From a virus: 64,000 bases of DNA. Below the pieces are notes generated by a model. It had not been told where the DNA came from, did no database searches, and saw only the letters and a program-made list of their open reading frames with translations. The DNA lies in the IMG/VR virus record IMGVR_UViG_3300043256_000125, positions 1 to 64,000 of that record; one strand, written 5' to 3'. The position numbers were made by a program, and so were the translations under genes. Shown here piece after piece: positions 1-64,000 of the stretch. Positions within the stretch are counted from its first letter, which is position 1, and each line of letters begins with the position of its first letter.

Positions 1-15
1 GTTCGCCGGCGTCAC
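1..15 (-). CDS. Possible start of the gene after the HNH gene, cut by window edge
   Basis: A GTG at 15-13 opens a minus-strand frame (V-T-P-A-N) that runs off the window at base 1. It lies 27 bases after the HNH stop codon and follows TAGGAAG. In many phages the gene after such an HNH gene is the small terminase subunit, so that is the natural guess, but five codons cannot show it. Confidence 0.25.
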
Positions 16-42
16 CTTCCTAGCAATTTTAGGGGGTACCCC

Positions 43-450
43 CTACCCTCTCCCGCTGGTGGTTTCCATTGCCCCACTCAGGGGGTCACCCTTGCTGCTA
101 TCCCTCGCACTCAACCGTACATGGCACGCCTCACAAGCCGACTCCAAGTTACCCCAGTCCAACCGCAACGGATCATTCAGCCCGCGGAACGGTTTAATAT
201 GGTGGACCTGCGTGGCTACCTCGTCTCGCCCCTGCCTTCTACACTCATCGCACCAGGGGTCAGCGGCCAGCTTCCGGGCCCGTAGCTTCTGCCAATCACT
301 ACCGTAGCCCCGCTGCTGCCTCGTCTGCGTGTGCTGCCATCCTGTCTTCTGCTTGCCGGCGGTACCACAACGTGAGCATGTGTCCGTCTCGGAGTCGTAT
401 AGGCCCTTGCAGCCGGCCTTGCGGCATGGTCGTCTTGCTTTGGTTGCCAT
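43..450 (-). CDS. HNH endonuclease next to the packaging genes
   Basis: 135 aa. Seen: an N-terminal zinc-binding set (C9, C14, C25, C28), then the HNH core with C67-x2-C70, the VHHIKP motif (H83, H84), N101 and the closing C106-x2-C109-H110. This is the classic beta-beta-alpha-metal nuclease layout. Known: HNH proteins of this kind are encoded beside the terminase in HK97-like and related phages and assist cos or headful cleavage. The gene is one base from the end of its upstream neighbour, and transcription proceeds out of the window, presumably into the small terminase gene. Confidence 0.9.
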   Translation of the reverse strand: MATKARRPCRKAGCKGLYDSETDTCSRCGTAGKQKTGWQHTQTRQQRGYGSDWQKLRARKLAADPWCDECRRQGRDEVATQVHHIKPFRGLNDPLRLDWGNLESACEACHVRLSARDSSKGDPLSGAMETTSGRG

Positions 451-690
451 CTACGTCACCCAAAAGTGGTAACACACGCGGCCCCTAGCGTCGAGCACCG
501 CCAGGCCGTCGACCTTACGGAGCCAAATCGCGTCTCGTCGCATCTCGTCATGCTCTGCCCTCTCTTGCTCTCGTGCCTCCCATAGCCTCTTGTAACTTGT
601 GATACCAGACGACAGGGCCTGCCCTCGAACCACCGCCAATGGTGCCAGCACGGCCGCCGCCATCGCCTTCAGTACGATACGTCGTCTCAT
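451..690 (-). CDS. Small exported protein with signal peptide
   Basis: 79 aa, no family recognised. The start at 690 is chosen because the frame can be opened earlier but GGAGG lies 6 bases before this ATG, and the ATG overlaps the stop of the upstream gene (ATGA). The N-terminus is MRRRIVLKAMAAAVLAPLAV, a basic stretch followed by a hydrophobic core, and cleavage after VRGQA is plausible. The rest is charged with an Arg/Glu-rich helix. Export suggests a role at the cell envelope, perhaps lysis or superinfection; this is inference. Confidence 0.65.
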   Translation of the reverse strand: MRRRIVLKAMAAAVLAPLAVVRGQALSSGITSYKRLWEAREQERAEHDEMRRDAIWLRKVDGLAVLDARGRVCYHFWVT

Positions 691-908
691 TCTCCCCTCC
701 CGGTCGTGACGTACGGAATATTCCAAAACGTTGACTTGTGCGTGCGGCGATCGTAGCATCCGCCAACCCGCCCTTTCGGCTCAGCCCCAAGGGCCACGAG
801 ACGCCGCTCAATCTCTCTCCGTACAGTCAACGGGGGGATCGTATTCGGCCAATCCATTCCTAAATCAATCGCAAGTGGATCGTAGGGACTTATGGTAAAT
901 TCAGCCAT
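687..908 (-). CDS. Hypothetical protein, 73 aa
   Basis: Open frame between two confident genes, ending in an ATGA overlap with the next start. No strong ribosome site is visible before the ATG at 908. Contains the segment LTVRREIERRLVALGAEPKGR, which looks like a helix followed by a turn, and ends in THKSTFWNIPYVTTGRGE. Not recognised. Its position at the end of the distal tail and fibre run suggests a minor virion or assembly protein. Confidence 0.6.
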   Translation of the reverse strand: MAEFTISPYDPLAIDLGMDWPNTIPPLTVRREIERRLVALGAEPKGRVGGCYDRRTHKSTFWNIPYVTTGRGE

Positions 909-932
909 TTACATTCTCGGCGTTTCATTCAA

Positions 933-1277
933 CTACTCCGTCGCCACGTCAAACTTGACGTACTTGATTTTCGTTTGTGCCGGCGTGGAGTCAGTAACCA
1001 CCTTGATCGTTAGTGTGTACGGCGAGTTCGCCACCAACTGCCCTATCACCTTGAACTGGATCGCCTTGCCGGTCGCCACCGCTTTGTTGTTGATCGTCAA
1101 TTCGCCCGTGCTGACCGCCGTATTGCTGATCGTCAGGTCGGTGGTAGTCTGCTCGGTAACCGACGTCACTGAGGCCACCAGTTCGCCGCTGTCGAGGATC
1201 CCGACCAGCGAGACGCTGCATAGGTTCGTCTCGTCCGGTACAGCCACCGGGCGTTGTGACGCGGTATTTCTGCCCAT
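933..1277 (-). CDS. Small beta-rich protein, probably virion-associated
   Basis: 114 aa, dominated by Thr, Val and Ser in alternating patterns (for example TTTDLTISNTAVSTGELTIN), which predicts a beta sandwich. GAGGA lies 9 bases before the ATG, inside the end of the upstream gene. It follows the fibre genes closely and is probably an Ig-like or decoration-type domain of the virion. No family was recognised. Confidence 0.65.
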   Translation of the reverse strand: MGRNTASQRPVAVPDETNLCSVSLVGILDSGELVASVTSVTEQTTTDLTISNTAVSTGELTINNKAVATGKAIQFKVIGQLVANSPYTLTIKVVTDSTPAQTKIKYVKFDVATE

Positions 1278-1280
1278 ATC

Positions 1281-1493
1281 TCAGTCCTCTTCCGGCATCG
1301 TGTAGTGCATTCGGTTCTCGGGCGGCGTGAAGTGCATCCGATTGGCTGGTACTCCCCAGTGCATTCGGTTCTCAGGTGACGTCCATTCCAGGCCGGGGAC
1401 GTTCGGCGTCACGTCCACGACCCCCTCAAACGTCAATCCAGGCTGATCGCCAAACAAGAACCACCAGAACGTCATTATGTTGTCGGGGATCAT
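1281..1493 (-). CDS. Short protein with four degenerate N-R-M-H repeats
   Basis: 70 aa. The second half repeats a 9-10 residue unit: SPENRMHWG, VPANRMHFT, PPENRMHYT, then a truncated MPEED. The N-terminus is hydrophobic (MTFWWFLFG). Its ATG overlaps the stop of the upstream beta-helix protein (ATGA), so the two are translationally coupled. Function unknown; a short repeat with conserved Arg-Met-His could be a binding tail or metal-binding element. Confidence 0.65.
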   Translation of the reverse strand: MIPDNIMTFWWFLFGDQPGLTFEGVVDVTPNVPGLEWTSPENRMHWGVPANRMHFTPPENRMHYTMPEED

Positions 1494-4144
1494 GCGCTGC
1501 TATCCCGGGTGCAAACCTTGGAAAACCCCCGGCTGCCCGTGTCGATAGTGGCCGTAACTACGGCTACCGCAGCTTCTCCTGCTGTTACCCGATCGGTCGC
1601 TTCATCGTATTTGTAGCTGCCCGTCGCCCCGATTTGCGTCATATCCGTGACCGCAACCAGATCGGTGCCGTCAACCCGCTTGACGACCTGGATCTTAGGG
1701 ACGGTGATCCCGCTGGTGATCCGTACGCCATTCTTGTACCAGGTGACCGTATACTCGTCACGGGTATTGGCCTCGTCGATCGTCAACTGGATGTCCGCAG
1801 TGTAGATGTTTGGCAGGGCTGCTATCACCGCCGCGGCGTCATGGGTGCTGAAGCCGGTCGCCGTCAACCAATTGCCCTGATTCGTTTGCAACTCTCCAGT
1901 GTCCGCCAATATCGCCGCCAAGTCTCCGTCCCCACTGACCTCGCTGAGCACGTCAATCGCCTGCACCCGCTGCATTAGGCTGTCTGCTAGGGGACTGGCC
2001 GCCATCGCCGAATCAAGCCCTGACGAGTAGGTGATCGTTCCGCTGGTCTTAGAACGGTCGTGGTCGACGCCAGCCAGTATCAGCTTTGTACCGAGGTTTT
2101 GGGCATCAAAAATATCGCCCGCTGAACCAGACGTGTAGATCGACCCGCCGAATACTTCGATCGTTCCGTTCGCCTGGTTGTAAAAGCCGAACGTATGTAC
2201 TGCCCCGCCGTCCGTCACGCGCACCGGGCAATTGAAGAGTCGCACCAGACCGTTACCGAACGCCACCACACCATTCGACTCGCCGGAGGCAGTCGCACTC
2301 GGCCCCGTGACAATGAGGGGCGTGTTGATCACCGTGACTATGTTGTTTGCGGCAAAGGCAACTATCGCGTCGTATTTAGTCTCAATGATGCAATCAATCA
2401 GCGTTAGCGAGCAGGCTGAACTATGGAACACGTAAGCCCCGTCGCTATCCGCAGTCAGCCGCAATCGTCGTCCCACAGCATTAGTAAACGCTGCTTGCCC
2501 GGCACCACCGCGCGTACCAATTGCCGCTTGGTATGTACCGTCGGTCAATATGCCGTGGATTGTCATGTCTTGCCAAACAGAATCACTACCCGGTTTGATA
2601 ATTGGACCGCGACTTGCCACAGTGAGATCTGCTGTAGAAGTGATCCGGGTTGCATCCATCCCCGAGCCATGAACACTCACGCCGTTGGGCACGTTGATTA
2701 CCGCGTCGCCTATGGCGTAAGTTCCAGGTCCAATTATCACCACGTCACCAGCGGAAGCCGCTTCGATCTTCGTCTTTAACGCAGTGTTCCATGCCGTATC
2801 AGGCGTCAGACCGTCACTGTTGTCCCCCTCGTCGTCGATGAACCAGACTGTCCCTGATGTTTGCCGAACAATCTGGGCGATGTCTTGCTGGCCGGCAACG
2901 AGTGCAGTATCAACTTCAGCGTTGATATTCGTCAAATTGATCGCAGCATCCTGCGTCAAACTCGTCGTCGTGCCATTGTCGGTTATTGAGCAATTACCCC
3001 GAACAACTACTGTAAGGCTTGTGCATGTTGCGTCTACGACGAGTTGCCCGTCTGCTTCAAAGGACATGACGGTTGTGGCGACGGCATTAGTGACTTTCAT
3101 ACCACCCGAATAATGCCGGAAGTAGACGTTTACATTGGCAACGGAGTTGATATTCAGAGTAGGAGTACCAGCACCCGCAACCGCTGAGAAGCAGGCATCG
3201 AAAGCACAATCGTTACGCAGCGTCAAACTACCACCATCGGCAATGAGGCACCCTAAAGCCGTGATCTCCATCCCCGTGATAGATGACAGGCAACAGCTTT
3301 CGGCTTGACATCGACCCGTGCCACCCTGGGCACCCGTAAGTAGCAGGTTGTAGAAGACTGTCCTGTCCACGTCCTGCGTACCGAAATTAACTATATTCAC
3401 CGACATTTCGCCGATGCCAACGAACTCGTAATCCTCCATCGTCGCTGCCAAGGTCACAGATGAGTTATTGATAAGGTAGATACGATCCACACCGAGACTG
3501 TCTGCGATGGTCTTCACCGCAGCAATTGTAGAGACGGGGTTTGCCCAAGTACCATCAACACCGTTTACCGTATTCGTGTTTGCAGCCGCGTCATTGAGAT
3601 AGACACCGGGGCCGCGTGGGCCCGCATAGGCCGACCCGAAACCTTCCACGCCGTCAAAGAGTATCTCCAGATTGTTAGCCGCCGTGGAATCGTCACTGAC
3701 GGAGAACACGTCCATCTCGGGCTTGGCACTAGTCGCGGAGGTGGTGACCGCCGTTCCCAGCCACTGACCAATGTCTACCCTATTGTTAGCGTCCACGGCA
3801 AGCGTGTTCGCAGGCGTAGTAGACCTCACAATGTCGTCCACATTAGCCACCGTGGCGTCGATGAAAATCAGCACGTCGTCCCATTCGTCGCCGGCCGCAT
3901 CGATACACTGGACCACGATCTTGTCGCCGTTCATCTCCGCCTGGGACAGGTTGACCTTCACGTTTAGCGAGCCAGCGGGTGACACAATCGGCAATGTCGT
4001 CAGGTTTGCGAATGCGCCGTTGTCCGTGCTCACCTGAAAATCACCCGCGGCAATGGTCGGACTGGCCTTGAACGAGCCGGTGTCCGCAGAGTCTACCAGC
4101 CCGATATCGAACTCGTAAGCTACGTTCTTTTTTGGTGAGGACAT
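1490..4144 (-). CDS. Tail fibre or spike protein with two parallel beta-helices
   Basis: 884 aa. Residues 1-110 look like a beta-rich virion-binding head; about 205-410 and 430-690 carry the short repeating, Asn/Gly-rich strands of right-handed beta-helices. The second begins with the pectate-lyase-like signature GDVVIIGPGTY, followed by PNGVSVHGSG. The C-terminus (770-884) is a separate compact domain. Known: such helices occur in receptor-binding tailspikes, often with polysaccharide-cleaving activity. No catalytic residues can be assigned here. Expressed with the small NRMH-repeat protein downstream. Confidence 0.8.
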   Translation of the reverse strand: MSSPKKNVAYEFDIGLVDSADTGSFKASPTIAAGDFQVSTDNGAFANLTTLPIVSPAGSLNVKVNLSQAEMNGDKIVVQCIDAAGDEWDDVLIFIDATVANVDDIVRSTTPANTLAVDANNRVDIGQWLGTAVTTSATSAKPEMDVFSVSDDSTAANNLEILFDGVEGFGSAYAGPRGPGVYLNDAAANTNTVNGVDGTWANPVSTIAAVKTIADSLGVDRIYLINNSSVTLAATMEDYEFVGIGEMSVNIVNFGTQDVDRTVFYNLLLTGAQGGTGRCQAESCCLSSITGMEITALGCLIADGGSLTLRNDCAFDACFSAVAGAGTPTLNINSVANVNVYFRHYSGGMKVTNAVATTVMSFEADGQLVVDATCTSLTVVVRGNCSITDNGTTTSLTQDAAINLTNINAEVDTALVAGQQDIAQIVRQTSGTVWFIDDEGDNSDGLTPDTAWNTALKTKIEAASAGDVVIIGPGTYAIGDAVINVPNGVSVHGSGMDATRITSTADLTVASRGPIIKPGSDSVWQDMTIHGILTDGTYQAAIGTRGGAGQAAFTNAVGRRLRLTADSDGAYVFHSSACSLTLIDCIIETKYDAIVAFAANNIVTVINTPLIVTGPSATASGESNGVVAFGNGLVRLFNCPVRVTDGGAVHTFGFYNQANGTIEVFGGSIYTSGSAGDIFDAQNLGTKLILAGVDHDRSKTSGTITYSSGLDSAMAASPLADSLMQRVQAIDVLSEVSGDGDLAAILADTGELQTNQGNWLTATGFSTHDAAAVIAALPNIYTADIQLTIDEANTRDEYTVTWYKNGVRITSGITVPKIQVVKRVDGTDLVAVTDMTQIGATGSYKYDEATDRVTAGEAAVAVVTATIDTGSRGFSKVCTRDSSA

Positions 4145-4159
4145 TTCTGTTTCTCAATC

Positions 4160-5623
4160 TTACAGCAGTTCGTCCCATGTGAACGAGACGTTGACTTCCT
4201 GATTGGTGCCGCTGGCAGCCTCTGCCGTTATGGTAATGGATTGCCCCGGAAACAGCCTCGCACGCAACGGAGTGAGATCAATGATTTCCGAACTTTCCTT
4301 GCCCAAGACCGTGGTGAGGAATATGTTTCCAGCTGATACCCCCGTGGCAGCAATATCAGTGGCTACTATGGACGTATTTGCGTCCACGTCTGAAAAGGAC
4401 GGGCTTCCCGTCAGCGTGGCATCCAAACGAATCCTAAAGATGACGGGTTTTGTTGACAGCGTTGCCACGGCGAGATAGAGAGGCGCTATTCTCGCCCTGT
4501 TGAGCTTGCCCTGGAATACCCGTTTGTTCCGTATGGTCAGGATCGGAAGTTCGGTGGTTGTGAGATTCGTGATGCCGTTTTCAGCGCTATTGAGGAACCC
4601 CAAGTCCACGTCCTTCCCCTCCACGAATCCCGCTAGCGAGGAAGTCTCTACCACGATGTCGGTCGTGTTGGACGTGTTCTTCGCAAGGACGCACAGGGGG
4701 AGCGTGGGATTGTCGATGCTCGGGATCGTCGCGGTGTTGGCATATTCAATCTTATGCACCAGGTGAAATCCGCCGTCCACAGGATGCTCGATGAAAAAAC
4801 TGATGAGACCGAAGCCCAGCCATTGATATCGAATCTGAAAGACGTTTCCCTTGGTGAAGTCCATCGCCGGCAGCACCTCCGCACCCGCCGCCTTGTCCTC
4901 ACTCCAACTCGTCTGGGCGATCACGGTATCCGTCGGGGCGGCCCCGGCCACGGTTTCCGCGAAGGTCCCCACCGCCGTCGCCGCTCCCGACAGGGTGAAG
5001 GCTCCCACCTTGTCCCCAGAATCGAACGAAGAAAATATGACTGTGTCTCCCACTGCCTCTGCGTTCCACCCACTTCCAATAGCCGAGTAATCCTCCGCCG
5101 CTATCTCCCTGGCCGTCGTCTCCTTCACGCCGCTAGTCGTGACCGTCACGTCGGCCTTGGCGTCCCCATCCAGCGTGATCGTTATATCCTCGGCGGTCGA
5201 GGACGCGGTAGTGATGGTCAATGTCTGGATCTCGACGGCCCCGCCCTGCCGCCTCATTATCCCAAAGGCAGTCCCGTTGTAGCCGAAAAAGAAACCGTCT
5301 GCTGCATCCCCAACACCCACGTATTGCGTTGAATTTGCGGCCCCGGCGGTGAAGACGGCCGTAAAGCGGATAAGAGCCCCCTGCCCCGGGTTGTACTTGA
5401 CCGACCTCCGCGACAAGAGCTGCGCCGATTGATTCGCTCCGGCACCGGTCGATATCTTCGCCTTGTTGGCGTTGAACGTCACGGTGCCGCCGTTCTCGTT
5501 GGTATCGATAAGCCTGGTGTTGATGTTGTATGGGAACTGGAGCTGGACGACCGGCGTAGGCTCGGCGACCTCGGCCTCGCCGAAGGCCGATTTCTGGGGC
5601 TCGATGAATGGTTGATAAGACAT
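4160..5623 (-). CDS. Virion structural protein, beta-sandwich rich
   Basis: 487 aa. The start at 5623 has AAGGTG nine bases upstream; an open stretch before it overlaps the neighbouring gene and was rejected. Contains a lectin-like block with FFFGYNGTAFGIMRRQGG and ITLDGDAKADVTVTTSG, a pattern I recognise from large beta-rich virion proteins of marine and environmental phages. Lies between two fibre-type genes, so most likely an appendage or baseplate-associated protein. No enzyme motif seen. Confidence 0.75.
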   Translation of the reverse strand: MSYQPFIEPQKSAFGEAEVAEPTPVVQLQFPYNINTRLIDTNENGGTVTFNANKAKISTGAGANQSAQLLSRRSVKYNPGQGALIRFTAVFTAGAANSTQYVGVGDAADGFFFGYNGTAFGIMRRQGGAVEIQTLTITTASSTAEDITITLDGDAKADVTVTTSGVKETTAREIAAEDYSAIGSGWNAEAVGDTVIFSSFDSGDKVGAFTLSGAATAVGTFAETVAGAAPTDTVIAQTSWSEDKAAGAEVLPAMDFTKGNVFQIRYQWLGFGLISFFIEHPVDGGFHLVHKIEYANTATIPSIDNPTLPLCVLAKNTSNTTDIVVETSSLAGFVEGKDVDLGFLNSAENGITNLTTTELPILTIRNKRVFQGKLNRARIAPLYLAVATLSTKPVIFRIRLDATLTGSPSFSDVDANTSIVATDIAATGVSAGNIFLTTVLGKESSEIIDLTPLRARLFPGQSITITAEAASGTNQEVNVSFTWDELL

Positions 5624-5636
5624 AACTGCAATCACC

Positions 5637-6083
5637 TTATATGATATGCCACGAAGTGCCGTCCGAAACAATCATCACCGACTCGTACTGCAACGTCAAA
5701 TCGATCGTTTGATCGCCGTCGATCGTCTCCGCACTATTTCCGTCGATCGTCACGGCGCTGCTCGAAGAATCCGTCTTCTTTATGTGCAAGACGAGTCCCG
5801 TCACGCCACTCACAGCCGGCAAGGTCACGGTGAATGTTCCGCCGCTCGCATCACAGAGAATGACGTGGTCCGAAGCCGTGGCCGTATATGTCCCCGTCTT
5901 GGTCACGAGGCTAGCCGCAAACCCATTGACGTAGGCATTCCTCCAAGCAGCAGACGAAGATCCCAAATCGCGGGTCCCGTCGCCATCGGGAATCAACGCG
6001 GCGTTTATCGCGACGTTGGCGAGGTTGGACAACGCCTTCGACGCCCCACCCGTACCGCCTCGTTGTGCCGAAATGCTTCCCAC
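5637..6083 (-). CDS. Small tail-fibre-like protein
   Basis: 148 aa. A longer open frame exists, but the GTG at 6083 is the likely start: it overlaps the upstream TAG (TAGTG) and has GGGAG seven bases before it. The motif DLGSSSAAWRNAYVNG is typical of fibre tips and chaperone-linked fibre segments, and the C-terminal half (TASDHVILCDASGGTFTVTL) resembles the compact beta domain found at many phage fibre ends. Probably a fibre tip or trimerisation unit. Confidence 0.75.
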   Translation of the reverse strand: MGSISAQRGGTGGASKALSNLANVAINAALIPDGDGTRDLGSSSAAWRNAYVNGFAASLVTKTGTYTATASDHVILCDASGGTFTVTLPAVSGVTGLVLHIKKTDSSSSAVTIDGNSAETIDGDQTIDLTLQYESVMIVSDGTSWHII

Positions 6084-6883
6084 TAGACTGCTCCCGAAAG
6101 GAAAATCATTCTGGCCACACCATCCGTCGGTGCCGGCGGCGCCCCCGCTACCCCGACCTGCACCTGGCTTCTGAGGGTGAACTCGGCGTTTGGCCGGGCG
6201 TACAGGTCGGCGACCGTGTTTGCCGTCAAGGGAAGATCCCATACCGCAACGTGATGTACGGTCTGGTCGGCCTGTTGATCCGACCCGCCAGTAAATCCAC
6301 TTATTCGCACGTCGGTAAATGGGCCAGGTGTGCCGCTGAGCGGGGCGGTCGTTATGACGACTGCCCCGTCACGGTAGAACACCATGACACCAGACGCCGC
6401 GTCGAACGTGATGACGATGTCTTGACGGATGTCAGTGTAGTCACTACCGACCTCGCTCAACGTCCCCATGTCCCGCCAGAATACCCGCACGCCGCCGGAC
6501 CCTGAAATACTATTGTTGGCGTATATCAACAAGTCATCGGTTCCCGACCACGCAAACGAAACGTGTGAGGGTCCTACCTCGTGAGTTGTCACCACGAGCC
6601 GCAGCGACCAACTGCCCAGCGGTAGATCTCGCAGAATTGGCGACGAGCCCAGTTCGATCGTCGACGTGGCCGGGGATGTCCGAATGCCCTTAGTCTCCCA
6701 CACGGGAGCGTTGGTTAGCGCGCCGTGGAGGTCGCGTCCACTGACGTCGTACCACGGGTCCCCTCCGCCTTGGAGTTCCGTCCACGCGGCGATCATTCCG
6801 CCCCAGACGTCGGGATTCTCAGACAACCGGCCGTGGGAACGGCTGACCGCCAGCACTTCGGTGAATGAGGGGCGATGGATCAC
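6083..6883 (-). CDS. LamG/concanavalin-like virion protein
   Basis: 266 aa from a GTG that overlaps the upstream stop (TAGTG). The pattern matches concanavalin A-like (LamG) domains: an opening WTELQGGGDPWYDVSG, later ITFDAASGVMVFYRDG and a closing HHVAVWDLPLTANTVADLY. Known: these domains bind sugars and are frequent in phage fibres and adhesins. Position in the fibre block supports a host-recognition role. Confidence 0.8.
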   Translation of the reverse strand: MIHRPSFTEVLAVSRSHGRLSENPDVWGGMIAAWTELQGGGDPWYDVSGRDLHGALTNAPVWETKGIRTSPATSTIELGSSPILRDLPLGSWSLRLVVTTHEVGPSHVSFAWSGTDDLLIYANNSISGSGGVRVFWRDMGTLSEVGSDYTDIRQDIVITFDAASGVMVFYRDGAVVITTAPLSGTPGPFTDVRISGFTGGSDQQADQTVHHVAVWDLPLTANTVADLYARPNAEFTLRSQVQVGVAGAPPAPTDGVARMIFLSGAV

Positions 6884-7338
6884 TACTGAAGGTTCTCGTT
6901 GTAGGGGTACATATTCAGCGTACTGCCGGTGGCCGCCAAGGCTTGGCCGCACTTATTCACCAGGCACGTACGGAAGGCAAACGGTGATAGCCGTACGCCG
7001 ATCACCTGCTGGAACTGCACCCCGGCGGCGTCCTCGATCCGGAAGATCCCATGCAGGGAATTGCCCGTCGGGGTGGGAGCCCCTACGTCGCCATCTTCGC
7101 CGTCGCCATAGTTGGTGGTGTCGAGCTTGTAGAAAATGTGCAGCTCGAACAATGCGTTGGCACTGGGCGCGGCCGCGAAATCGTTGGCCTTCAACAGAAA
7201 ATCGGCGTACCGAAACAGGTTGGTGTGATTGGCGTAGTCCCCCACGTCGACCGCGATGCCGTTATCGGCCAGCGCGTCCAGTTGGGTCGTCATCCTGGCG
7301 GACGCTGACTCCGCAAACCATAGTGTTTTGTTGGCCAT
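6883..7338 (-). CDS. Hypothetical virion protein, 151 aa
   Basis: ATG at 7338 with GGGAG ten bases upstream; the stop forms TAGTG with the next gene. The sequence mixes helix at the N-terminus (SASARMTTQLDALADNG) with beta segments (FELHIFYKLDTTNYG). No family recognised. The tight coupling to the LamG-like and fibre genes points to a tail accessory protein. Confidence 0.7.
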   Translation of the reverse strand: MANKTLWFAESASARMTTQLDALADNGIAVDVGDYANHTNLFRYADFLLKANDFAAAPSANALFELHIFYKLDTTNYGDGEDGDVGAPTPTGNSLHGIFRIEDAAGVQFQQVIGVRLSPFAFRTCLVNKCGQALAATGSTLNMYPYNENLQ

Positions 7339-7476
7339 GATCTAGCTCCCGTTCAGTTCCTCGACCCCACCCCGTCTCGCGACTGGCGGAAGGGCTTTCA
7401 GTTAGCCTTCGCCTTCCAGCTTCGCGATCCGCTCGCCATAGTTGTCGAGCTTCTCCCACATCCGGAGTCGCTCGTC

Positions 7477-7635
7477 TCAGTCTTCCGTAAAGCGCTTGTC
7501 AATTGCTTCGCTCAGGTCAGCAATCTGCGCAGCGATTACCGCCAGCTTGGCGTGGACCATAAACATCCACGGCCCCAAGGCCAACACGGCCGCCGTAGCC
7601 ACACCTACAACGATGCCCCATGCTTGTACGCTCAT
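7477..7635 (-). CDS. Holin-like one-helix membrane protein, interrupted by an in-frame TGA
   Basis: 52 aa from the ATG at 7635. One hydrophobic span (VQAWGIVVGVATAAVLALGP), then an amphipathic helix ending FTED-stop. After the TGA (7479-7477) the same frame continues with a coiled-coil-like stretch (DERLRMWEKLDNYGERIAKL) to a TAA at 7402, which looks like the natural end of the protein. Type and place (between fibre and exported genes) suit a holin or membrane accessory of lysis. The stop could be a mutation, a readthrough site or a sequence error. Confidence 0.6.
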   Translation of the reverse strand: MSVQAWGIVVGVATAAVLALGPWMFMVHAKLAVIAAQIADLSEAIDKRFTED

Positions 7636-7672
7636 GGCTTTCTCTCGTTCCGCTGTGTCACGGCAGCACCTC

Positions 7673-8680
7673 TTACCAGGGGGATTTCCATGCGTTGCGA
7701 ATTGTGACAGTTCCACCCCCGCGCAGCGGCTTGATGTCGTAGCCTTCGCAGTCCTCCAGTAGGAACAACGGCGGTGCGTCCGGGCGGATTTCGCCATTCG
7801 GTGCTCGATGGTAAACATCGACATTGATGCCTCGACTATCCTTGATCCGCACTACAGGATCATCGGACGTCTCACGGTAATGGCCCTCGAATCGACAGTT
7901 GTCTACGATCGCGAATGCCTGGAATCGGTCCACGTCAAACACACGCGGGGAGCCCTCGAAACTGCATCGAGAAAAGGTCCCGTTGTCCCCGCCCCGGAAT
8001 CGGAAAGCATATCGCGGCTCCCAGCCCTGGCTTTTCAGACCGTGCTTGGAGAGAATACACTGCTTGAATGTGAACTCATTCAGTTGACCGGCCGTCGCGT
8101 CGACTGCCGTTCCGCAATAGTGGATCAGGCAATCGGTGCAAACGAGATTGCCCCAGCAGTTTTGTGTGCCCCCGCCGGTGACCTCGTATGCTATCGCGAA
8201 TTGCGCGATGGTGACGTTATCGAATCGGAACCGGCGAGTATACTGCGTCTTGCCGGTCGAATCGAATCGGAACGCGACACCCACTTTGCGTCCGCGTATT
8301 TCAATGTTGGAAAAACGCACGTCGCCCGGCCGTTTCCCCCGGCGGAACGTGAACAACGCCGCGTTGGGGTCGGTCCCCCGCCACTCGATCGAACATGCAT
8401 AAGGGGCGGCCGTCTCGCCGGTGATGGTGACGGGGATGTCGATAACAATCGGCTCGTCATCGTCGTAGACGGGGTAACGGCCCAACCCGAAATGCAGTGT
8501 GCCGCCGCTGATGTCAGGCCAACGCGGATTGTCGTCCTTCAACTCGGCGAGGCCGCGCCGGATCGCCGGCCCCCACCCGTGGTCGCCTTCCTCATAGAAG
8601 TCGCGGACGTTGGCCGCCCACGCTACGCTTGCGAACAGGAGTGCGGCAATCAGTGCCGTTAGAAAACGCTTCATCTTCAT
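7673..8680 (-). CDS. Secreted beta-helix (pectate-lyase-like) protein
   Basis: 335 aa. The ATG at 8680 overlaps the upstream stop (TGATG) and has GGAG nine bases before it. A clear signal peptide (MKMKRFLTALIAALLFASVA, cleavage near AWA) is followed by about 300 residues of beta-helix character with pectate-lyase-superfamily features (ISGGTLHFGLGRYPV, then many FxxxxIRG and NCRFEG type turns). Unlike virion spikes it should leave the cytoplasm by the Sec route. A role in loosening or altering host surface polysaccharide is inferred; no active-site residues could be assigned. Confidence 0.75.
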   Translation of the reverse strand: MKMKRFLTALIAALLFASVAWAANVRDFYEEGDHGWGPAIRRGLAELKDDNPRWPDISGGTLHFGLGRYPVYDDDEPIVIDIPVTITGETAAPYACSIEWRGTDPNAALFTFRRGKRPGDVRFSNIEIRGRKVGVAFRFDSTGKTQYTRRFRFDNVTIAQFAIAYEVTGGGTQNCWGNLVCTDCLIHYCGTAVDATAGQLNEFTFKQCILSKHGLKSQGWEPRYAFRFRGGDNGTFSRCSFEGSPRVFDVDRFQAFAIVDNCRFEGHYRETSDDPVVRIKDSRGINVDVYHRAPNGEIRPDAPPLFLLEDCEGYDIKPLRGGGTVTIRNAWKSPW

Positions 8681-8961
8681 CACCAAGGACTCCCTTCAGG
8701 AATTTCATTACCGCGTTTTTGAAAACGACCTTCATTCCACCCACTATCTGCCTCCGTACAGTAGATCAGGCGGCCATCGCACGTCTGATTCGGAGAATCG
8801 TCGATTGCCCTACAGGTGCGCGTGTTTGTTTGCCCAGGGAATCCCTTCCTAAACGCCGGCGACTTGTATGCAGCCCCGCACTTCAGGCACTTGTAATAGG
8901 AATCCCCACAACCACCCGCCACGACCAGCAACACGGCGAGTAGTATTCGTTTAGGGTTCAT
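8680..8961 (-). CDS. Small Cys-containing lipoprotein
   Basis: 93 aa. MNPKRILLAVLLVVAGGC is a lipoprotein signal with a slightly weak lipobox (VAGG then C18). The mature part has two Cys pairs, C25-x2-C28 and later C50...C61...C68, so it may bind metal or form disulfides. Start overlaps the upstream stop (ATGA) and the stop overlaps the secreted beta-helix gene. Position near a holin-like gene allows an outer spanin, but it lacks the usual proline-rich short form, so the role is open. Confidence 0.65.
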   Translation of the reverse strand: MNPKRILLAVLLVVAGGCGDSYYKCLKCGAAYKSPAFRKGFPGQTNTRTCRAIDDSPNQTCDGRLIYCTEADSGWNEGRFQKRGNEIPEGSPW

Positions 8962-9383
8962 TGGGTAGCTCCTCCTTGTAGTTCAAGAGATCGGGCTTTC
9001 ACAATCTCGTGCATTTGCTGGCGACTCGGAACTCCGGGCTTGCGTGTTTTACCTTGTACTTGCTCGGCTTCGGCGGCTTCACGCAAACTCGCCGCAAACA
9101 CCAACCAATCTGGTTTCGGTACTTCGGGATTTCGCTCTTCAAACTCATGGTCCAACAGCCACAGAAGATTGTCTCGCTCCTCCCGCAACCGCACGACCTC
9201 GGCTTCCAGACCCTCCATCGCGGCATCCTGCAATCGGACAAGACTCCCGCACTCCTGACACGTAAACTCGGGTTCCGGGGGTTCCGGTTCAACTTCAGGT
9301 TCCGTGCTCACAGGTTGCCTCACTGTGCTTCCTCGCCGTCGCCATTGTCGGTAAGCGGCGCGTAACCTCTTGGCGCTTGCCAT
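8958..9383 (-). CDS. Coiled-coil protein with a CxxC knuckle
   Basis: 141 aa: a basic N-terminus, a Pro/Glu-rich linker (EPEVEPEPPEPE), one FTCQECGSL knuckle, then a heptad-type helix (MEGLEAEVVRLREERDNLL). Begins one base before the end of its upstream neighbour's stop and ends in an ATGA overlap. No family recognised. Likely cytoplasmic. Confidence 0.7.
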   Translation of the reverse strand: MASAKRLRAAYRQWRRRGSTVRQPVSTEPEVEPEPPEPEFTCQECGSLVRLQDAAMEGLEAEVVRLREERDNLLWLLDHEFEERNPEVPKPDWLVFAASLREAAEAEQVQGKTRKPGVPSRQQMHEIVKARSLELQGGATQ

Positions 9384-9893
9384 CTACTCAACACTCCCCT
9401 GCGTCGGAACGTACTTCTCAACTTCCATGTAGCCGTCGGTGTAATCGACGGCCGCCGGGGGTGGGTTCTTGTCGAACATCCCCAGTAGGAATGGGATTGC
9501 TGCGCCGGCCCCTACGCCGCTGCCAACCAGGGCCGCGGCAATAGCAGCCTTGGCCAGTCGCTTCAGAACTCGGGACTTGGGTTGTACTGCGACGGCTGGG
9601 GGCGGTTCGGGTGGGGCAGGCGGATAATAGTTGTGAATCGTGTCGCCAATGTCAACGCCCATCTCATTACCCTTACCTTTACTGCTGGGAAAATCGGTAA
9701 CGTCGCCCACCTTGCCCGTCATCGCGTTGCGGGCGTCTATCTCGACGATCCTATTCTGCCGCTGAATCTTTTCGAGCATCATGCCCTCGTGCCCAAGCCG
9801 TACACGGGCCCAGTGTTTTACAGCCCACGCAACGGATTGCTTTATGGCGCTAGATTCAGGCGGCAGGGTCGCTTCCTGCGGCGATTCGTTCAC
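9384..9893 (-). CDS. Membrane protein with Pro-rich linker
   Basis: 169 aa. N-terminal soluble helix (about 15-55), a Pro-rich spacer (PPAPPEPPPAVAVQPK), one hydrophobic segment around 112-138 (AAIAAALVGSGVGAGAAIPF) and a short tail. Resembles unnamed small proteins in phage lysis or tail-end regions. The membrane topology suggests an envelope role; no enzymatic motif. Confidence 0.7.
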   Translation of the reverse strand: MNESPQEATLPPESSAIKQSVAWAVKHWARVRLGHEGMMLEKIQRQNRIVEIDARNAMTGKVGDVTDFPSSKGKGNEMGVDIGDTIHNYYPPAPPEPPPAVAVQPKSRVLKRLAKAAIAAALVGSGVGAGAAIPFLLGMFDKNPPPAAVDYTDGYMEVEKYVPTQGSVE

Positions 9894-10017
9894 GGTTTAG
9901 TTTCTCCTGGAGCCATTCATCAAAACGGCCATCTACCCATGCCATGTCCATTTCACGGAGTTCGTCTACAAACTGCTCGTGATGCGTTGCCCCGTCAACT
10001 CTAGGCTGCTCGACCAT
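9856..10017 (-). CDS. Hypothetical protein, 53 aa
   Basis: Starts at the ATG at 10017 (GGAGC about ten bases upstream, inside the preceding gene) and overlaps the next gene by 38 bases. Helical and charged (EQFVDELREMDMAWVDGRFD). A longer in-frame extension to 10203 lies wholly inside the neighbouring coiled-coil gene and was rejected. Confidence 0.55.
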   Translation of the reverse strand: MVEQPRVDGATHHEQFVDELREMDMAWVDGRFDEWLQEKLNRERIAAGSDPAA

Positions 10018-10252
10018 TGGGTAATTGCTCCAAAGATTGGATGCGAGTTTGCAAGCGGATACGCTCCGCCTCTGCCTCTTGGTGAATCTGCCTCCCGAGG
10101 TCTGCGTTGCGTTCGACCTCCGCACGATAGTGCGCAGCGTCCGCCTTCGCCTGCGCGAGTTGTTCCCGTAGGTCGGAAAGTTCGCGCAAGCGATGATCTT
10201 CAATCTGCCCCCGCAGTTCAGCGTTCTCGGCCTGAAGATCGTTGCTGCTCAC
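10001..10252 (-). CDS. Coiled-coil protein, 83 aa
   Basis: Almost entirely heptad-type helix (LQAENAELRGQIEDH through RLQTRIQSLEQL). No other feature. Small coiled-coil proteins beside membrane proteins in phages can be spanin-like or scaffolding; nothing here decides. Overlaps the next small gene by 17 bases. Confidence 0.65.
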   Translation of the reverse strand: MSSNDLQAENAELRGQIEDHRLRELSDLREQLAQAKADAAHYRAEVERNADLGRQIHQEAEAERIRLQTRIQSLEQLPNGRAA

Positions 10253-10255
10253 GCG

Positions 10256-10507
10256 TTATGCCGCAGCCCCGGCACCCGCAAGCGGGACACCAATCTGGCC
10301 CGACTTGCTCGTACTCTCGCGCACGCCGAGACTCTCCACGAGACTAACCATCTTACGGTCGGCTTCGTAGGCTAAATCCAGGATCTTGCCGTACGTGATA
10401 AAGTGCTCATGCGCGCTCGCACCAGCCGACGCGATTCTCGCCAGGTTTTGCTGGTCCAGGTTACGCGGTACGGTTACTTCACCTACTCCTGACGGAACTT
10501 GATCCAT
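10256..10507 (-). CDS. Hypothetical protein, 83 aa
   Basis: The ATG at 10507 has AAGGAG eight bases upstream, which decides it over an earlier start at 10558. Contains NLARIASAGASAHEHFITYG, an amphipathic helix, and an Ala/Gly-rich end. Unrecognised. Confidence 0.65.
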   Translation of the reverse strand: MDQVPSGVGEVTVPRNLDQQNLARIASAGASAHEHFITYGKILDLAYEADRKMVSLVESLGVRESTSKSGQIGVPLAGAGAAA

Positions 10508-10566
10508 CTCGTCTTCTCCTTGCCCGTCACCGGGCGTCAAAAGTGCAACTGGTGCCATTTAGCACC

Positions 10567-11202
10567 TCAGTTCTGGTGGGGATAGAGTTTGAATATGAAG
10601 CCCTCCCCAAGATGGACTTCATCGGTGGTCTCTTCGTTGGTCGTCATGTTTCGCTTGTGCAGATAAATCGGCGGCAAGCCTGTCATTCGTCCGCTCGCGT
10701 CCGGTGTCAACATCAGCTCCAACGCCTCGACTCGCCCTATCAGCAAGTCGAGCTTTGCCATTACCGCCGCACAGTCGGCGTCCTGTCCGACGGTCCCATC
10801 CTGCCCGTCTTCCCCCGGCGGGCCCCGCTGTGGCTCCCGGTCCTCCAATGCCGACACGCGGTTGCGGAACTCTTGGATCAGGGCAAGCAACTCCGCGGGG
10901 ACCCGAGCAGTCGCAACTGCGACCGCCGGCGGCCCTGCCGTTGCCGGACTTATCGGGCTTGCACTATTCGGCCGCTCGATCTGCTCGGGCTCTCGGGGAG
11001 TTACTGGCGGTATCGGTATCGGTGGTACCCTCGCGGCCGGCGACGGCGCGACCGGGTTCAACTTCGGTGGCTCGCCGCCGCGCGGCTGCAAGGGTTCCAT
11101 TAACCGCGGTAGCTTAGGTCTCGTGGTCGCCGGCATTCGTATTGGCGGCGGCGCGTACCGGGGGCGCGGAGGCGGAGGACAACAGGACGGCCCGCCCTGC
11201 AC
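10567..11202 (-). CDS. Proline-rich protein with a short collagen-like run
   Basis: 211 aa from a GTG. Residues 1-90 are about one third proline with basic residues; a coiled segment follows (ELLALIQEFRNRVSALEDRE), then a collagen-like GPPGEDGQDGTVGQD run, then another short coiled segment. Such Pro-rich and G-x-y stretches occur in phage fibres and envelope-spanning proteins. The gene starts inside the last bases of the protease gene, so the two are coupled. Confidence 0.6.
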   Translation of the reverse strand: MQGGPSCCPPPPRPRYAPPPIRMPATTRPKLPRLMEPLQPRGGEPPKLNPVAPSPAARVPPIPIPPVTPREPEQIERPNSASPISPATAGPPAVAVATARVPAELLALIQEFRNRVSALEDREPQRGPPGEDGQDGTVGQDADCAAVMAKLDLLIGRVEALELMLTPDASGRMTGLPPIYLHKRNMTTNEETTDEVHLGEGFIFKLYPHQN

Positions 11203-11211
11203 GCCAGCTCT

Positions 11212-12006
11212 TCAGGTGTCGGGGGGTGCGGCCGATGTTAAATAACCCTGCCGGGGCCTTGCGGCAAGTCCGGCAGGGAGGAAGTCTGCTTTCGGACGAT
11301 GATCGGCCGCTGCGGCCGCGATCGCCGCTACACCCGGGGCTATCGTCTCGCCGGGGCGGGTAGCCGAAATCAGGCCCACCAGCTCGTTTTTCTCATTGAG
11401 GATCGGCCCGCCGGAATCTCCCTGCTGCGAACTGACCCGTACGGCAAACCAACCGTTGCGATCCCACCGCCCCAATAGGCCGCCGTGCCACCGGAAGCGG
11501 CCACCATGAGGATAGCCGCCCAACAACAGCCGGGCACCAACCACCGGCAGCCGGGCCGCGAAGCGGACCACCCGGCACAACGGCCGACGGATATGGAGTA
11601 TGGCGAAGTCGCGGGGCCGGTCGATGTGGACCACAAGCGCGTTGTACGTCTTGCCGTCGGCGCAGGCCACCTTGACGGCCCCCACGCCCTCGGTAAACAG
11701 GTGTGCGGTCGTCACCACCTGCGCTAGATCACGGCTCTCGGACTTCCATATCAGGACGCCGCTGCACGGCATCGTCTTGTTGCCCAAATGATGGACGACT
11801 CTCGGGCAACTCGGGTAGACCGTCAGTGGAACCGTGGCACCGAAGCACTGCCCGGCCCACAGAATCACCAGCAAGCACACCAGGCAGTACGCGACAAGTG
11901 CCGCGCACCATTGCGCCCTGCGTCGCTTAGCGGCATGGAGAGCTTCGCGCATTTGCTCCAGCCTGGCGGTACGTCGGATGTGCTGTCGCATTTCGTGGTG
12001 ATCCAT
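11212..12006 (-). CDS. Membrane-anchored trypsin-like (S1) serine protease
   Basis: 264 aa. The ATG at 12006 overlaps the upstream TAA (TAATG); an open stretch before it is non-coding. A basic N-terminus and one hydrophobic span (about 33-56) are followed by a chymotrypsin-fold domain with the full triad in order: H102 in VVTTAHLF, D133 in RPRDFAILHI and S198 in QGDSGGP. N-in topology would place the protease in the periplasm. Known: S1/HtrA-type proteases are common in bacteria but rare in phages. Target unknown; envelope proteins or incoming phage are possible. Confidence 0.85.
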   Translation of the reverse strand: MDHHEMRQHIRRTARLEQMREALHAAKRRRAQWCAALVAYCLVCLLVILWAGQCFGATVPLTVYPSCPRVVHHLGNKTMPCSGVLIWKSESRDLAQVVTTAHLFTEGVGAVKVACADGKTYNALVVHIDRPRDFAILHIRRPLCRVVRFAARLPVVGARLLLGGYPHGGRFRWHGGLLGRWDRNGWFAVRVSSQQGDSGGPILNEKNELVGLISATRPGETIAPGVAAIAAAAADHRPKADFLPAGLAARPRQGYLTSAAPPDT

Positions 12007-12443
12007 TATCCCGCCCCCCAGTACTGCCCGACCAACACCGCACCCAACACCGCACCCAACAACAGTCCGACAAGCACCGCTACCAAGACGCCGGGCCAGT
12101 ATCGACGGAGGCGTTGTTTCGCTTGCCGTACCGCCGCAAGGGCCTCTTCTCGCTGCAATTGTGCTTTGATCTTTTCGAGGGACGCAATAGACCGCAGAAA
12201 ACTCGGGCACTCTGGGTTTTTTGCGAGCCACCGCCGCTCAAAGGCCAGCATTACGTCGGTTTTTCTCAGTGACTCCTGGAGTCTATCGATTTCGTCTTGC
12301 AAAGTGGTCCTGTCTCCGCGGTCAAATGCGGCCAAGCACTCCGCCTCCATCTCGGGATCAGGGAACGGCCGCAGTGGGTCCAGTTTGATTTCAAGGTCGC
12401 CATCGTTCCAGTGCGGTTGGTCTTTCATTTGTTGGGTCATCAT
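12006..12443 (-). CDS. Tail-anchored membrane protein
   Basis: 145 aa: charged helical N-terminus with coiled-coil stretches (TTLQDEIDRLQESLRKTDVM) and one C-terminal membrane span (about 116-140, GVLVAVLVGLLLGAVLGAVL). GGAGG lies six bases before the ATG. Coupled to the downstream protease by TAATG, which suggests the two membrane proteins work together. Confidence 0.75.
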   Translation of the reverse strand: MMTQQMKDQPHWNDGDLEIKLDPLRPFPDPEMEAECLAAFDRGDRTTLQDEIDRLQESLRKTDVMLAFERRWLAKNPECPSFLRSIASLEKIKAQLQREEALAAVRQAKQRLRRYWPGVLVAVLVGLLLGAVLGAVLVGQYWGAG

Positions 12444-12568
12444 GCTGCCTCCGCCATGCGACGATGGGGAATCTGGGTCAACCGGCGAAACAGCCGGTGC
12501 AGCGCGGCGGAGCGGAGAAATCCCGCGATTACCACGTGCCAGGTACAGGGAGGGGCAGGCGAGTGCAT
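12440..12568 (-). CDS. Possible small basic peptide, 42 aa
   Basis: ATG at 12568 preceded by AAGGGAT; the frame ends in an ATGA overlap with the next gene, which argues for real translation. Peptide is Arg/His-rich (LHRLFRRLTQIPHRRMAEAA end). Not recognised, and the short length leaves doubt. Confidence 0.4.
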   Translation of the reverse strand: MHSPAPPCTWHVVIAGFLRSAALHRLFRRLTQIPHRRMAEAA

Positions 12569-12612
12569 ATCCCTTATTCTATGACACCACCCGCCAATCC
12601 CTAGACGAGTTT

Positions 12613-13074
12613 CTAAGCCTCACCGCTATCGTCGCTTGGCCGATAGTCGACGTGACGAGGCTCTGTATTGGGGGTATCGTGCCATTCGGGGAATTCGTAG
12701 GGAGGAGATTCAGGGGCGGCCGGGGGTAGGCGACGGGCAACGACTTCCAGCCGGCGCTCTTCGTATTCGGGCCACAGGTCAAGCGCCAGCTCTTCGTCGC
12801 TGTCATCAAAGCGATGAATCCGGTGGAGGTGCTTGCGAAGCTGACAGACCAGGCACGGCAACTTCGTGTCAACGCCGCACGCCACGCAGAAGCCCTTTGC
12901 CCGCGGGACGTCCGGTCGCGGGGCGGCCCGCAGTCTTTTCGGTCGCCATTTGCCCGCCACCATCTGCTGCACGGTGCTCCGACTGATGCCAGCCCGAATG
13001 GCGACATCCCGCTGAGATAGCCCGCCCGCGGCCAACAGCTTCTCGACCTCGTCCGCTTTCTGCTGGGTTATCAT
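12613..13074 (-). CDS. HTH protein with Cys cluster
   Basis: 153 aa. Residues 1-50 form a helix-turn-helix of the Xre/homeodomain type (LSQRDVAIRAGISRSTVQQM). A Cys set follows (FCVACGVDTKLPCLVC), suited to zinc, then an acidic Pro-rich tail. Likely a DNA-binding regulator. It is the first gene of the late leftward block after a 33-base gap, so it may control it; that is inference. Confidence 0.75.
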   Translation of the reverse strand: MITQQKADEVEKLLAAGGLSQRDVAIRAGISRSTVQQMVAGKWRPKRLRAAPRPDVPRAKGFCVACGVDTKLPCLVCQLRKHLHRIHRFDDSDEELALDLWPEYEERRLEVVARRLPPAAPESPPYEFPEWHDTPNTEPRHVDYRPSDDSGEA

Positions 13075-13107
13075 CTGGCATCCGTCGCCATAGGGTTCTA
13101 TGCTCCA

Positions 13108-13467
13108 TCACACCACAGGAAGTGCGTCCACCTCGTCGTCCGTCATTACCTTGGCTTTGATCGCGAACTCCACGCTGTCTCCGTCCTGAGTCAGGAAGCC
13201 GTCGATATCCGCCAACACATGCTGCTTTACATATTCCGCAACGCCCTCGGGATCATCGCCCAAGTAAGCGGGCGGTTCTCCACTGTTCGGCGTGTGCAAG
13301 ACATACCGCAGCTTCTTTGTGTCGCTCATCATTTCCCTTTCTGTTTTCGTAGTCGCCATGGTTACGCTCCGTCTGCCCCGCAGTCGCTTTTTCTTCATCG
13401 CCTTGCGAGACATGTTTTTCTTTTTGCCGGCCTGCCGATGGCCCTTTACTCGTCGGTGGCGTTTCAT
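13108..13467 (-). CDS. Hypothetical protein with very basic N-terminal leader
   Basis: Two starts are possible. The ATG at 13467 overlaps the upstream stop (ATGA) and gives 119 aa whose first 36 residues are more than half Lys/Arg. The ATG at 13359 (GGAGC eight bases upstream) gives 83 aa without it. The conserved-looking body is LRYVLHTPNSGEPPAYLGDD plus an acidic end (TDDEVDALPVV). Unrecognised. Confidence 0.6.
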   Translation of the reverse strand: MKRHRRVKGHRQAGKKKNMSRKAMKKKRLRGRRSVTMATTKTEREMMSDTKKLRYVLHTPNSGEPPAYLGDDPEGVAEYVKQHVLADIDGFLTQDGDSVEFAIKAKVMTDDEVDALPVV

Positions 13468-13712
13468 TCCACCAAGCCGTTGATCGCCGCGATGACCGCT
13501 TTCAGGTCCAGCTCGTCGACCTTCTGGGCAAGCACGGTCCGCGTCTCGTCGATCACTGTCTCGACCTCGGGCGTGTACCCGTACACGTCGGCTGTGTATG
13601 TCCCCTCGCGATCGATCTGCGTAAAGGGCTTCTCTTCCTGCCCAACTATCTTCCATTGTTTCCCGACTCTCTTCTGGATGGGCCGGGTCTCTTCGATCGT
13701 AATCTTGAACAT
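13464..13712 (-). CDS. Hypothetical protein, 82 aa
   Basis: ATG at 13712 with AGGAG seven bases upstream. Begins MFKITIEETRPIQKRVGKQW, a beta-type opening also seen in small phage proteins of unknown role, and ends in a helix (VDELDLKAVIAAINGLVE). No motif. Confidence 0.7.
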   Translation of the reverse strand: MFKITIEETRPIQKRVGKQWKIVGQEEKPFTQIDREGTYTADVYGYTPEVETVIDETRTVLAQKVDELDLKAVIAAINGLVE

Positions 13713-13726
13713 GACTCGCTCCTGGG

Positions 13727-13933
13727 TTAGGTTTCGTACCACTGCGTATTACCATCTTCGACATGCTTAAAAAAATCGTGGAGTCCCGGCGACGGATAGA
13801 AGGACACGCTCCAAAAGCCCCACCATACCCGCCACGTTCGCTTGTTTTTCCACCGCCCGCGGAACCTACCCGGTCGCCAATTAAAACGTACGCCGTTGTA
13901 CCCCCGAGTGTCCATTTCAAATATGACTATCAT
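13727..13933 (-). CDS. Hypothetical aromatic-rich protein, 68 aa
   Basis: GGAGC ten bases before the ATG at 13933. Very rich in Trp and Arg (RWKNKRTWRVWWGFWSVSF). Not recognised; possibly nucleic-acid or membrane associated. Confidence 0.6.
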   Translation of the reverse strand: MIVIFEMDTRGYNGVRFNWRPGRFRGRWKNKRTWRVWWGFWSVSFYPSPGLHDFFKHVEDGNTQWYET

Positions 13934-13947
13934 GGTCTTCGCTCCGT

Positions 13948-14385
13948 CTACTCACCGGGCGGCGTGTCCGTAATAGCCAACGGCTGTCGACAGATCGCCG
14001 GCAACCGTTTCAACAAATCCCCGTCACTCAAGTCTCCGGCCATCCGGCCATCCGGCAACACCAATTCGGCGTGGAATGCCCACCTGGCTCCCTTCACTCG
14101 GGCGGCGACGCAGCGGGCTTTGACATCGTGGTAGAGCATCGTGGCCGCTTGTCGAACCGCAGCCTGGTTGTCGCTCGGATCGTGTTCCAGGACCGGCCAC
14201 ATCAACCGAAAGGTGTCGCCATTTAGATCGAATCCCAATATCACCACCTCACGGCCGTGCTGCATCAGCATTCCGCTTTCGACAACCTCTCCGCCCGCCT
14301 GCTCGATTTGCGACTTCGCTTTACGCAACCACTCGTCGGGTGATGACCGGCCGGTTTTCCAGTAAGGGAGGTCTGTAGCTTCCAT
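13948..14385 (-). CDS. Hypothetical protein, 145 aa
   Basis: Alpha/beta composition with WLRKAKSQIEQAGGEVVESG and VVILGFDLNGDTFRLMWPVL. Reminiscent of phage proteins whose central part reads FRLMWPVL and which lie in early regions. Directly adjoins the ClpC-type gene (stop and stop one base apart), so co-expressed with it. Confidence 0.65.
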   Translation of the reverse strand: MEATDLPYWKTGRSSPDEWLRKAKSQIEQAGGEVVESGMLMQHGREVVILGFDLNGDTFRLMWPVLEHDPSDNQAAVRQAATMLYHDVKARCVAARVKGARWAFHAELVLPDGRMAGDLSDGDLLKRLPAICRQPLAITDTPPGE

Positions 14386-15078
14386 TCACTCATCTTCCTT
14401 TCCCGCCGCCCTGGCAGCTTCGGGGTCCGCGGTCCATTCAGCGGCTTTTTGTAGCTCTGTGAGTAGCTCGGTGAGCTTGCCGACGTACAGGACCATCGCG
14501 TTCTCTCGACACAGCACCTCTACTCGCAGCCGCTCAATCTCTTTCCGCGACTTGCAATAGGCGTCCCAGGCCACCCCCGGCGATAGTTGCTGCCAGTCCT
14601 CAAAGTCGATCGGTGCGGTGCGGACGCCGGTGTGACCACCCTTGTGACCCAGCAGGTCGAGCACCTCCTCGCGGACCTCTTTCAGTTTCAGGCCCAGGTT
14701 CATCAACACCTGGGCGGCAACGCCTTCCTCCTCGCGCAACAGCCCCAGCAGGATGTGCTCGGTTCCCACGTAGTTGTGGTTGAGGTTGCGGGCTTCCTCC
14801 ATGGAGTACTCGATGACCTTTTTCGTCGCAAGCGCTTGCGGCAGCTTATGGAAACAGCCCTCGGCAGTGCCGCTTTGCATCAACTTCTCGACTTCTCGCC
14901 GAATATCGTCTAGCCCGATATCGAAGTTTTTTAGAGTCCAAGCCGCCACCCCGCTGCCCTCTTTGATCAGCCCGAGCAGGACGTGTTCGGTTCCGATATA
15001 TTCATGATTGAACCGCTGGGCTTCTTGATTGGCCAGTTGCATGACCTTTCGGGCGCGGTCGGTAAAACGTTCGTACAT
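14386..15078 (-). CDS. Stand-alone ClpC N-terminal (double Clp repeat) domain
   Basis: 230 aa. Residues 1-65 and 80-150 are the two Clp N repeats (MYERFTDRARKVMQLANQEA, YIGTEHVLLGLIKEGSGVAA and NYVGTEHILLGLLREEEGVA), which match planctomycete ClpC so closely that recent host origin is likely. The AAA+ modules are absent; instead there is an unrelated helical tail (155-230). Known: the ClpC N-domain is where adaptors and substrates dock. A free copy could compete for adaptors, or divert or inhibit the host ClpCP protease. Function is inferred. Confidence 0.9.
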   Translation of the reverse strand: MYERFTDRARKVMQLANQEAQRFNHEYIGTEHVLLGLIKEGSGVAAWTLKNFDIGLDDIRREVEKLMQSGTAEGCFHKLPQALATKKVIEYSMEEARNLNHNYVGTEHILLGLLREEEGVAAQVLMNLGLKLKEVREEVLDLLGHKGGHTGVRTAPIDFEDWQQLSPGVAWDAYCKSRKEIERLRVEVLCRENAMVLYVGKLTELLTELQKAAEWTADPEAARAAGKEDE

Positions 15079-15104
15079 GGTTTACTCCTGTTCTGTGGTT
15101 AGGT

Positions 15105-15428
15105 TCATCCTAATACCGGCACTGTCTGGCCATCGATGTCCTTGAAAAATACCACCATTGCAGGCACACCTTCACCGTCCCACGGGAACGCCTTGGCAAG
15201 GGACGTCCGGACGTTACCGATTGCGTGAGCTTTGAGTTCCTCGGCCATGCTGTGGCACTCTGCAATCGCTTCCTCGTGAGTCGCAAAGCCAACCGTGTGA
15301 TGCCCCTTGGACTTGTGACGCACCAGAGTATGCTCGCCGCCGGGAAGCGGCGATTCACGAAACAGCAACGGGTGCCACCGGTCCGCGGTCGTATCGTGCA
15401 GCATTGCCACTATAGGGTTGAGTATCAT
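15105..15428 (-). CDS. Hypothetical protein, 107 aa
   Basis: MILNPIVAMLHDTTADRWHP opening, a HHTVGFATHEEAIAECHSMA segment like the structure of small host-attack proteins, and a beta end (VPAMVVFFKDIDGQTVPVLG). Unrecognised. First of a set of small genes, each with its own ribosome site. Confidence 0.65.
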   Translation of the reverse strand: MILNPIVAMLHDTTADRWHPLLFRESPLPGGEHTLVRHKSKGHHTVGFATHEEAIAECHSMAEELKAHAIGNVRTSLAKAFPWDGEGVPAMVVFFKDIDGQTVPVLG

Positions 15429-15450
15429 TTTCCTAGTCTCCCGTTCGTAG

Positions 15451-15657
15451 TTAAAGGGTTCTCACCTCACGCCCGGCATAGAGGTCATACGCGGCGCGGA
15501 ACCCATCGAACGCATCAGCGGTGCATGAATCGCTGTAGTAGCAATCTGGTTCCGTGTCGTCGTGTTCCATTTCCAAGCCAAAGTCAGCTCCCGATTCTTC
15601 GACCCACTTGCGGAATGCCGCATGGCAGGCGGAAAGACGTTCAGATTCGATTGTCAC
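15451..15657 (-). CDS. Hypothetical acidic protein, 68 aa
   Basis: Acidic helix-rich sequence (AFRKWVEESGADFGLEMEHD, then CYYSDSC). AGGA lies about ten bases before the ATG. No family. Confidence 0.6.
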   Translation of the reverse strand: MTIESERLSACHAAFRKWVEESGADFGLEMEHDDTEPDCYYSDSCTADAFDGFRAAYDLYAGREVRTL

Positions 15658-15687
15658 GATAGTCCTCCATTCATGGTTAAAGGGTCC

Positions 15688-15732
15688 TCACGCCCGACGC
15701 TCTACGAGAGCGCCGGGCGGGTTATCGGTCAT
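15688..15732 (-). CDS. Possible 14-residue micro-ORF
   Basis: ATG at 15732 with AGGAG twelve bases upstream opens only MTDNPPGALVERRA. It fills the gap between two genes. It may be a leader or a decayed gene; support is weak. Confidence 0.2.
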   Translation of the reverse strand: MTDNPPGALVERRA

Positions 15733-15735
15733 GGG

Positions 15736-15945
15736 TTAGGTCTCCTGTTCTGCTGTTTCAAATCCTGCCGCTTTTGCCCGTTCTTGCGCTTCGGGACGCA
15801 CGCAAAACCTCCCGCACGTGCTGCTCCACCGTCCCACGTACTGCCGATCGACATGACACACGCCATGTCGATCGCAACTCCGGCAATCGCAGCACCGCCA
15901 GCCTGGAATAATCAGACCGGGCAGCGGCTCACGATATGGTATCAT
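15736..15945 (-). CDS. Cys-rich small protein, probable zinc binder
   Basis: 69 aa with C18, C19, C21, C24, C30 in RCCDCRSCDRHGVCHVDRQY and two later Cys. AAGGAG eight bases before the ATG. Not recognised. Confidence 0.65.
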   Translation of the reverse strand: MIPYREPLPGLIIPGWRCCDCRSCDRHGVCHVDRQYVGRWSSTCGRFCVRPEAQERAKAAGFETAEQET

Positions 15946-15948
15946 CCC

Positions 15949-16998
15949 TTACGCTCCTTTCGGCCACTCGCGGTGACACAGATCCTCGGGCCACTCGGCC
16001 GGGTCTTTTGATACGCATGGCTTCATACGGGATTCGTGGAACCGACACGAACGACAGGCGCCCTCCCACCCCACCGCCCCTACAGGTCTTCCAGCAACAT
16101 GGACGAGGCCGCATCTGCATCGCAGGGCATTGAGTTGCTTGACAAATACCGGCACGCCTGCCTCGCGGCATTGTTGCACCACTGAGCGAACCCACTCGGT
16201 TTCCATCGGTCGAGCGCCGGGGCCCGATTCGCAGCCTACGATCACCCAGTTGATCGGCGACGGTGTCGGCTCGTCAGTTGCCCCCCACCCGCCGGTTGGC
16301 CTTAGTGCGCGATGCCTCCCCTGGTGTCCTGCACGCATCGTGCATCGGTTTCCGTCGCAACGGGAGGGACATCGGTCTATGCTTAGTATCCCCGGCAAGT
16401 CCCCCGGCAAGTCCCCCAGCAACGGCTCCAGACTCAAGAACCGCACGGGCGCCGGGCAGCGCATCAGGTGCCCGATCCGGTGGACCTCGTCTTGGTTCTC
16501 GACGGAGGTGCCGAGTTGGACGTTGGGCAGGGGGAATGGGCATAGGCCGATGCCCTCAAATCGCAATGTGTACCCGACCGACCTCGCGGCAGCTTCCCAA
16601 TGTTCGATTGAACGAGCGCGACTACCCATATACTCCGCCATCCGCTCCGGCCTCTTCGTCAACACCTGAAACGTATGCTGCGGACACAAGGCCATCACCG
16701 CAAACACTTTGTCAATGAACCCCGCTGACACGTCCTTGTGAAACAGATCCCCCATGAACTGCACGCCGATTCTGGCCGACTTTCGCCGGCGCAACGGAGC
16801 TTCCAGCTCATCGGCGAGCAGGATGGGCATGCCGCCCGCTTTCGCTGCCCGAACATCAGGGGCCAACCGCTTATTCCCCGCGTGACGTTTGGCCATCCTG
16901 ATGTGCCAGCAATGGTCGCACCCGTCGGAAACGGGTGTACACCGCATGGCGATCGGATTCCATGTGTGGGTCAGGTACTCTATGCCTGTCTTGTTCAT
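15949..16998 (-). CDS. Phage Gp37/Gp68-type (DUF5131) protein
   Basis: 349 aa. Opens TGIEYLTHTWNPIAMRC followed by TPVSDGCDHCW, the Cys-rich signature of the DUF5131 family (three close Cys, radical-SAM-like arrangement), with later family motifs VQFMGDLFHKDV, QVLTKRPERM, LGTSVENQDE and SLEPLLGDL. An extra Cys/His block at about 205-240 and another at the C-terminus (CRCGLVHVAG) enlarge it. The biochemical role of the family is not established. Contains a DNA repeat coding LPGDLPG. Confidence 0.85.
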   Translation of the reverse strand: MNKTGIEYLTHTWNPIAMRCTPVSDGCDHCWHIRMAKRHAGNKRLAPDVRAAKAGGMPILLADELEAPLRRRKSARIGVQFMGDLFHKDVSAGFIDKVFAVMALCPQHTFQVLTKRPERMAEYMGSRARSIEHWEAAARSVGYTLRFEGIGLCPFPLPNVQLGTSVENQDEVHRIGHLMRCPAPVRFLSLEPLLGDLPGDLPGILSIDRCPSRCDGNRCTMRAGHQGRHRALRPTGGWGATDEPTPSPINWVIVGCESGPGARPMETEWVRSVVQQCREAGVPVFVKQLNALRCRCGLVHVAGRPVGAVGWEGACRSCRFHESRMKPCVSKDPAEWPEDLCHREWPKGA

Positions 16999-17003
16999 GG
17001 GGG

Positions 17004-17693
17004 TTATCCTTTCTCGCTACGCGGCTTGAATACCGGTGCTTCCAGATCCTTCTGGTTAATACCCATCAAGATCGCTTCCGTGTTCGCCGAATGAATCCGA
17101 AGCCAGTCTTTACAGGCGGAGATTGTCAGCTCTTGGTCGCGACAACCGCGCATCGCGTGGGTCAACCGATGGCGGTCCACCATCCGCCCGCAGATCACCC
17201 CGCCGTCGATTTCCCATTCGGGAATAGCCTTCCCGCTCTCGTTGCACGCATCGCAGCCATGCTTACCATTGCCATTGCATTCGTCGCACGTATGTTCGTG
17301 GCCGAACTCACACTCCACTGTACCCTCGCCGTCGCACTCATGGCACGATACGACTTTCGCACCATTACACTCGACGCACTCTACCGGCTCGCGACTTGGC
17401 GGCGGACCAGCCCACTCCTGAAGCTCAGCGAGGGCCACGGCCCCGGTCTCACTCGTCGGCTTGTCAAACAACTCTAGGTACTGCTTTGCCCCCTCGGATG
17501 GCGCGTCGTCGTAGCCGTGCTTGCCGGCAACCAATACCAACACGCGGCTGTCGCACGCGGCAGCCCACGTTCTGCCCTCCCGCTGGACGGTCCATATCTG
17601 ACTCGTCATTCGCGTCATCAGACGTTTGCTGTCCGCCATGCTCGGGTCCGTCAACGGCCCCAGCCAAGCGTCGATCTCTTGTTTTGTGTACAT
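17004..17693 (-). CDS. Protein with a DnaJ-type zinc-finger core
   Basis: 229 aa. N-terminal 95 residues are alpha/beta and unassigned. Residues about 104-155 carry four CxxCxGxG-like units (CVECNGAKVV, CHECDGEG, CDECNGNG, CDACNESG), the central domain of DnaJ, without a J domain. Known: such fingers bind unfolded protein or act as redox modules. The C-terminus (LTHAMRGCRDQELTISACKD) is helical. Could be a chaperone-like or host-takeover factor. Confidence 0.7.
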   Translation of the reverse strand: MYTKQEIDAWLGPLTDPSMADSKRLMTRMTSQIWTVQREGRTWAAACDSRVLVLVAGKHGYDDAPSEGAKQYLELFDKPTSETGAVALAELQEWAGPPPSREPVECVECNGAKVVSCHECDGEGTVECEFGHEHTCDECNGNGKHGCDACNESGKAIPEWEIDGGVICGRMVDRHRLTHAMRGCRDQELTISACKDWLRIHSANTEAILMGINQKDLEAPVFKPRSEKG

Positions 17694-17749
17694 GGGGGTT
17701 ACCTCCTTGGATTAGATGTCCGATAGACGGTGATGGTCGGGGGTGGGGG

Positions 17750-18715
17750 TCAAAACAACGTCTGCTCAACATGCTTGGCACTATCAACCAATGATTCCAG
17801 GTTTTTCTTTGCCTGATTATAGTACGATGGCTTGAGCTCGATTCCGATACCGCGACGGCCAGCCGATACTGCCCCGTATACTTCCGAGCCAACTCCCATA
17901 AATGGTGTCAGGATAGTCTCGCCAGGATTCGATCGTAGCACAACCAACCGATCAATTACATCCAATTGCAGCGGGTGCATATGCCTTTCGTCGCCGTCTT
18001 CTTTTGTTTCCTTGTACGGAAGCACGCGGCCGATCCGTATGTCATCCCAGAATGCAGAGGCGTACTGTCTCCATATCCAGTGTGAGAAGATATTGTCCCG
18101 CTGCTTGCCCTTCCATCCGCGATGCGAACGTAGATCCTCAGGTATCTCTCGCTCGCCAGCATACTCCAGCAAACCAATCTCGTGAGTGATCTTGATTGGG
18201 TTATCGCCTTTCTTTCGGAATAGCAGGATACAATCAGCCGACGCCAAATCGCACAGAGACGAATCGTCGACCACCTGCTTGTGAGCAAGGCCGCGAGCCA
18301 TCGTCCTGAGTCGAACCGCAAGGGGTTCTTTCCATACCCAGTGTCGACCCCAAAACCACCATCCGTTCTCTTCGTGCATCCGGATGATATCGCCAGGTAG
18401 GTCGATGTTTCCACGTTCTCCGCGGCGGGGGATGTCCATGCAGTGCACCACAGAGAACCGGCCGGGCAACGTGGCCCGCTCGATTTCCTTGATGATGAAC
18501 AGGTAATGTTCAAAAAACTCGTCATAGCTACGGCAGTTCGACAGGTCACGGGTGGAGGAGGAGTAACGATAAAGACACCCCGCCCCCTCTGAAGCGAAAG
18601 GTGGAGAGTAGATTGACAGATGGACCGACTCATCAGGCAAGGTTGGCAATACCTCGCACGAATCACCGTTATAAATGGCGTACTGATCAGTAGTCTCTTG
18701 GCTTATTACAGCCAT
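17750..18715 (-). CDS. DNA N6/N4 methyltransferase, beta-type order
   Basis: 321 aa. Motif IV SPPF at 37-40, preceded by YNGDSCEVLPTLPDESV, and the AdoMet motif FMGVGSEVYGA near 270, so catalytic motif first, cofactor motif last. SPPF favours N4-cytosine or N6-adenine modification; the target site cannot be read. The gene overlaps the helicase gene by ten bases, a pairing seen in other phages. May protect phage DNA or mark replicated DNA. Confidence 0.85.
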   Translation of the reverse strand: MAVISQETTDQYAIYNGDSCEVLPTLPDESVHLSIYSPPFASEGAGCLYRYSSSTRDLSNCRSYDEFFEHYLFIIKEIERATLPGRFSVVHCMDIPRRGERGNIDLPGDIIRMHEENGWWFWGRHWVWKEPLAVRLRTMARGLAHKQVVDDSSLCDLASADCILLFRKKGDNPIKITHEIGLLEYAGEREIPEDLRSHRGWKGKQRDNIFSHWIWRQYASAFWDDIRIGRVLPYKETKEDGDERHMHPLQLDVIDRLVVLRSNPGETILTPFMGVGSEVYGAVSAGRRGIGIELKPSYYNQAKKNLESLVDSAKHVEQTLF

Positions 18716-20091
18716 GATGGCATCCTTTCGGTTTCAGGGAACTCCGTCCCACGATCAATGTGTATCGCATCGTTCATATGTGCAACGAGCGACGTGAACA
18801 TGGTATCCGCTTGGCGTGCCTTACGCTTCAAGTTTGCGAGTACGCCCTGCTCGTCCTCTGACGAAATCACAGTCACCCCCACGGAGTGTTTCTGTCCGAA
18901 CCTCCAACACCTACGAACCGCTTGGTAGTATTGCTCCCATGAGTGCGACGGGAAGCACACCACATTATGGCAATGGGGCCAGTTTAGGCCGTAGCAGCCG
19001 ATGCGTGGTTTTGTAACCAGAATGCGAATCTCTCCAGATTGGAAACCAAGCAGCCGCTCTTCTTTTCTCTCGTCAGACATTATTCCGCTAACCTGCACCG
19101 CATCCGGAATCAGCTTTTCAAGCATGTCAGCTTCGTCGTTCAGGTGACACCACAACACCGACGAACCATCATGTTGTATTGCAATGCCCGCTGCCATCTT
19201 GCACCGTGCATTTAACGTGTTCCGCCTTTCTTCGCGTTGCTCGCCTAGCGACCTGGCTGGCATTGAGAAAAGCATCCCGTCCCGCGGCTTGCTTTCCTCT
19301 ATCATAGTTTCCGTCTCGCGTAACTCAGGGAGAATGAAGTCAGTATCATTGCCTCCGATATCCGATGGTTTTCTGATCGCCCTTGCCCACGAACATACCC
19401 ACCGCCAAAACGGCTCTTGTGCGTGGCCACGAAAGCGAAACGTCTTGCGGCCCCAACCTAAATAATCTTTCTTTGTGTCTTCTTTGAAAAACCGCGTCAA
19501 CATATCGTGGTGGCCAAGATAGCCCAACGCTTCCGATGAGGTGCCGAGTTCAAAGCAATCGTTGGGAGCTGCCGTTGCCGTGCAGAGAAGACGGTATGAC
19601 AGCGTCCGCATGAACTCAGTTATCTGAGCCTTGCGTTGTCCGCCGAAGTTTTTGAGTATGCTGGACTCATCAGCTACGACCGCCACGTAATCATCCTGCG
19701 AGAATAGGTGCAGCTTCTCATAATTCGTAATCGTAATCTTTCCAGCCGGCTTCCCGTCATCTGACCGGTTGCACTCGATCCCGAATTTCGCTCCCTCCCT
19801 GACTGTCTGGTGTGATACGGCTATCGGTGTCAGTATCAGGACCCGTTTGTTAGTCTTGCGAACCACGTTCTCTGCCCACACAAGTTGCATGGGCGTCTTT
19901 CCTAGACCGCAATCAGCGAAAATTGCAGCCCTCCCCTTACGTACCGACCATTCCACTAGGCTCTTCTGGAAGTCATAGAGAAAATCAGGTAGCCACATGG
20001 GGTCGAACCCATGCGAGGCCCCCTCTTGTTCTTTGCTTGTCAGAAACAACCGATAATCCTTTCGGCTGTCCGGGTCAATCGTCATCTTCAT
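18706..20091 (-). CDS. SNF2-type superfamily 2 helicase
   Basis: 461 aa. Walker A ADCGLGKT at 59-66, DESS (motif II) at 141-144, LLCTATAAPND (motif III), and motif VI QAVRRCWRFGQK near 420. Known: such helicases are often encoded with a DNA methylase in phages and plasmids. AAGGTG lies about five bases before the ATG at 20091. The two-gene set may act in replication or in defence against restriction. Confidence 0.85.
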   Translation of the reverse strand: MKMTIDPDSRKDYRLFLTSKEQEGASHGFDPMWLPDFLYDFQKSLVEWSVRKGRAAIFADCGLGKTPMQLVWAENVVRKTNKRVLILTPIAVSHQTVREGAKFGIECNRSDDGKPAGKITITNYEKLHLFSQDDYVAVVADESSILKNFGGQRKAQITEFMRTLSYRLLCTATAAPNDCFELGTSSEALGYLGHHDMLTRFFKEDTKKDYLGWGRKTFRFRGHAQEPFWRWVCSWARAIRKPSDIGGNDTDFILPELRETETMIEESKPRDGMLFSMPARSLGEQREERRNTLNARCKMAAGIAIQHDGSSVLWCHLNDEADMLEKLIPDAVQVSGIMSDERKEERLLGFQSGEIRILVTKPRIGCYGLNWPHCHNVVCFPSHSWEQYYQAVRRCWRFGQKHSVGVTVISSEDEQGVLANLKRKARQADTMFTSLVAHMNDAIHIDRGTEFPETERMPSWL

Positions 20092-20147
20092 CTGAACACC
20101 TTCTCACAGGGTTGTGACTTACATCGATAGCAGGGAGGTAGGGTCAC
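20088..20147 (-). CDS. Micro-ORF of the TLPPCYRCKS family, copy A
   Basis: 19 aa from a GTG that overlaps the stop of the upstream gene (GTGA). Reads TLPPCYRCKSQPCEKVFR after the start, a CxxC knuckle. Its stop overlaps the helicase start. Two relatives lie at 20529-20570 and 20804-20836, which is the main evidence that the peptide or its RNA is used. Confidence 0.4.
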   Translation of the reverse strand: MTLPPCYRCKSQPCEKVFR

Positions 20148-20512
20148 GCGACGGCCTCCGGTAGATAAGCACGCAGAGAGTTTATTCGCTCGGCCAACGC
20201 CGCTCGTCGGCTTTCCATGAGTTTAATTTGTCCGGCGGCCCACTCGGCATCCAGTCGCTCTGCGTTGTCGCGAATCCACTGCACGACCGCGCGATTCTCC
20301 TCGCGACTGGTTGACAGCAGGTAGGACTCGATACGCTCGGAAATAATCTCAACTACCTCACTTGGTGGCATGTCCTCAATATCTGGTTCGTCATCCAAGT
20401 TCCATGTGTCGCTGAGCGATCTTTGCGGTGCATCGTTTGGCAACTTGATACTCACATGCCACTGCTCCTCATTCGAGCACAAATCATAGCGGCCCTTGTT
20501 CTTGGTAATCAT
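20144..20512 (-). CDS. Hypothetical acidic helical protein, 122 aa
   Basis: Basic start (MITKNKGRYDLCSNEEQWHV), acidic middle (DDEPDIEDMPPSEVVEII), long C-terminal helix (SRRAALAERINSLRAYL). No family recognised. Confidence 0.7.
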   Translation of the reverse strand: MITKNKGRYDLCSNEEQWHVSIKLPNDAPQRSLSDTWNLDDEPDIEDMPPSEVVEIISERIESYLLSTSREENRAVVQWIRDNAERLDAEWAAGQIKLMESRRAALAERINSLRAYLPEAVA

Positions 20513-20528
20513 GCTTTGTCCTTTCGCG

Positions 20529-20570
20529 TTATCGGTTAGATTTACAGCGGTAACAAGCGGGGAGGGTCAT
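20529..20570 (-). CDS. Micro-ORF of the TLPPCYRCKS family, copy B
   Basis: 13 aa MTLPACYRCKSNR, two bases after the stop of the zinc-ribbon gene. Same knuckle as copy A. Confidence 0.4.
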   Translation of the reverse strand: MTLPACYRCKSNR

Positions 20571-20572
20571 TG

Positions 20573-20788
20573 TCAGTCACCTTCACCTTGCCACATTTTC
20601 ACCGGCAACTCTTCGCCGCACTTTCCGCAAGCTTGATACCACTCGTTGTGTCCGCAATGTTGGCAGGTGCAGTTCCAGCCGTTTGCATCCTGAACGTGTG
20701 AGTCGCCGAACTCTTCGTCGCAGAGTTTGCATCGATCCACTTCCGGATACGCACACTCTCCGCATTGTGGACAGCGATTGTCAGCCAT
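20573..20788 (-). CDS. Zinc-ribbon protein, 71 aa
   Basis: Eight Cys in pairs: C6-x2-C9...C20-x2-C23, and C39-x1-C41, C44, C53, C56 (CPQCGECAYPEVDRCKLC, then CTCQHCGHNEWYQACGKCG). Two zinc ribbons in tandem. Small zinc ribbon proteins of this sort can bind nucleic acid or host protein. AAGGAC lies about eight bases before the ATG. Confidence 0.75.
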   Translation of the reverse strand: MADNRCPQCGECAYPEVDRCKLCDEEFGDSHVQDANGWNCTCQHCGHNEWYQACGKCGEELPVKMWQGEGD

Positions 20789-20803
20789 CGGAATGTCCTT
20801 TCG

Positions 20804-20836
20804 TCAGGTTGTTGGATAGCAGGGAGGTAGGGTCAT
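20804..20836 (-). CDS. Micro-ORF of the TLPPCYRCKS family, copy C
   Basis: 10 aa MTLPPCYPTT, three bases after the stop of the upstream gene. Shares a 21-base exact repeat with copy A (20126-20146 and 20815-20835) but has lost the second Cys. Confidence 0.35.
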   Translation of the reverse strand: MTLPPCYPTT

Positions 20837-20839
20837 ACT

Positions 20840-21016
20840 TCAGCCCTCCGGTGGTTTGTAGTCAGCCAGAGCAGCGGGGTTGCAGAGATATTTCAGGCTT
20901 CTGAGTGCGCCGTACAACGCGGCCACCTTGGGGTCCTTGGCTCGCTCTAAATAGGCTTCGTGCATTTGCCGCCTGTCTTCGACGGTCAATTCTGGTTCTG
21001 GCGTCAGTTTCTTCAT
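20840..21016 (-). CDS. Hypothetical protein, 58 aa
   Basis: Reads MKKLTPEPELTVEDRRQMHE at the start and ends ALADYKPPEG. GGGAG six bases before the ATG. Short helical protein, unrecognised; found by hand because of its length. Confidence 0.6.
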   Translation of the reverse strand: MKKLTPEPELTVEDRRQMHEAYLERAKDPKVAALYGALRSLKYLCNPAALADYKPPEG

Positions 21017-21026
21017 GCGTTCTCCC

Positions 21027-21398
21027 TCAGTCTTCCGGTGTCTCGGGCCATTTCACCGTGTAACCGACTCGCTTCAGCGCTTCAAACAGAAACGACAATC
21101 CACAGTTCGACCCCAGCCACTGAATAACAGTCTCGGCCACAATGCGGTCGCGTTCTGTAGGTGGGCCAAGCGGACATTTATGAGGACCGCAGGTCGTCCG
21201 GATACTCATGGGTTCCACGAACGGGTCGTCTTTAGAACACGGCACCTGCAATATTTCCACGAGCAGATCGAAATGCTCTTGCTCCTGCTGCCATTGTTTG
21301 ACGAACGCGACCTCCCGGGGGTTGCAGCGGTTTGATGCTAGGCGACTTGCGTTCAGGCCAATTGCCGTAAACGTCCGCTCATCTTTACTCTTGGCCAT
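21027..21398 (-). CDS. Hypothetical protein, 123 aa
   Basis: The ATG at 21398 (AGGAG nine bases upstream) is preferred to one at 21458. Contains three Cys near GPHKCPLGPP and a helical end. Overlaps the upstream gene by 14 bases. Unrecognised. Confidence 0.65.
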   Translation of the reverse strand: MAKSKDERTFTAIGLNASRLASNRCNPREVAFVKQWQQEQEHFDLLVEILQVPCSKDDPFVEPMSIRTTCGPHKCPLGPPTERDRIVAETVIQWLGSNCGLSFLFEALKRVGYTVKWPETPED

Positions 21399-21666
21399 GG
21401 TTAGGCTCCTGTGGGGTTGTGGATCTCGACAACGCTTCCTCGCACACGGCCCGGACACTCTCCGGCAACTCTGCCCACACCGGCCCGACGAGTGCTGACA
21501 ACATTTGCTCCAGTTCGTTGGTTGCGGCCTCTAACGCTGCGTTCACCTCCGTGGTCAGGGCGGCGAACTCCGCGCTGGCTGCTGTTGAACTTTGCACTTG
21601 ATCCAAGTGTTTGATAACAGCGTCCAGGGCGCTGAGCATTTGCGTGAATCGTTGTGATGCCGACAT
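21385..21666 (-). CDS. Helical protein, 93 aa
   Basis: All-helical, no Cys until near the end (RFTQMLSALDAVIKHLDQVQ). Could be a small anti-host or structural helix bundle. No family. Confidence 0.65.
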   Translation of the reverse strand: MSASQRFTQMLSALDAVIKHLDQVQSSTAASAEFAALTTEVNAALEAATNELEQMLSALVGPVWAELPESVRAVCEEALSRSTTPQEPNHGQE

Positions 21667-21674
21667 GGTATCTC

Positions 21675-22097
21675 CTATGGGTCTTGGGTTACTTCAAGTC
21701 GCTGTCTCACAAACTCCGCCACCTCTTCGATCACCTGTATCGGCCGCTCTTTCATGTCGATAGCCGTGTACCGCAGCAACCTCCAACCGGCCATCGTGAG
21801 CCCGTTGTACTTCTGGCAATCATTGGTGTACCCCGGCTCGCGGTGATGCCTCCCACCCCGCTGCCCGTCCTTGCCTGTTTTCTTTCCGCCGCCCTCCATT
21901 TCGACGGCAACCCACAACGTGGGCCATGCGAAGTCGACGTGTTTTCGAGACGTTGAATAGCAGTAGTGGTGTTCGGGTTCAGGCAAGGCACTCGCGAACT
22001 CTTTCCACAGGAACAGGAAGTCTGTTTCCAGCCAGCTTTCCTTTGGTGGCAGCTTTGCCTTGCGGCCGGTCATGCGGCTATTCCTGCTGGTGGTCAC
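21675..22097 (-). CDS. PD-(D/E)XK-type nuclease (Vsr/DUF559-like)
   Basis: 140 aa from the GTG at 22097, which overlaps the upstream stop (GTGA) and has GGAGG seven bases before it. The core HVDFAWPTLWVAVEMEGG gives D then E-x-E, followed by a Gly/His-rich loop (GRHHREPGYTNDCQKYNGL) and GWRLLRYTA, the layout of Vsr-like and DUF559 endonucleases. Likely a small DNA endonuclease. Confidence 0.7.
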   Translation of the reverse strand: MTTSRNSRMTGRKAKLPPKESWLETDFLFLWKEFASALPEPEHHYCYSTSRKHVDFAWPTLWVAVEMEGGGKKTGKDGQRGGRHHREPGYTNDCQKYNGLTMAGWRLLRYTAIDMKERPIQVIEEVAEFVRQRLEVTQDP

Positions 22098-22378
22098 GGC
22101 TTGGCCTCCTCCGCTTCGTGTTCCTTTCTCAGCAAGAACTTGACGATACCCGGCCACTCGCTCGCGAACACTTCCCACGATATAGACCCGGCCATCGGTG
22201 GCCCGCCAAGCTCGCGACCCTCACGGTCATCGCAAACGTAGACAGTGCCGTCGTTATTCAGGCGAAGCTGGATCGAGTCGCGATCTTTGTATCCGAATCG
22301 CGCCCTGAAACAGTCGAGCGGCGCATTGATACTGATGTGTTGGTTCTCGTATCGTTTCATCGTGCCTGGGGTTGGCAT
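22094..22378 (-). CDS. Hypothetical protein, 94 aa
   Basis: Starts at TAGATG, directly after the hairpin-Shine-Dalgarno cassette of the upstream gene. Middle reads FGYKDRDSIQLRLNNDGTVYV, beta-rich. No family. Confidence 0.65.
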   Translation of the reverse strand: MPTPGTMKRYENQHISINAPLDCFRARFGYKDRDSIQLRLNNDGTVYVCDDREGRELGGPPMAGSISWEVFASEWPGIVKFLLRKEHEAEEAKP

Positions 22379-22864
22379 CTACTCACCTCCCTCCGCTTGC
22401 GCGGCTGCTAGAATCACACCCTCTCCGTCACATTCGTGGCACCCGTCCCCATTACACACCGCGCACTCATCCCCGACGACTGGACAGTGCTTGCAGACGT
22501 GGGTCGATCGTGCCTGTGGGGCCGTGTTGTAAAGCCAGTGGTGCGAACAGCCTTTGCAGACTTCGCACTTAGGGCAACCGCCCTCCGCCGCTTGCGCGGC
22601 CAATCGTTGCTTACGAACAAACGCGACGTACCCCTCGACGGCCTTGTCCGGTACGTCGTGCCATGGCACGACGTCTCGCCGGCCAATCATCAGCTTGACT
22701 ACGTTGCACGTGTCCAGTACTTCGGTACGAAGTCGCTCGATCTCGTCTTTGCTGTCGGCCAGCCCGCGCTCGTAAGCCCGGGTCTGCATCCCCATCCACT
22801 CGTCGTTGGTGTTGCTGAAGACGTTGTTGAAATCTTCTATGAGATCATTGGGTACGGTATTCAT
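22379..22864 (-). CDS. Probable fused cassette: helical protein plus Cys-rich zinc domain
   Basis: 161 aa. Residues 1-100 are helical; then AAQAAEGG, the same string with which four neighbouring proteins end, is followed without a stop by a Cys-rich zinc module (CPKCEVCKGC, CKHCPVVGDECAVCNGDGCHE) and a second terminal AAQAEGGE. This looks like two cassette genes joined when a stop codon was lost. Function unknown. Confidence 0.7.
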   Translation of the reverse strand: MNTVPNDLIEDFNNVFSNTNDEWMGMQTRAYERGLADSKDEIERLRTEVLDTCNVVKLMIGRRDVVPWHDVPDKAVEGYVAFVRKQRLAAQAAEGGCPKCEVCKGCSHHWLYNTAPQARSTHVCKHCPVVGDECAVCNGDGCHECDGEGVILAAAQAEGGE

Positions 22865-23041
22865 CTACTCCTCTCCCGCCGCTTGCGCGGCTTGTTCTTT
22901 TTCTAAGATGCCCGACCAATTGCATTCTCTGTTCGTGCATCGTATCTCATTTCCGGCACACACAGTTGTTCGTAAACCGTAAATTTCAATCACACTGCTA
23001 CACCATGGGCAGAAGTGTTCTTTCAATATACTCCACGTCAT
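22865..23041 (-). CDS. Zinc-ribbon protein, 58 aa
   Basis: MTWSILKEHFCPWCSSVIEI followed by C-x5-C and C-x2-W patterns (VCAGNEIRCTNRECNW): four or more metal-binding Cys. Ends in the shared AAQAAGEE tail. Its ATG overlaps the upstream stop (TGATG) and it has the hairpin-GGGAG element before it. Small, so easily overlooked. Confidence 0.65.
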   Translation of the reverse strand: MTWSILKEHFCPWCSSVIEIYGLRTTVCAGNEIRCTNRECNWSGILEKEQAAQAAGEE

Positions 23042-23304
23042 CACTTACCTCCCGCCGCTTGCGCGGCTTCCAATTGCTTTGACTTCCAGTCGGCGTATTG
23101 CCCCAGGCCGCCCGGCATTGTCGCAATGAATGCTTGCAACCGCTCGATCTCGTCGGCCGCCTCGGTAAATCGCTCCCGCGACAGCTCGCAAAATCGAAGC
23201 ATGGCCGTAGCTGTTTCTCGCAGAAACGCAACCGACGTTGGCAATCTCTCGCGAAGTGACTCCGCTGTCTCTCGCGCTGGCCATATCGGATTTCCATTAG
23301 CCAT
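23041..23304 (-). CDS. Hypothetical helical protein, 87 aa
   Basis: Helical with RERLPTSVAFLRETATAMLR and ERFTEAADEIERLQAFI. Ends EAAQAAGGK, the shared tail. Unrecognised. Confidence 0.65.
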   Translation of the reverse strand: MANGNPIWPARETAESLRERLPTSVAFLRETATAMLRFCELSRERFTEAADEIERLQAFIATMPGGLGQYADWKSKQLEAAQAAGGK

Positions 23305-23457
23305 CTACTCACCTTTTCGTTTGAAGACCCGTTGCAATCGCACGTCCCTGCCCGTCGCCTCGCAGTAACTTTCCACCCATTGCTTGGTCGACTCCCGCAT
23401 TACTATTTTGCCGCAATGCGGGCATCTGTACTTATATTCCCTCTTTCGCTTGCTCAT
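23305..23457 (-). CDS. Small zinc-ribbon protein, 50 aa
   Basis: MSKRKREYKYRCPHCGKIVM then a third Cys (SYCEATGRD) and a basic end. One CxxC knuckle with a basic surround suggests nucleic acid binding. Sits between two cassette-type genes with stop and start touching (TAGATG). Confidence 0.55.
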   Translation of the reverse strand: MSKRKREYKYRCPHCGKIVMRESTKQWVESYCEATGRDVRLQRVFKRKGE

Positions 23458-23814
23458 CTACTCACCTCCCGCCGCTTCGCCGCATTCGAGGTAGGTAATC
23501 GGTTTCCCGATAGAATCTGCGTATTCGATTTCACCCCTAGTGCTTTCGCCGATGTACCCATTGACCTTCAACACCCAGACCGAATCAGCCAAATCAATTT
23601 TCCGCCGGTGGAGTTCGTCAAGTTGGGCCGCAACGTCTTGTCCCAGCGCCTCGCCGCCATGATGTTCGGCATGCTTACAGACGCCGATAGTCAGGACAAT
23701 GCAACCATCGAGCGTTAATTGCCAGCCGACTTCGTGAAATGCCCACATGAATCGCGTGCTGCCACAGAGACAAACGATACGAGGAAACGCGTCAGGCAAT
23801 TCAATCGTTTTCAT
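23458..23814 (-). CDS. Nucleoside 2-deoxyribosyltransferase-like protein
   Basis: 118 aa. The ATG at 23814 is chosen because GGAGG is nine bases before it; an upstream GTG sits against the ribosome site. CLCGSTRF near residue 15 is the family's opening motif, followed by a nucleotide-type Rossmann pattern with DVAAQLDELHRRKIDLADSV and GYIGESTRGEIEYA. Known relatives handle deoxynucleosides or nucleotide sugars. Ends GEAAGGE, a degenerate version of the shared tail. Confidence 0.75.
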   Translation of the reverse strand: MKTIELPDAFPRIVCLCGSTRFMWAFHEVGWQLTLDGCIVLTIGVCKHAEHHGGEALGQDVAAQLDELHRRKIDLADSVWVLKVNGYIGESTRGEIEYADSIGKPITYLECGEAAGGE

Positions 23815-23815
23815 C

Positions 23816-24181
23816 TCACTCACCCTCCATTTGCTGAACCCATTGGTTGACGTCCGTTTCCGTTATCGCCTCCGGCTGTCGGCCACGTAGTAGGTTGACC
23901 TTTACCCGGTCGTAGTGTTCGGGGTCGCAACACCACTTCAACGCCAGTTGCCGGGCTATCGGCCACTCACTCTTGTCGTGTAGGGCGTCGTGGCAGTTGT
24001 TGATGAATCCATTACATGTTCGCAGCCATGTGGACGGTTCTTTCAATGCAGCCTGACGGGCCGGACCGCTTGCTATTTCGTGCGTTTCGAGGTTCTGTCC
24101 GCTGAGCGACACATATCCGCATTTCATGCAGACCATGTGCTCTGCCGACCATTGCTCACGGGTTATCGGTTTGTCGCTCAT
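23816..24181 (-). CDS. HNH-like Cys/His protein
   Basis: 121 aa from the ATG at 24181. VCMKCGYVSLSGQNLETHEI, then RTCNGFINNCHDALHD: paired Cys, a THEI His and a C...CHxxLH set like HNH or recombination-associated HNH-like phage proteins. Catalysis is not certain because the spacing differs from the packaging HNH protein. Confidence 0.6.
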   Translation of the reverse strand: MSDKPITREQWSAEHMVCMKCGYVSLSGQNLETHEIASGPARQAALKEPSTWLRTCNGFINNCHDALHDKSEWPIARQLALKWCCDPEHYDRVKVNLLRGRQPEAITETDVNQWVQQMEGE

Positions 24182-24197
24182 GCCAATACCTGCTTTC

Positions 24198-24956
24198 CTA
24201 GTTTGGCTTCCGAAAGCTCGGCCACATACACTTGAGGCACAGGGCGTGGTGTCGCAACCGGTCAACAATCGGCGAAGCCAATCGCTGCTCAGCCTCTTCT
24301 CCGTCATGGACGTTCATTGTGGCCCAAGTGCTTTTGAGGCTCCGGTACCGCTTGTCGACGATCCGCTGCACAATATCGGCCGAGTATTGCGAAATGTTTC
24401 CCTTGGCCGGGACCGGGTCGCTGATAATCAGGATTTGTGTTTTGCAGTATTCGCTGATCATCTCCCGCTCGGCTTCGCTGTCATCGCGGATTCGGTCACG
24501 TGCCCGCTCGAACAACTCTGGGCCGCCAGTCCATCGGACTGTGAACCCGTGGCACAGAACGACCCAGTACGCCAGCGCGCACAAAAGATGATCCTTTCCT
24601 GTGCCGGGCTTGCCAAACAACACCACGCCGCCACCTTGGGCGAGTCGATCCGGTGCCTCGGCCGCGAATGCCTGAATTTGGTCGAGCACCTGCCGTTGGC
24701 TGGGTCGGTCTTCGTCGGTCGTCTCTTCGTAGACGTTGAAGTTTGTGAACGAACATTCGGCGTACCTCGGGCCGAGGGAACTCACTAATTTCGTGTAGTG
24801 GCTACTCCGAAGACTCTCGGGGACCCGCTGCGACCAAAGGGTGAAAAATGGTTCGTCCCGATGCCGGTCGAGGATTTCAGAAATGTGACCGTCCAGGTTT
24901 CGTGGATTGCCGGGCGGCAAAGGAGCCGTCGGTGGGTGATTGGGTTTTGGGTCCAT
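24198..24956 (-). CDS. DnaC-like helicase-loading ATPase
   Basis: 252 aa. The start at 24956 has GGAAGG ten bases upstream and lies inside the preceding replication gene (80-base overlap). Walker A GKPGTGKD at 115-122, Walker B ILIISDP at 175-181, a sensor-type region and the C-terminal zinc-like CLKC. Typical of phage DnaC/IstB loaders that act with an initiator protein, here the upstream gene. The partner helicase would come from the host or the SNF2-type gene. Confidence 0.85.
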   Translation of the reverse strand: MDPKPNHPPTAPLPPGNPRNLDGHISEILDRHRDEPFFTLWSQRVPESLRSSHYTKLVSSLGPRYAECSFTNFNVYEETTDEDRPSQRQVLDQIQAFAAEAPDRLAQGGGVVLFGKPGTGKDHLLCALAYWVVLCHGFTVRWTGGPELFERARDRIRDDSEAEREMISEYCKTQILIISDPVPAKGNISQYSADIVQRIVDKRYRSLKSTWATMNVHDGEEAEQRLASPIVDRLRHHALCLKCMWPSFRKPN

Positions 24957-25827
24957 GGCTGCTTCCTTCCTCTTGCCAGGTGGCCGGGTCGTCATCGTAG
25001 CGGCCCTGATAGAGCCAGGTGGCCGGATGAATGGGTGTTCGGTCGGTCGGATGGGCATTCGGTGATGCTGCAAAAGTTTTCATTCGTTCGATCAGAAATT
25101 CCTCAGGCGTCTGGCCGTCGAGGTCGCGGCGTTTGTCTGCGCGGATCTCCCTGACGGCCGCTTGGAACTTTGCCTTGGCCACCTTCCTCCCTACCTTGCG
25201 GTGGGTCACAGCCCAGAAGGCATCAAAAGGGTGAGCATCAACATCAACATCAACATCAGCATCAATTGAGCGCGCGCGCTTCTTAGGGTCAGGGCTAGGG
25301 ACAGGGACAGGTTTAGAATGATCTAAACTTGTATCAGGTTTCTCCCAGGCTTCTATCAGGTTTGTATCAGGCTTCTGTCCGTGCTGGTGCGGAGGATAAT
25401 TGGTTATCCCCTTCACTGGTGCGGAGGATAATTGGTTATCCCCTTCACTGGTGCGGAGGATAATTGGGTCGTCTTCCGCCACACTATTGTCTGGCAACCC
25501 CTCATATCGTCCAGGAATCGTTACCCAATACTTACCGACTTTTCCCTTGCCACCGGGCTCATAGTGCAGCCATCCAGCGGCAACCGCCTTCTTGCGAGCC
25601 CGGTTAAGTCGATCCCACGTCTTTAGCCCAGTCACCGAAAACAACTGGTCATTCCAAAACTTGACAGGCGATCGGTAGTGAGCAGCGTCTTCGGTGTGGG
25701 CGATGATCGACAGAAGCCAGACCCCGTCCGTGCCGATCTCCATTGCCGCGCACGTCCGCATTAGGATCCTCACGAATTTGTGGGCAAAATACTTCGGCCG
25801 ATCGTTTGGGTAAGTATCACCTGCCAT
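24877..25827 (-). CDS. Replication initiation protein with internal iterons
   Basis: 316 aa. ATG at 25827 with GGGGAG nine bases upstream. N-terminal winged-helix-like region (FWNDQLFSVTGLKTWDRLNR, then ARKKAVAAGWLHYEPGGKGK) and a DnaD-like C-terminal end (EEFLIERMKTFAASPNAHPT followed by ATWLYQGRYDD). The middle is a disordered linker coded by iteron DNA and by an ACATCA tract. Phage initiators with the origin inside their own gene (lambda O type) are known; this one fits. Confidence 0.8.
   Translation of the reverse strand: MAGDTYPNDRPKYFAHKFVRILMRTCAAMEIGTDGVWLLSIIAHTEDAAHYRSPVKFWNDQLFSVTGLKTWDRLNRARKKAVAAGWLHYEPGGKGKVGKYWVTIPGRYEGLPDNSVAEDDPIILRTSEGDNQLSSAPVKGITNYPPHQHGQKPDTNLIEAWEKPDTSLDHSKPVPVPSPDPKKRARSIDADVDVDVDAHPFDAFWAVTHRKVGRKVAKAKFQAAVREIRADKRRDLDGQTPEEFLIERMKTFAASPNAHPTDRTPIHPATWLYQGRYDDDPATWQEEGSSHGPKTQSPTDGSFAARQSTKPGRSHF
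25228..25266. repeat. ACATCA-type hexamer tract inside the initiator gene
   Basis: About five tandem CATCAA/CATCAG units coding an Asp-Ala-Asp-Val-Asp-Val run in the linker. Near the iterons; may be a flexible hinge or part of the origin. Confidence 0.55.
25386..25468. repeat. Iterons: 32-bp tandem repeats with internal palindrome (candidate origin)
   Basis: Two full units and one partial (25386-25417, 25418-25449, 25450-25468), identical over their shared length. Each contains GGATAATTGGTTATCC, a 6-bp inverted repeat with a 4-base spacer, the shape of a protein-binding half-site pair. The period of 32 is not a multiple of three, so the repeats are read in different frames. Placed inside the initiator gene, as in lambda-like origins. 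Confidence 0.7.
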
Positions 25828-25868
25828 ATCCACCTACTCCCCTTGGGCGAGCATGTTGGCTTCAAGGT

Positions 25869-26225
25869 TCATGTTGGTTGCTTTTGCGCGTTTTCGATTT
25901 GTGCGGTCCACTCTTCGTCAGTTTCATCTACCAACTCCGGCAGCCTCTCTTTCAGGAAGTTCCGGCCGTTGTCGAGAATTCCGAGTATGTCGACCTCGTG
26001 GGGATTGCCAAAGAAGATGCAGAGTTTTGGGGCATTGACGCCATTTTCAACCTGAACCTTTTTCGACCCGTCGCCATTGAGCCCAGGGAACTGATGCCCG
26101 GCCGTAAGTAGCGCGTCGATTATCCGGTGTATTGACTTGCCTAAGTTTCCTTCGTAGTGTTGCCCGATGCTTGCATAGAAACAGGCGTCCCATTCGCTGT
26201 TTGTTAGGTAGTCAGATAGCGCCAT
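25869..26225 (-). CDS. Hypothetical protein, 118 aa
   Basis: ATG at 26225 with AAAGGA eight bases upstream. Contains LTAGHQFPGLNGDGSKKVQV then LCIFFGNPHEVDILG, alpha/beta. Unrecognised. Confidence 0.65.
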   Translation of the reverse strand: MALSDYLTNSEWDACFYASIGQHYEGNLGKSIHRIIDALLTAGHQFPGLNGDGSKKVQVENGVNAPKLCIFFGNPHEVDILGILDNGRNFLKERLPELVDETDEEWTAQIENAQKQPT

Positions 26226-26259
26226 TGCAACTGTCCTTTCCGGGGTTACCGTGACCACG

Positions 26260-26580
26260 TCACGACGGCGTGGGGTCAAACACTGCTGATACTTTTAGGT
26301 GTTTCCACCAATGGTCAAAACATTTCCACGTCGTAACTATCGTGCCTCGCGGGTAGGGCAGACGCTTGGCGAGTTGCCGGACGCACATACGTGGTAGGTT
26401 AAGCACGTTGCCGTCATAGTCGTTGTCGCCATGCTTGGCGGCCACGATACGCGCTTGTGAATGGTTGCGGGCAACCACCATCTCGATAATGCGGTAGGAT
26501 TCGAGTGGCCCCTGGTTGTAGTCCAACACCGGCTCAACGTAAGACAGTTCCTCCGAGACAACGATATAGAGGTTGTTCAT
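26260..26580 (-). CDS. Hypothetical protein, 106 aa
   Basis: Start at 26580 with AAGGA nine bases upstream; an alternative at 26625 also has AAGGAG, so the N-terminus is uncertain. Body reads LYIVVSEELSYVEPVLDYNQ and ends in a Trp-rich helix (TWKCFDHWWKHLKVSAVFD). The repeat CCACGCCGTCGTGACG lies at both ends of the gene. Confidence 0.6.
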   Translation of the reverse strand: MNNLYIVVSEELSYVEPVLDYNQGPLESYRIIEMVVARNHSQARIVAAKHGDNDYDGNVLNLPRMCVRQLAKRLPYPRGTIVTTWKCFDHWWKHLKVSAVFDPTPS

Positions 26581-26645
26581 GGTTTCATTTCCTTGTAACC
26601 GCGTCACGACGGCGTGGCGTTTCATAGTTCAGGTTCTCCTTGGGG

Positions 26646-26906
26646 TTACAGGGGTTTGGTTAAGTAGTGTTCGCAATGGGTTCTCACGAACTCTTCTGGG
26701 GACATTCCGGCCCGGGCGGACTCACCTAAAGGTTTCCCGCAGTCCGCAACGAATTCATACCGTCCTAGAGGGTCGTCCTCATCTTGTTCGATCACAACCA
26801 GTAGGTTTTGCCGCCCAGTGCTCCGCTCCCAGGAACAGAGAGCGCCGCATAAACGCAACATCGCCTGCTGAACATCTTCGCTTGGGTGTGTCTTCCAAAC
26901 AGACAT
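26646..26906 (-). CDS. Hypothetical protein, 86 aa
   Basis: MSVWKTHPSEDVQQAMLRLC, GALCSWERSTGRQNL, and an end PEEFVRTHCEHYL. Not recognised. Preceded by the recurring linker TAACCCCAAGGA. Confidence 0.6.
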   Translation of the reverse strand: MSVWKTHPSEDVQQAMLRLCGALCSWERSTGRQNLLVVIEQDEDDPLGRYEFVADCGKPLGESARAGMSPEEFVRTHCEHYLTKPL

Positions 26907-26951
26907 CAGTTTTTTCCTTGGGGTTACAGGGTCTGGTTAGACGGGCTTGAC

Positions 26952-27188
26952 TTATGTGGCCTTGTCGACGGCGTCCTGTAGTTGTTGGTAGGCGTCCAGG
27001 CACAATGGGCCGACGCACGCAATGGCTGCCTTACACGCTGCCACTAGGTCGACGTGGGCGTTGACGCAGCGGACGATCTGGGTCGCACTCTCGGCGTCCC
27101 GGCATTGGGCAACGACGAGTCCGGCGTCATCCATGACGTACAGATCATCCGACGATTCTTGATTCCACGGCTTATGCTGGCTCATCAT
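26952..27188 (-). CDS. Small protein of the R-x-V-N-x-H-x-D-L type
   Basis: 78 aa with QIVRCVNAHVDLVAACKAAI, which parallels RIVRCVNSHDDLLEAIRAAM in the protein at 40510-40899. Common in phages, where it is unnamed. The conserved helical segment may bind DNA or protein. Confidence 0.65.
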   Translation of the reverse strand: MMSQHKPWNQESSDDLYVMDDAGLVVAQCRDAESATQIVRCVNAHVDLVAACKAAIACVGPLCLDAYQQLQDAVDKAT

Positions 27189-27223
27189 TCCACCTCTTGG
27201 GATTCACAGGGTTGGTAGGATAG

Positions 27224-28018
27224 TCAAAGCGCCTCCCTCAACTCAGTTGCGCAGTTGTCCAGTACCGCGGCGGCGAGCATCAGGTTGGCACCCTCGACGC
27301 TGTCCACCCATCGTTCGACCACGTCGCGGATGTCACACTTCAGAACGGTGGCCGGGTCGCCTGGGTCGGTTGGCTTGACGTCGGTGTCTTCGCCTGGGTC
27401 GGCGTCGGCTACGTCGGGCTCGTGGCACTTCTCACAGTCCCCGTCTTCATCGAACTTGTCGTGTCCGCAATTGGGGCATTTGGTCGCACCGCCGGCCGGT
27501 GTCTCGTCGGTGGGTGTATTGTCAGACTCGGCGGCGCCCTCGCTATCATCCTGCGCGTCCGCGCCGCCAGAGTCATTGCTCCGGCCGCTTTCCCAGTTCT
27601 CGCGTACTTCCTTGACCAGCTTGGCGGTGATCTTCGGCTTTCCCTTGGCGTCGGTCGGAGCTTCCTCGATAACGGCCGACCAGACTTCGCTCTGCTCGCT
27701 TGGCTTTAGGTCGATCAGCTCGCGCGCTTGACCTTCGTTTGACGGCAGAGTTGTAACAATTGTTACAGCCTTGAGGTTGTCAACGACCGCTGAGGAGCCT
27801 ATAAGTTGACACGCTCGCTGAGAAGTAAACTCCCATCGCTCCGCCAAGTAAGCCGTGAACGACTTGTACGGCTTGAACAGCTCATACTCTTTGATTTCCA
27901 GCAAAGCCGCACCCACCTCATAGAAGCCTTCGAGGTTGCGGGCGATTCGTGCCTCGCAATCCTTCAGCGCCATTCGCTCCGGTTTGGTGAGCGGCGCAAT
28001 CTCTGTCTGGGCACCCAT
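27224..28018 (-). CDS. ParB/KorB-like protein with zinc ribbon
   Basis: 264 aa. N-terminal half (LTKPERMALKDCEARIARNL, AYLAERWEFTSQRACQLIG) has an HTH-like helix pair like ParB or DUF3102-type proteins; the middle LPSNEGQARELIDLKPSEQS is a ParB-type string. A zinc ribbon follows (CPNCGHDKFDEDGDCEKC) and then an acidic linker and helical end. Role may be DNA binding or plasmid-like maintenance. Confidence 0.65.
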   Translation of the reverse strand: MGAQTEIAPLTKPERMALKDCEARIARNLEGFYEVGAALLEIKEYELFKPYKSFTAYLAERWEFTSQRACQLIGSSAVVDNLKAVTIVTTLPSNEGQARELIDLKPSEQSEVWSAVIEEAPTDAKGKPKITAKLVKEVRENWESGRSNDSGGADAQDDSEGAAESDNTPTDETPAGGATKCPNCGHDKFDEDGDCEKCHEPDVADADPGEDTDVKPTDPGDPATVLKCDIRDVVERWVDSVEGANLMLAAAVLDNCATELREAL

Positions 28019-28033
28019 GCGTTTTCCCTTTCG

Positions 28034-29491
28034 TTAGTAAGCGGCCTGGGCAATTCGTTCCATGAACAGCTTGTAGATGTCGTCAAATGAACCTTCGACG
28101 CCAAACAACAATTGCTGCTTTCCGTCACTTCTCGCAAGCGCTTCCGCGACGTGGGCCGCGGCTACCTGCGCCAACGGCACACTTTCGCCTTTCTCTCGCC
28201 ACCTCGCCAACAAGGCATTGTCCGCGTTGTAGTAGAGCTTGTTGCCGTTCTTCTCGTACCGCGCCAAGTAACCGTCTTCGCCGAGTTCGGCCCATTCCGT
28301 GAGTAGCGCATCAGGAGTGTGAGACTTCTTGCGGCCCTTCCGCTTGCGCCCCGTATCGCGTGGCTTGATGCCTTCACTATCGGGTTCGCGACCATCGTGT
28401 TCGCGGCGATCTTCGTTGCCGCCTCTCGTCGGATTATCACCGCCCCCTTTTCCTTTGGGCCGCGACAACATCCGGCTAATGGTATCGTTCAACTTGGCGT
28501 CGTGTTCGTTGCTGCATAGGGCGTGCGACTCTTGGAGTTGTGGTTCAAACAATTCCGCGCATTGCTCATAGAGATCATCCATGAACTCCTTTTCCACGGA
28601 CCGCTTCAGCAAGTCCATACTGTCTTGTCCGGCGGTTTGCGGAATCCGAAGCTGCGCGTAGAATCGCCCCACGTTGTAATCGCCGCAAGGCTCACTGGTT
28701 GTATCAAACAGCTTTCCGCCGTAGATAAGTCGGCATCCCATGTCGGCAGTGGGCTTCAGGGTAACACCCCACTCTACGGAAAACGTATGGCCGTCAATAT
28801 CCAGCGTGCTTGAGTGCAGCACTTCAACTTCAGGCCGACTCTCTGGCTTGACCTTGTGTCGCTTGCCGTTAAGCACAACTGTTATTTCAAGAGCGCAACA
28901 TTCAAGCACGCTGGCGTAACACCTCGCAAGGTGTGCGATGATCCGATCCAAATCCTTTTGCCCCGGCCCCTTCTTCTTGTAGTTTGTAAACCCAATCGTT
29001 GTTCCGCCAGCCCCCGCCAGCCCGGCCTCTGCCCGCCCTTCAGGCGTTGCCGCATACTGTTCACCGTGTCCGGTAGTGTCCTTGTCAATCCATCGTTGAA
29101 CGAAGCGTATTACGTTATCATCCGATTCGGTAAACACTTGCATCCGCCCCCTAAGATGCGCCTCGCAAGCAAACAGGCCAGTTCCGAAAGTCGAGTTGCC
29201 GTAGTTGTCGAGGTTGCCGCCACTTAGTCCCGGCCGAAGAAATACCTCGGGCTGCGTGTTGCCCACGCCATTGTCGCCGCACTTAAATGACTTCTTTCCA
29301 CGTGTGGACCACTCCAAGAACACCTCGCTCGGCACTTTGGGTTTCTTGTTGGCCAGGGCGTTGTCGACTAATTCTGTAGCGATATTCCGCCATGGTAGAT
29401 TCCGCATAGCAGCGCGCATAATCATGGTGGTCCAACCCGACACAGGGTCGCCAGAAATCTCATACGCGGATTCCGCAACTGTTGTTGCCAT
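28034..29491 (-). CDS. GHKL-type ATPase
   Basis: 485 aa. Bergerat fold motifs: N box E40-x3-N44 in NIATELVDNALANK, G1 box D73-NGVG, G2 box around 98-105 (GNSTFGTG). Known members: gyrase, Hsp90, MutL, histidine kinases and MORC proteins. The C-terminal half (350-485) has a basic hinge (GRKRKGRKKSHT) and a helical end with no known domain. A phage GHKL protein without kinase or toprim parts is unusual; role unknown. Confidence 0.75.
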   Translation of the reverse strand: MATTVAESAYEISGDPVSGWTTMIMRAAMRNLPWRNIATELVDNALANKKPKVPSEVFLEWSTRGKKSFKCGDNGVGNTQPEVFLRPGLSGGNLDNYGNSTFGTGLFACEAHLRGRMQVFTESDDNVIRFVQRWIDKDTTGHGEQYAATPEGRAEAGLAGAGGTTIGFTNYKKKGPGQKDLDRIIAHLARCYASVLECCALEITVVLNGKRHKVKPESRPEVEVLHSSTLDIDGHTFSVEWGVTLKPTADMGCRLIYGGKLFDTTSEPCGDYNVGRFYAQLRIPQTAGQDSMDLLKRSVEKEFMDDLYEQCAELFEPQLQESHALCSNEHDAKLNDTISRMLSRPKGKGGGDNPTRGGNEDRREHDGREPDSEGIKPRDTGRKRKGRKKSHTPDALLTEWAELGEDGYLARYEKNGNKLYYNADNALLARWREKGESVPLAQVAAAHVAEALARSDGKQQLLFGVEGSFDDIYKLFMERIAQAAY

Positions 29492-29526
29492 GGGTACTCC
29501 TATAAGTGTGTTTACACCGAGCTACA

Positions 29527-30006
29527 TCACCCGGCGTTGTTTCCGTTGTTGCCCCTGTCGCCATTAGGTGCGAGAAACATAGCGAGTACCTGGTGAGCGT
29601 GTTGTTTCGACCGGCACACGGCCACATCGCGCAGGACGCCGGCTGGCGCAACACCCCGGACAAGCCACTGGCCCGACCCCTCGCGAAAAGCGTGCAGCGT
29701 CGAGACGATGACAAGTCCGCGGCACTGGTCACCGGTTTTCACGAGATCGCCGATGGCCCCGTAGTGGTTCAGGCACTTGACGTGCCGTGGATCGATGAGG
29801 TGGCTCGCGAGTACGGCAGCCGTGCCCTGCATCGCCACCAGGTCGTATCCGCAGAGGCGACACTGATGCTTGGGCTTGATCGGCTTTTTCTCGCCGGTCA
29901 GCCTGTCGGGATGCACGGTCGCGGCGAGAGAATAGGGCGTGTCGAGAATATGGTCGTCCATGATAGAGCCGTTTCCGTGGCTTGGGGGTTGGTCCGTCAG
30001 GTTCAC
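29527..30006 (-). CDS. Hypothetical Cys/His protein, 159 aa
   Basis: GTG at 30006 overlaps the upstream stop (GTGA); ATG at 29961 is an alternative. HQCRLCGYDLVAMQGTAAVL, then HVKCLNHYGAI and TGDQCRGLVIV: Cys/His cluster like a zinc finger. Unrecognised. Confidence 0.6.
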   Translation of the reverse strand: MNLTDQPPSHGNGSIMDDHILDTPYSLAATVHPDRLTGEKKPIKPKHQCRLCGYDLVAMQGTAAVLASHLIDPRHVKCLNHYGAIGDLVKTGDQCRGLVIVSTLHAFREGSGQWLVRGVAPAGVLRDVAVCRSKQHAHQVLAMFLAPNGDRGNNGNNAG

Positions 30007-30251
30007 GCGGGGTTTCTTTCGAGGGTCGTCTTGACTTGCTCCATGGCCCAGGACAGCTTTTCGTCAGGCATGCCATCGACGACGTCCTCGATGTCTGCCG
30101 CCTTGATCTTTGCGATGACTTCCGGGGTGCGATCACGCGGCTCACCCGGCTCTGAGTACCCCAACTTGAATATCTCCCGTTGCCTCTCCGTGCAGCGGGC
30201 CAAGCCATTCTTTATGGTCCGTTTCGCAAACTCTTTGAGGACATCGTTCAT
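30003..30251 (-). CDS. Hypothetical protein, 82 aa
   Basis: Basic helical N-terminus (LKEFAKRTIKNGLARCTERQ) and a C-terminal helix (EKLSWAMEQVKTTLERN). Looks like a small DNA-binding or anti-host protein; no family. Confidence 0.65.
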   Translation of the reverse strand: MNDVLKEFAKRTIKNGLARCTERQREIFKLGYSEPGEPRDRTPEVIAKIKAADIEDVVDGMPDEKLSWAMEQVKTTLERNPA

Positions 30252-30287
30252 CAGTGGGTATCTCCGTTCGTGGCTGTAGGGGTCCGT

Positions 30288-30494
30288 CTAGTTACACATC
30301 GCCTTACGCTCAAACAGGATGCTGTCGAGTAGCCCAGTGAGAACGTCCAGCTTGTCGCCCTCTTCGGTGTTCAACGCCCATTCGAGTGAGAGTGCCATTG
30401 CCGAATATTGAGCTTTGATCGCCAAGTCGTGCGCGCTGCCGATGGCCTCTTCGAGCAGGGCCTTTTTTCGTCTGATTTCTTCCGGTGTTCGCAT
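30288..30494 (-). CDS. Hypothetical protein, 68 aa
   Basis: ATG at 30494, with GAGAGG about ten bases upstream. Helical (EEIRRKKALLEEAIGSAHDL). An upstream open stretch to 30542 is rejected because it runs through the stem-loop. Confidence 0.6.
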   Translation of the reverse strand: MRTPEEIRRKKALLEEAIGSAHDLAIKAQYSAMALSLEWALNTEEGDKLDVLTGLLDSILFERKAMCN

Positions 30495-30518
30495 CGTTTC
30501 CTCTCCGTGGTAGGTGTT

Positions 30519-30589
30519 GAAAAATGGCGGGCCGGCCTGCATTCCAGCCTACGAGGCTGAGTAGTTCACCCATGCCGGCCCGCCGTGTG
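30519..30589 (-). terminator. GC-rich stem-loop with T run (possible terminator)
   Basis: GGCGGGCCGGC at 30526-30536 pairs with GCCGGCCCGCC at 30574-30584 (11 bp), the loop holding a second hairpin (AGCCT 30546-30550, AGGCT 30554-30558). On the minus strand the stem is followed by ATTTTT (30525-30520). It lies between the SSB-like gene and the next gene. Confidence 0.6.
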
Positions 30590-31144
30590 TTAGAAGGGGA
30601 TGTCGCCGCCGACAGCCGTTTCGGCTTCCGCGTCGGCCGTTGCTTTGGGGCTGTCGATCGGAGGCGGATCGGGTGCGGGTTGCTTTGGCTTGGCTTGTGT
30701 ACGTGCCCGCAGCTCTTTGCCGAATAGGCTATCGAGTTTACTGGTCGCCTCAGCGTCCATCCGGTTGCCGCCACCACGACTAATATCCCACCGCTCTTTC
30801 AGTTCGTCGTTGTAAGATTCGTGCTTGCAATACATCTTGATAGAATTGCCGACAAGGTCTTGGCTGTTGGGATTGGCTCGATCGAACTCGCTCCAAGCCA
30901 CACCCGTAAAGCCTATCGCCTCCAGCTTGTCCAAGACAAACTCTACAGTTGAGGTCGTAACCGCCTGGTACATCGTCCGTTCGTGTTGCCGCTCATCGGC
31001 ATCGTACTGTTTGGGATCGGCTGCATTGACTCGACCCAACACCTTGACCTTGACGAATATCTGGGGAGTGCCAGTTTTCGCAGGTGACAGTCCATGGTCG
31101 ACAATCTCACACCAATACTCGCCTGGTTCGTAATACGTTCCCAT
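30590..31144 (-). CDS. SSB-like single-stranded DNA-binding protein
   Basis: 184 aa. OB-fold-like core with VKVKVLGRVNAADPKQYDAD, a Pro/Lys-rich linker from about 145 and an acidic tail ending GGDIPF, the conserved C-terminus of bacterial SSBs (DIPF). The unconventional core fits DUF669-type phage SSBs. Belongs with the adjoining ATPase and nuclease in a recombination set. Confidence 0.7.
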   Translation of the reverse strand: MGTYYEPGEYWCEIVDHGLSPAKTGTPQIFVKVKVLGRVNAADPKQYDADERQHERTMYQAVTTSTVEFVLDKLEAIGFTGVAWSEFDRANPNSQDLVGNSIKMYCKHESYNDELKERWDISRGGGNRMDAEATSKLDSLFGKELRARTQAKPKQPAPDPPPIDSPKATADAEAETAVGGDIPF

Positions 31145-31146
31145 GG

Positions 31147-31989
31147 TTACTTCCCTCCATTTCTGGCGGTCTTCATTGCCGCCACAAAGTTATTGTAGGC
31201 TTCTTGAGAAGAATCACCGGCGGCAATCTCCGGCGGCAATCCATGGCGGTTCTTGGCATCCCAGGCGGCAGTTCGCTCCATGTAAAGCCGCCGTACCGTG
31301 CCGCCTTTGGCTTTGGTTTTGCGGGTAGTGTCATTGTCCTGCAAAACAGTTTCGTAGTTGTAAAACAACACGATATCGGCCCACGCCTTGGAAACTTCCC
31401 AGGTTTCTTTTTCCATAGCCGGAACGTATCGATCGTAATCAGGCCCCTCGGGATTCTTGAAGTTGCGGACTGCCGTATGGCACAGGCACACAATCGCCAT
31501 GCGTCGTTCTTCGCGAAGTCGCTCCATGGCTTTCAGGAATAACCGCCATTCGGTCATGGCGGATACGGGCCCCTGACGGTAAGCCATAAATCCCTTGGCC
31601 CCCCAATCGTTCTTGTAGAGAGTGCGACAGACGTGCGCAAAGCAGAGCTTCTCGAAGCCGTCCATGACGTCGAGAATAAGAGTCTTGTGTTCATGCTCGC
31701 CCGTTCTCAGTTCTTCCACTAAGTCTAGTGCGTCGAGCCATTCATCAATCCGTGGAAGCAAAGTAATATCACGGATTTGACCAGCATCCAAAAGCGTTTC
31801 CATTCCAGTTTCCGTTGGCAACACAACTGGGTTGGGGGCGTGGGAAAACATCGAAGATTTGCCGATGCCTTCGACGCCCTGCAAGATCACAATACTCGGC
31901 AGATTGCGTCCCGTGGTCGTGGCATCAGAAAGGGAAAGCTTCCGTCGGTTGCTCGTGGCTGGTGCTGCGGTCGGTGCTACGGTTGCCAT
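31147..31989 (-). CDS. Sak4-like RecA-type recombination ATPase
   Basis: 280 aa. Walker A GVEGIGKS at 38-45, Walker B TLILDVMDG near 110, and a switch region CLCHTAVRNF near 170. Matches the small RecA-core ATPases (Sak4/AAA_24) used in phage single-strand annealing. Sits between an SSB-like gene and a RecB-type nuclease, the usual recombination trio. Confidence 0.8.
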   Translation of the reverse strand: MATVAPTAAPATSNRRKLSLSDATTTGRNLPSIVILQGVEGIGKSSMFSHAPNPVVLPTETGMETLLDAGQIRDITLLPRIDEWLDALDLVEELRTGEHEHKTLILDVMDGFEKLCFAHVCRTLYKNDWGAKGFMAYRQGPVSAMTEWRLFLKAMERLREERRMAIVCLCHTAVRNFKNPEGPDYDRYVPAMEKETWEVSKAWADIVLFYNYETVLQDNDTTRKTKAKGGTVRRLYMERTAAWDAKNRHGLPPEIAAGDSSQEAYNNFVAAMKTARNGGK

Positions 31990-33091
31990 AGTCGTTCTCC
32001 TCTTGGGGTTGAGTTGGGGTTAGAAAATGGGACCACCATGCCTCGAGTGCTTTGTGCATTAGGGTCCCAAACACGAGCGCGTCGGATTCTTTGTGGTCGA
32101 CACGCTCGATTCCGAGTTCGTAACGGTAGTAGTGCTTCCGCCGGCAAGTCTGAAAGCACCGCAGGCGGGAATTGGTTAGGACATTGCGACCGTCGCCGTT
32201 GAGTGTGGATAGCTCCTCGTGGACGTTGGCCCGGCGTATCCAGTTGTTGCTGTCTGGGCTGTCGTAACCAGAGCAAATCCCCAGATACCCACACGCGCCA
32301 AAGTTCAGGCAGGCACCGCTGCTGCGCAGATGCCGACCGGTGCGACGTGCAATCAGTATGTCCTGAGCGAGTTCCCATAACTCTTTAGCGTATAGTTCCA
32401 TTTCATGGTCAAGTTTGAAGATTTTCTGCCGCTGAAAATATCGTTCTGGTTGGTCGAGGCACTCTTGCGTCAAGCGGATTTCGAACAGTTCGCCGTTCTC
32501 TCGATACTTGATCTGCGTGCCTTTGGGCAATCCCGCATCAGCCGTGCAGGTATCTGCGATATTTACTTGCGTATCGGAACTCACATTCATGCCGAAATAG
32601 GTTCCAAGTGACGTAATCATTGTTTTGTCTGCTTTGCTAAGCAGCTTTGGTGCGATACCCGGCTTACGAATCATGTCCCAAACAGCACCAGCAGCCTGCT
32701 GGCCAGAAAGAAGCTCTGACAGCAGATAGCAATTAACCTGCCCCTCACAAACCAATTGTTTTCGGAAATCTGAATTGACTGCGATGTCGTACGACGTAGT
32801 CTTGTGGTCGAACACCCACCGCCGGTCTTGTTCATCAATACCGAGCACATCTTTCTTGCCGGCAACCGTAAACGTCCGACTTGTGCTGGTTCGCTTGGCG
32901 GCTTGTAGGTTGTAGATTGAATGGCGAAATTCTTGCTCGACCGCTTCGGCTCGCCACGTATTATCAGCGGCGTATCGAGCATCGTAACCGCGCATCAAAC
33001 CGCGTGCGGTGGCTCGGTGTTTGTCATCGGGACTCGTCGCTTTGTCGATTGACGCCAGAGCGCTGTCTAGTGGTTTGCTTTGGCGAATCAC
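31925..33091 (-). CDS. PD-(D/E)XK nuclease in circularly permuted order
   Basis: 388 aa. GTG at 33091 with AAGGAG nine bases upstream, so the start is firm. Residues 80-125 hold the catalytic strand pair (G-K-K-D81, then D95-H-K97) and GQVNCY; C261, C267 and C273 form the C-terminal Cys set of RecB/Cas4-like enzymes. After that comes what is normally the N-terminus: TNSRLRCFQTCRRKHYYRYE and GTLMHKALEAWW (H346). Segment order is thus C-half then N-half. Likely still a DNA exonuclease or resection enzyme. Confidence 0.8.
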   Translation of the reverse strand: MIRQSKPLDSALASIDKATSPDDKHRATARGLMRGYDARYAADNTWRAEAVEQEFRHSIYNLQAAKRTSTSRTFTVAGKKDVLGIDEQDRRWVFDHKTTSYDIAVNSDFRKQLVCEGQVNCYLLSELLSGQQAAGAVWDMIRKPGIAPKLLSKADKTMITSLGTYFGMNVSSDTQVNIADTCTADAGLPKGTQIKYRENGELFEIRLTQECLDQPERYFQRQKIFKLDHEMELYAKELWELAQDILIARRTGRHLRSSGACLNFGACGYLGICSGYDSPDSNNWIRRANVHEELSTLNGDGRNVLTNSRLRCFQTCRRKHYYRYELGIERVDHKESDALVFGTLMHKALEAWWSHFLTPTQPQEENDYGNRSTDRSTSHEQPTEAFPF

Positions 33092-33339
33092 TGAGATTCT
33101 CCTTCTGTCATCACGCGCAATTCAGGAGCTTGATCGAATGGGATGGTGGCGGGAGGTGATACGGGTTTCTTGAATCGTTCGATCATGTCCAGGACCTCAG
33201 TCAGCTCGGCATCTACCGCATCGAGGTCGCTGTCGTGAACGCTCTTTGCGTTGTCGTCGGGATCCTCGAACTCGATGCGCGCAACCTCCCCCAGCAACCT
33301 TTGCGCGTTGGCGATTCGGTCGGCGATTTCTTCTAGCAT
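33088..33339 (-). CDS. Hypothetical helical acidic protein, 83 aa
   Basis: MLEEIADRIANAQRLLGEVA opening, acidic middle (DNAKSVHDSDLDAVDAELTE). Stop overlaps the nuclease start. No family. Confidence 0.65.
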   Translation of the reverse strand: MLEEIADRIANAQRLLGEVARIEFEDPDDNAKSVHDSDLDAVDAELTEVLDMIERFKKPVSPPATIPFDQAPELRVMTEGESQ

Positions 33340-33363
33340 GTCACGCTTCCTTTGTCGTTACGG

Positions 33364-33552
33364 TCACTCTTCGATACTCCGCAACTCCTGACACACGATT
33401 ATCTTCGCCATCATTTTCATCTTCATGTTCTTGGCACCAATATCACCGCTCGGCCCTAGCTTCGCCAGTTGCTCGATCATCAATTTGGACGATTCGATAT
33501 CATGCTCCAGCCAGCTCGCGAACTTATGGCATTCTTGGGCGGATAGTATCAT
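33364..33552 (-). CDS. Hypothetical helical protein, 62 aa
   Basis: ATG at 33552 overlaps the upstream TAA (TAATG). Helical (QECHKFASWLEHDIESSKLM). No family. Confidence 0.6.
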   Translation of the reverse strand: MILSAQECHKFASWLEHDIESSKLMIEQLAKLGPSGDIGAKNMKMKMMAKIIVCQELRSIEE

Positions 33553-34127
33553 TACGTCTCCTCTCCCGGTTCGTCGATCGCAAGTTGCTCTGAGTGCTTG
33601 TAGATGTGCGAGAATTTGCATCGACTACACGAACACGAGTAGTTCGCGTAAAACTCTCCGTCGGTACAGACGCCGATGTCGTAGTATTCTCGCAATGTAT
33701 CTTCTAGCTGCGGCGGGTCCTTAAGCGTGTCCCGTCGTGCTATAAACTCTTCGGCAGGCACCTTGCCGTAGTCCGCGCCGAGCTTACGTTTCGCAGCGGC
33801 GTACTCCGCCATGACCTTCACTTGGCACGCTGGACACCTCGTCCAATTATCTGCGGACATCGTTGTTCTTTCCTCTCCCGTTACGTCGACCAGGGTGGGT
33901 TGTGGGTTCTGATTCGGGTGTATCGGTACGCCCAGGGGCGCCATTTTAGCGAGGCATAACAGACAAACCGGCGGGGCTGCTGGGTCGGCCGACATGGGCT
34001 GTTCGTGACCAGGTATGATTGGATCACCGCACTCGCAGCAGTGCCACTTGCCGTCACAAAACATCTCATCAGCCATTCGCTCGGCACGGGCCTCCATTAG
34101 TTCGCCGGGGTCAGGGAGCGACTCCAT
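33552..34127 (-). CDS. Cys-rich protein, possibly two joined cassettes
   Basis: 191 aa. Residues 1-89 carry CCECG and CLLCL pairs. At 90 an ATG (33860) follows a ribosome-site linker (GTAACGGGAGAGGAAAG) of the type that separates neighbouring genes; here the stop is out of frame so the ORF runs on into a second Cys-rich module (WTRCPACQVKVMAEYAAAKR, ending CSCSRCKFSHIYKHSEQL). Either one 191-aa protein or a 101-aa protein starting at 33860 is made. Probably zinc binding. Confidence 0.65.
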   Translation of the reverse strand: MESLPDPGELMEARAERMADEMFCDGKWHCCECGDPIIPGHEQPMSADPAAPPVCLLCLAKMAPLGVPIHPNQNPQPTLVDVTGEERTTMSADNWTRCPACQVKVMAEYAAAKRKLGADYGKVPAEEFIARRDTLKDPPQLEDTLREYYDIGVCTDGEFYANYSCSCSRCKFSHIYKHSEQLAIDEPGEET

Positions 34128-34159
34128 TGTTTTCTCCTACCGTGTTAGGCGGTGGCGTG

Positions 34160-34543
34160 TTAGGCGGTGTCGACTGCGTCTGCGAACTTTCCTGCCATCT
34201 CGCTTTCCAGTAGCGCAAACATGGCATTGTGGTAGTCAGGGGACTCCAATTGCATCGCCAGCCATCGTGGAATCCAGAACTCCGTCACTTGAAGCGCTGA
34301 GCCATCATGCCAGCACGGACAGTGCAATAGCCAGCACGTATCCTGCGAGGGCGGCTGATCTTGCATGCATTCGGGTGGCGACCGCCAGTGTGTCTCGATT
34401 CCGCCCGAATACTGCGTGCCGTACTTCTCGCCGTAATCAGTGATGTGTAAGTGGACCGCGCCCTTTGCGCCCACCATGCTCCACGCGTGCATCGGGCGCC
34501 CAAAGTTCTGTTCGTAGGTGTATTTGAATCGAAATCTACTCAT
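34160..34543 (-). CDS. Hypothetical protein, 127 aa
   Basis: ATG at 34543 with CGGGAG seven bases upstream. FRFKYTYEQNFGRPMHAWSM opening, then a Cys/His cluster (CMQDQPPSQDTCWLLHCPCW). Ends in a helix. Unrecognised. Confidence 0.65.
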   Translation of the reverse strand: MSRFRFKYTYEQNFGRPMHAWSMVGAKGAVHLHITDYGEKYGTQYSGGIETHWRSPPECMQDQPPSQDTCWLLHCPCWHDGSALQVTEFWIPRWLAMQLESPDYHNAMFALLESEMAGKFADAVDTA

Positions 34544-34559
34544 CGTAGTTTCTCCCGTG

Positions 34560-34799
34560 TTAGGATGTGGCCGGTTCAACAAGCCGCGGATCGTCCCGTT
34601 CGATCCACGTCGTGCCCTCGGGACTGTGGCAACTTAGTGTTACCTCGGGCTGCCATGTGTAGGGCGGGTTCTGCCAGGTACCGACGCGAGTGCGGGTGAC
34701 CGCTTCGGCAGACCCAAACGACCAGCACCCCTTGGCTCCGCTGTTGTAGAAGTTGTTGTGGCAACCCTGGCATAGTTGCTTTGTTTTCTTTGTGGCCAT
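34560..34799 (-). CDS. Hypothetical Cys-containing protein, 79 aa
   Basis: MATKKTKQLCQGCHNNFYNS opening with CxxC. Small zinc-binding type. The linker TAACACGGGAGGAAC before the start recurs upstream of the neighbouring genes. Confidence 0.65.
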   Translation of the reverse strand: MATKKTKQLCQGCHNNFYNSGAKGCWSFGSAEAVTRTRVGTWQNPPYTWQPEVTLSCHSPEGTTWIERDDPRLVEPATS

Positions 34800-34815
34800 C
34801 GTAGTTCCTCCCGTG

Positions 34816-35337
34816 TTAGTCGGTGGCGGGTTCGGGTTCAGACTCGTCGACTACCGGCTTGCCGTGACACTGGATCGCGTAGGTGGAGTGGACTATTTCG
34901 CCCGTTTTGACCCGATTGCAGACCGCGCCGTCTACCGCACGCGGACTCATCGTCAGGTCGATTGCGCCATTGCGATCCTCAATGTTGTAGCGGACTTCGA
35001 GTTCCCCAAATTTGGTCTGCTGCGGCTCCTCGTACCCATTGGCCCGCTTGTACCCGGCACGGGCAAATAGATGCAGTAGGGCGGGCAAGACGGCAAAGTC
35101 CTGTAGGTAAGCGACGACTGTGACGCGGTCATACAGCATGCCGTAGTGGACGGACATTAAGTCGCCGGTGTTAGCAGCGAGATATTGATTCTTGATCCGC
35201 ACGGCCGCCTTTAGGTCGTCCGCGTACTTGGCGATACCGTCAAACTCACGCTGTACGTCACCCTTGGCCAGGTCCGTCTTCTCGTTAATCTCGGCCTCAA
35301 TTGCCGCCTCATCGACGGCTACGGTTTCCGCGATCAT
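34816..35337 (-). CDS. Hypothetical protein, 173 aa
   Basis: Helical start (VDEAAIEAEINEKTDLAKGD), then LMSVHYGMLYDRVTVVAYLQ and an end rich in beta strands. Coupled to the CsrA gene by TGATG. No family recognised. Confidence 0.65.
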   Translation of the reverse strand: MIAETVAVDEAAIEAEINEKTDLAKGDVQREFDGIAKYADDLKAAVRIKNQYLAANTGDLMSVHYGMLYDRVTVVAYLQDFAVLPALLHLFARAGYKRANGYEEPQQTKFGELEVRYNIEDRNGAIDLTMSPRAVDGAVCNRVKTGEIVHSTYAIQCHGKPVVDESEPEPATD

Positions 35338-35522
35338 CAGTCTTCTCCTGGTTGGTTTCTGTGAATAGCATCAAACACTTCTTTCCGGTGGACCGGAATG
35401 TCCCCGGGCGCATCGATGGCCAAGCGCACCTTGTCCCCGTGAATCTCCGCGACCATAATCGTGATGCTATCGCCGATCATGATTTTCTGTTCCACTTTCC
35501 GTGACAATACGAGATACGCCAT
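35337..35522 (-). CDS. csrA: CsrA-type RNA-binding regulator
   Basis: 61 aa, the family's usual length. MAYLVLSRKVEQKIMIGDSI, then VAEIHGDKVRLAIDAPGDIP and VHRKEVFDAI, the complete CsrA pattern with the RNA-contacting LSRK and VHRxE residues. Known: CsrA binds GGA-containing leaders and controls translation and stability of host mRNAs. A phage copy may reprogram host metabolism or regulate its own messages, many of which have GGA in their ribosome sites. Confidence 0.92.
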   Translation of the reverse strand: MAYLVLSRKVEQKIMIGDSITIMVAEIHGDKVRLAIDAPGDIPVHRKEVFDAIHRNQPGED

Positions 35523-35983
35523 GTTTCGACTCCCTTCGTAAAAAGTTGCGCGGCTTCGGCTTCGTGCTCCCCGCCGCGTTCGTACTGTGCAGCGCTCTGC
35601 GCCGCTCCATCATCTCCTCGCCAATCCGGCTTGGAGGCTATCTTGTCGTATCAAAAACCATCGCGACGGGCCGGATTACTGCGCTCATGGATTTAGAATC
35701 CACGCACCCCCGACCCTGGATTAGGGACCGACCGAGCGGGGCATATATAACTGACAGAATAGCGTAGTTCCTCATCTGTCAGTATATCCAGGATCACACT
35801 CGCTCTACGCCGCCGCCGCGATGGTTGTTCTTGTAAATACGGACGGCTATTTGTTCGCCGACTGCCGATCCTCGCCGCCGCCCAGGCGGACCCAGTACGT
35901 GGTGCCGACTTCACGGGTAGCGTCTGAGGCCACTCGGCTACCGTGCTCCTATTTCAGGCCCCGGCGGTTACTCGCTTCGTAAG
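35523..35983. other. Gap of 461 bases before the tRNA-like gene
   Basis: No gene with a ribosome site and sensible codon use seen. Holds the inverted repeat at 35744-35786 and an AC-arm-like hairpin near 35690-35704. May be a promoter, leader or regulatory RNA region for the CsrA message. Confidence 0.5.
35744..35786. promoter_or_regulatory. Inverted repeat with 8-bp perfect arms
   Basis: ACTGACAG (35750-35757) and CTGTCAGT (35776-35783) are perfectly complementary across an 18-base loop; TATA-rich flanks extend the pairing with one bulge. Could be an operator or a stem-loop in a leader RNA. Located about 220 bases upstream of the CsrA gene. Confidence 0.5.
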
Positions 35984-36117
35984 TGACTCCGACGGGACTC
36001 GAACCCGCACCCGCTCCCGTATGGCCCAGTCGAGCGATGAAACCCGAGCAACAATCGCCTTGGGACGGCGGGACAATAGCGCTGAAGCATTGTGCATTGC
36101 CATTCTGCCACGGAGCC
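35984..36117 (-). tRNA. tRNA-like gene with long structured insert (possibly Leu-CAG)
   Basis: The ends form a 7-bp acceptor (GGCTCCG with CGGAGTC, one G-U). A D-arm with GG (AGAATGGCAA) and a T-arm GCGGG-TTCGAGT-CCCGT are present. The anticodon stem holds TTCAGCG (CAG) with one mismatch. About 64 bases between the anticodon and T-arms fold into their own stem (CCCGC pairing with GCGGG). Total 134 bases, against 75-90 normally. Function as a tRNA is uncertain. Confidence 0.55.
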
Positions 36118-36122
36118 AAAGT

Positions 36123-36212
36123 GCCGGGATTTCGGCTCCCGGCGGGCCGTAGAACCTACCATCTCATGATGCTTCTCCTTTGCGGTTAGACCGCCGACGT
36201 TGTCCCGTCGGC
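36123..36212 (-). other. Two perfect hairpins beside the tRNA-like gene
   Basis: GCCGGGA-TTTCGGC-TCCCGGC (36123-36143) and GCCGACG-TTGTCC-CGTCGGC (36193-36212), each with a 7-bp perfect stem. They lie between the 100-base repeat and the tRNA-like gene and may mark RNA processing sites. Confidence 0.5.
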
Positions 36213-36245
36213 ATTGTGTTACACTTCTCGCGTTTTGTGTTTTGA

Positions 36246-36346
36246 AAAGCACGGCGGCAAGGAGCTCACAACACTCGCGGCCGTGTTTCCACGCAGCGAA
36301 ATGGGGAGGGCAAGTCACCATCGCGCGTACCGCCCGCCGTGCTGTA
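36246..36346. repeat. 100-base stem-loop repeat, copy A
   Basis: Shares its ends and several internal blocks with 37101-37198. Both begin AAAGCACGGCGGCAAGG and end CCGCCCGCCGTGCTGTA on the plus strand, and AGCACGGCGG and CCGCCGTGCT at the ends are exact inverted repeats. On the minus strand the closing stem is followed by TTT. The two copies flank the gene at 36407-37069. Confidence 0.65.
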
Positions 36347-36406
36347 CCTGACATCCGCATGGAACGCCAGGGAGTATGTGTATTGGAAAGCATGAGGAAT
36401 TTCCCG

Positions 36407-37069
36407 CTAGACCGGCATATAGGCGCCTACAGTCGCCATATCCAGGACGCTTCGTTCGATGTCTGTCAAATCCCATTGCGCCAGCACGACAAACAAGTCT
36501 TGCGTGATACGGCGCAGCAAATATGGATCTTCCGGGGCTTCAGTCCAGTTTGCCTCCCAGAGAATGACGTAGTTGTCCAGGCAGGCTTTTGGACGGAAGG
36601 CCGGGGGTACCAGCGGCACGCGAGCCCTTAAGTCGTCCCTGAGGCGAACGCTAAAATAGTCCCGTGGAAAACGAAACGTCCCAGTTTTGGTAGCCCGAGT
36701 TGCGTCGCGAGTTTGCCACGCGGGATTCATGGCGTGATCTGAGACAAAACTGCTCGCGGAATGTATCCAGCGGCCATCCGCGTCATGGAGATCACCAGCA
36801 TCCCAGCAAAACCACACCCACTTGGCGGTTGCGCGGGCGACAGCCAAAACAGGGCGACCCAGCGAATCAATGCCGGCAGATCGCATAGCTTTATTCAACG
36901 AGATCACTGTCCGGCCCATTTTGAGTTGATGGTAAGCGGCCAGTAGCTCCCTGTCCTCGGGAGTTCCAAACCCATCCGTTACTACCCGCCTGTACTCGGC
37001 GTACTTTCGTCGAGCCTGGAGCCGCCACGTTTTCGGAAGCTTCGCGTCCTCGATTACTGCTGTTGACAT
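36407..37069 (-). CDS. Hypothetical protein, 220 aa
   Basis: ATG at 37069 with AGAGG about six bases upstream. Helical start (AVIEDAKLPKTWRLQARRKY), a basic middle, then KMGRTVISLNKAMRSAGIDS and a beta end. Only gene between the two 100-base repeats. No family recognised; could be a DNA or RNA binding protein. Confidence 0.7.
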   Translation of the reverse strand: MSTAVIEDAKLPKTWRLQARRKYAEYRRVVTDGFGTPEDRELLAAYHQLKMGRTVISLNKAMRSAGIDSLGRPVLAVARATAKWVWFCWDAGDLHDADGRWIHSASSFVSDHAMNPAWQTRDATRATKTGTFRFPRDYFSVRLRDDLRARVPLVPPAFRPKACLDNYVILWEANWTEAPEDPYLLRRITQDLFVVLAQWDLTDIERSVLDMATVGAYMPV

Positions 37070-37100
37070 AGGAGCCTCTTTCGGGAGTTGGGTAAAGAGT

Positions 37101-37198
37101 AAAGCACGGCGGCAAGGGGCCAACCAAGCTCGCGGTCGTCTTGCAACTCAGCGGGTTGGTGAATGGTAGCCATCCCGCGTACCGCCCGCCGTGCTGTA
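37101..37198. repeat. 100-base stem-loop repeat, copy B
   Basis: Second copy of the element at 36246-36346; see that entry. Conserved blocks are the two ends, CCGCGAG in the middle and CTTGCCGCCGTGCTT. The region before the 36407-37069 gene's ribosome site lies at its end. Confidence 0.65.
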
Positions 37199-37258
37199 GA
37201 GGATCGAGAAACAGCCGCCGGGCGACGGCCGCCCGCGCCCGACGGCCTGAGAACTTGC

Positions 37259-37479
37259 TGACCTCGGCAGGACTCGAACCTGCACGCCTGAGGCAATCCT
37301 GCGCCATGGAATAGATCGCCGTATCCATGGTTCCCCGGACGATCGTGTACCGGGTACTTTATCGGGTTATCGCATCGCCTCAATCGGCTTCGCACTCCTA
37401 CTAATTGCATGATTTCACTTTCGATCCCACATGCTTGCGGTCGAAGTGCTTGAGCGTCTACCAATTCCGCCACGAGGTC
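37259..37479 (-). tRNA. tRNA-Leu-like gene with about 130 bases of insert
   Basis: Acceptor 5' GACCTCG (37479-37473) pairs perfectly with CGAGGTC (37266-37260), a Leu-type D-arm GCGGAATTGGTAGACGC follows it, and a perfect T-arm GCAGG-TTCGAGT-CCTGC precedes the 3' end. The span is 220 bases where a tRNA-Leu needs about 85. A 7-bp hairpin CCATGGA/TCCATGG sits in the insert. No anticodon arm could be drawn confidently. May be intron-bearing or decayed. Confidence 0.5.
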
Positions 37480-37573
37480 AGCAAACAGAACTACAGAACC
37501 GCATTCATACAGCGTATCGTGACTACACCTCCCGGAGGTTGGTCCGGTGGTGGGTGATTCGGGTTGCCGAGAC

Positions 37574-37786
37574 CTAAGCATTGACGCGCTCCGTTTTGGC
37601 GGCTGTTGTTGCTGCCTCGACGCTCGGCAATTCCGTGATCCGCAATGCCCACCATCCATCCTCTCGTTTGACCCATGTACCAATTTTGATTGACGCACCA
37701 TTGTCCGTCTCGACTTCGACGAACCTTCCCGCTTCTGGTCCGGGTGGACCATCGAATACGATGTTGATTGCTTGTCCTGTAGTCAC
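37574..37786 (-). CDS. Hypothetical protein, 70 aa
   Basis: GTG start at 37786 with GGGAGA before it. TTGQAINIVFDGPPGPEAGR, then FVEVETDNGASIKIGTWVKR: a compact beta protein of a type that recurs in phages. Unrecognised. Confidence 0.7.
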   Translation of the reverse strand: MTTGQAINIVFDGPPGPEAGRFVEVETDNGASIKIGTWVKREDGWWALRITELPSVEAATTAAKTERVNA

Positions 37787-37796
37787 CGCTTTCTCC

Positions 37797-37895
37797 CTAA
37801 AACCACGGACTCCCGACCGGAGCGTTTCGCCATTTCTCAAGCAGTTCCTCGAAGGTCGCATTGTCAATCCATTGCTTTATTTCCTCGGATGTCAT
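37797..37895 (-). CDS. Very small protein, 32 aa, of a recurrent phage type
   Basis: MTSEEIKQWIDNATFEELLE, then KWRNAPVGSPWF. Resembles small phage proteins with an ATYEELLxRWRFAPVGDP core that appear in many phage genomes under no name. GGGAAGTG lies before the ATG. Too short to appear in ordinary gene calls. Confidence 0.65.
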   Translation of the reverse strand: MTSEEIKQWIDNATFEELLEKWRNAPVGSPWF

Positions 37896-37938
37896 TGGTC
37901 ACTTCCCATGGGTTAGCGGGTGGTGGGGGAGAACAACG

Positions 37939-38142
37939 CTATTTCTTGCAAGCTTCGACACCCACAGCCACAAGGACCGCGATCACAACGGCTGCCAGAA
38001 GCGCCCCGACCGTAATCCAGATCGGCGATGCCACCCACCACCACGACCAATCGATTACCTTGCAGAGCTTCAATACAATGAAGACGATTGTCAGCAGTCC
38101 GACAAAGCCGATACCGCCAGACGACGAATTGCTGTTGCTCAC
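37939..38142 (-). CDS. Two-span membrane protein (transmembrane Fragile-X-F type)
   Basis: 67 aa from a GTG with GGAGG five bases upstream. Hydrophobic spans at about 12-28 (GFVGLLTIVFIVLKLCKV) and 40-62 around a KVIDWSWWWVASPIW turn; this pattern is known in phages as the transmembrane Fragile-X-F protein. The same open frame continues upstream through a G tract and could make a longer protein from 38466. Role unknown. Confidence 0.7.
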   Translation of the reverse strand: MSNSNSSSGGIGFVGLLTIVFIVLKLCKVIDWSWWWVASPIWITVGALLAAVVIAVLVAVGVEACKK

Positions 38143-38657
38143 GGCAACCTCCGTTTGAATGAAAGAACCCCCCCCCCCCCCGCGCCGGGCGATCGCCAAG
38201 GCGATGGAATGGCACGTGACGGGGGCTGCGTAAGAGGACGCGACGGGCCGCTTTCGGCCGGCAGGACCATCCCCATGTTCCTGGCTCGCTACATCGCGAC
38301 GCCGCGTTAGAAGAGACGCCGCCGGCCCCGATACCGTCTGTGGCTCGGGACCGTACGGCGAAACCGCTCCGTCGGTAGGGGGTGCCCGGTTGCTGTTGGA
38401 GTGTATCAGATCCCAGCCTGCCGGCAATCCGCAACCATGGCTGATCCACACATTCCCAATGATCATATCGAAGCCTCCGTGCGCATCGGCATCGTCCGCC
38501 AAGGGGCGGAATCGCCGGGAGATAGGGACGTGAGGCCCGGGGTTGCTGTCAGGCTGGTGGCCTCATGATCTCGATCGTGACGCACCAGAATCAGCGGTTT
38601 GGCCTCGATTTCCCGTGTCTCCGTGACGTTCTGCTTGGGTTGTTTTTTACGATGCCG
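38143..38657. other. Leader region of about 515 bases with an uncertain in-frame extension
   Basis: An open frame with GGAGG six bases before an ATG at 38466 runs in phase with the 67-aa membrane protein below (MIIGNVWISHGCGLPAGWDL start). It crosses a 14-base G tract, so slippage would change its phase. If translated the joint product has 175 aa. Composition between 38180 and 38450 is not clearly coding. No other gene seen. Confidence 0.4.
38168..38181. repeat. Poly-C/G tract of 14
   Basis: Homopolymer of 14 C on the plus strand (14 G on the minus strand) within the extended membrane-protein frame. Such tracts are a usual cause of phase variation and also of sequencing error. Confidence 0.8.
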
Positions 38658-38659
38658 GT

Positions 38660-38688
38660 AGTTTAGGCTATAGTCCAAAACACGTCAA
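38660..38688 (-). promoter_or_regulatory. Leftward promoter P2
   Basis: TTGACG (38688-38683), 17 bases, TAAACT (38665-38660). It overlaps the stop of the repressor gene and would drive the leftward genes below 38142. The same -10 (TAAACT) recurs upstream of the repressor. Confidence 0.6.
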
Positions 38689-38951
38689 CCCCGATCGGCC
38701 GCACTTTCCGAGAATTCTTTGGCGTCGACTGCAGTCAGCAGGTATAAGGCGTTGGTACCTAGGAGTTTAGCGACTTCGTCCACTTTCTGTAATGTGGGGC
38801 AATACTCGCCATTCATCAGGCCAGATACGGACGCGTCGCTTACGCCAGCGGCTTTTGCAAAGTCCCGTTGCGACATTCCGAGCTCGTGGAGCCGTCGACG
38901 GAAATTCTGACGGAAGATGTCAGCCGATTGGGTAGTCATTTCATTGCTCAT
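38685..38951 (-). CDS. Xre-type repressor
   Basis: 88 aa. Helix-turn-helix GMSQRDFAKAAGVSDASVSG near 25-45 followed by LQKVDEVAKLLGTNALYLL, the Cro/CI family pattern. Made from a promoter whose -10 ends six bases before the first ATG, so the message may be leaderless, as for lambda CI. A second ATG at 38939 is also possible. Probably maintains lysogeny or times early genes. Confidence 0.85.
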   Translation of the reverse strand: MSNEMTTQSADIFRQNFRRRLHELGMSQRDFAKAAGVSDASVSGLMNGEYCPTLQKVDEVAKLLGTNALYLLTAVDAKEFSESAADRG

Positions 38952-38957
38952 TCCTGT

Positions 38958-38986
38958 AGTTTAGGGTTTACGTTGCGGGCTGTCAA
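38958..38986 (-). promoter_or_regulatory. Repressor promoter (leftward)
   Basis: TTGACA (38986-38981), 17 bases, TAAACT (38963-38958). Near-consensus -35. Shares most of its bases with the rightward promoter on the other strand. Confidence 0.75.
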
Positions 38987-38995
38987 TGGTAAAAT
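38967..38995 (+). promoter_or_regulatory. Rightward promoter overlapping the repressor promoter
   Basis: TTTACG (38967-38972), 17 bases, TAAAAT (38990-38995). Reads into the small rightward genes at 39016-40507. Confidence 0.65.
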
Positions 38996-39015
38996 GCCGG
39001 GAAAGCCACAGGCCG

Positions 39016-39201
39016 ATGAAGTGGACACGTACCAGCAGCCGAATCCAAGAACAAGAGAGTGAGTCCCTGAGAAGGGAGTGGCGGGGTCCAATACGCGGGA
39101 TGGCGGTTCGTCCGCGACCCGAGGAAATGCGGGTGGTTATAAGCATCCCGTTGAGTTCCGACCGGAGAAATCCCGGGAAGGGTTTAGCAATTTCCCGTTG
39201 A
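39016..39201 (+). CDS. Possible small basic protein, 61 aa
   Basis: First open frame downstream of the rightward promoter. MKWTRTSSRIQEQESESLRR start, then RPRPEEMRVVISIPLSSDRR. No HTH, and the ribosome site (AGGCCG) is poor. Its place would suit a Cro-like gene but the sequence does not. Confidence 0.3.
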   Translation: MKWTRTSSRIQEQESESLRREWRGPIRGMAVRPRPEEMRVVISIPLSSDRRNPGKGLAISR

Positions 39202-39242
39202 GTCGAGAGACGGTTGGGCCCCGCCATTTTTCACGACAATCA

Positions 39243-39259
39243 CCCCCCCCCCCCCCCCC
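39243..39259. repeat. Poly-C tract of 17
   Basis: 17 consecutive C on the plus strand, ending in the CCCCCAACCACCGG linker repeated before later genes. Confidence 0.8.
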
Positions 39260-39309
39260 AACCACCGGATCGAGCAGACCGGGAAACAAACAAGAGAGAG
39301 GATCGATAC

Positions 39310-39561
39310 ATGGGACTCAAAGACGGAGCAAAGGACTGGACGATCAAGGAACAGATCATCGAAGATCCCGTGAGCGGCCTGACTATTCAATTCGAGGTGA
39401 TGCCGGATAGTACCGCCGAATTCCGGTTGCGATTGTTCGGCAAGTGCCTTCAGTTCGGCAATCGAGAATTGATCTTCGACAGGCAAGGCGGGTTAGCCGG
39501 TTCAGGCACGCACACGAGCGGCCTCTGTAAACCTACATGGCTGACGCCCACAGAGGAGTGA
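39310..39561 (+). CDS. Hypothetical protein, 83 aa
   Basis: GAGAGG nine bases before the ATG. MGLKDGAKDWTIKEQIIEDP, then FRLRLFGKCLQFGNRELIFD and RQGGLAGSGTHTSG. Beta-rich; no family named. First of the rightward cassettes. Confidence 0.7.
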   Translation: MGLKDGAKDWTIKEQIIEDPVSGLTIQFEVMPDSTAEFRLRLFGKCLQFGNRELIFDRQGGLAGSGTHTSGLCKPTWLTPTEE

Positions 39562-39577
39562 CTGCGGCAACCCCTGA

Positions 39578-39617
39578 CCCCCAACCACCGGTCGACGGAC
39601 CTCTGATCAATGCTCTA
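39578..39617. repeat. Linker repeat, copy 2
   Basis: CCCCCAACCACCGG...CTCTGATCAATGCTCTA. The same element occurs at 39895-39935 and its first part at 39255-39268. It lies before the start of each rightward gene and may hold an RNA signal. Confidence 0.65.
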
Positions 39618-39639
39618 ACCAAAACGAAAAGAGAACGCG

Positions 39640-39924
39640 ATGTCCAAGCAACACTTCGTGCCCGCCGAATACTTCAGTCCCGGCGAATACATTGACGACG
39701 AGTTGGCAGCCCGCAGTTGCACCCGGGCCGGTCTGGCTCGCGCAATAGGGGAGTCTGCGGAATACCTGAACGCGCTGTGCGACGGATCGAAGCCGATCTT
39801 AGTGACTGACGCCGAGCGGCTAGCCCTATTTTTCGGTGGGACACATGCAGACACGTGGATGCGATTGTCCCGGACGTTTCGCCAGCGGCCCAAACCCCCA
39901 ACCACCGGAACGACAGCCCTCTGA
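39640..39924 (+). CDS. HigA-like antitoxin-type HTH protein
   Basis: 94 aa. SPGEYIDDELAARSCTRAG, LARAIGESAEYLNALCDGSK and TDAERLALFFGGTHADTWMR: the HigA/Xre pattern, including the motif HPGEYL-like start. Its 3' end lies inside a linker repeat. No HigB toxin follows. Could be a regulator rather than an antitoxin. Confidence 0.75.
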   Translation: MSKQHFVPAEYFSPGEYIDDELAARSCTRAGLARAIGESAEYLNALCDGSKPILVTDAERLALFFGGTHADTWMRLSRTFRQRPKPPTTGTTAL

Positions 39925-39935
39925 TCAATGCTCTA
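39895..39935. repeat. Linker repeat, copy 3
   Basis: Third copy of the CCCCCAACCACCGG...TCTGATCAATGCTCTA element; codes the last residues of the HigA-like protein (PPTTGTTAL). Confidence 0.65.
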
Positions 39936-39953
39936 TCCCCCAGAGGAGACGTG

Positions 39954-40127
39954 ATGGGCAATAACCAACTACGTCACCTGTACAAGAGGACGATGGTTGT
40001 CAAGTTGACGGCCGACCTGCGTCGCGAGGAGTGGCGGTACTCATTCGGCGAGGAGAATCGAAAAGTCCAGGCTATCCGAGTTGCCGAACTAAAGAGGCAG
40101 ATTGAAGCATTACCCAAGGAGACATGA
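39954..40127 (+). CDS. Hypothetical protein, 57 aa
   Basis: GAGGAG seven bases before the ATG. Helical, basic (QLRHLYKRTMVVKLTADLRR, then VAELKRQIEALP). Stop overlaps the next ATG. No family. Confidence 0.65.
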   Translation: MGNNQLRHLYKRTMVVKLTADLRREEWRYSFGEENRKVQAIRVAELKRQIEALPKET

Positions 40128-40507
40128 TGCGGGAAGAATCTACCGAGGGCGTACGTTGCGATAGCTGTCGACGTGTGTACCAACCGACCAACTCGTGCGA
40201 CTCCTGTCCGTGGTGCCGAGTTGACGAACTGGAGGCCATCGTCGCCACCCTGCCGAAATGCAACCGACTGGTCGATGGGAAGATTGTTTGCGACAAACCG
40301 GTGACGCCGGGGATGACGATTTGGTATTGGCTTAGTGATGGTGAACCTGGATTGCCTTCCGAGAATTCGATGTTGATTAGCTGCAAGCTTCACAGCTTTC
40401 ATAGGACGACCACCCTTACCGAAATGGACGGTTGGTTGCAGTTCCAATATTGCTACGACACCCTCGAAGCCGCGGAAGCGGCGAGGAAGGGGATGCCGGC
40501 AGGGTGA
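40124..40507 (+). CDS. Cys-rich protein, 127 aa
   Basis: Coupled by ATGA. Starts MMREESTEGVRCDSCRRVYQ with knuckles CDSC, CDSCPWC and further Cys in KIVCDKPVTPG. Zinc binding likely. Last gene of the rightward set; its stop touches the stop of a leftward gene. Confidence 0.7.
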   Translation: MMREESTEGVRCDSCRRVYQPTNSCDSCPWCRVDELEAIVATLPKCNRLVDGKIVCDKPVTPGMTIWYWLSDGEPGLPSENSMLISCKLHSFHRTTTLTEMDGWLQFQYCYDTLEAAEAARKGMPAG

Positions 40508-40509
40508 CG

Positions 40510-40899
40510 TTAGGCGGGTGCTTCGGCTTTGGCAATGGCTAACTCACACAGGCGCACCGCGCCGGCCACACCTCCGTCGTAGCCGTCGATTTCCATCAGG
40601 CGACTCAGTATGACCATTGCCGCCCGGATCGCCTCCAGCAGGTCGTCATGCGAGTTGACGCAGCGGACGATGCGCTCGGCGTTGGCGCGACATTCATCGG
40701 CCGTGATGTGCGGCGGATGCCGTTCGATTCCGAACTCGTCCGAATAGAGTTTACCTGTTGTTTTTCCATTCGGCTTCCGCCCGTATACGCCAGTTGTAGC
40801 AATCCGTGTTGACTGCGAGCGGATTGGGATGTAGACCAATCGACTATCACTATCGATCTCAGGACCACATTCCCACGGTACGGGTGTATGTTTGCTCAT
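40510..40899 (-). CDS. Small protein of the R-x-V-N-x-H-x-D-L type
   Basis: 129 aa. ADECRANAERIVRCVNSHDD core as in 26952-27188, here with a longer beta N-terminus (MSKHTPVPWECGPEIDSDSR) and a Gly-rich end. This type is frequent in phages and unnamed. Confidence 0.7.
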   Translation of the reverse strand: MSKHTPVPWECGPEIDSDSRLVYIPIRSQSTRIATTGVYGRKPNGKTTGKLYSDEFGIERHPPHITADECRANAERIVRCVNSHDDLLEAIRAAMVILSRLMEIDGYDGGVAGAVRLCELAIAKAEAPA

Positions 40900-41135
40900 C
40901 GTCTCACCTTGGGGTTAGGCTTCCTCGCAACCAGCCTCGCCGGCTGCGCGTCGACAAAGTCACAACCGTAGACTTTCGCCAATTTGCGCAGCATCTCGGC
41001 GCCGAGCGACTTTCGCCCTGACTCGGCCGCATAGATCGAGTCGGTACGGGTCAGGCCGACAGCTTGGGCCGCCTGGTGGCCGGTGAGGCCCGCGGCGAGG
41101 CGCAGGGCCTTGAGGTTGTTGGGTTGTTGTTTCAT
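40896..41135 (-). CDS. Xre-type HTH regulator, 79 aa
   Basis: LKALRLAAGLTGHQAAQAVG, LTRTDSIYAAESGRKSLGAE, LRKLAKVYG: helix-turn-helix with Xre signature. Ends in a basic tail (ARKPNPKVRR). Overlaps the next gene's start; possibly a regulator of the accessory block. Confidence 0.75.
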   Translation of the reverse strand: MKQQPNNLKALRLAAGLTGHQAAQAVGLTRTDSIYAAESGRKSLGAEMLRKLAKVYGCDFVDAQPARLVARKPNPKVRR

Positions 41136-41168
41136 GGGTTCTCTGTGTGTAGTGAAAGAGGACGGGGG

Positions 41169-41666
41169 TTACTCTGGTCGTGTCTGCTCTACGTGATCGA
41201 GCGTTCGACGTTGGAACCCACATCGCTGAATGAAATCGGCCTGCGCGCTCATGTAACCATCGTAACCATCGTACGGGTGTCGATGCTCCGCCCGCCCATC
41301 GGCGTAGACCCAGCAGGTGTCGAGCGTCCGGAGCGCTTTGCCGCGATCGCCGCCTTGCGAAACAATCATAATCCAACGTGGGCCGTCTTCGCGAAAATCC
41401 ACGATGCAATGCCGCGTGAGAATGGGGTCGCCACAGGGCAGAGTCGTCGCGGTCTCGCCGTCCCATGGTGCTGGGGGGCTGATGTGTTTCACGTTGCGTG
41501 GCGAGAAATGATTGGCCGCGTCAATAAACTGCTGTTGCCGAGCGTAATAGTCGTCAGTGCCGGCCGTCAATTCATCGGTCTCGACGATTCGGTCCCATTC
41601 GGCATTTACCGTAGTCAGCTCCGCATCGGTGTACCCATCGCAATTGTCGTGGGAAAAGCTGGTCAT
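41169..41666 (-). CDS. Hypothetical acidic protein, 165 aa
   Basis: First gene downstream of a near-consensus promoter. MTSFSHDNCDGYTDAELTTV, later LPCGDPILTRHCIVDFREDG and GYDGYMSAQADFIQRC. No family. Strong early expression is likely from the promoter. Confidence 0.65.
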   Translation of the reverse strand: MTSFSHDNCDGYTDAELTTVNAEWDRIVETDELTAGTDDYYARQQQFIDAANHFSPRNVKHISPPAPWDGETATTLPCGDPILTRHCIVDFREDGPRWIMIVSQGGDRGKALRTLDTCWVYADGRAEHRHPYDGYDGYMSAQADFIQRCGFQRRTLDHVEQTRPE

Positions 41667-41713
41667 CGTTTCTCTCCGGTTCGGGGTTATGTTGTGTCCT
41701 TGTCATGCCCTTA

Positions 41714-41741
41714 TTATACGCTTATCGGCGGGCCCGTCAAT
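41714..41741 (-). promoter_or_regulatory. Near-consensus leftward promoter
   Basis: TTGACG (41741-41736), 16 bases, TATAAT (41719-41714). Perfect -10. Starts the leftward gene run below 41666. Confidence 0.75.
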
Positions 41742-41886
41742 AGGCGTGGTGTCGAATTCCGGGATTATTCTCCCGATTCCCCACCCCCGCCGTCCTAAGT
41801 CTAGGTAGCGTAGGGTGTTACGCCACGGAAAGTATTTCCGGAATCCTGCCGGCCGAGACAATATACTGTAGGCGCATGGCGGTCTG

Positions 41887-41915
41887 TTGACGCCGGGGGG
41901 CCGGGGTGGTAGGGT
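41887..41915 (+). promoter_or_regulatory. Possible rightward promoter before the 41922 gene
   Basis: TTGACG (41887-41892), 17 bases of G-rich spacer, TAGGGT (41910-41915). Weak -10. Reads toward the 74-aa gene and the PEP-CTERM gene. Confidence 0.3.
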
Positions 41916-41921
41916 AGGGGT

Positions 41922-42146
41922 ATGATCGCATTCGCCAAACCGCTGATGTGTGACTTCTCGGGAGCCGTTTGCACGGTGACCCCACTACCGCTACCGGAGC
42001 CATGCCCAGAGTGCGACCTGGATCCGGCGGCGGATCCAGACGACTTCACGATCACGTTCTCCGGGCTACCCGAAGGCTTCACGTGCGACTTTGCCGAGGC
42101 TGAGCGGCTCAAACGCGAGCTGCTGAAGCGAGAGGGCTTGCTGTAG
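41922..42146 (+). CDS. Hypothetical Pro/Asp-rich protein, 74 aa
   Basis: MIAFAKPLMCDFSGAVCTVT, then PLPLPEPCPECDLDPAADPD: Cys/Pro-rich start, acidic middle, helical basic end (ERLKRELLKREGLL). Unrecognised, directly upstream of the PEP-CTERM gene. Confidence 0.55.
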   Translation: MIAFAKPLMCDFSGAVCTVTPLPLPEPCPECDLDPAADPDDFTITFSGLPEGFTCDFAEAERLKRELLKREGLL

Positions 42147-42201
42147 AGGGACCGACTGAACGCTAGGACGGCCACAACTTTCACTTTGGGAGGGTGATAC
42201 G

Positions 42202-43053
42202 ATGAGACGAGTGATTCTGTGTGCGGTGGTTGTGTGCTTGGTTACGGCTACGGGACGGGCGGATTTCATCCTGTCCGGTAGTGAGCACTTGGAGGTGGAT
42301 TCAAGTCACAGTGTCGGTATCCTGTACGACTCCAGTACGGCGGATGTCGTTGTAGGTGGATATGTCAAAGACGCTTACGTCAACAACGCCAGCGGCCTAA
42401 TGATCTTTGCCGGAGGTGTCGGCACCGTTGAGTCCTACGACACCAGCACCGTGACCGTCTTCGGTGGGGGCATCATCGGCCTGAATGCCTACGACACCAG
42501 CAGCATGATCATCTCCGGCGGGGGCATCCAGTCACTAAAGTCCCAAGACGCCAGCAGCGTGGACATCTCCGGCGGGGTCGTCAATCGCATGAATACTTCC
42601 AACACCAGCAGCATGATCATCTCCGGCGGAACCTTCGACATTCTGTATACCTATGATGTCAGTAACGTGGACATCTCCGGCGGGAACTTCAACGATCTGT
42701 TTGTCTACAACACCAGCAACGTAGATATCTCTGGCGGGGGCATCGAGAACTACCTGAAAGTCTACGGCACGAGCAGCGTCACGTTTCACGGCTACGATTT
42801 CCGTGTGACAGGTGGCCTGCGTTTGGAGGGCGACAGGGTGCTAGGTACGGGTGCCTTGACCGGCAGGTGGTTTGACAAAACACCGTGGATCGTAAACGTT
42901 TCAAGGAACGACGCCAGCGCAACAATACTAGTCGTTCCCGAGCCCTCAACGCTCGTCCTGTTGGCCATGGGTGCCATGGGGCTTGTCGGCTACGCTTGGC
43001 GGCAACGGAAGCGATCGCCAATCACCTCTCCCGATACGGCACCAGTTCGTTGA
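42202..43053 (+). CDS. Secreted PEP-CTERM protein with beta-helix repeats (moron)
   Basis: 283 aa. Signal peptide (RRVILCAVVVCLVTATGRAD), then six or more 20-residue units of the form TSSMIISGGG...VDISGGV, a stacked beta-helix, and at the C-terminus VPEPST (246-251) with a hydrophobic helix and RQRKR, the PEP-CTERM sorting signal. Known: such proteins are exported and anchored by exosortase, mainly in planctomycetes and some proteobacteria with that system. GGGAGG lies eight bases before the ATG. It is against the structural operon, as morons are. Probably changes the surface of infected or lysogenic cells. Confidence 0.88.
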   Translation: MRRVILCAVVVCLVTATGRADFILSGSEHLEVDSSHSVGILYDSSTADVVVGGYVKDAYVNNASGLMIFAGGVGTVESYDTSTVTVFGGGIIGLNAYDTSSMIISGGGIQSLKSQDASSVDISGGVVNRMNTSNTSSMIISGGTFDILYTYDVSNVDISGGNFNDLFVYNTSNVDISGGGIENYLKVYGTSSVTFHGYDFRVTGGLRLEGDRVLGTGALTGRWFDKTPWIVNVSRNDASATILVVPEPSTLVLLAMGAMGLVGYAWRQRKRSPITSPDTAPVR

Positions 43054-43255
43054 GCTTCGCTTGGCGCTCAGTGCATCCGCCGCACGGCTTGACACCAAAG
43101 AACTTGGTCACCTTGGCGATCGTGTCGCCCAACCCGCGGCTGCGTTGAACTCGGCAGTTGCGGCGGTAGTTGCCGGGCAACAGGCGATGCTTGTCCTTGT
43201 CGCACCGTTTGCACCACCAGCCGTCGGGTGTTTGTTGAAGGTTGCAGTCGGTCAT
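43022..43255 (-). CDS. Small zinc-type protein at the tail operon's end
   Basis: 77 aa from an ATG that overlaps the upstream stop (ATGA). GWWCKRCDKDKHRLLPGNYR, then RGLGDTIAKVTKFFGVKPCG and GCTERQAKLNELVPY, a pattern that recurs in phage tail-end proteins. Two CxxC pairs. Converges with the PEP-CTERM gene. Confidence 0.75.
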   Translation of the reverse strand: MTDCNLQQTPDGWWCKRCDKDKHRLLPGNYRRNCRVQRSRGLGDTIAKVTKFFGVKPCGGCTERQAKLNELVPYRER

Positions 43256-44553
43256 AGGGTGAACGCCCGGGGGAAGGGTGCTAATGGAGAATCGCACATG
43301 CCACCCCTGGCACGCAGATTGAACGTAAAGTCAAAGTCGTGGCAATTAAACAGGACGGAAGGATCATAGGAGAACTTGACCCGATGGAAGCTGCCACCGT
43401 GCGTCAACACTGTCCGGACCAGCGTGCCATCGATGTCGGGGTTCCTGCCTATTATCAACTTTGTCTCACTGCCAGCAGGGCAGCTCGACGACTCCGGAAA
43501 CGTATATCGCCACAAACACCCCTGACCCTCTACCGGCTGCAAGATAAACGTGCCGTTGAGTTCATCGCAGCACCCTCCCCCCTGAATGCCTTCGATGTTT
43601 ACCTGTACGTCAGGCCGATCGTCGTCTTGCTGGCAGAGGCACCAATGACATGACCACGGTCTATCTGCGCATTCGGTAGTATAATCAGGCGTCAACAAGA
43701 CCTTTGCACCCGCGGTGTAGTCACAGGCTAGCCCAGGGCCGCCAGATATCTTCGGAATCTCCTCCTGACTCCAATTCAGGACATCAGGGATACTGCCATA
43801 ATCTTTCCGATACACCACTGCGCCGCTACCTTGCGCAACCTCAACGCGCCAAAGACTATCAGATACCGTCGTGAAGACGATGGAGATTGCCCTGTCGCAC
43901 AGTTGTCCGTAGAACGCACTGTGGGAGCGCCGCCAAGTACACCTACTCACATACGGTATCCACTGTGGCGTGGTAGGATAGCAATCACAAAACTCGCAAT
44001 CACCCGAAGCCAACGGCGACCGAGTTGATATGCCCTCCCATTCGATCTTGAAACAAGGGGGCGTCGGAGGCAGTACCTTGTCGCACAGGACGTTACACGG
44101 ACACGGCCCATTGCCCGTGTGGCGGGTGATCGTGCAGGTTGCCGACGAGCTATCGCAGTCCGAGCCGCTCGCATAGTGGTCCAGCGAGTCGCCGACAATC
44201 GAGCAGCAATCGGGCTTTGTCGTCCCGTAGTCCTTGATCCAGATATGATCGCCCAACTCAACGCGAATCTCGTAGCGGCCTGCGCTGACTGGCTGTACCG
44301 TCAGCGTAATGTCATCAGACTCAGAGCAATCCGCACCAATGACGTTCAGGCACCTCCAGCGACACGCGAGGTTAGGGTCCTGGCGGAGATAGTACGCCCG
44401 ATTCAGTGTACTGCAACTCGCGCAGCTCTCGGGATCGGTAGCCACCAGACCCGCGATGACTACCGTCCAGCAACACGGAGCTGTGCTCTCACAGTGACTG
44501 CATTCGCATTTGCATCGCTCCGGATCGCAACATTCTGGGCACGGATACGGCAT
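43252..44553 (-). CDS. Cys-rich distal tail protein with three repeated domains
   Basis: 433 aa, start by TGATG at 44553. Contains about 38 Cys. Three repeats of the type CxxC...LN...C-W-R (for example CASCSTLNRAYYLRQDP, CEFCDCYPTT, CHWCLCQQDD...CCDELNGTFILQPV...CLWRYTFPE). Between them short beta segments. The number of Cys suggests zinc or disulfide-stabilised domains in the virion. Function unknown; last large gene of the tail set. Confidence 0.7.
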   Translation of the reverse strand: MPYPCPECCDPERCKCECSHCESTAPCCWTVVIAGLVATDPESCASCSTLNRAYYLRQDPNLACRWRCLNVIGADCSESDDITLTVQPVSAGRYEIRVELGDHIWIKDYGTTKPDCCSIVGDSLDHYASGSDCDSSSATCTITRHTGNGPCPCNVLCDKVLPPTPPCFKIEWEGISTRSPLASGDCEFCDCYPTTPQWIPYVSRCTWRRSHSAFYGQLCDRAISIVFTTVSDSLWRVEVAQGSGAVVYRKDYGSIPDVLNWSQEEIPKISGGPGLACDYTAGAKVLLTPDYTTECADRPWSCHWCLCQQDDDRPDVQVNIEGIQGGGCCDELNGTFILQPVEGQGCLWRYTFPESSSCPAGSETKLIIGRNPDIDGTLVRTVLTHGGSFHRVKFSYDPSVLFNCHDFDFTFNLRARGGMCDSPLAPFPRAFTL

Positions 44554-45167
44554 CAGGCACTCGCTGCACAGTCTACTTGCACCCCATCCCACCGGAACAT
44601 CGGGTCGTTCCACGATGCCTGGAGTACGGCGTTGTCATCGAGATCGCCCCAATCGTGCAATTTGAAGACCACCTCTTGTGCCTCCATCCGCAGCGCCCTT
44701 TTAATCGGCTTTGTTACCACCATATTCTTTACGGTGATATCACCGCCCGTGTAGTCGCCGTCAACATTGCACGTGATCCACAAAGCGTGAGGTTCGAGGT
44801 ACTGAATTTCAAACCGTCTGTTCCGCAAGACGGCAAACCCTTGCGACCCGTTGCTGTCGGGCGACTCTAGGTCGTCACGCCCCCGGCCGCGGAAACGATA
44901 GATGTAATCGTAGACGGGGAACGTCTCGGCGTCGTAGTCAGTAACGTAGAGCGACTGGGCACTGTCCCATGGTCGCGGATACGCCATAACGCTCGTATCC
45001 TCGGAGTCCAGCGGATAGGCCAGCTCGAACATCACTTCCCGGCGTCCGCCACCACCTGGCGTGCGGAACCACCGCGCGCGGCGCACCGGGGGATTTTGCG
45101 TCCGTCGCTCTACCCAGCGGGTGGCTTCGGCGGCGCGTTGGGCGGCGTCTGGGGAGAATTGCGTCAT
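44553..45167 (-). CDS. Tail-associated protein, 204 aa
   Basis: Starts MTQFSPDAAQRAAEATRWVE; later DSAQSLYVTDYDAETFPVYD and a beta-rich end. Resembles unnamed minor tail or tail-tip proteins that follow the tape measure in siphophages. Coupled to the next gene by TGATG. Confidence 0.7.
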   Translation of the reverse strand: MTQFSPDAAQRAAEATRWVERRTQNPPVRRARWFRTPGGGGRREVMFELAYPLDSEDTSVMAYPRPWDSAQSLYVTDYDAETFPVYDYIYRFRGRGRDDLESPDSNGSQGFAVLRNRRFEIQYLEPHALWITCNVDGDYTGGDITVKNMVVTKPIKRALRMEAQEVVFKLHDWGDLDDNAVLQASWNDPMFRWDGVQVDCAASA

Positions 45168-45179
45168 TGCGGGGCCTCG

Positions 45180-46451
45180 CTATTTCGCAACCCGCGTCCA
45201 GTCTTGGTGGGCTGGTCCGTGATAGACGTCACTGAGTTGAACCTGCTCACATTCCATCGTGCCGCCCACGGCAAATACGCCAGCCGGATCTTGAATATCG
45301 CCGCCGAAAAGTCGGATGCTGGTGCAACCCTTGGCGCGCATGTCCCCTCTGAAATCGATCTCACCCCCATCGCTGAGGATCAGGAAGCCGACAGTCCCTG
45401 CGTGATTCCAATGGTAAGTCCCGCCGTAGACTGTGACTGCGTTGGGCGTGGCCGTACCTGCCACCGTAACGTTAGCGGCGCATTCCTTCACCAGGATGAG
45501 ATTTTCCAGATCGCTGAGGCAACTAAACACACCGCCGCCGATGGTTATCACGCCAGCGCTCTTGTGAGTGATTCCGGAACCGATGGTTACCGTGGCGTCC
45601 GTAGCCTGAGTAGTAATGAAGCCCATGCCTGCATCGTCGAAGTTGGCCGTCTCGCCGCCGAATATCGCGATCCCCAAATCGCCTTTGTTTACGTACCACT
45701 TATTGTCGACATGCGTCCCTTTCCAGAGAATCGACGGGACACCCGCCTCTACTCGGGTGCCTGAATTCCAGATGATCAATGTCGTTTGGTTGGACCCCGT
45801 ATCGAGATTGAACCGGCCGGAGCCGCTGCCACCGCCCAAACCCAGATCCGCTGCCGTAACACTGATCGCAAGGTAGGTCGGCCGGTACTCGACGTAGGGA
45901 TTACTGGTGTCGTTGGAATTTGTCCTCGGAAGCCCCAAGGTTCCGGTAAACGTCTCATGCCTGGTCAGCGATGCCAGGGCCACGCCGCTCTGCGCCAATC
46001 CGTAGAGGATGCTTATCGCCGAATTCTCCAAGATCACGTCATCGCCGTTGACCGGCACGACTCCCGTAGACCAATTGGCGGCCGTGTCCCATGCGTCAGG
46101 ACCGCTGTTGGGCGTGGTGTCTACCTGGACACCGATTGCCCCACTGCCTGCCGTATCCTCGGATGCCGTCACGATGAACGGGATGCCCTCCGTCTCCGAT
46201 GTCAATGTAATATCCGGGCTGTTATCGCCCGCATCCTGCTCGGCTATTTCGGGGGCCGCCGAAGCATTCCACGCAGCGACCAGCCCCGCCACCACCGCCG
46301 CTATCGTCTCTGTGGCGGCCACGGTAAACGTCACCGATGCCGAGCCACAGGTCAGCGTGCCCGTATCGCCAGTGGCCCACGTACCGGTAACCGTGAGCGT
46401 CGATACCTCTTTCACGGCCGGCGCGTTTCCTTCCCATGCTACAATTGCCAT
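45180..46451 (-). CDS. Tail protein with beta-helix character
   Basis: 423 aa. N-terminal domain with GTWATGDTGTLTCGSASVTF, then a helix with repeats like FNLDTGSNQTTLIIWNSGTR and GDLGIAIFGGETANFDDAG. Probably a virion fibre or tip protein. No enzyme motif. Confidence 0.7.
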   Translation of the reverse strand: MAIVAWEGNAPAVKEVSTLTVTGTWATGDTGTLTCGSASVTFTVAATETIAAVVAGLVAAWNASAAPEIAEQDAGDNSPDITLTSETEGIPFIVTASEDTAGSGAIGVQVDTTPNSGPDAWDTAANWSTGVVPVNGDDVILENSAISILYGLAQSGVALASLTRHETFTGTLGLPRTNSNDTSNPYVEYRPTYLAISVTAADLGLGGGSGSGRFNLDTGSNQTTLIIWNSGTRVEAGVPSILWKGTHVDNKWYVNKGDLGIAIFGGETANFDDAGMGFITTQATDATVTIGSGITHKSAGVITIGGGVFSCLSDLENLILVKECAANVTVAGTATPNAVTVYGGTYHWNHAGTVGFLILSDGGEIDFRGDMRAKGCTSIRLFGGDIQDPAGVFAVGGTMECEQVQLSDVYHGPAHQDWTRVAK

Positions 46452-46455
46452 ATCC

Positions 46456-46821
46456 TCAATCCTCGTAGAGTCGTGCGTCTAATTTACAGCTCGCCGTGTC
46501 GGCTTTGGCTTTCAGGACCACGCCGGGGAAGACGCGGAACCACGCGGGTTTACCAGGCATGATCTTGCCGCACCGAACCATGCCGGTACTATCCGGCCCC
46601 CACTCGATGAAGTTCGTATTGTCCAGGTTCACCATGAACAGGATCCCTTCGGTGGTCACGTCGCCGAAGACAATGGTTTCCTCGCTGGTGCCGATTACCT
46701 GCACGTAACCACCACGGCCAGGGTTGTTTTGGGTGATATCGATCTGCCCGCCCTGCCAGTTGTCCTTGAAGTTGCCGTTCTCCACCCGGAACGACAGTCG
46801 TAACTTGATTTCGTTTGCCAT
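46456..46821 (-). CDS. Small virion protein, 121 aa
   Basis: Beta-rich (IKLRLSFRVENGNFKDNWQG, then FRVFPGVVLKAKAD). GGAG nine bases before the ATG. Minor tail component by position. Confidence 0.7.
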   Translation of the reverse strand: MANEIKLRLSFRVENGNFKDNWQGGQIDITQNNPGRGGYVQVIGTSEETIVFGDVTTEGILFMVNLDNTNFIEWGPDSTGMVRCGKIMPGKPAWFRVFPGVVLKAKADTASCKLDARLYED

Positions 46822-46824
46822 GGG

Positions 46825-47736
46825 TTACTCCGGTGGTATGACTGCCGAACAGCCCGGCAAGATGGTGAAGTCTTTTTCTTTGAAGAGTGGTACACGGATC
46901 AAATCCGCGTTATCTGGTGTCGGTTTGATGATCTGGAACCCATTGATGTCTAGCGGAACGGGGATCACGACCGGGTTTCCCTCGCCGTCGACGCATGGGA
47001 TAGCGGCCCCGTCCGGATTGAACGCATCTTGTTGGTAGAAGTCTCGATTGAGGATATCCGGGTCCCACGTCTCGTCATCGTCTTCGCCGGCTTCCTTTTC
47101 GTCCTTCAGATGTAGCACGAGGCCAAACGGGCGGTAGAGAGTATCGTTGCGTTCCTGCCACTCCCCAATCCTAATAGATTGCACTTTCGCCTTGCGTTTC
47201 GATACCGTCTCGCCGTCGACCTCAAACGCGGCTTTGTTGATCGCGTTCTTATATTTGCGTACCCATGATGGAATCCCAGGGGCGTTGTATCTGATGTTCA
47301 CGGCCCATCGCGGATCATCGTCCTCGATCGGTGGATCGAAATAGTTGGCGGCCCCCGTCAGGATCGCTGCGCCATGTCGGTTCTTGTAATATGCCCGTTG
47401 GTATTGATCCGTATTCCACGTAATCACCACGGGGTCATCCAGTGGGTTTTCCTCGGCCTCGAATTCGGTTGAATAGCCGGCCGTGACGAGCCACACTCTC
47501 TTGGAAAACGATTCGTTGCGCGCCCGAACACGCCGACACGAGGCGAGGATATTTTCGTCATAAGGCTGCCCGATACGCGGGCAGTCCGGGTGGGCCTTGA
47601 CCGTGACTGCCTCGTCGGTGTTCAGGGTGGTGACAGCAATGAAGGTTCGCGTGTATCGCGAGATCGTCTTTCCGCCGGATACTTCGGTAGCCCCGTCGCG
47701 CCCGCGGTGGATCTCTTTGAATGTGTCTACGGACAT
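46825..47736 (-). CDS. Tail-associated protein, 303 aa
   Basis: MSVDTFKEIHRGRDGATEVS opening; AVTVKAHPDCPRIGQPYDEN, then beta strands. Overlaps the tape measure by TGATG, the usual place of distal tail proteins. No family named. Confidence 0.7.
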   Translation of the reverse strand: MSVDTFKEIHRGRDGATEVSGGKTISRYTRTFIAVTTLNTDEAVTVKAHPDCPRIGQPYDENILASCRRVRARNESFSKRVWLVTAGYSTEFEAEENPLDDPVVITWNTDQYQRAYYKNRHGAAILTGAANYFDPPIEDDDPRWAVNIRYNAPGIPSWVRKYKNAINKAAFEVDGETVSKRKAKVQSIRIGEWQERNDTLYRPFGLVLHLKDEKEAGEDDDETWDPDILNRDFYQQDAFNPDGAAIPCVDGEGNPVVIPVPLDINGFQIIKPTPDNADLIRVPLFKEKDFTILPGCSAVIPPE

Positions 47737-49886
47737 CAGCCGGGGATCTCCTGGAAGGGTTCAGGTGTCTGATCCCGCATTTCCTCTAACGTAAGGAACA
47801 TCGCGGCCGTGTTCTTCGCCGTGTCTCCGGTGTTCTTCTCGACTGTCTTCTGACCGCCCCTGGATGCTGCCATAATGGCGCTGAACGCCGCGCTTGACCC
47901 TTTCTCAAGAGCAGCCGCGCCACCGCCTTCTTCGGATGGTTGCGCCTCTCGTAGTTCATCAATTTGCTCCTGCAACGCACGCTTGCGAATCGCAGCATCA
48001 ATACTCCCGCCTTGAAACAACCTACCAATTCGGGCCGCCTCTTGGCTGGCCCGCTCGACTGGCGTTCTCAACCGTTCAGAGAGTGCTTCACCGATCTTAT
48101 CAAGCTTCGCCTGTTTTTTCAGCCTGGCGATCTGCTCTTGTAGTTTGCCGATCTGGGCCACTTCCTCCGGTGTCGCCGCCCCGGTTTCCTGAAGCCTTCG
48201 CAAGGCTTGCTGCGCTTCGGTGATCCCGGTCGTCAATCGTGCAAACTCGTCTCGGAGGGCCCGGATTTGCCCGAGCGGATCACCTCGCTCTCTCGCGGAA
48301 ATCTGCCTGGTTAAGCGGGTCATTTCGGCCGCCTGTTTGCCCGAGATCTCACCAGTCACAAAGAGGCGAATGATCTCCTGTCTCGTTGTGCTCGCTCCAC
48401 GCTTGAGCAAAAACAGCTTTCGCCTGAGATCGTCAATCTTTTTCTCGGGATCAGTGGCCATCGCGAGCGGGCCAGCCCCCGCTTTCTGTTCGGCCTCTTC
48501 CTCTTTCGCGGCGGCTCTTGCCCGAAGGCGGGCCGCCTTGTCCAGCCGCCTTTGCGCCCTTGCTATCTTTTCCTCTTGGGCAGCTAAATCGGGAGCGCCG
48601 GGTAATACTCTCGCGATCGCACCGGCAACGGTGCCGGTAGGATCAAGCGCAATATCCTGTACGGCATCGGCCACTTCTCCGAAGGCGGATGCCAGGGAAG
48701 TGAGTCCAGCGATAGCGTCACCGATGCCCGACATGATCACTTTCAACCCGGGGCCGAACCCTTTTGATAGCGCAGCGCTCGCGTCGTCGATTGCAGCCTT
48801 CAGTATTTTCCACCCATCCTGGAATGGCGTGAGGATGTTGCCGGACACCTTGTCGACTGTACCGGCGGCGTTGTTAAGTATCTCAATGAATTCTCCAAGC
48901 CGTCCCGACGTGCCTAGAAACGCATTAGCCAACGCCACAGTCTTCTTTGTGAATCCAAGCGTCATAAGCTCTAGTGTTCTCTGTTCAGCATTCATCCCCC
49001 TGAACCGATCCTCAAGTTGGACGAGGATGTTAACCATCTTTGTCATTTCGCCAGTGCTCTTATCGAACACCTCAATACCAGCCTTCTCAAATGCACCCTT
49101 AAATTTAACGGCTTGAATCTGAAGTAGGTTGAACATCCTGGCAATAGCTGTGCCCGCCTCCTCACCCACGATCATCTTTTCCGCGAGGACGGCTAGAAGC
49201 GCAACAGTCTCTTCGATGCTGGCACCAGCAACGCGGGCGGCATTAGCAGCGTCGTTACCCAAGGCTACGGCAAACTGTTCTGTTGATGCCTGTGCCAGTT
49301 TATTTGCTTTCACCAAAACGTCGGTTACCCGCGTTAGGTTTTTCAAGTTTTGCGCAGCATCGTCACTCTTTAGCCCCATTGCCGCCTGGGCCCCTGTCGC
49401 CAACTCTGTGGCCCGCGCTAGATCAAAATTGCCTGCCTGTGCAAATTTCGCCACCTGCGGCAACGCGCCAAGTGCTTGTTTAGCTTTGAGCCCAGCAGAA
49501 AACAGAAAGAAGTATGCTTCCGCAGCCTCGGTGGCCGAGAATCGCGTGGCCCTGGCCACCTCAAACGCCGTATCCCGCAGGTTTTCTCGCATGGACTCGC
49601 CGACATCGTCCATGATCGCCAAAGATTGACGCATCTTGCGATTGAATTCCTCGCCGCCGGCAGCGAGCCTCACAAACCCGAATCCGGCCGCAAGCGGAAG
49701 TAGGGAAGCGACTAGCAAACGAGCGCCGGCCGCCGCCGTGGCAAAGCCGCCGGCCATTTGTGCCCCCATCCGTGATGTAGCCGGGCCCATCGCGAGAACT
49801 TGCCCCCGGGCCACGCGCATGCGCTTATCAAACTGCGTCGTCTGCGCACCCAGCAGGATCACAAGATCACCGATTGCCGTTGCCAC
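47736..49886 (-). CDS. Tape measure protein (TP901 type)
   Basis: 716 aa. N-terminal hydrophobic region (LLVASLLPLAAGFGFVRLA), then the family core around EAAEAYFFLFSAGLKAKQAL, ATGAQAAMGLKSDDAAQNLK and ASIEETVALLAVLAEKMIVG. The end is coiled-coil and basic. Known rule of thumb (about 0.15 nm per residue) gives a tail of roughly 100 nm. Follows the frameshifted chaperone pair. Confidence 0.88.
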   Translation of the reverse strand: MATAIGDLVILLGAQTTQFDKRMRVARGQVLAMGPATSRMGAQMAGGFATAAAGARLLVASLLPLAAGFGFVRLAAGGEEFNRKMRQSLAIMDDVGESMRENLRDTAFEVARATRFSATEAAEAYFFLFSAGLKAKQALGALPQVAKFAQAGNFDLARATELATGAQAAMGLKSDDAAQNLKNLTRVTDVLVKANKLAQASTEQFAVALGNDAANAARVAGASIEETVALLAVLAEKMIVGEEAGTAIARMFNLLQIQAVKFKGAFEKAGIEVFDKSTGEMTKMVNILVQLEDRFRGMNAEQRTLELMTLGFTKKTVALANAFLGTSGRLGEFIEILNNAAGTVDKVSGNILTPFQDGWKILKAAIDDASAALSKGFGPGLKVIMSGIGDAIAGLTSLASAFGEVADAVQDIALDPTGTVAGAIARVLPGAPDLAAQEEKIARAQRRLDKAARLRARAAAKEEEAEQKAGAGPLAMATDPEKKIDDLRRKLFLLKRGASTTRQEIIRLFVTGEISGKQAAEMTRLTRQISARERGDPLGQIRALRDEFARLTTGITEAQQALRRLQETGAATPEEVAQIGKLQEQIARLKKQAKLDKIGEALSERLRTPVERASQEAARIGRLFQGGSIDAAIRKRALQEQIDELREAQPSEEGGGAAALEKGSSAAFSAIMAASRGGQKTVEKNTGDTAKNTAAMFLTLEEMRDQTPEPFQEIPG

Positions 49887-49887
49887 G

Positions 49888-50214
49888 TTACGCGCTCCGC
49901 CTTGCTTGGCTGTATGCCTGGCCGACCACCTTGGCGCTGTCTGCCGGGGATAACACCTCGGATTTCTTTTCCATCAACACATCGAACACATCGGGGTCTA
50001 CCGCTTCGCTGCTATGGGCACTACACAACAACGCGAATCCATGCTTTACAATCGAGATCAGCCGATCCCATGGGTCGGGCTCGATCGAACGATAGGCAAT
50101 CCACTCGTCGAACTGCTCGGGTGAAAGCTCATCGAGCATCGCATCGACATCCAGCGTCCCGACTACTCGCTCGGCGAATCGGAAGGCAAGGAATCGACGG
50201 TGGTCTCGCTTGAG
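49888..50214 (-). CDS. Frameshifted extension of the tail assembly chaperone (gpGT-like)
   Basis: Read after a -1 shift at the heptamer 50220-50214. Gives 108 residues (LKRDHRRFLAFRFAERVVGT to SQARRSA) on top of the first 130 of the upstream gene, 238 aa in all. In frame 0 the upstream gene stops at 50163. Known: the long form is needed to assemble the tail tape measure. Confidence 0.75.
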   Translation of the reverse strand, partial: LKRDHRRFLAFRFAERVVGTLDVDAMLDELSPEQFDEWIAYRSIEPDPWDRLISIVKHGFALLCSAHSSEAVDPDVFDVLMEKKSEVLSPADSAKVVGQAYSQARRSA

Positions 50215-50603
50215 TTTTTTACCAGGCTCTCGATGTCGTCGCGGCTCAACCCGCAGTGATTCGCGCACTCTTCATACAAAAACCCGGTGTCCGCGCCGTC
50301 GTAGTTGTCAAAGACGTAGGTGTCTTTCGGGCCGAACAGCCGGTTGCCCGCCCGATCAACCAGGCATCGAACGAGTAACCGCCGGCTGGCGTCCTCCATC
50401 CGAGATTTCTTTACCCCGGTCCCTCGTGAACTCCACACCTCACTTTGATACTGCTGCGTTTCGAGCTCGGTTAGCGACTGAATGCGAACCCTCACGCCGC
50501 ACACCGGCATCGGGTCCAGCGTCTTGTATCGCCGCGTGGGTTTCAGACCGATCTCGCGTAGCTGGTCCGCACTGGCAATTCCGTTTTTCTCGCTCATGGT
50601 CAT
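50163..50603 (-). CDS. Tail assembly chaperone, short form (gpG-like)
   Basis: 146 aa, coupled to the upstream stop by ATGA. Beta N-terminus (RVRIQSLTELETQQYQSEVW) and an acidic end. Sits before the tape measure and contains the slip site near its end, as expected for gpG. GAGGA lies about five bases before the ATG. Confidence 0.8.
   Translation of the reverse strand: MTMSEKNGIASADQLREIGLKPTRRYKTLDPMPVCGVRVRIQSLTELETQQYQSEVWSSRGTGVKKSRMEDASRRLLVRCLVDRAGNRLFGPKDTYVFDNYDGADTGFLYEECANHCGLSRDDIESLVKNSSETTVDSLPSDSPSE
50214..50220 (-). promoter_or_regulatory. Programmed -1 frameshift site A-AAA-AAC
   Basis: Heptamer AAAAAAC in the coding strand with codons AAA-AAC in frame 0. This is one of the classical slippery sites. 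A clean -1 move joins the two frames of the chaperone pair. Confidence 0.8.
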
Positions 50604-50968
50604 TCGTCCTCGACAATAATGATGGGGGAATCTTCCTTACGCTGCTGCCATTCAGCTTCCTCAAAGTTCGGGCCCGGCTTCCACGTCCCATCGGGGTTGT
50701 AGCCGACCATCAACCCGTCGGCGTACGCCTGGAAATCGTCGGGAATGATCCCGGCCTCGGTCCGGTCGTAATAGAACTGGGCCCTCTCCATCTGCTCGGG
50801 CGTCGGGTCGGCCTTGGCCTTGCACTCGTCGTCGGCTGGTTCGGCCACGCCGCGTAGCACCAGCGCGTACGCCTTGGGGTGATCGATCACCGTGCCTTTT
50901 GGATGCGTGTTGTCCGGGTACATATCCGGTACCGAACACGGCATGGGCCGCAATAGTTTGCACTTCAT
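50600..50968 (-). CDS. Hypothetical protein before the tail chaperone, 122 aa
   Basis: ATG at 50968 (AAAGGA about 11 bases upstream) rather than an earlier one. LLRPMPCSVPDMYPDNTHPK then an acidic end (NFEEAEWQQRKEDSPIIIVE). Overlaps the chaperone start. Likely tail-related. Confidence 0.65.
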   Translation of the reverse strand: MKCKLLRPMPCSVPDMYPDNTHPKGTVIDHPKAYALVLRGVAEPADDECKAKADPTPEQMERAQFYYDRTEAGIIPDDFQAYADGLMVGYNPDGTWKPGPNFEEAEWQQRKEDSPIIIVEDE

Positions 50969-50987
50969 CGTTGGGGGTATCCTTTGG

Positions 50988-51401
50988 TTAGGTGGCGAAC
51001 GTCGGGATTCCATCAAGCTTGACGGAAAAGTTCGCCTTCAATCCGTCGTTGAGCGCCACAGTTCCGCCCATGCCGAGACCTGCGCCGCTGAAGGTCCAGC
51101 GGGCCGTACCGGTGTTCGTGAAACTGATTCGCCAGTTGTTTTTGGCGGGCGTGGTCAATAGGGTTGTCAACTCGATGTGCCCAGCCAGGCCGGGGTCGTA
51201 GAACAGCTCGCCGGACATCGAGCCACCCTCGGTTCGCCCGGTCGGCTCGTACGGGATGCCGGTGCCTGCATCCAACGTGCCCGCGTCGTAGGTCTCGCTC
51301 TCCATGTCGGGCAGATCGATGGATATCACTTGAGCCACAGCCAGGTACGTGGTGGCCACATCCTGCGCAATTACCGTGCCCTTGCATTGATGTTTGGCCA
51401 T
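50988..51401 (-). CDS. Major tail protein, copy 1
   Basis: 137 aa. Mostly identical to the neighbour at 51424-51840 (shared strings MAKHQCKGT, SIDLPDMESETYDA, EPTGRTEGGSMSGELFYDPG, VALNDGLKANFSVKL). Size, Thr/Gly content and position before the chaperones fit a tail tube protein. AGATGGCC start with AGTAG before it. Confidence 0.75.
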   Translation of the reverse strand: MAKHQCKGTVIAQDVATTYLAVAQVISIDLPDMESETYDAGTLDAGTGIPYEPTGRTEGGSMSGELFYDPGLAGHIELTTLLTTPAKNNWRISFTNTGTARWTFSGAGLGMGGTVALNDGLKANFSVKLDGIPTFAT

Positions 51402-51423
51402 CTTGATCTACTCCATGTCGTGT

Positions 51424-51840
51424 TTAGGTAGTGAACGTCGGAATGCCGTTGAGCTTGACGGAGAAGTTTGCTTTGAGGCCATCATTCAAGGCAACGGTCC
51501 CGCCGATACCAATGCCTGCGCCGCTGAATGTCCAGATCGAGGTCCCGGTATTCGTAAATCGAATTCGCCAGTTGTTCTTGGCAGGCGTGGTCAACAGCGC
51601 CGTCAATTCCTGATGATCAGTCAACCCGGGGTCGTAGAACAGCTCGCCGGACATCGAGCCACCCTCGGTTCGCCCGGTCGGCTCGTACGGGATGCCGGCG
51701 TTCGTGTTATCTAGGGTGTCGGCGTCGTACGTTTCCGATTCCATATCGGGCAAGTCGATAGAAATGATCTGGGATATGACCACGTACACCGAAGCGACAT
51801 CCTGATCCAGTATCGTGCCCTTGCATTGATGTTTGGCCAT
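51424..51840 (-). CDS. Major tail protein, copy 2
   Basis: 138 aa, tandem paralogue of the previous gene. Differs mainly in residues 8-30 and in the segment around 45-50. Two tube proteins may form a mixed tube or one may serve as decoration. Confidence 0.75.
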   Translation of the reverse strand: MAKHQCKGTILDQDVASVYVVISQIISIDLPDMESETYDADTLDNTNAGIPYEPTGRTEGGSMSGELFYDPGLTDHQELTALLTTPAKNNWRIRFTNTGTSIWTFSGAGIGIGGTVALNDGLKANFSVKLNGIPTFTT

Positions 51841-51854
51841 CTTGAATTACTCCG

Positions 51855-52496
51855 TCACGCTGCCACTAGTTCAGCCTCACGAATCACCGTGAGGTTGTCG
51901 CCACCCAAACGAAAGCGGGGGCGACCGTAAAACGTAAACGGGATTTGGGGACATTCATCGACACACGACTGCATATAAGGCGCGATGATGTAATGGGTGC
52001 CCACCGGGTCCATAATTGCGCACGGGCGGCCGTCGATATGGTTTAGCGGCCCGTCACGGAACCCCTCCATGCCAACCCACGCCATCGACTCTGCACCGTT
52101 GTTTATTGCGAACTGCGTAGCTAGCAGGCCGGAATAGGCGGGGTTGCGGTATTTCCCCCGCACAAACCGCATCGCCGTCTCGTTACCGTGCAGCGTCAAC
52201 CGAATGTCATAATGTTCAGTGTGCGGGCAGCGTTGCGGGTCGTGCCAGAGACGGTCACCCGCCACCAATACCGTGCCCGCCCGCTGCGCCTCGCGAGCTA
52301 CGGCAGCGTATCGCTCGGCCGCTACGTGATCCCAAATCAGGTAATAGGCCGGCCAGTCACCGCGACCGAACAGGTCGATTCCGGCGTTGGTGGTGATCGT
52401 GGTCGCGGCCGGCCAACGCTCGCGAGCCACCGGTAGCATTTCCGTCGCCGATGGAGACGAACCAACCACGATCCAGTTAGGGGAATGCTCAGACAC
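51855..52496 (-). CDS. MptE/DUF115-like protein, copy 1
   Basis: 213 aa. NWIVVGSSPSATEMLPVARE resembles the nucleotide-binding start of the MptE/DUF115 (Maf/pterin pyrophosphokinase-like) fold; later AINNGAESMAWVGMEGF and FYGRPRFRLGGDNLTV. A paralogue is at 55265-55894. Enzymes of this fold modify pterins or sugars (flagellin glycosylation). In a virion operon it could modify the particle. Confidence 0.6.
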   Translation of the reverse strand: MSEHSPNWIVVGSSPSATEMLPVARERWPAATTITTNAGIDLFGRGDWPAYYLIWDHVAAERYAAVAREAQRAGTVLVAGDRLWHDPQRCPHTEHYDIRLTLHGNETAMRFVRGKYRNPAYSGLLATQFAINNGAESMAWVGMEGFRDGPLNHIDGRPCAIMDPVGTHYIIAPYMQSCVDECPQIPFTFYGRPRFRLGGDNLTVIREAELVAA

Positions 52497-53070
52497 GCCT
52501 CATCGCCTCTTTCTTCATCACTGCCCAAATCTTTTTTCTAGCCGCGACCACGGCCGCGCGGTGGGAGGCGGCAAACGCCAGTCGGGTCACGTCGCCGAAC
52601 ACGTTGGCAATCTGCCCCGTTCCCTTTTCGCCACTACCGAACCCTGACTTGGTGCGCCGTTTTTTGGTCCCCAACACGAACCAATGGATGTTGGCTGCCG
52701 AAATCCCTACGCCCCTACCGCCGCCCTTGCCGGCCCCCAATCGCTTACCCCTTGCCGCTTGTGCTGACTTGACCTGCTTTGCTTTTTTGCCAACGGAAAA
52801 ACCGACTTTGGCTAACGTGAGTTCTTTCGCCATTCCCTTACTGAATCTTGCTCCGATCGACTTGCGGGCCTCGCGTTTGAGGAAGGTGCTGGCGTCCGAC
52901 GCATTGACTGCCGACCGCATGGCCTTGGCGATCGTGGTCATGCTGGCACGGTGCCCGGCGACGGTCGCCTTTTTGGAACTCGTGGTTGCCAAACGGTTCA
53001 GTTTTCGCTCAACAGCCCTGAGCCCGGTGATTATGGGCCCACGGCCAAATGGATTGCTACCAAACCCCAT
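52489..53070 (-). CDS. Head-tail neck protein (HK97 gp10 type)
   Basis: 193 aa, start by TGATG. Lys/Ala-rich with GLRAVERKLNRLATTSSKKA and AARKKIWAVMKKEAMRR, and a central GISAANIHWFVLGTKKR: the gp10-like tail completion layout. Follows the DUF3168-type gene, as in HK97-like neck operons. Confidence 0.75.
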   Translation of the reverse strand: MGFGSNPFGRGPIITGLRAVERKLNRLATTSSKKATVAGHRASMTTIAKAMRSAVNASDASTFLKREARKSIGARFSKGMAKELTLAKVGFSVGKKAKQVKSAQAARGKRLGAGKGGGRGVGISAANIHWFVLGTKKRRTKSGFGSGEKGTGQIANVFGDVTRLAFAASHRAAVVAARKKIWAVMKKEAMRRV

Positions 53071-53519
53071 CAGATCACCTCCGCGTACGTAACCATGTAG
53101 CTGCAATTCGTGTCGTAGAAGCCCTGGTCGCTGCCATCATCGTCTTTGATGAAGCTGGTAACCGTGTCTTCGAGCCACGCGTCAAATGTCAGCCCGCCCA
53201 CCGTGCCGCCGAAGCCCGCTAACCCCGTCCCTGGGTCAGTGTCGTTAAGCCGAATCGCCTCGGCAATCTGTCTCGATACCTTCTTGGTCGGGGCCCGGCA
53301 CACCAGGTTGACGTTGGCCATCACCCGCCCGCCACGGCCCGTCAAATCGTTGAGCTTGTTCTCGTTGTCCACCTCAATAATTACGCCAATGTCGCCGTCC
53401 TCTTCGGCCAGCCGATCGGGCCGGATCGGGGCCGAGTTGCCCGTACCAATCCCGCTGATCCCGGTCAGTGCCGACAGGGTCAATAGGTAGGTCGCCAAGC
53501 TTTCTTCAATCGTGGCCAT
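53070..53519 (-). CDS. Tail completion protein (DUF3168-like)
   Basis: 149 aa. LATYLLTLSALTGISG, then VIIEVDNENKLNDLTGRGGR and a beta end. Pattern and place match tail terminator proteins. Confidence 0.75.
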   Translation of the reverse strand: MATIEESLATYLLTLSALTGISGIGTGNSAPIRPDRLAEEDGDIGVIIEVDNENKLNDLTGRGGRVMANVNLVCRAPTKKVSRQIAEAIRLNDTDPGTGLAGFGGTVGGLTFDAWLEDTVTSFIKDDDGSDQGFYDTNCSYMVTYAEVI

Positions 53520-53522
53520 GCC

Positions 53523-53885
53523 CTAAATCCGCTGGTTGCATTCCAATTCCAACTCGATGTGCCGCAGTCCCACGTCGGTCACGCGCGTTATATCCAACCG
53601 CGTGCCGTTGTGCAGCGTGAGCCACATCTTCGGCGTGATCGTCCGCGTCTGACTGTCACTGTGCATCCTCACCAGGTGCGTCACGTCGGCCTGTGTCTGC
53701 TGCGCCTGAAATCGTTCTCCGCCGCGTTCCGGCCCGGCGACCGGTCGTACGTTGACCCAGCGGGAAATGAACTCGACGCCGTTCTCCACCGGTTGCCGGT
53801 CCGCGTTGTACGTCGGCTCGTTCTGCCATATCGTCGCCCGCTTGTCGTACGAACCCACTTTCGGCATTTGCATCTTGTCTCGCAT
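53523..53885 (-). CDS. Head closure (stopper) protein
   Basis: 120 aa. KVGSYDKRATIWQNEPTYNA and GLRHIELELECNQR: the SPP1 gp16 / phage head-tail joining type. Confidence 0.75.
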   Translation of the reverse strand: MRDKMQMPKVGSYDKRATIWQNEPTYNADRQPVENGVEFISRWVNVRPVAGPERGGERFQAQQTQADVTHLVRMHSDSQTRTITPKMWLTLHNGTRLDITRVTDVGLRHIELELECNQRI

Positions 53886-54448
53886 CAGCGACGTAGCTCC
53901 CGATAGCTGTAGGGCCCCATGGAGGTGTCGATGGCCTGCTGTTCATACTTGTCAGGCTCGCGGTTCCAATACAAAAACGATGCGTAAAGTTTGATGGCCT
54001 GCTTGATCGGTTCCGGCACTGCGCTGGTCGCTCCGTACCCCGCCGTGAATTGCACCACAACAACATCGGCGTGCCCCCGCACACCCACCGGCCACGTCTG
54101 CTGGTATTGCAGTCGCACGCCGCCCACGCCGTCGATGTCGTCTTTCTCGTAGACCGACGAGGCCAGCGTTTGTAGCGTGCCTCCCGTGTCCGTGTACTTC
54201 ACCGTCGAGATGTCGATCAGTGGCGGCCGGGCTAGACGCAAAGGCGAACTGAATCGGTCGAAGTATTCGTCCCAGGTGGCCGTGACGAATTGCGTCCAGT
54301 GGATTTCCTCCAAGTGTTTTCGTGCCGTGGTGATCAGGCCGCTCAGGTACGAATCCTCGATCGGGTCGTCGATCCGCAGATGAGTTTTCAGTTCATCCGG
54401 GGTGATCGGTTCGGTCGTCGAGGGTGTAATCAGTACGGTCTTGGCCAT
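53885..54448 (-). CDS. Head-tail connector (HK97 gp6-like)
   Basis: 187 aa. ITPDELKTHLRIDDPIEDSY, then LITTARKHLEEIHWTQFVTA and a C-terminal helix, the standard adaptor fold. Overlaps its neighbour by one base. Confidence 0.82.
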   Translation of the reverse strand: MAKTVLITPSTTEPITPDELKTHLRIDDPIEDSYLSGLITTARKHLEEIHWTQFVTATWDEYFDRFSSPLRLARPPLIDISTVKYTDTGGTLQTLASSVYEKDDIDGVGGVRLQYQQTWPVGVRGHADVVVVQFTAGYGATSAVPEPIKQAIKLYASFLYWNREPDKYEQQAIDTSMGPYSYRELRR

Positions 54449-54454
54449 GGAACA

Positions 54455-55117
54455 TCAATAGTCGCCCAGGTTGATCCAAGTTATCGTGACGGTCCCGGTC
54501 ACTGTGATCGTTACCGCACCCTCAGCGACGGCCGCCGTAATCGCGGCATTGAGGTACAGGTCGAGGTCGTTTCCGCTCGCGTTGGCAAAGAGTATCGGCG
54601 CGGCCAGTGTAGCGTGAAAATCCTTTGCGGAGCCGCCGGCAACGGCCGTCGACGGGACGATATCCGCCTCGGTGCTCGTCAGTGCGTTGTCATCCGCCCC
54701 CACCACCGACCCCAGCGCCATCGGGAACGTGGCCCCACCACCCTCTGCGTTGACGGAGGTCACCAGGGCGTTGCACGTCGCCCCGAGGATCTGGATACTG
54801 CCGGCCGGGAAGTCGTAGATTTTGACCCCGGTGCCATGATCGGCATCGGCCATGTCCAGGTCCCCCGTCGACGTGAAGGTCAACGTGGTCTTGTGAATCA
54901 CGCCGTCCCCGCCCTCCACGGCAGTACACTTATTAGCTACAATGGCCCCAACGCCCGTAGTCGTGGTGATCGCCCCGCCGATCGCCAGGGACGTTGTCGT
55001 CAACGCGGTGATCGTGGCCGCCGCGATGGTCGGGAACGTACCGATGAAGACCACTCCTGCGCCGAAGTCGATCTCTCGCGATACTTTCAGACGGTCAATG
55101 TTTGCGTCGTATCCCAT
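54455..55117 (-). CDS. Virion protein, beta-rich
   Basis: 220 aa, start by TGATG. DFGAGVVFIGTFPTIAAATI and then a Thr/Gly-rich beta chain (TITVTGTVTITWINLGDY). Probably a head decoration or fibre-type protein at the neck. Confidence 0.65.
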   Translation of the reverse strand: MGYDANIDRLKVSREIDFGAGVVFIGTFPTIAAATITALTTTSLAIGGAITTTTGVGAIVANKCTAVEGGDGVIHKTTLTFTSTGDLDMADADHGTGVKIYDFPAGSIQILGATCNALVTSVNAEGGGATFPMALGSVVGADDNALTSTEADIVPSTAVAGGSAKDFHATLAAPILFANASGNDLDLYLNAAITAAVAEGAVTITVTGTVTITWINLGDY

Positions 55118-55302
55118 CAGGCCAACATCTCCCTTTGTGTGCGAGGCCGCCCTCGCCGCTTCGGAGTGACTGCGATCACCGGCTCGGGCACCATCCGCTC
55201 GGCCCGGCCGCAGTGAATCCACAGCTCGGCCACGCCGTCGGTTTGTTCCAGTACCGTACCGGCCTTAAGCGCATTGAACGGTTTGAGCATTCTGATCTTC
55301 AT
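55117..55302 (-). CDS. Small protein of a recurrent phage type, 61 aa
   Basis: MKIRMLKPFNALKAGTVLEQ opening, then TDGVAELWIHCGRAERM; frequent in phage head operons. Start at 55302 has only a weak ribosome site but overlaps the previous gene. Confidence 0.65.
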   Translation of the reverse strand: MKIRMLKPFNALKAGTVLEQTDGVAELWIHCGRAERMVPEPVIAVTPKRRGRPRTQREMLA

Positions 55303-55894
55303 GGGTCGCTTGATAGTCTTGGGGGTTGTGGTAAATCCGCAGGTTGTTGCCGCCGATCGGATAACGGGGCCGCCCGCAGAACTCGAATTGCACGCCAGGG
55401 CAGGCATCGATGATGGCCTGCGTCACCGGGCGGATGATCAACGTCACCTTGCCCGCCTGGTGGTTCTCGTAGCCTTCCAGGCCAAGCATCACTACCCGCT
55501 TGGCCCCGTTGTTGACGGCGAAGGCCAGCGAGTAGAGACCCGAGAGCGCAAGCTGCTGGGTGTACTGGCCGCGAATAAACAGCGGCGGCCCAGGTACGAC
55601 CAAATCAAGAAACACATCAAAGCCCGTCAGGTTGCGATCTTCCAACGATCTGGTCTTGCGCCACAGCGTTACCAACCGGGTTCCCGTTGCCTGCTTTTCG
55701 TACGCCTCGGCCGTGTGGTTTTGGCAGGCCGCCTGGTCGAACACGAAGTAGTAATCCAGCCGCCGCTCCGCAAACAACTTGACGGCCCTGTTGGTCGCAA
55801 GGGTCGTAACACCCTCCGGCACGATCGGCAAAAACCGTTCTGCGCTGGGCGAGGTGCCAACTACCGCCCACGTTGTCCTGTCGGGTGTATCCAT
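55265..55894 (-). CDS. MptE/DUF115-like protein, copy 2
   Basis: 209 aa, ATG at 55894 with GGAGG seven bases upstream. AVVGTSPSAERFLPIVPEGV, then AFAVNNGAKRVVMLGLEGY and FCGRPRYPIGGNNLRIY: same fold as 51855-52496. Two copies in one structural operon is unusual. Confidence 0.6.
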   Translation of the reverse strand: MDTPDRTTWAVVGTSPSAERFLPIVPEGVTTLATNRAVKLFAERRLDYYFVFDQAACQNHTAEAYEKQATGTRLVTLWRKTRSLEDRNLTGFDVFLDLVVPGPPLFIRGQYTQQLALSGLYSLAFAVNNGAKRVVMLGLEGYENHQAGKVTLIIRPVTQAIIDACPGVQFEFCGRPRYPIGGNNLRIYHNPQDYQATHEDQNAQTVQCA

Positions 55895-55964
55895 AATGTC
55901 ACCTCCAGCCTGGAGGCAGGGACCGCGCCCCGGGGATGCCAAGACGCGACCCTGCTACCCCCAA

Positions 55965-56420
55965 CTACACGCGAAGGATCTGGTTGAAGCCCCGCTCGGC
56001 CGTGGTGTTGGGAGCCTGTCTGCCCCGCGATAAGATCGCGATGACCGCAGCGAAGGTGCCGGCGGTGCCGTCGCCTGCCGTGGCCGTGAGGTCGAGATAT
56101 CGCTTCCGGTATCTCAGGTCGATGTCGAACCCGAACAGGTCGTTGTCGTCGGTGGCCGTGGGCAGGACGCTGGTACTGCCGGCAATGTTGTTCGACGTGC
56201 CGAAGATCAGGCCCGTCACGTTGCCATGATTCGCTCCCGTGTCGTCGGACTCGGTTACCGCCAGTGCCGTCATCGCGATGTCGGTAGCCCCGAGGATCAC
56301 GATGATCCGGCAATAGTCCCAGCCCAACGTATCCAGCTCGGCCACCGTGTACGACGCATCGTCCACGATCGCAGCCGGCGGAGTCAGGTTCACAATCTTG
56401 TCATTTTGAGCATCAATCAT
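55965..56420 (-). CDS. Putative head decoration protein
   Basis: 151 aa. Compact beta protein (LDTLGWDYCRIIVILGATDI, then LRYRKRYLDLTATAGDGTAG). Directly follows the major capsid gene, where decoration proteins are coded in HK97-type phages. Assignment by position and size. Confidence 0.6.
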   Translation of the reverse strand: MIDAQNDKIVNLTPPAAIVDDASYTVAELDTLGWDYCRIIVILGATDIAMTALAVTESDDTGANHGNVTGLIFGTSNNIAGSTSVLPTATDDNDLFGFDIDLRYRKRYLDLTATAGDGTAGTFAAVIAILSRGRQAPNTTAERGFNQILRV

Positions 56421-56456
56421 CGTGCTCTATCCTTTCGTTTGAGTTGATTGGTTTGG

Positions 56457-57839
56457 TTAGCTGCCCGGCGTAGCCAGCATGATCATCGAGCCGGCGTTGC
56501 TGGTATCGCCCACGTCGTGGACATTGATGTCGTGCCGCGACGTGCCGCGGATCGCCAACTGGTCCAGCTCGAAATATCGCTGATCCGAGGTGGCGATCGT
56601 GATCCCTCGGCGATCGCCCAACATGGCTGCCTGGCGAAGATTTCCGAGGTAGGCCAGCCCGTTGGTACTGGTCTGCGCGGTCAAGGTGGAGTTCATCTTC
56701 TGTGAGATGATCACCGGGTACCCCAGGAATTCCTTGGGTGCCGCGCCGGCGATCATGGCCCCGGTGTTGCCTCCGGCCGCGTCGATCAGACGCAACATCG
56801 ACGCCGCCCATCCGGCCTTGGATATGTAAAACTTCGCGTTGTTCTCGGCATACTGCGGCAGCTTGCCGATCATCGACTCGAAGTCCACCAGATCCAGCGA
56901 GCTGAATGCCGTGTTGCCGGTCAGCGCCGTTACGACCGTTGCCGTGGCCGCCGTACACTCTGTGATCAGGCCGCTGATGCCACCGTAGGTCGAGCTGCCA
57001 TCGCCCAGGAAGCCTTCGTCGTCTTCCTTGCTGGCAAACGCAAAGGCCATTTCGGCGGCCAAATCGTCCGCCATGCTGATAATTGAGTCTTCATCGAGTT
57101 CCGAAGAGTACCTGGTGAGGATGCCGATCTTGCGGGCCGTTAGGCGGACCTGATCCCAACCCTTTTCCGATTCGGTGATCTCGGTATTTTCGTCGACGTA
57201 GTACGCCGTCAGACCGGAGACTCGCCGCGGAACCGTCTTGGTGTCGCTGGCCATCGGCACCACGTTGGCCTCGCGACGAAAGACGCCGAATTCCTCCCGC
57301 AGGTCAATGATCGCCGTCGAGAACTCAGGGAACACAGTGAAGCCACCGGCCGTGTTGGCGTCTTCCTGTTGGGCCATCAGCTCAATCCCGTTTGTCCGGC
57401 AGAACTCACGGGCCTTTTGGGTGGCCATTGCTTCGGGCTTGCCGAAGATCGACAGGCAGAACATGCCTGACTTGTAGGCGTTCAATTGGGCGTCCGGACC
57501 CTTGAACGATCGGAGTCGGCCGGCGTACCGGGGAACCGCAAACTTAGGCTCGTCGACCAAGGCGACTGCCACCCCCGGCTGCCCGGGCGGCGATGTCCGG
57601 CCGGGGCCCTCGGTGGCCAGCATCTTGCGCCGGGCATCTTGCCGCTTACGCAACTCCAAGTCGGCCTTGTGCTGGTCGATCTTCGTCTTGAGGCCGGCAA
57701 GCTCCGTTTCCAGGGCGTCGATGCCGTCGCGGTCCTCGTCGGTCAACGGTCGCTTCTCATCGTCGGACGCCTTGAGAATCGCGTCGATCTCTTGTGAGGC
57801 GGCATTGAGCCGCTCGCACCATTTTTCAAACTCGGTCAT
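56457..57839 (-). CDS. Major capsid protein (HK97 fold)
   Basis: 460 aa. The ATG at 57839 follows GAGGA by 9 bases. Residues 1-100 are a coiled coil, the delta domain used as scaffold; then the HK97 body with GGFTVFPEFSTAIIDLREEF, VDENTEITESEKGWDQVRL and EDDEGFLGDGSSTYGGISGL. Likely cleaved by the prohead protease. Confidence 0.92.
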   Translation of the reverse strand: MTEFEKWCERLNAASQEIDAILKASDDEKRPLTDEDRDGIDALETELAGLKTKIDQHKADLELRKRQDARRKMLATEGPGRTSPPGQPGVAVALVDEPKFAVPRYAGRLRSFKGPDAQLNAYKSGMFCLSIFGKPEAMATQKAREFCRTNGIELMAQQEDANTAGGFTVFPEFSTAIIDLREEFGVFRREANVVPMASDTKTVPRRVSGLTAYYVDENTEITESEKGWDQVRLTARKIGILTRYSSELDEDSIISMADDLAAEMAFAFASKEDDEGFLGDGSSTYGGISGLITECTAATATVVTALTGNTAFSSLDLVDFESMIGKLPQYAENNAKFYISKAGWAASMLRLIDAAGGNTGAMIAGAAPKEFLGYPVIISQKMNSTLTAQTSTNGLAYLGNLRQAAMLGDRRGITIATSDQRYFELDQLAIRGTSRHDINVHDVGDTSNAGSMIMLATPGS

Positions 57840-58175
57840 GGTATCCTCGCTTGTTGGGCCGACGGTCAACAAGCAAGGCAAAAGAAAAACGCCGTGGCGT
57901 GTGCTGGCCATCGGCAACTAAGAAATAGTCACCGGATGACCGGCACGCGCGACGGCGCGTTTCGTATCATCGTTCCACCGGGGTCCTGCACGCAACGGCG
58001 TGGGGTGTCGCCCGGCGGCGATTGTCGTCAATTGTCTGTGCAGTGGATTGAGAACGTGGGTTGCTTAGGTCCTCAGTTATTCCCCGGCAGGGAGGACTCC
58101 ACGGCAGCCGGGCCAGATGTTCCCGATGTCAGCAACCCCAGGGAACCCACGGTCTCAATCCACTGCACTCTGACC
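57840..58175. other. Non-coding gap of 336 bases upstream of the capsid gene
   Basis: Holds a 25-base inverted repeat (58038-58062 and 58144-58168) and, at the capsid side, a short GC stem followed by TTTTT. No gene with a ribosome site and sensible length found. Confidence 0.6.
58038..58168. promoter_or_regulatory. 25-base inverted repeat with an 81-base loop
   Basis: GTGCAGTGGATTGAGA... at 58038-58062 pairs with ...TCTCAATCCACTGCAC at 58144-58168 with one mismatch. The transcript would form a long stem, a suitable RNase III site or attenuator between the LexA-domain gene and the capsid gene. Inner GGGTTGCT/AGCAACCC segments can pair as an alternative fold. Confidence 0.65.
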
Positions 58176-58427
58176 CTATTCTATCGGTTTCTCGGGTTGG
58201 GTTCTATTTGTGCATCTGTTCAATACCTCGATGTTCCGCGATTTGCCTTTGACCCTACGAATCCAGCCCTTTCGCTCCAGTGCGCCGAGGTGCGCAGCGA
58301 CAGAATTCGGGGAGCGAAAGCCGAAGTAGGCTTGAATCTCGCGGATTGTGGGCGGGTGGGGGCGGACTTCGATGAAATCAGCAAGATAGCACAAGACGGC
58401 GCATTGACGATCAGTGAGTCCGATCAT
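58176..58427 (-). CDS. Free LexA-type DNA-binding domain
   Basis: 83 aa from an ATG that overlaps the upstream stop (ATGA). IGLTDRQCAVLCYLADFIEV, TIREIQAYFGFRSPNSVAAH, GALERKGWIRRVKGKSRN: winged-helix LexA N-domain. The C-terminal autoprotease half is absent, so it may act without SOS cleavage, as an inhibitor or competitor. Confidence 0.82.
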   Translation of the reverse strand: MIGLTDRQCAVLCYLADFIEVRPHPPTIREIQAYFGFRSPNSVAAHLGALERKGWIRRVKGKSRNIEVLNRCTNRTQPEKPIE

Positions 58428-58627
58428 GTCACCTGCTTCTCCCGGATCGTGCCGTACGAATCCTTCAGTACCAGAGAATACGGCTTGCCGTCGGCGCCCA
58501 TCAACGTAAAAACCTCGCCGGCATCCATGGCGGCCATGGTCGCCTCTGACAACGATTGCTCCCACCGAAGCGTCCGGCCGCGGTCGACATACTTTTTCGG
58601 TCGCCACTCACCCGCGATTGCTGTCAT
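58424..58627 (-). CDS. Hypothetical protein, 67 aa
   Basis: Begins MTAIAGEWRPKKYVDRGRTL, repeating the first six residues of its upstream neighbour. Beta end (EVFTLMGADGKPYSLVLKD). Coupled by ATGA on both sides. Unrecognised. Confidence 0.7.
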   Translation of the reverse strand: MTAIAGEWRPKKYVDRGRTLRWEQSLSEATMAAMDAGEVFTLMGADGKPYSLVLKDSYGTIREKQVT

Positions 58628-59169
58628 GGCGTCCTCAGAATCGTAAACGGCCCGCGAACCCCCGCAGAAAACGACTCCGCCGATTCCATCGCCATCGTCA
58701 CCCGCTCCCGGGCCGTCAGTCCCGTGAGCTTCTCGGTTGTGTCGAGCGACCCCAGCACAAGATCGTGGCCACACCCGCAGGCCGCGTAGGCCATCGCCAA
58801 TTCCCCCACTTGCAGGTCGGCCTCAACGCAGTACAGCGAGCCCCGCCACCCAACCAGAAACGTACCGATCTTTTCCTGCCCACTTTCCGTCACTAAATAC
58901 CCGTGCGTTTTCAGAATCGTCCGAACTTCCGGTAAAAATTCGCGAACCATGTACTCAAAACGGTCTTGCTTTTCCTTGGGTGTCGGCGGCTTCAAGTAGA
59001 ATCGTAGGATCTGCCCCATACGAAACGACGACGTAAACCCCAACAGGAATTCGCCGATCCGAAACACCTTGGGGTCCTTACGGATGCCAAGGGAATACCC
59101 TGCGACTCCTGCCGAATCGCCGCCGATCCAAACTACGTCATCCTGTACGAGGCCCGCAATTGCTGTCAT
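58624..59169 (-). CDS. Proteasome/HslV-like Ntn hydrolase
   Basis: 181 aa. After Met removal the N-terminus is Thr1 (TAIAGLVQDDVVWIGGDSAG). Asp17 (GGDSAG) and Lys33 (RKDPKVF) fall at exactly the positions of the proteasome beta-subunit and HslV catalytic triad. The rest (FRIGEFLLGFTSSFRMGQIL, CGCGHDLVLGSLDTTE) fits a T1 peptidase fold. Lies between capsid and prohead protease, so may degrade scaffold or host protein. Confidence 0.85.
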   Translation of the reverse strand: MTAIAGLVQDDVVWIGGDSAGVAGYSLGIRKDPKVFRIGEFLLGFTSSFRMGQILRFYLKPPTPKEKQDRFEYMVREFLPEVRTILKTHGYLVTESGQEKIGTFLVGWRGSLYCVEADLQVGELAMAYAACGCGHDLVLGSLDTTEKLTGLTARERVTMAMESAESFSAGVRGPFTILRTP

Positions 59170-59393
59170 TACTCAGGAGCCGCCTTTTCTTCTGGGATCA
59201 CCCGAACTGTGACTTCTACGGTATCCCCGACTTTACCAAGGATTCCCGGTAATTTACTGGATCCCGGATGGTGGATCTCGGGGACGGAGCCAACTAACGG
59301 AACGCTACTCAAGTGGGAACCTAGGTCGGCCGTCCCTACTCCCAAGCAATCTTCGTATACCGTTTCCGGCGACCATAAGAACCCGTCGTGTCT
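59169..59393 (-). pseudogene. Degenerate second copy of the 51-aa gene
   Basis: Open frame of 74 residues with no good start, ending KLPGILGKVGDTVEVTVRVI, which matches LPGILGELGDTVRVTVEVIP of the 51-aa gene at 59416. Its expected N-terminus (MIGKIV...) is in another frame at 59336-59419, so a frame change or insertion has split it. Confidence 0.5.
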
Positions 59394-59419
59394 TCAGTTT
59401 TTACAATCTTCCCGATCAT
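59336..59419 (-). CDS. Short peptide, N-terminal remnant of the duplicate
   Basis: 27 aa MIGKIVKTEDTTGSYGRRKR... Its start overlaps the end of the 51-aa gene by ATGA and matches the latter's start MIGEIV. Probably the broken-off first part of the duplicate. Confidence 0.35.
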   Translation of the reverse strand: MIGKIVKTEDTTGSYGRRKRYTKIAWE

Positions 59420-59571
59420 TGCTCGTCCTTTTCTTTAGGAATCACTTCCACAGTTACTCGCACGGTATCCCCGAGTTCGCCGAGAATACCCGGTAATCTG
59501 ATGTCCGTAAAATCATCCTTTGGTACAGGAGGATTATACGCCTGGCAAGTCGCTACAATTTCGCCGATCAT
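59416..59571 (-). CDS. Small protein, 51 aa
   Basis: MIGEIVATCQAYNPPVPKDD, then RLPGILGELGDTVRVTVEVI. Followed by GGGAG-type site (CGGGAGTAAGC before the ATG). Unrecognised; too short for ordinary calls, and duplicated downstream. Confidence 0.6.
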   Translation of the reverse strand: MIGEIVATCQAYNPPVPKDDFTDIRLPGILGELGDTVRVTVEVIPKEKDEQ

Positions 59572-59588
59572 TGCTTACTCCCGATCTG

Positions 59589-60488
59589 TCAAGTCAAGTC
59601 ATCAGTATGGGAACCCGGAGGGATGAAAATAGCACTCCGTTCAATCCGTTTTTTCACCATCCGTCGTATCCGCTCTTTCTCGGCATCACGGGCCGGGTCG
59701 TAGGGGTACGGATCGCCAAGAGCCGGAAGCCCGCTCTCCTCCCCGAACCGATAGACCAGATATCGCCTCAACCACGCATGGCACCGGCGATCAATCTCTT
59801 CGCGGCTGGCGTCGGGAAACTGCTTGTCGATCAACTCGGCCCCCCGGCGGACAATCGCATCCGGCAGCCCATCGATCGCCTCGGCCGACAGGAAGCCGTC
59901 TACGGCGTCCCCCGCGTCCACCACGTCTGAGGCGTGCAGGTGCGTCGGATGCCACAACGGGGGCAGCTCGTTGCCCTCAGTGTCCATTTTCGGCCGTCCC
60001 TTGCCGTCGAACCTGTATTCCTTGTCCGCCCGCAACACCAGTGAGCTGCTCAGGGCATCGGGGTCCGACGAGGCCAAGTCCATCACGTACCCACCAAGAT
60101 CCCCGTTGGGCGTGTTGCGGCTGCTGGGATCGAGGTACAGATCACCGCGGACGATGTTGATCTCGTCGTCCTTCCGGACACCCTCGCTTTCGCGGACGCT
60201 GATCGTATCCATTCGTGGACTGCGGACCCGCCCCAGGAACTTGCCGATCCCGTCGTCAGACAGCGACGGGTGGGCAAACCGGCTTTTCAGTCCGTTGGGC
60301 GTCGCTCGCATCAGCTTGACGATCTGCCGCAACGCCGGCTTGTCGAACTCACCCCGTCCTTCGCTTTTGAAAGGCCCCTCCTGGGCCACGATGTAGCCGC
60401 GGATCACCGCCTCGTTGCGGTCGACTCCGATCGTTTCGCCCGCGGTGTTGGCCCGCAGCCATTCGGTTGTGGTTTTCAGCTCACTCAT
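59589..60488 (-). CDS. Prohead protease
   Basis: 299 aa. Catalytic-type His in KSRFAHPSLSDDGIGKFLGR and Ser in DALSSSLVLRADKEY; LYLDPSSRNTPNGDLGGYVM is typical of the caudovirus prohead serine protease in this group. Cleaves scaffold and capsid during maturation. Confidence 0.85.
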   Translation of the reverse strand: MSELKTTTEWLRANTAGETIGVDRNEAVIRGYIVAQEGPFKSEGRGEFDKPALRQIVKLMRATPNGLKSRFAHPSLSDDGIGKFLGRVRSPRMDTISVRESEGVRKDDEINIVRGDLYLDPSSRNTPNGDLGGYVMDLASSDPDALSSSLVLRADKEYRFDGKGRPKMDTEGNELPPLWHPTHLHASDVVDAGDAVDGFLSAEAIDGLPDAIVRRGAELIDKQFPDASREEIDRRCHAWLRRYLVYRFGEESGLPALGDPYPYDPARDAEKERIRRMVKKRIERSAIFIPPGSHTDDLT

Positions 60489-60843
60489 TCGATCGCTCCC
60501 TTCGTTTAGATCGCATTTGCCCCAACTTTACTTCTGCGTCTCGCAAACGCTTATTCAGATTCCGGACTTCCGTTGCGAGCAACTCCAGATCATTTGCGCC
60601 GGCCTCGATAAACTGCACAAGACATTCGTTGCGGATGGCTACACAAGAAATAACGAAACCGTCCGCGTCGATTGTTTGTTGTGGGGAAAGTAGAGGTTGC
60701 GAAGATGTCCCACGCAAGGCCGTTAAGGTAATATTAAAGCCATCCCTGTTCGCGCGTCCCTTGTTCACGTGCTCCCACGAAAACGGACGCCGTGGCATCC
60801 CAGCAAGCAAACGTTCAATTCTTTCCAGTTCACCCTGTTTCAT
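60481..60843 (-). CDS. Hypothetical protein, 120 aa
   Basis: Between portal and protease, overlapping both. Ends in a basic coiled helix (VRNLNKRLRDAEVKLGQMRS). Helix and place suggest scaffold-like or portal-associated function; no family. Confidence 0.65.
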   Translation of the reverse strand: MKQGELERIERLLAGMPRRPFSWEHVNKGRANRDGFNITLTALRGTSSQPLLSPQQTIDADGFVISCVAIRNECLVQFIEAGANDLELLATEVRNLNKRLRDAEVKLGQMRSKRRERSNE

Positions 60844-62806
60844 CTTTATCTCCCATGCTGAGTTCTCGTTTGTCGGCCCACTGCTCGACGCATCGGGCCA
60901 CCGATTCGGTCAGTTTGTCGGCCTTGCACTCGGCCGCCATCAACAGTGCTTCGCGGGATTGGTCGATATGGGTTTGTGCGAGGTAGCAGACGGGGACGGC
61001 CAGGGCAAGCGAGGCGATCTCGAATTTCGCCAGGCAGAGGTCCGCGTGTTTTTCGTAGAACCCATCAATCGACTTAAGGAAGTTGCCGCCAACCGCCGCC
61101 GCCCGCTCGGCAAACTTGCCCTCTTTGGTCAACAGTTCGCGGGTGGCAATTTCCCAAGCGCGTTGGCCGAGCCACTTTTGCGACACGTCGTCTGCGCCAA
61201 TGACCGTGATCCGATCGTCGAGACCGGCAACCCCGTCAACAAGCCTACGCACATGATCCTTGATCTCACCCGACACAATCAAGGCGTTTGTGCCCACAGT
61301 TACTACGGTTGCTTTCAAGTCCGCCCGACCCGCGATTTGCTCCAAATGCCGCAGTTCCGCGGCATTCTCAGCACGCTCCGCTTCGCCACGCGCCATTATC
61401 GTTTCGTGCCGCCCAACGAGTTGCGAGCCGAATAGCTCGTCGTGACGCTCTTCATGCCGCTCTTCATCCTTTTCGTCCTGCCGGTCAAACCTCGCGCGAA
61501 TTACGGCCGTAGAATTCGCCCGCTGGTCCTCCGTCTCGCCGTCCTTCTCCGGCGGCGTATCATCATTGCCTTGCGCCGGCGGCGGGGCTTTCGGATTCGG
61601 CGGCCCCTTGATAGCCAACTCCAGCGGGATCAGGTTCGCAGGTACGAAGTGAACGTCACCGTCCGGGCCGATGGGGTTCTTATCGTGCAGTTCCCGGATT
61701 TCGTTGACCGTAGACTCGCCCATCATAAACATCTTGGTAGCAAACTCGGCCTCTTGCTTCGGGTCCCCCTGCAAAAACGCCCGTGTGTTGAACTTGGCAA
61801 AATGATCCGGTGGCAGTAGCTTGCGGTTGATCTCCTCTTGCCACCGCTTTATCCACGGTAGCATCGTAAACTTGATGAATTGCCGGCCCAATTCAGTGAC
61901 GTTGGAAAACGTGCCGTGCGTAAGATCCTGCAACAGCGGCGGGGGAATCCGGTAGACCCGGGCGATTTCCTCGATGCCGAACTTGCGGGCCTCGATCATC
62001 TGCACGTCTTCAGGGTTCATCTGAGCCGTGGCGTAGGTAGCCCCGCCTTCGAGAATCTGGAGCTTGTGCCGGCTGCCGCGTTCGCTGCCCGATTGGAACG
62101 CTTTCTTCGTGCGCTCGTACGCCTTGTCATTCATCGCAGGGCCGGCTGGCATCGTGATATACCCGTTCGGCCGCGCATCGTTGGCGAACAGTTCTCCCGC
62201 GTATCGCTCGGCCGCCTTGTTTACCCCGATCGGATCCTTCATTAGACTGATCGGCGAGTAACCAATCAGCCCATCGAAGCCCAATCCAGGCACGTGAAAC
62301 ATATTCTCGGCCTTAACCCAGGTCTCGGTGCCGACGTCATCGTGCAGCTGATACCAAATCTCCCCATCTACGTCGTCACGCCGCACTGGCTTAGTGTGCT
62401 GCGGCTTCGGCGACCGCTGCCAAAGGGCTTGGGGCGTGCCGTCAAAGGACCGTTGGATTTCGGCATAACCATTGCCCCAGGTTCCCAGATGAACTTGCAG
62501 CGTCTCCCGAAAAATAAACGACGTCGTCTCTTTGTTGGGTTCGTCGTGCAGCATCCGTTGCTGCCTTAGGTTAGGCGCAGGTTCCTTGCCGCCGTTAGGC
62601 AGATTCCGAAACACATCCAACGGCAAGCACGCCAACGTTTCACCCAATACCCGATTGGCCGCATAGACCGCCGCGCAGGTCAGCGCCGTGCTCTCGTTGA
62701 TCGTCTCACCCGACGAGGTCTTACGACCCTGGGTGATCCAGTCCACCATCCACCGTTCCGGGTTCACCGTGCCGCTCAGTGCGTCCGCGATTGCAGTTCC
62801 GATCAT
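60830..62806 (-). CDS. Portal protein with long C-terminal extension
   Basis: 658 aa. HK97-type portal body in about 1-430 (INESTALTCAAVYAANRVLG, QTIKGWEEINRKLLPPDH-like QEEINRKLLPPDHFAKFNTR). The last 220 residues are helical, charged and Ala/Glu-rich with no portal match. Possibly a scaffolding or DNA-ejection domain fused in. Confidence 0.88.
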   Translation of the reverse strand: MIGTAIADALSGTVNPERWMVDWITQGRKTSSGETINESTALTCAAVYAANRVLGETLACLPLDVFRNLPNGGKEPAPNLRQQRMLHDEPNKETTSFIFRETLQVHLGTWGNGYAEIQRSFDGTPQALWQRSPKPQHTKPVRRDDVDGEIWYQLHDDVGTETWVKAENMFHVPGLGFDGLIGYSPISLMKDPIGVNKAAERYAGELFANDARPNGYITMPAGPAMNDKAYERTKKAFQSGSERGSRHKLQILEGGATYATAQMNPEDVQMIEARKFGIEEIARVYRIPPPLLQDLTHGTFSNVTELGRQFIKFTMLPWIKRWQEEINRKLLPPDHFAKFNTRAFLQGDPKQEAEFATKMFMMGESTVNEIRELHDKNPIGPDGDVHFVPANLIPLELAIKGPPNPKAPPPAQGNDDTPPEKDGETEDQRANSTAVIRARFDRQDEKDEERHEERHDELFGSQLVGRHETIMARGEAERAENAAELRHLEQIAGRADLKATVVTVGTNALIVSGEIKDHVRRLVDGVAGLDDRITVIGADDVSQKWLGQRAWEIATRELLTKEGKFAERAAAVGGNFLKSIDGFYEKHADLCLAKFEIASLALAVPVCYLAQTHIDQSREALLMAAECKADKLTESVARCVEQWADKRELSMGDKDETG

Positions 62807-62976
62807 TCTCGCCCCCCTTTATCGTTTCGCCTCTTGGCGATTTCCATAACCACTGCGGAACCGGCCAGCACAATACCCAGCAGTATCAATCCTGCCGGGG
62901 GATAAATCCATGCAGTTCCCCCGCAGACTACCAGCGTCCCTACAACTGCGAACGTATCGGCCGTGGTCCATTTCAT
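62803..62976 (-). CDS. Two-span membrane protein, 57 aa
   Basis: ATG at 62976 with GAGGCG before it. TFAVVGTLVVCGGTAW and PAGLILLGIVLAGSAVVMEI are membrane spans; ends in a basic tail. Overlaps the portal start. Could be a holin-like or ejection-related protein. Confidence 0.65.
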   Translation of the reverse strand: MKWTTADTFAVVGTLVVCGGTAWIYPPAGLILLGIVLAGSAVVMEIAKRRNDKGGRE

Positions 62977-62981
62977 TTTGG

Positions 62982-63356
62982 TTACGCCTCTACTGGTAAT
63001 CTCGCCGCGAAATCCTTGAGCCTCACAGCAGCAACATCCAACCGCTCCTGTCCCTCTAGGCCGAAAGGAAATGGCAGCGCGCCGCTCAACCAATCCGCCA
63101 CCTCTTTCAACAAAGCGGCATCTTCATCCGCCGGCCGCTCGATGTCCGAGTTCCCCGGGCTAGCGGTGCCTTTTGTAGGTGGCCCTGCTTCGAGCGCGAC
63201 TCGAATCAACTCAGCATGCCGGTAGCACACTTCGCCCCTCCATAGCGTCAGATGTTCCACGACCTCGCGGTCGAAGGTCGGCAACTTGTCAAACCGCATC
63301 TCGTACGTTTCAGCGTTTTCGGCTGACTGCGGCGAGCACATATCGCAAAGCTTCAT
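62982..63356 (-). CDS. Hypothetical protein, 124 aa
   Basis: MKLCDMCSPQSAENAETYEM start, CYRHAELIRVALEAGPPT, then a helical end (AALLKEVADWLSGALPF). CxxC and CxxH may bind zinc. Located between terminase and portal. No family. Confidence 0.65.
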   Translation of the reverse strand: MKLCDMCSPQSAENAETYEMRFDKLPTFDREVVEHLTLWRGEVCYRHAELIRVALEAGPPTKGTASPGNSDIERPADEDAALLKEVADWLSGALPFPFGLEGQERLDVAAVRLKDFAARLPVEA

Positions 63357-63358
63357 CT

Positions 63359-64000
63359 CTACACCTCAAACGAACGTACTTCGTGATTCTCGTACCATGA
63401 CGGCCCCACCATCCGGTTCGACGCATCCAGACCCATGATCGTGGCCACAATGCCGTCGATCTTCTTGATGTCCCCATGCTCGGGTTTCACTGGCCGAAGA
63501 TTATCGTTGCAGTCGTGCCACACCTCCACGTGACCCGACTGCCAGGTGGTGATCGGGTTGCCGTTGTGGTGCAGCTTGCCGGCCAACACCATCCGCTCAA
63601 ACTGCGCCGTGGCGCCCGCAAAGCCCATGATCGTCTGAGGGAACTCAAACAAGCACCGCTCGTCGAACTCGTGGACCTGCACCAGCCGTTGAGTAAAGTC
63701 GGCCGCGTACTTGCGATCGAACGCCAACATCTGCACGTCGAACTGCCTTAGTATTTCAGCCACGTCCTTTTCAACGAAACTGTAGTCGATCACGCTGCCG
63801 GGGATCACCTTCAGCCAGCCCTCGGCCGCCCATCGGGCGTAGTCCACCTCGTGGCCGTGCCGCTCGATCGCCCGCTGGGGGAGCCAGTACCACGTCAGGA
63901 ACTTACACGGTTGATCCTCGGTTTCAGCTACCTCCCCTTCTTCGGGGAACACCAGGGAAAATGCAGTCATGTCTTCGGTCTTGGACAAGTCCAGCCCACC
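63359..64000 (-). CDS. terL: Terminase large subunit, C-terminal part (runs off the window)
   Basis: Only the nuclease half is here (about 213 aa). The open frame continues past 64000 into GLDLSKTEDMT, the first nuclease motif (D of the RNase-H-like fold). FDRKYAADFTQRLVQV and DIKKIDGIVATIMGLDA follow, the latter the third acidic motif. Family Terminase_1/HK97 type. The ATPase half is outside the window. Confidence 0.88.
   Translation of the reverse strand, partial: GGLDLSKTEDMTAFSLVFPEEGEVAETEDQPCKFLTWYWLPQRAIERHGHEVDYARWAAEGWLKVIPGSVIDYSFVEKDVAEILRQFDVQMLAFDRKYAADFTQRLVQVHEFDERCLFEFPQTIMGFAGATAQFERMVLAGKLHHNGNPITTWQSGHVEVWHDCNDNLRPVKPEHGDIKKIDGIVATIMGLDASNRMVGPSWYENHEVRSFEV

Follow-up and report, generated by a model that had tools for sequence, protein, structure and literature searches.

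The locus examined here raises the question of whether a phage can carry a PD-(D/E)XK nuclease whose two parts have exchanged places along the chain and, if so, what such an enzyme does. A preliminary description, made from sequence alone, had read the motifs of such a nuclease in reversed order, in one continuous frame, between positions 31925 and 33091 of the window, the term used here for the whole 64,000-nucleotide stretch of DNA that was analysed (positions 1 to 64,000 of IMG/VR record IMGVR_UViG_3300043256_000125). Genes for portal, major head and tape-measure proteins mark the record as that of a tailed phage. The reading of the frame held, as did the strong start claimed for it (AAGGAG-GTG): the gene lies on the minus strand, running from a GTG at 33091 to a stop at 31925, and its GTG overlaps the TGA of an upstream 83-amino acid ORF (GTGA). 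Coordinates of the gene, its motifs and its neighbours, together with those of related loci, are collected in Table 1.

Table 1. Positions of the permuted exonuclease gene, its motifs and neighbours in the window, and of nucleases opened elsewhere in the chain on other contigs
Feature	Position	Strand	Basis
CDS, circularly permuted PDDEXK_1 exonuclease, 388 aa, GTG start	31925..33091	-	ORF translation, Pfam, PHROG, AlphaFold
AAGGAG ribosome-binding site, 7 nt ahead of GTG	33099..33104	-	sequence reading
Residues 26-295, C-terminal in normal-order relatives (GKxD, DHK, Q/Y motif, three-Cys cluster)	32207..33016	-	profile matches
Residues 302-354, N-terminal in normal-order relatives (SRLRCFQTCRRKHYY...GTLMHKALEAWW)	32030..32188	-	profile matches
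D81, predicted catalytic Asp (GKxD)	32849..32851	-	conserved column
D95-H96-K97, predicted catalytic (D/E)xK	32801..32809	-	conserved columns
C261, first Cys of three-Cys cluster	32309..32311	-	conserved column
C267, three-Cys cluster	32291..32293	-	conserved column
C273, three-Cys cluster	32273..32275	-	conserved column
C316, lone fourth Cys, close to the N-terminus of normal-order relatives; follows the three-Cys cluster here	32144..32146	-	conserved column
H346 of GxxxH motif, on the module	32054..32056	-	conserved column
Sak4-like ATPase / ssDNA annealing protein (PF13479; PHROG_124, 1.7e-36)	31147..31989	-	profile matches
SSB-like protein, 41% to annotated SSB of Tunturi_2	30590..31144	-	sequence identity
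CP2 proteins (n = 5, separate contigs)	L132:3989-4933, L133:3998-4969, L168:3492-4391, L248:2066-3649, L249:163-1236		
CP3 (third opening, one helix later than CP1; near-identical pair, two metagenomes)	L236:332-1414, L237:2480-3562		

Order of the nuclease motifs

Read from its N-terminus, the window protein presents GKKD (D81), FDHK (D95-K97), Q118/Y122, the cysteines C261/C267/C273, SRLRCFQTC (C316) and finally GTLMH (H346). The module that is N-terminal in the PDDEXK_1 (RecB/AddB/Cas4-like) fold, with SRLRCFQTCRRKHYY and GTLMH, is thus found at the C-terminus, after the D..DxK and three-cysteine part (the core), and 43 residues separate C316 from the last cysteine of the cluster. The PF12705 (PDDEXK_1) profile matched the protein with 58 bits, above the Pfam gathering cut-off of 22 bits, in two stretches, the best of which places residues 306-362 on profile positions 3-53, and residues 26-273 matched positions 97-329 of PHROG_1218 ("exonuclease"). 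Since the start of the profile is matched by the end of the protein, what begins the family ends the window protein.

A profile of the permuted family was built from 41 relatives and searched against 10 normal-order phage exonucleases, an alignment to phage PDDEXK_1 relatives being one of the checks that the preliminary description had proposed. It returned two domains in swapped order in all 10, and when its two parts were exchanged, the un-permuted profile matched each of the 10 as a single domain with a higher score, as for Microbacterium phage Theresita (71.6 bits versus 29.2 and 28.1 with the permuted-family profile). An un-permuted query also aligned with normal-order phages straight through its artificial join. 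Swapped two-domain matches, coupled with a better single-domain fit after un-permuting, put the exchange of order far beyond chance.

Every segment is present once, without overlap or duplication, in one frame and in cyclically shifted order, as required of a true circular permutation, and the linear order of the PDDEXK_1 family (N-terminal Cys...GxxxH module, then core) is not met. Because of this swapped order, the protein is classed as a circularly permuted variant rather than a standard PDDEXK_1 member. A homologue in normal order elsewhere in the genome, which had been named as a refutation of the proposal, was not found in the record of 66,626 bases. Searches of the window protein with phmmer against PDB sequences gave only chance matches, such as Ras, and an NCBIfam search gave only a weak match to AddB.

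Conservation and predicted fold of the permuted form

The order of the window protein, referred to here as CP1, was found in 66 non-redundant proteins (copies at ≥95% identity removed), with identities to the window protein down to about 30%. These include the exonucleases of Tunturiibacter phages Tunturi_1 (XJP11549.1) and Tunturi_2 (XOB77130.1), which are isolated phages of Acidobacteriota with circular genomes (42-43% identity to the window protein), as well as proteins from many IMG/VR contigs and from two MAG contigs titled Planctomycetaceae and Deltaproteobacteria. When the short module alone was used for an order-neutral search, 23 of the 24 loci recovered were permuted. At one locus (L080:3310-4330), the permuted nuclease extends over two overlapping ORFs in different frames, which may reflect a frameshift, a sequencing error or a split gene.

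Conservation of the motif residues is shown by alignment. D81, K97, Q118, Y122, C261, C267, C273, C316, G342 and H346 are identical across all CP1, normal-order and CP2 rows (CP2 is described below) in which the position is occupied, apart from a single exception at H346. Position 95 holds Asp or Glu, and Glu-350 on the module helix is less strictly conserved. The GxxD, (D/E)xK, Q/Y and GxxxH residues of PDDEXK_1 are therefore all kept in the window protein. Purifying selection is likewise shown, with dN/dS between close pairs of 0.02-0.15 in the core and equally low values in the module where these could be computed.

The cysteines C261, C267, C273 and C316 are invariant in CP1 and match the four-cysteine pattern of the Fe-S staple nucleases, in which three are C-terminal and one is N-terminal in the unpermuted fold. 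In AddB and Cas4, the Fe-S "staple" is bound by four conserved cysteines, of which three lie towards the C-terminus and one lies close to the N-terminus (PMC3466216), and DUF3799 is a known zinc-binding relative. By inference, the four cysteines of the window protein would bind a 4Fe-4S (or zinc) staple; there are no metal-binding data, and the proximity of the cysteines in the model was not measured.

Structure prediction was another check that had been proposed. An AlphaFold2 model of the window protein as a single chain, made with 39 natural sequences, has a mean pLDDT of 88.8 and a pTM of 0.85, with values above 90 in the moved module and below 50 in the last 23 or so residues, which are predicted to be disordered. 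A Foldseek search against viral models aligned the model end to end and in the same order with A0A6J5NSY1, a PDDEXK protein of an uncultured Caudovirales phage (BFVD model; 370 columns, TMt 0.82, 19% identity), the order of which is inferred from the fold alignment, its sequence not having been read. Matches against the PDB were marginal (best E 1.2e-3; AdnA of AdnAB, an Argonaute-associated Cas4-like protein, Cas4 and MGME1), as would be expected of a sequential aligner faced with a permuted fold, and they offer no positive proof. On the strength of the profiles, the conservation in many phages and the confident single-chain prediction, the window protein is a circularly permuted PDDEXK_1 nuclease, and the central claim of the preliminary description held. 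Its remark that no phage protein with this order had been described held only in part: two isolate phages in GenBank, Tunturi_1 and Tunturi_2, carry the order, annotated simply "exonuclease" and without mention of it in their paper.

Further openings of the chain

A scan that used divergent relatives as queries yielded both close normal-order relatives and different arrangements. In the arrangement named CP2, seen in L132 and L133, the chain runs core (59-255), module, core (4-57) in one frame, beginning a few residues ahead of (V/I)EHKTTS and ending just past GK(C/F)DAIA, and its termini therefore lie in the hairpin between the two active-site strands (GKxD and EHK). The identities between CP2 proteins, where measured, are 46-57%. 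A third arrangement, CP3, belongs to a lineage that is otherwise in normal order. The chain is thus opened before the helix LxxAL in CP1, after it in CP3 and inside the active-site hairpin in CP2. The Pfam profile reflects these orders, with one stretch (5-246) in the normal-order protein L140 and a C-terminal best stretch in both CP1 (3-57) and CP2 (3-133). The AlphaFold model of the CP2 protein L133 (pLDDT 94.5, pTM 0.89) has secondary-structure elements that are a cyclic shift of those in the model of the window protein. Both permuted forms are predicted confidently, without superposition on a normal-order structure.

A nuclease tree was rooted on normal-order phages and sampled these more densely. 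The window protein sits in a large CP1 group, and CP2 and CP3 are nested among normal-order proteins, with support of 100/100 for the normal-order clade holding both and with CP3 inside a 100/98 node. A tree of the neighbouring Sak4-like proteins included three CP2 loci and grouped them in a single clade (98). The three different breakpoints imply at least three permutation events. One small CP1 group (L114/L123) falls among normal-order relatives once more normal-order rows are added; the p-AU of a single CP1 clade is then 0.0505, which is borderline, the remaining CP1 rows without this group are not rejected as one clade (p-AU 0.369), and in earlier trees with fewer normal-order rows, CP1 stays together. 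Given the borderline value, the number of CP1 origins is not claimed as fixed. The small group of CP1 order (L114, L117, L123 and L126) may be an independent permutation. A tree that placed L025 and L084 inside CP1 was discarded, as these rows are distant and poorly aligned, and was redone without both.

Circular permutations usually arise when a gene is duplicated in tandem and its outer parts are then lost. The preliminary description had suggested this route, and it fits, but it remains an inference, as no duplicated intermediate (module-core-module, or overlapping pieces of the core) was found among about 240 loci. In the route envisaged, a gene duplicated in tandem would have been trimmed so that the old C-terminus became fused to the old N-terminus by a short linker of about 10 residues, and the chain of CP1 would have been reopened between the GxxxH helix and the helices that follow. 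The cysteine staple would pin the old termini together; because the cluster ties the first segment to the last, their fusion may have been harmless and the chain could then be opened in surface loops. A bolder reading, towards which we lean by a small margin, is that the Fe-S staple makes the nuclease effectively circular and that phages have repeatedly moved its termini, with at least three reopening sites, perhaps more than one origin of CP1, and the same Sak4-SSB operon slot throughout. If this is true, circular permutation would have an evolutionary hot-spot here, for which the structural reason could be tested.

Genomic slot, role and relatives

The genomic slot of the gene is shown. Directly downstream of the exonuclease lie the Sak4-like gene, the start of which overlaps the exonuclease tail by 65 nt, and then the SSB-like gene, as expected of a Sak4-type recombination module. 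All permuted loci with enough flank have a Sak4-like ORF, nearly always followed by an SSB-like ORF. In other phages this slot is held by normal-order exonucleases, as a rule with a gene for a DNA polymerase or helicase in front and one for a Sak4, RecA-like or AAA protein behind, and the permuted gene is therefore their positional counterpart.

Several other features were observed at these loci. In L078/L079 (5193-5813), about 600 extra bases, possibly an inserted gene, separate the permuted nuclease from Sak4. A gene annotated as phosphoadenosine phosphosulfate reductase lies just upstream of the exonuclease in Tunturi_2 (L003:8094-8837) and is not annotated there in Tunturi_1. On the minus strand of the window, a 485-amino acid ORF near the recombination genes (28034-29491) has GHKL-ATPase-like motifs (ELVDNA, DNGVGN), with a Pfam HATPase_c match of only E 0.042. 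The same strand encodes a homologue of CsrA, of a translation-regulator family (35337-35522; PF02599, 8.5e-22), a DUF5131/PHROG_2045 protein (15949-16998; Pfam E 2.9e-65) and a trypsin-like serine peptidase domain (11212-12231; PF13365, 1e-14).

The reading that we consider likely, with a probability of roughly 0.82, is that the gene, permuted in place, gives the tailed phage a functional exonuclease of the RecB/AddB/Cas4 type (PDDEXK_1), and that this enzyme has a conventional end-resecting role feeding Sak4/SSB recombination. Its activity, metal, polarity and substrate are inferred, with no biochemistry. The exonuclease would resect DNA ends to single strands, which the SSB and Sak4 of the neighbouring genes may use for annealing and recombination in phage replication. 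The active site and substrate are probably those of the normal-order enzyme, with the chemistry unchanged, although this too is inferred.

Other explanations were weighed against this reading. As the window comes from a metagenomic record, its order could have been an assembly artefact or a sequencing chimera, and an assembly join inside the gene had been named in advance as a refutation. Such an origin is ruled out: two isolates whose genomes are circular share CP1 in one frame, and dozens of independent contigs carry it too, with identities as low as about 30%. It is improbable that the module instead packs onto a second chain and completes that chain's active site in a domain-swapped oligomer, an obligate dimer or ring. 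The old termini are joined by only about 10 residues, a short linker of the kind that can favour swapping, and the models cover single chains only; however, the single-chain model of the window protein is confident in both core and module (pLDDT >90, pTM 0.85), and the same holds for the single-chain model of the CP2 form, with its opening at another place. Least credible of the functional alternatives is a truncated nuclease fused to a module fragment that persists as a passive remnant. The module is short and the tail beyond it (the last 20-odd residues) is predicted to be disordered in the window protein, but C316, G342 and H346 of the module are invariant in CP1, purifying selection is as strong on the module as on the core, and no further module precedes the core at the N-terminus.

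A further possibility is that the protein is a Cas4-like nuclease of counter-defence, or one that interferes with CRISPR, rather than a recombination exonuclease. PF12705-type phage proteins do include a Cas4-like nuclease of a Campylobacter phage that affects spacer acquisition by the host (PMC5704561). We regard this as unlikely, since the neighbours at all loci with enough flank are Sak4 and, nearly always, an SSB-like gene, a PADLOC search gave no match and no Cas1 or Cas2 is annotated near the Tunturi_1 and Tunturi_2 genes; the association with cas1/cas2 and CRISPR expected of a Cas4 of CRISPR adaptation is not met. The recombination exonuclease, permuted in place, remains the preferred reading.

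The enzyme belongs to a known family, and its neighbours and likely function are familiar ones. The literature searched made no mention of the permutation, of how widely it occurs or of the different points of opening: no description of a permuted PD-(D/E)XK or Cas4-like nuclease was met there, but subscription papers were mostly not covered and an earlier mention elsewhere is not excluded. Circular permutation is uncommon among natural enzymes, and it is rarer still to find several independent openings alongside close unpermuted sisters (about 50% identity) and a fixed slot. Related phages have here reopened the same enzyme at three places, a natural test of how far a fold tolerates rewiring, and the comparison is a near-controlled experiment with one operon, one enzyme and four linear orders. 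It also offers a direct test of whether a metal staple is what licenses such permutation. There is also a practical consequence: the best Pfam stretch covers only about 55 residues of the permuted nucleases, profile searches split or truncate such proteins, and domain tools therefore under-annotate a widespread phage exonuclease.

Among known systems, the circularly permuted DNA methyltransferases of jumbo phages are a natural circular permutation of a phage enzyme (PMC7824862), although their fold is unrelated to that of the window nuclease. The "iron staple" nucleases AddB (nuclease domain), Cas4 and Dna2 share with the window protein, by motif, the four-cysteine pattern, the D/(D,E)xK site and GxxxH, but they are unpermuted, with the lone cysteine first rather than last, and are helicase-fused or CRISPR-associated. 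The exonucleases of Tunturi_1 and Tunturi_2 have the same permuted order and the same neighbours (Sak4 and SSB) as the window, differ from it in no architectural respect and belong to the same group. The PF12705 phage exonucleases annotated as "Cas4 family exonuclease" or "RecB-like exonuclease/helicase" (for instance those of Pseudomonas phage PMBT14, Gordonia phage Button and Microbacterium phage Theresita; PHROG_1218) have the same catalytic motifs, in most cases the same cysteines, and the same slot before a Sak4 or RecA-like gene, but these run from module to core, whereas the window protein runs from core to module.

Follow-up and report, generated by a model that had tools for sequence, protein, structure and literature searches.

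Background

The closest described counterpart of the locus analysed here is the PEP-CTERM/EpsH (exosortase) system of Gram-negative environmental bacteria, whose proteins, as described by Haft et al. 2006 (PMC1569441), combine a secretion-signal-like start and a Ser/Thr/Asn-rich body of low homology with a C-terminal Pro-Glu-Pro (PEP) motif, a helix and a basic tail. These authors argue that this C-terminal sorting logic is analogous to that of the LPXTG/sortase proteins of Gram-positive bacteria; the two systems differ in motif, enzyme and envelope. Genes for exosortase-sorted proteins are generally regarded as belonging to the host and as serving matrix, flocs and biofilm. A search of the open-licence literature, taking in the available parts of PMC12642866 and PMC11003980, found no paper with phage-borne exosortase substrates as its subject; the available part of the latter, a Yellowstone virus survey, mentions 13 virus-borne proteins of family TIGR03118 in which an exosortase interaction domain is presumed, and virus-borne proteins of a related kind have thus already been noticed in passing.

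The gene considered here lies in a window of 64,000 bases, i.e., the first part of a phage record of 66,626 bases. Its product has the start, the body composition and the tripartite tail in common with the PEP-CTERM/EpsH system; however, the gene is phage-encoded and stands alone, a family search found no exosortase in the phage's record, and the residual tail is longer (13 residues). The gene is real, as is its sorting signal, and both are carried by a genuine tailed phage.

Sequence features of the PEP-CTERM gene

The gene and its parts are as follows:

42188..42193, + strand: GGGAGG ribosome-binding site of the PEP-CTERM gene, 8 nt upstream of its ATG (by reading)
42202..43053, + strand: PEP-CTERM protein gene (P0001), 283 aa, with the ATG at 42202 and the stop ending at 43053
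42202..42261, + strand: signal-peptide-like N-terminus, about residues 1-20 (charge/hydrophobicity rule)
42381..42801, + strand: eight 54-nt (18-aa) repeats, predicted β-solenoid (repeat search; strands in the model)
42934..43011, + strand: PEP-CTERM sorting signal, comprising VPEPS, a hydrophobic helix and RQRKR (PF07589 match)

The open reading frame is coding, with phage-like codon use: under a codon model trained on 19 minus-strand phage genes, from which the PEP-CTERM gene itself was left out, it scores 39.3 bits and is the only + strand frame of the window above 20. The product starts with MRRVILCAVVVCLVTATGRA, then DF, which resembles a Sec signal and qualifies as a signal peptide under a simple charge/hydrophobicity rule, used here in place of a dedicated predictor. 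Its C-terminus consists of VPEPSTLVLLAMGAMGLVGYAWRQRKR and 12 further residues. The Pro-Glu-Pro motif lies near this end, and both curated models of the sorting tail match above their cut-offs, namely PF07589 with 30.9 bits against 20.7 over residues 245-270 (35.4 bits for 42934..43011 in another search) and TIGR02595 with 22.9 bits against 16; PF01262 (E 0.007) stayed below its own cut-off and was disregarded. As in other PEP-CTERM proteins, a transmembrane helix (residues 248-269) is followed by a basic cluster, RQRKR. The 13 residues that remain after the end of the PF07589 match at residue 270 depart from the short tail of fewer than 10 residues after the motif that 87% of PEP-CTERM proteins have (PMC1569441), which is a usual trait and not a definition. 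These results bear out the initial annotation in its reading of the gene as one for a PEP-CTERM surface-type protein with a ribosome site of its own, and the eight repeat copies agree with its description of the protein as repeat-rich.

A tripartite test for PEP, a hydrophobic segment and a basic tail near the C-terminus was positive for the PEP-CTERM gene as the single case among 191 frames of at least 100 aa in the window, and for 1 of 7849 frames from 60 order-1 Markov windows, the latter lacking a signal-peptide-like start. On the strength of these two counts, the PEP-CTERM tail is not a product of chance. Further, the part of the protein before the sorting tail contains 27.7% Ser+Thr+Asn and 4.5% Lys+Arg, in the same direction as the raised Ser, Thr and Asn and the few basic residues that Haft et al. 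report for PEP-CTERM proteins (PMC1569441). Some of the phage's own tail proteins reach similar values, up to 25.4% Ser+Thr+Asn, and composition by itself therefore lends little weight to the PEP-CTERM reading.

Predicted fold

The repeats are spaced by 54 nt six times and then by 57. A single-sequence AlphaFold2 model of the protein, with a mean pLDDT of 67.7 overall and block means of 84-97 for residues about 81-190, places successive strands in the repeats and a single helix, 248-269, in the sorting tail. In Foldseek searches, none of the PDB or viral models reached E 0.001. VIA-align aligned the model with right-handed β-helices at Z 10-14, including the L. reuteri SRRP adhesin (Z 13.7, rmsd 3.1, 196 residues), WceF (Z 13.8, rmsd 3.0, 197 residues) and a tapirin domain (Z 12.0, rmsd 3.9, 219 residues); these values are read as a common solenoid and nothing beyond it, since repeats easily score high. 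The body of the protein is accordingly predicted to be a β-solenoid rod.

Such a rod could also belong to the virion, as a β-helical fibre or spike of the tail, in which case the resemblance of its C-terminal helix to a sorting signal would be superficial. The β-helix is common in tailspikes, the top VIA-align row is indeed a tailspike (Z 14.1, but with an rmsd of 9.2) and the gene adjoins the tail operon. Against it stand the signal-peptide-like start, the full tripartite tail above curated cut-offs and the location on the strand opposite to every other strongly coding gene, and we regard this explanation as highly improbable.

Setting in the phage genome

Profile searches of the record identified a portal, a major capsid protein, an HslV-like protease, a head-tail adaptor, a major tail protein, a tail chaperone, a tape measure, a helicase, a methyltransferase, Rep, Sak4 and an exonuclease, and a terminase-like large frame was recognized, by reading only, beyond the window in the same record. 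The surroundings of the PEP-CTERM gene are as follows:

40896..41135, - strand: small gene for a helix-turn-helix regulator, to the left of the divergent gap (profile match)
41713..41740, - strand: sigma-70-like promoter for the leftward genes, TTGACG-16-TATAAT, 11/12 (number of such sites within chance)
41922..42146, + strand: small co-directional frame, 74 aa, codon score 13.0, no family match
43022..43297, - strand: 91-aa frame (phrog_32048), the last small one of the leftward tail operon, sharing 32 bp with the PEP-CTERM gene in a tail-to-tail arrangement
43252..50603, - strand: tail module with cysteine-rich and other distal genes, tape measure (47736-49886) and chaperone (50163-50603) (profile searches)
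53885..62806, - strand: head module with head-tail adaptor, major capsid protein (56457-57917), HslV-like protease (58624-59169) and portal (60830-62806) (profile matches)

All strongly coding genes except the PEP-CTERM gene run leftward. As the sole strongly coding + strand frame of the window, it stands outside the operon plan of its neighbours and converges on the leftward tail genes, which upholds the earlier placement of the gene against the tail operon in opposite orientation. Phage morons or lysogenic-conversion genes, e.g., exported superinfection-exclusion proteins, are likewise lone genes in an orientation of their own beside a structural operon, with products predicted to be exported. 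Unlike them, the window protein is predicted to use the exosortase sorting route.

On account of the small + strand frame just upstream (41922-42146), which may be the first gene of the PEP-CTERM unit, a two-gene unit is possible. The minus-strand frame 41801-42184 that overlaps it was judged antisense, its codon score falling below the listing threshold. Left of the + strand unit is a gap of 255 bases, beyond which lie leftward genes including the helix-turn-helix regulator. The promoter scan found one promoter-like site, against a mean of 0.7 (sd 0.9) in shuffles, and none on the + strand for the PEP-CTERM gene; the number of terminator-like sites was likewise within chance.

The record is of the metagenome type and the sorting tail belongs to a cellular family, as would be expected if host DNA had been joined to it or the locus were an assembly artefact. 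This explanation is scarcely credible given that phage genes lie on both sides, the gene ends overlap, no host genes are found around it and the codon use is phage-like; additionally, the complete genome of an isolated phage, described below, has a gene of the same kind inside its replication block. No terminal repeat of at least 12 bases was found in the 66,626-base record, which may therefore be incomplete, and tyrosine integrase (PF00589) and serine resolvase (PF00239) models found no match in it; lysogeny is accordingly no more than a possibility.

Three observations concern the structural modules themselves. The frame 43252-44613 (- strand) encodes a 453-aa cysteine-rich distal tail-operon protein without a family match. 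The HslV-family peptidase gene at 58624-59169 (- strand), near the capsid gene, might encode a head-maturation protease. In the head-tail region, the members of the pairs 50988-51401/51424-51840 and 51855-52496/55265-55942 match the same relatives at the same positions, and both pairs hence look like duplicated genes.

Relatives of the protein and of the phage

Scans with the whole window protein recovered no relative from viral contigs, 50,697 phage records or 72,556 plasmids, and the 18-aa tandem-repeat pattern occurred in none of the viral contigs. Only two weak matches (E about 1e-3) turned up in a set of 299 Pseudomonadota genomes, neither extending beyond the sorting-tail region. Two PDB sequence matches, to toxin A-subunit chains (E 0.08, residues 127-187), were dismissed as chance similarity in Ser-rich repeats.

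The phage itself has distant relatives, at 51 loci by the tape measure and 7 by the portal. PF07589 matched in 0 of 39 records searched, taken from the longer ones among the 58 related loci, a count that does not imply absence of the gene at that place, since these records are mostly fragments, none seen to cover the PEP-CTERM locus, and the genes flanking it matched at no related locus. A scan with the neighbouring tail gene 45180-46448 also found no relative covering the locus. A portal profile search of cellular genomes returned only three, of Rhodobacteraceae type, at 28-31% identity. A planctomycete host, as in the initial annotation, would fit the style of the sorting tail; a planctomycete-style tail pattern occurred in no other virus among the viral contigs.

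A proposed role at the surface of the infected cell

We consider it probable that the PEP-CTERM gene is phage cargo for an exosortase-dependent surface protein made during infection. The first element of this proposal can be read from the sequence, i.e., a secretion-signal-like start, a predicted β-solenoid body and a tripartite tail, encoded by a separate + strand unit in a tailed phage. The second is modelled on the pathway proposed by Haft et al. 2006: the protein would cross the inner membrane via Sec, the host exosortase would cut it at PEP, and its body would then be delivered to, or across, the outer membrane and so reach the polysaccharide coat. This sequence of Sec export, cleavage by the host enzyme and delivery to the coat appears quite probable.

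The third element is weaker, with receptor masking or a change of the coat as the function that we would guess first. The Ser/Gly-rich rod might mask receptors on the infected cell or thicken its coat, such that competing phages, as well as the phage's own progeny, would adsorb less to cells already infected; alternatively, the coat and the clustering of cells might be shifted in the phage's favour. The receptor-masking or superinfection form of this step is put forward tentatively, and we would sooner doubt it than rely on it.

The secreted rod might also act on release or spread and not on adsorption, by loosening or binding the polysaccharide coat at lysis. The PEP-CTERM family is tied to exopolysaccharide-making bacteria (PMC1569441), and polysaccharide-active β-helices are among the fold neighbours of the model. 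However, the window protein has no match to a catalytic family, and a shared solenoid fold shows no function; such a role seems quite unlikely. If phages do carry cargo for an exosortase-dependent surface protein, as we propose, this would provide a route by which the surface of Gram-negative environmental bacteria is rewritten.

PEP-CTERM genes in other virus records

Viral contigs were scanned with a strict DNA pattern (VPEP(S/T)T-x2-LL etc.), which found 18 stretches in 17 contigs, counts that, owing to the strictness of the pattern, say nothing on the frequency of PEP-CTERM genes in viruses. PF07589 matched above its cut-off in all 17 of these records (18/18 with the window record). Two pairs of records are near-identical (L064/L077, 100% over 9,568 bases; L068/L070, 99.6%), leaving 15. 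A start resembling a signal peptide can be read in many of the PEP-CTERM frames. Among the 17 records, several are clearly phages: a large terminase subunit was matched by phrog_2 in seven at record level, and hmmscan adds L062, L073 and G052.

The terminase gene directly adjoins the PEP-CTERM gene in four records (L067, L062, L061 and L073), and in L067 the two stand tail to tail, as does the window gene with its neighbour. In L068 the PEP-CTERM gene is near those for an ssDNA-binding protein, a ribonucleotide reductase and a primase fragment. In others, e.g., L060, L063, L065 and L071, it may lie either inside the phage or in flanking host DNA. Judged by these sequences, the window gene is no lone oddity, and predicted PEP-CTERM genes recur in unrelated phages.

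This recurrence bears on the possibility that the gene is a passenger, namely a host-type PEP-CTERM gene acquired by recombination, which would be sorted if expressed and would bring the phage no gain. PEP-CTERM genes evolve fast, and their hosts often have many of them (PMC1569441); the body of the window protein has no relative in any other virus searched, and the absence of the motif from the 39 related records, read with the coverage given above, points in the same direction. Against this, the reading frame is intact with a phage-like codon score, it is tightly packed with an overlap of 32 bp, and the recurrence of such genes in phages, with four beside a terminase gene, suggests retention. 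We hold a passenger to be an unlikely explanation.

An isolated phage with a comparable gene

A search with the window tail peptide matched one named phage, Tunturiibacter phage Tunturi_5 (PP885688, E 0.4), a jumbo phage of Tunturiibacter psychrotolerans with a complete, circular genome of 308,711 bases. Of two other motif peptides searched against phages, one found no record and the other found a single record, again Tunturi_5. PEP-CTERM peptide matches in six Caulobacter phage records (E 4) were set aside as antisense to annotated genes, as seen in the one record opened.

The Tunturi_5 protein, gp179 (L090:3458-4096), is annotated as hypothetical. It has a signal-like start and matches PF07589 with 24.3 bits (cut-off 20.7) and TIGR02595 with 19.2 (cut-off 16), and its gene lies between those for an exonuclease and an SbcD-like protein, each one frame away. 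The terms "PEP-CTERM" and "exosortase" are absent from the available main text of the Tunturi_5 paper (PMC11924767). Like the window protein, gp179 is phage-borne, with a signal-peptide-like start and a PF07589 tail; it differs in having another body, a location in a replication block and the same strand as its neighbours. The cultured pair of Tunturi_5 and Tunturiibacter psychrotolerans makes the idea of phage-borne surface cargo testable now.

A short exosortase coupled to its putative substrate gene

Among the 18 records searched, including that of the window, an exosortase was found in one, G052 (61,727 bases). At L072:4735-5909 of this record, a PEP-CTERM gene and a 171-aa exosortase-family frame overlap by the ATGA at the stop codon of the former. 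The 171-aa frame matches PF09721 with 124.5 bits (cut-off 25.7) over model positions 106-253 and TIGR04178 with 68.2 (cut-off 23), and scores 90.8 with TIGR02602, below the cut-off of 105.55. It keeps three motifs, Cys-x-Gly (CAG), Asn-x-x-Arg (NVVR) and His-x-x-x-Gly (HQGAG), which Haft et al. place around the proposed catalytic residues of exosortase (PMC1569441). An integrase gene (phrog_1, 8.8e-33) adjoins this frame; a terminase and a major head protein of the same record match phrog_2 (1.3e-16) and phrog_1357 (2.9e-58), respectively. With the short exosortase as the query, viral contigs yielded no sequence other than the query itself, and phages yielded none. Exosortase sorting is difficult to study, and a short form encoded by a phage would provide a minimal version of its enzyme.

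The theme that emerges, of unrelated phages, one isolate and one coupled short exosortase, is more interesting than the window gene alone. There is close to an even chance that phages of exosortase-bearing bacteria repeatedly use the sorting pathway for surface remodelling, some, such as the window phage and Tunturi_5, borrowing the host enzyme, and at least one temperate phage bringing its own short exosortase coupled to a substrate gene.

Two minor observations come from the other virus records. L077 (record G056) and L069 (record G049) contain two PEP-CTERM genes each, within 2 kb, and the virus-borne PEP-CTERM protein at L075:3804-4571 has a C39-like cysteine peptidase as its body (PF13529, 46.3 bits).
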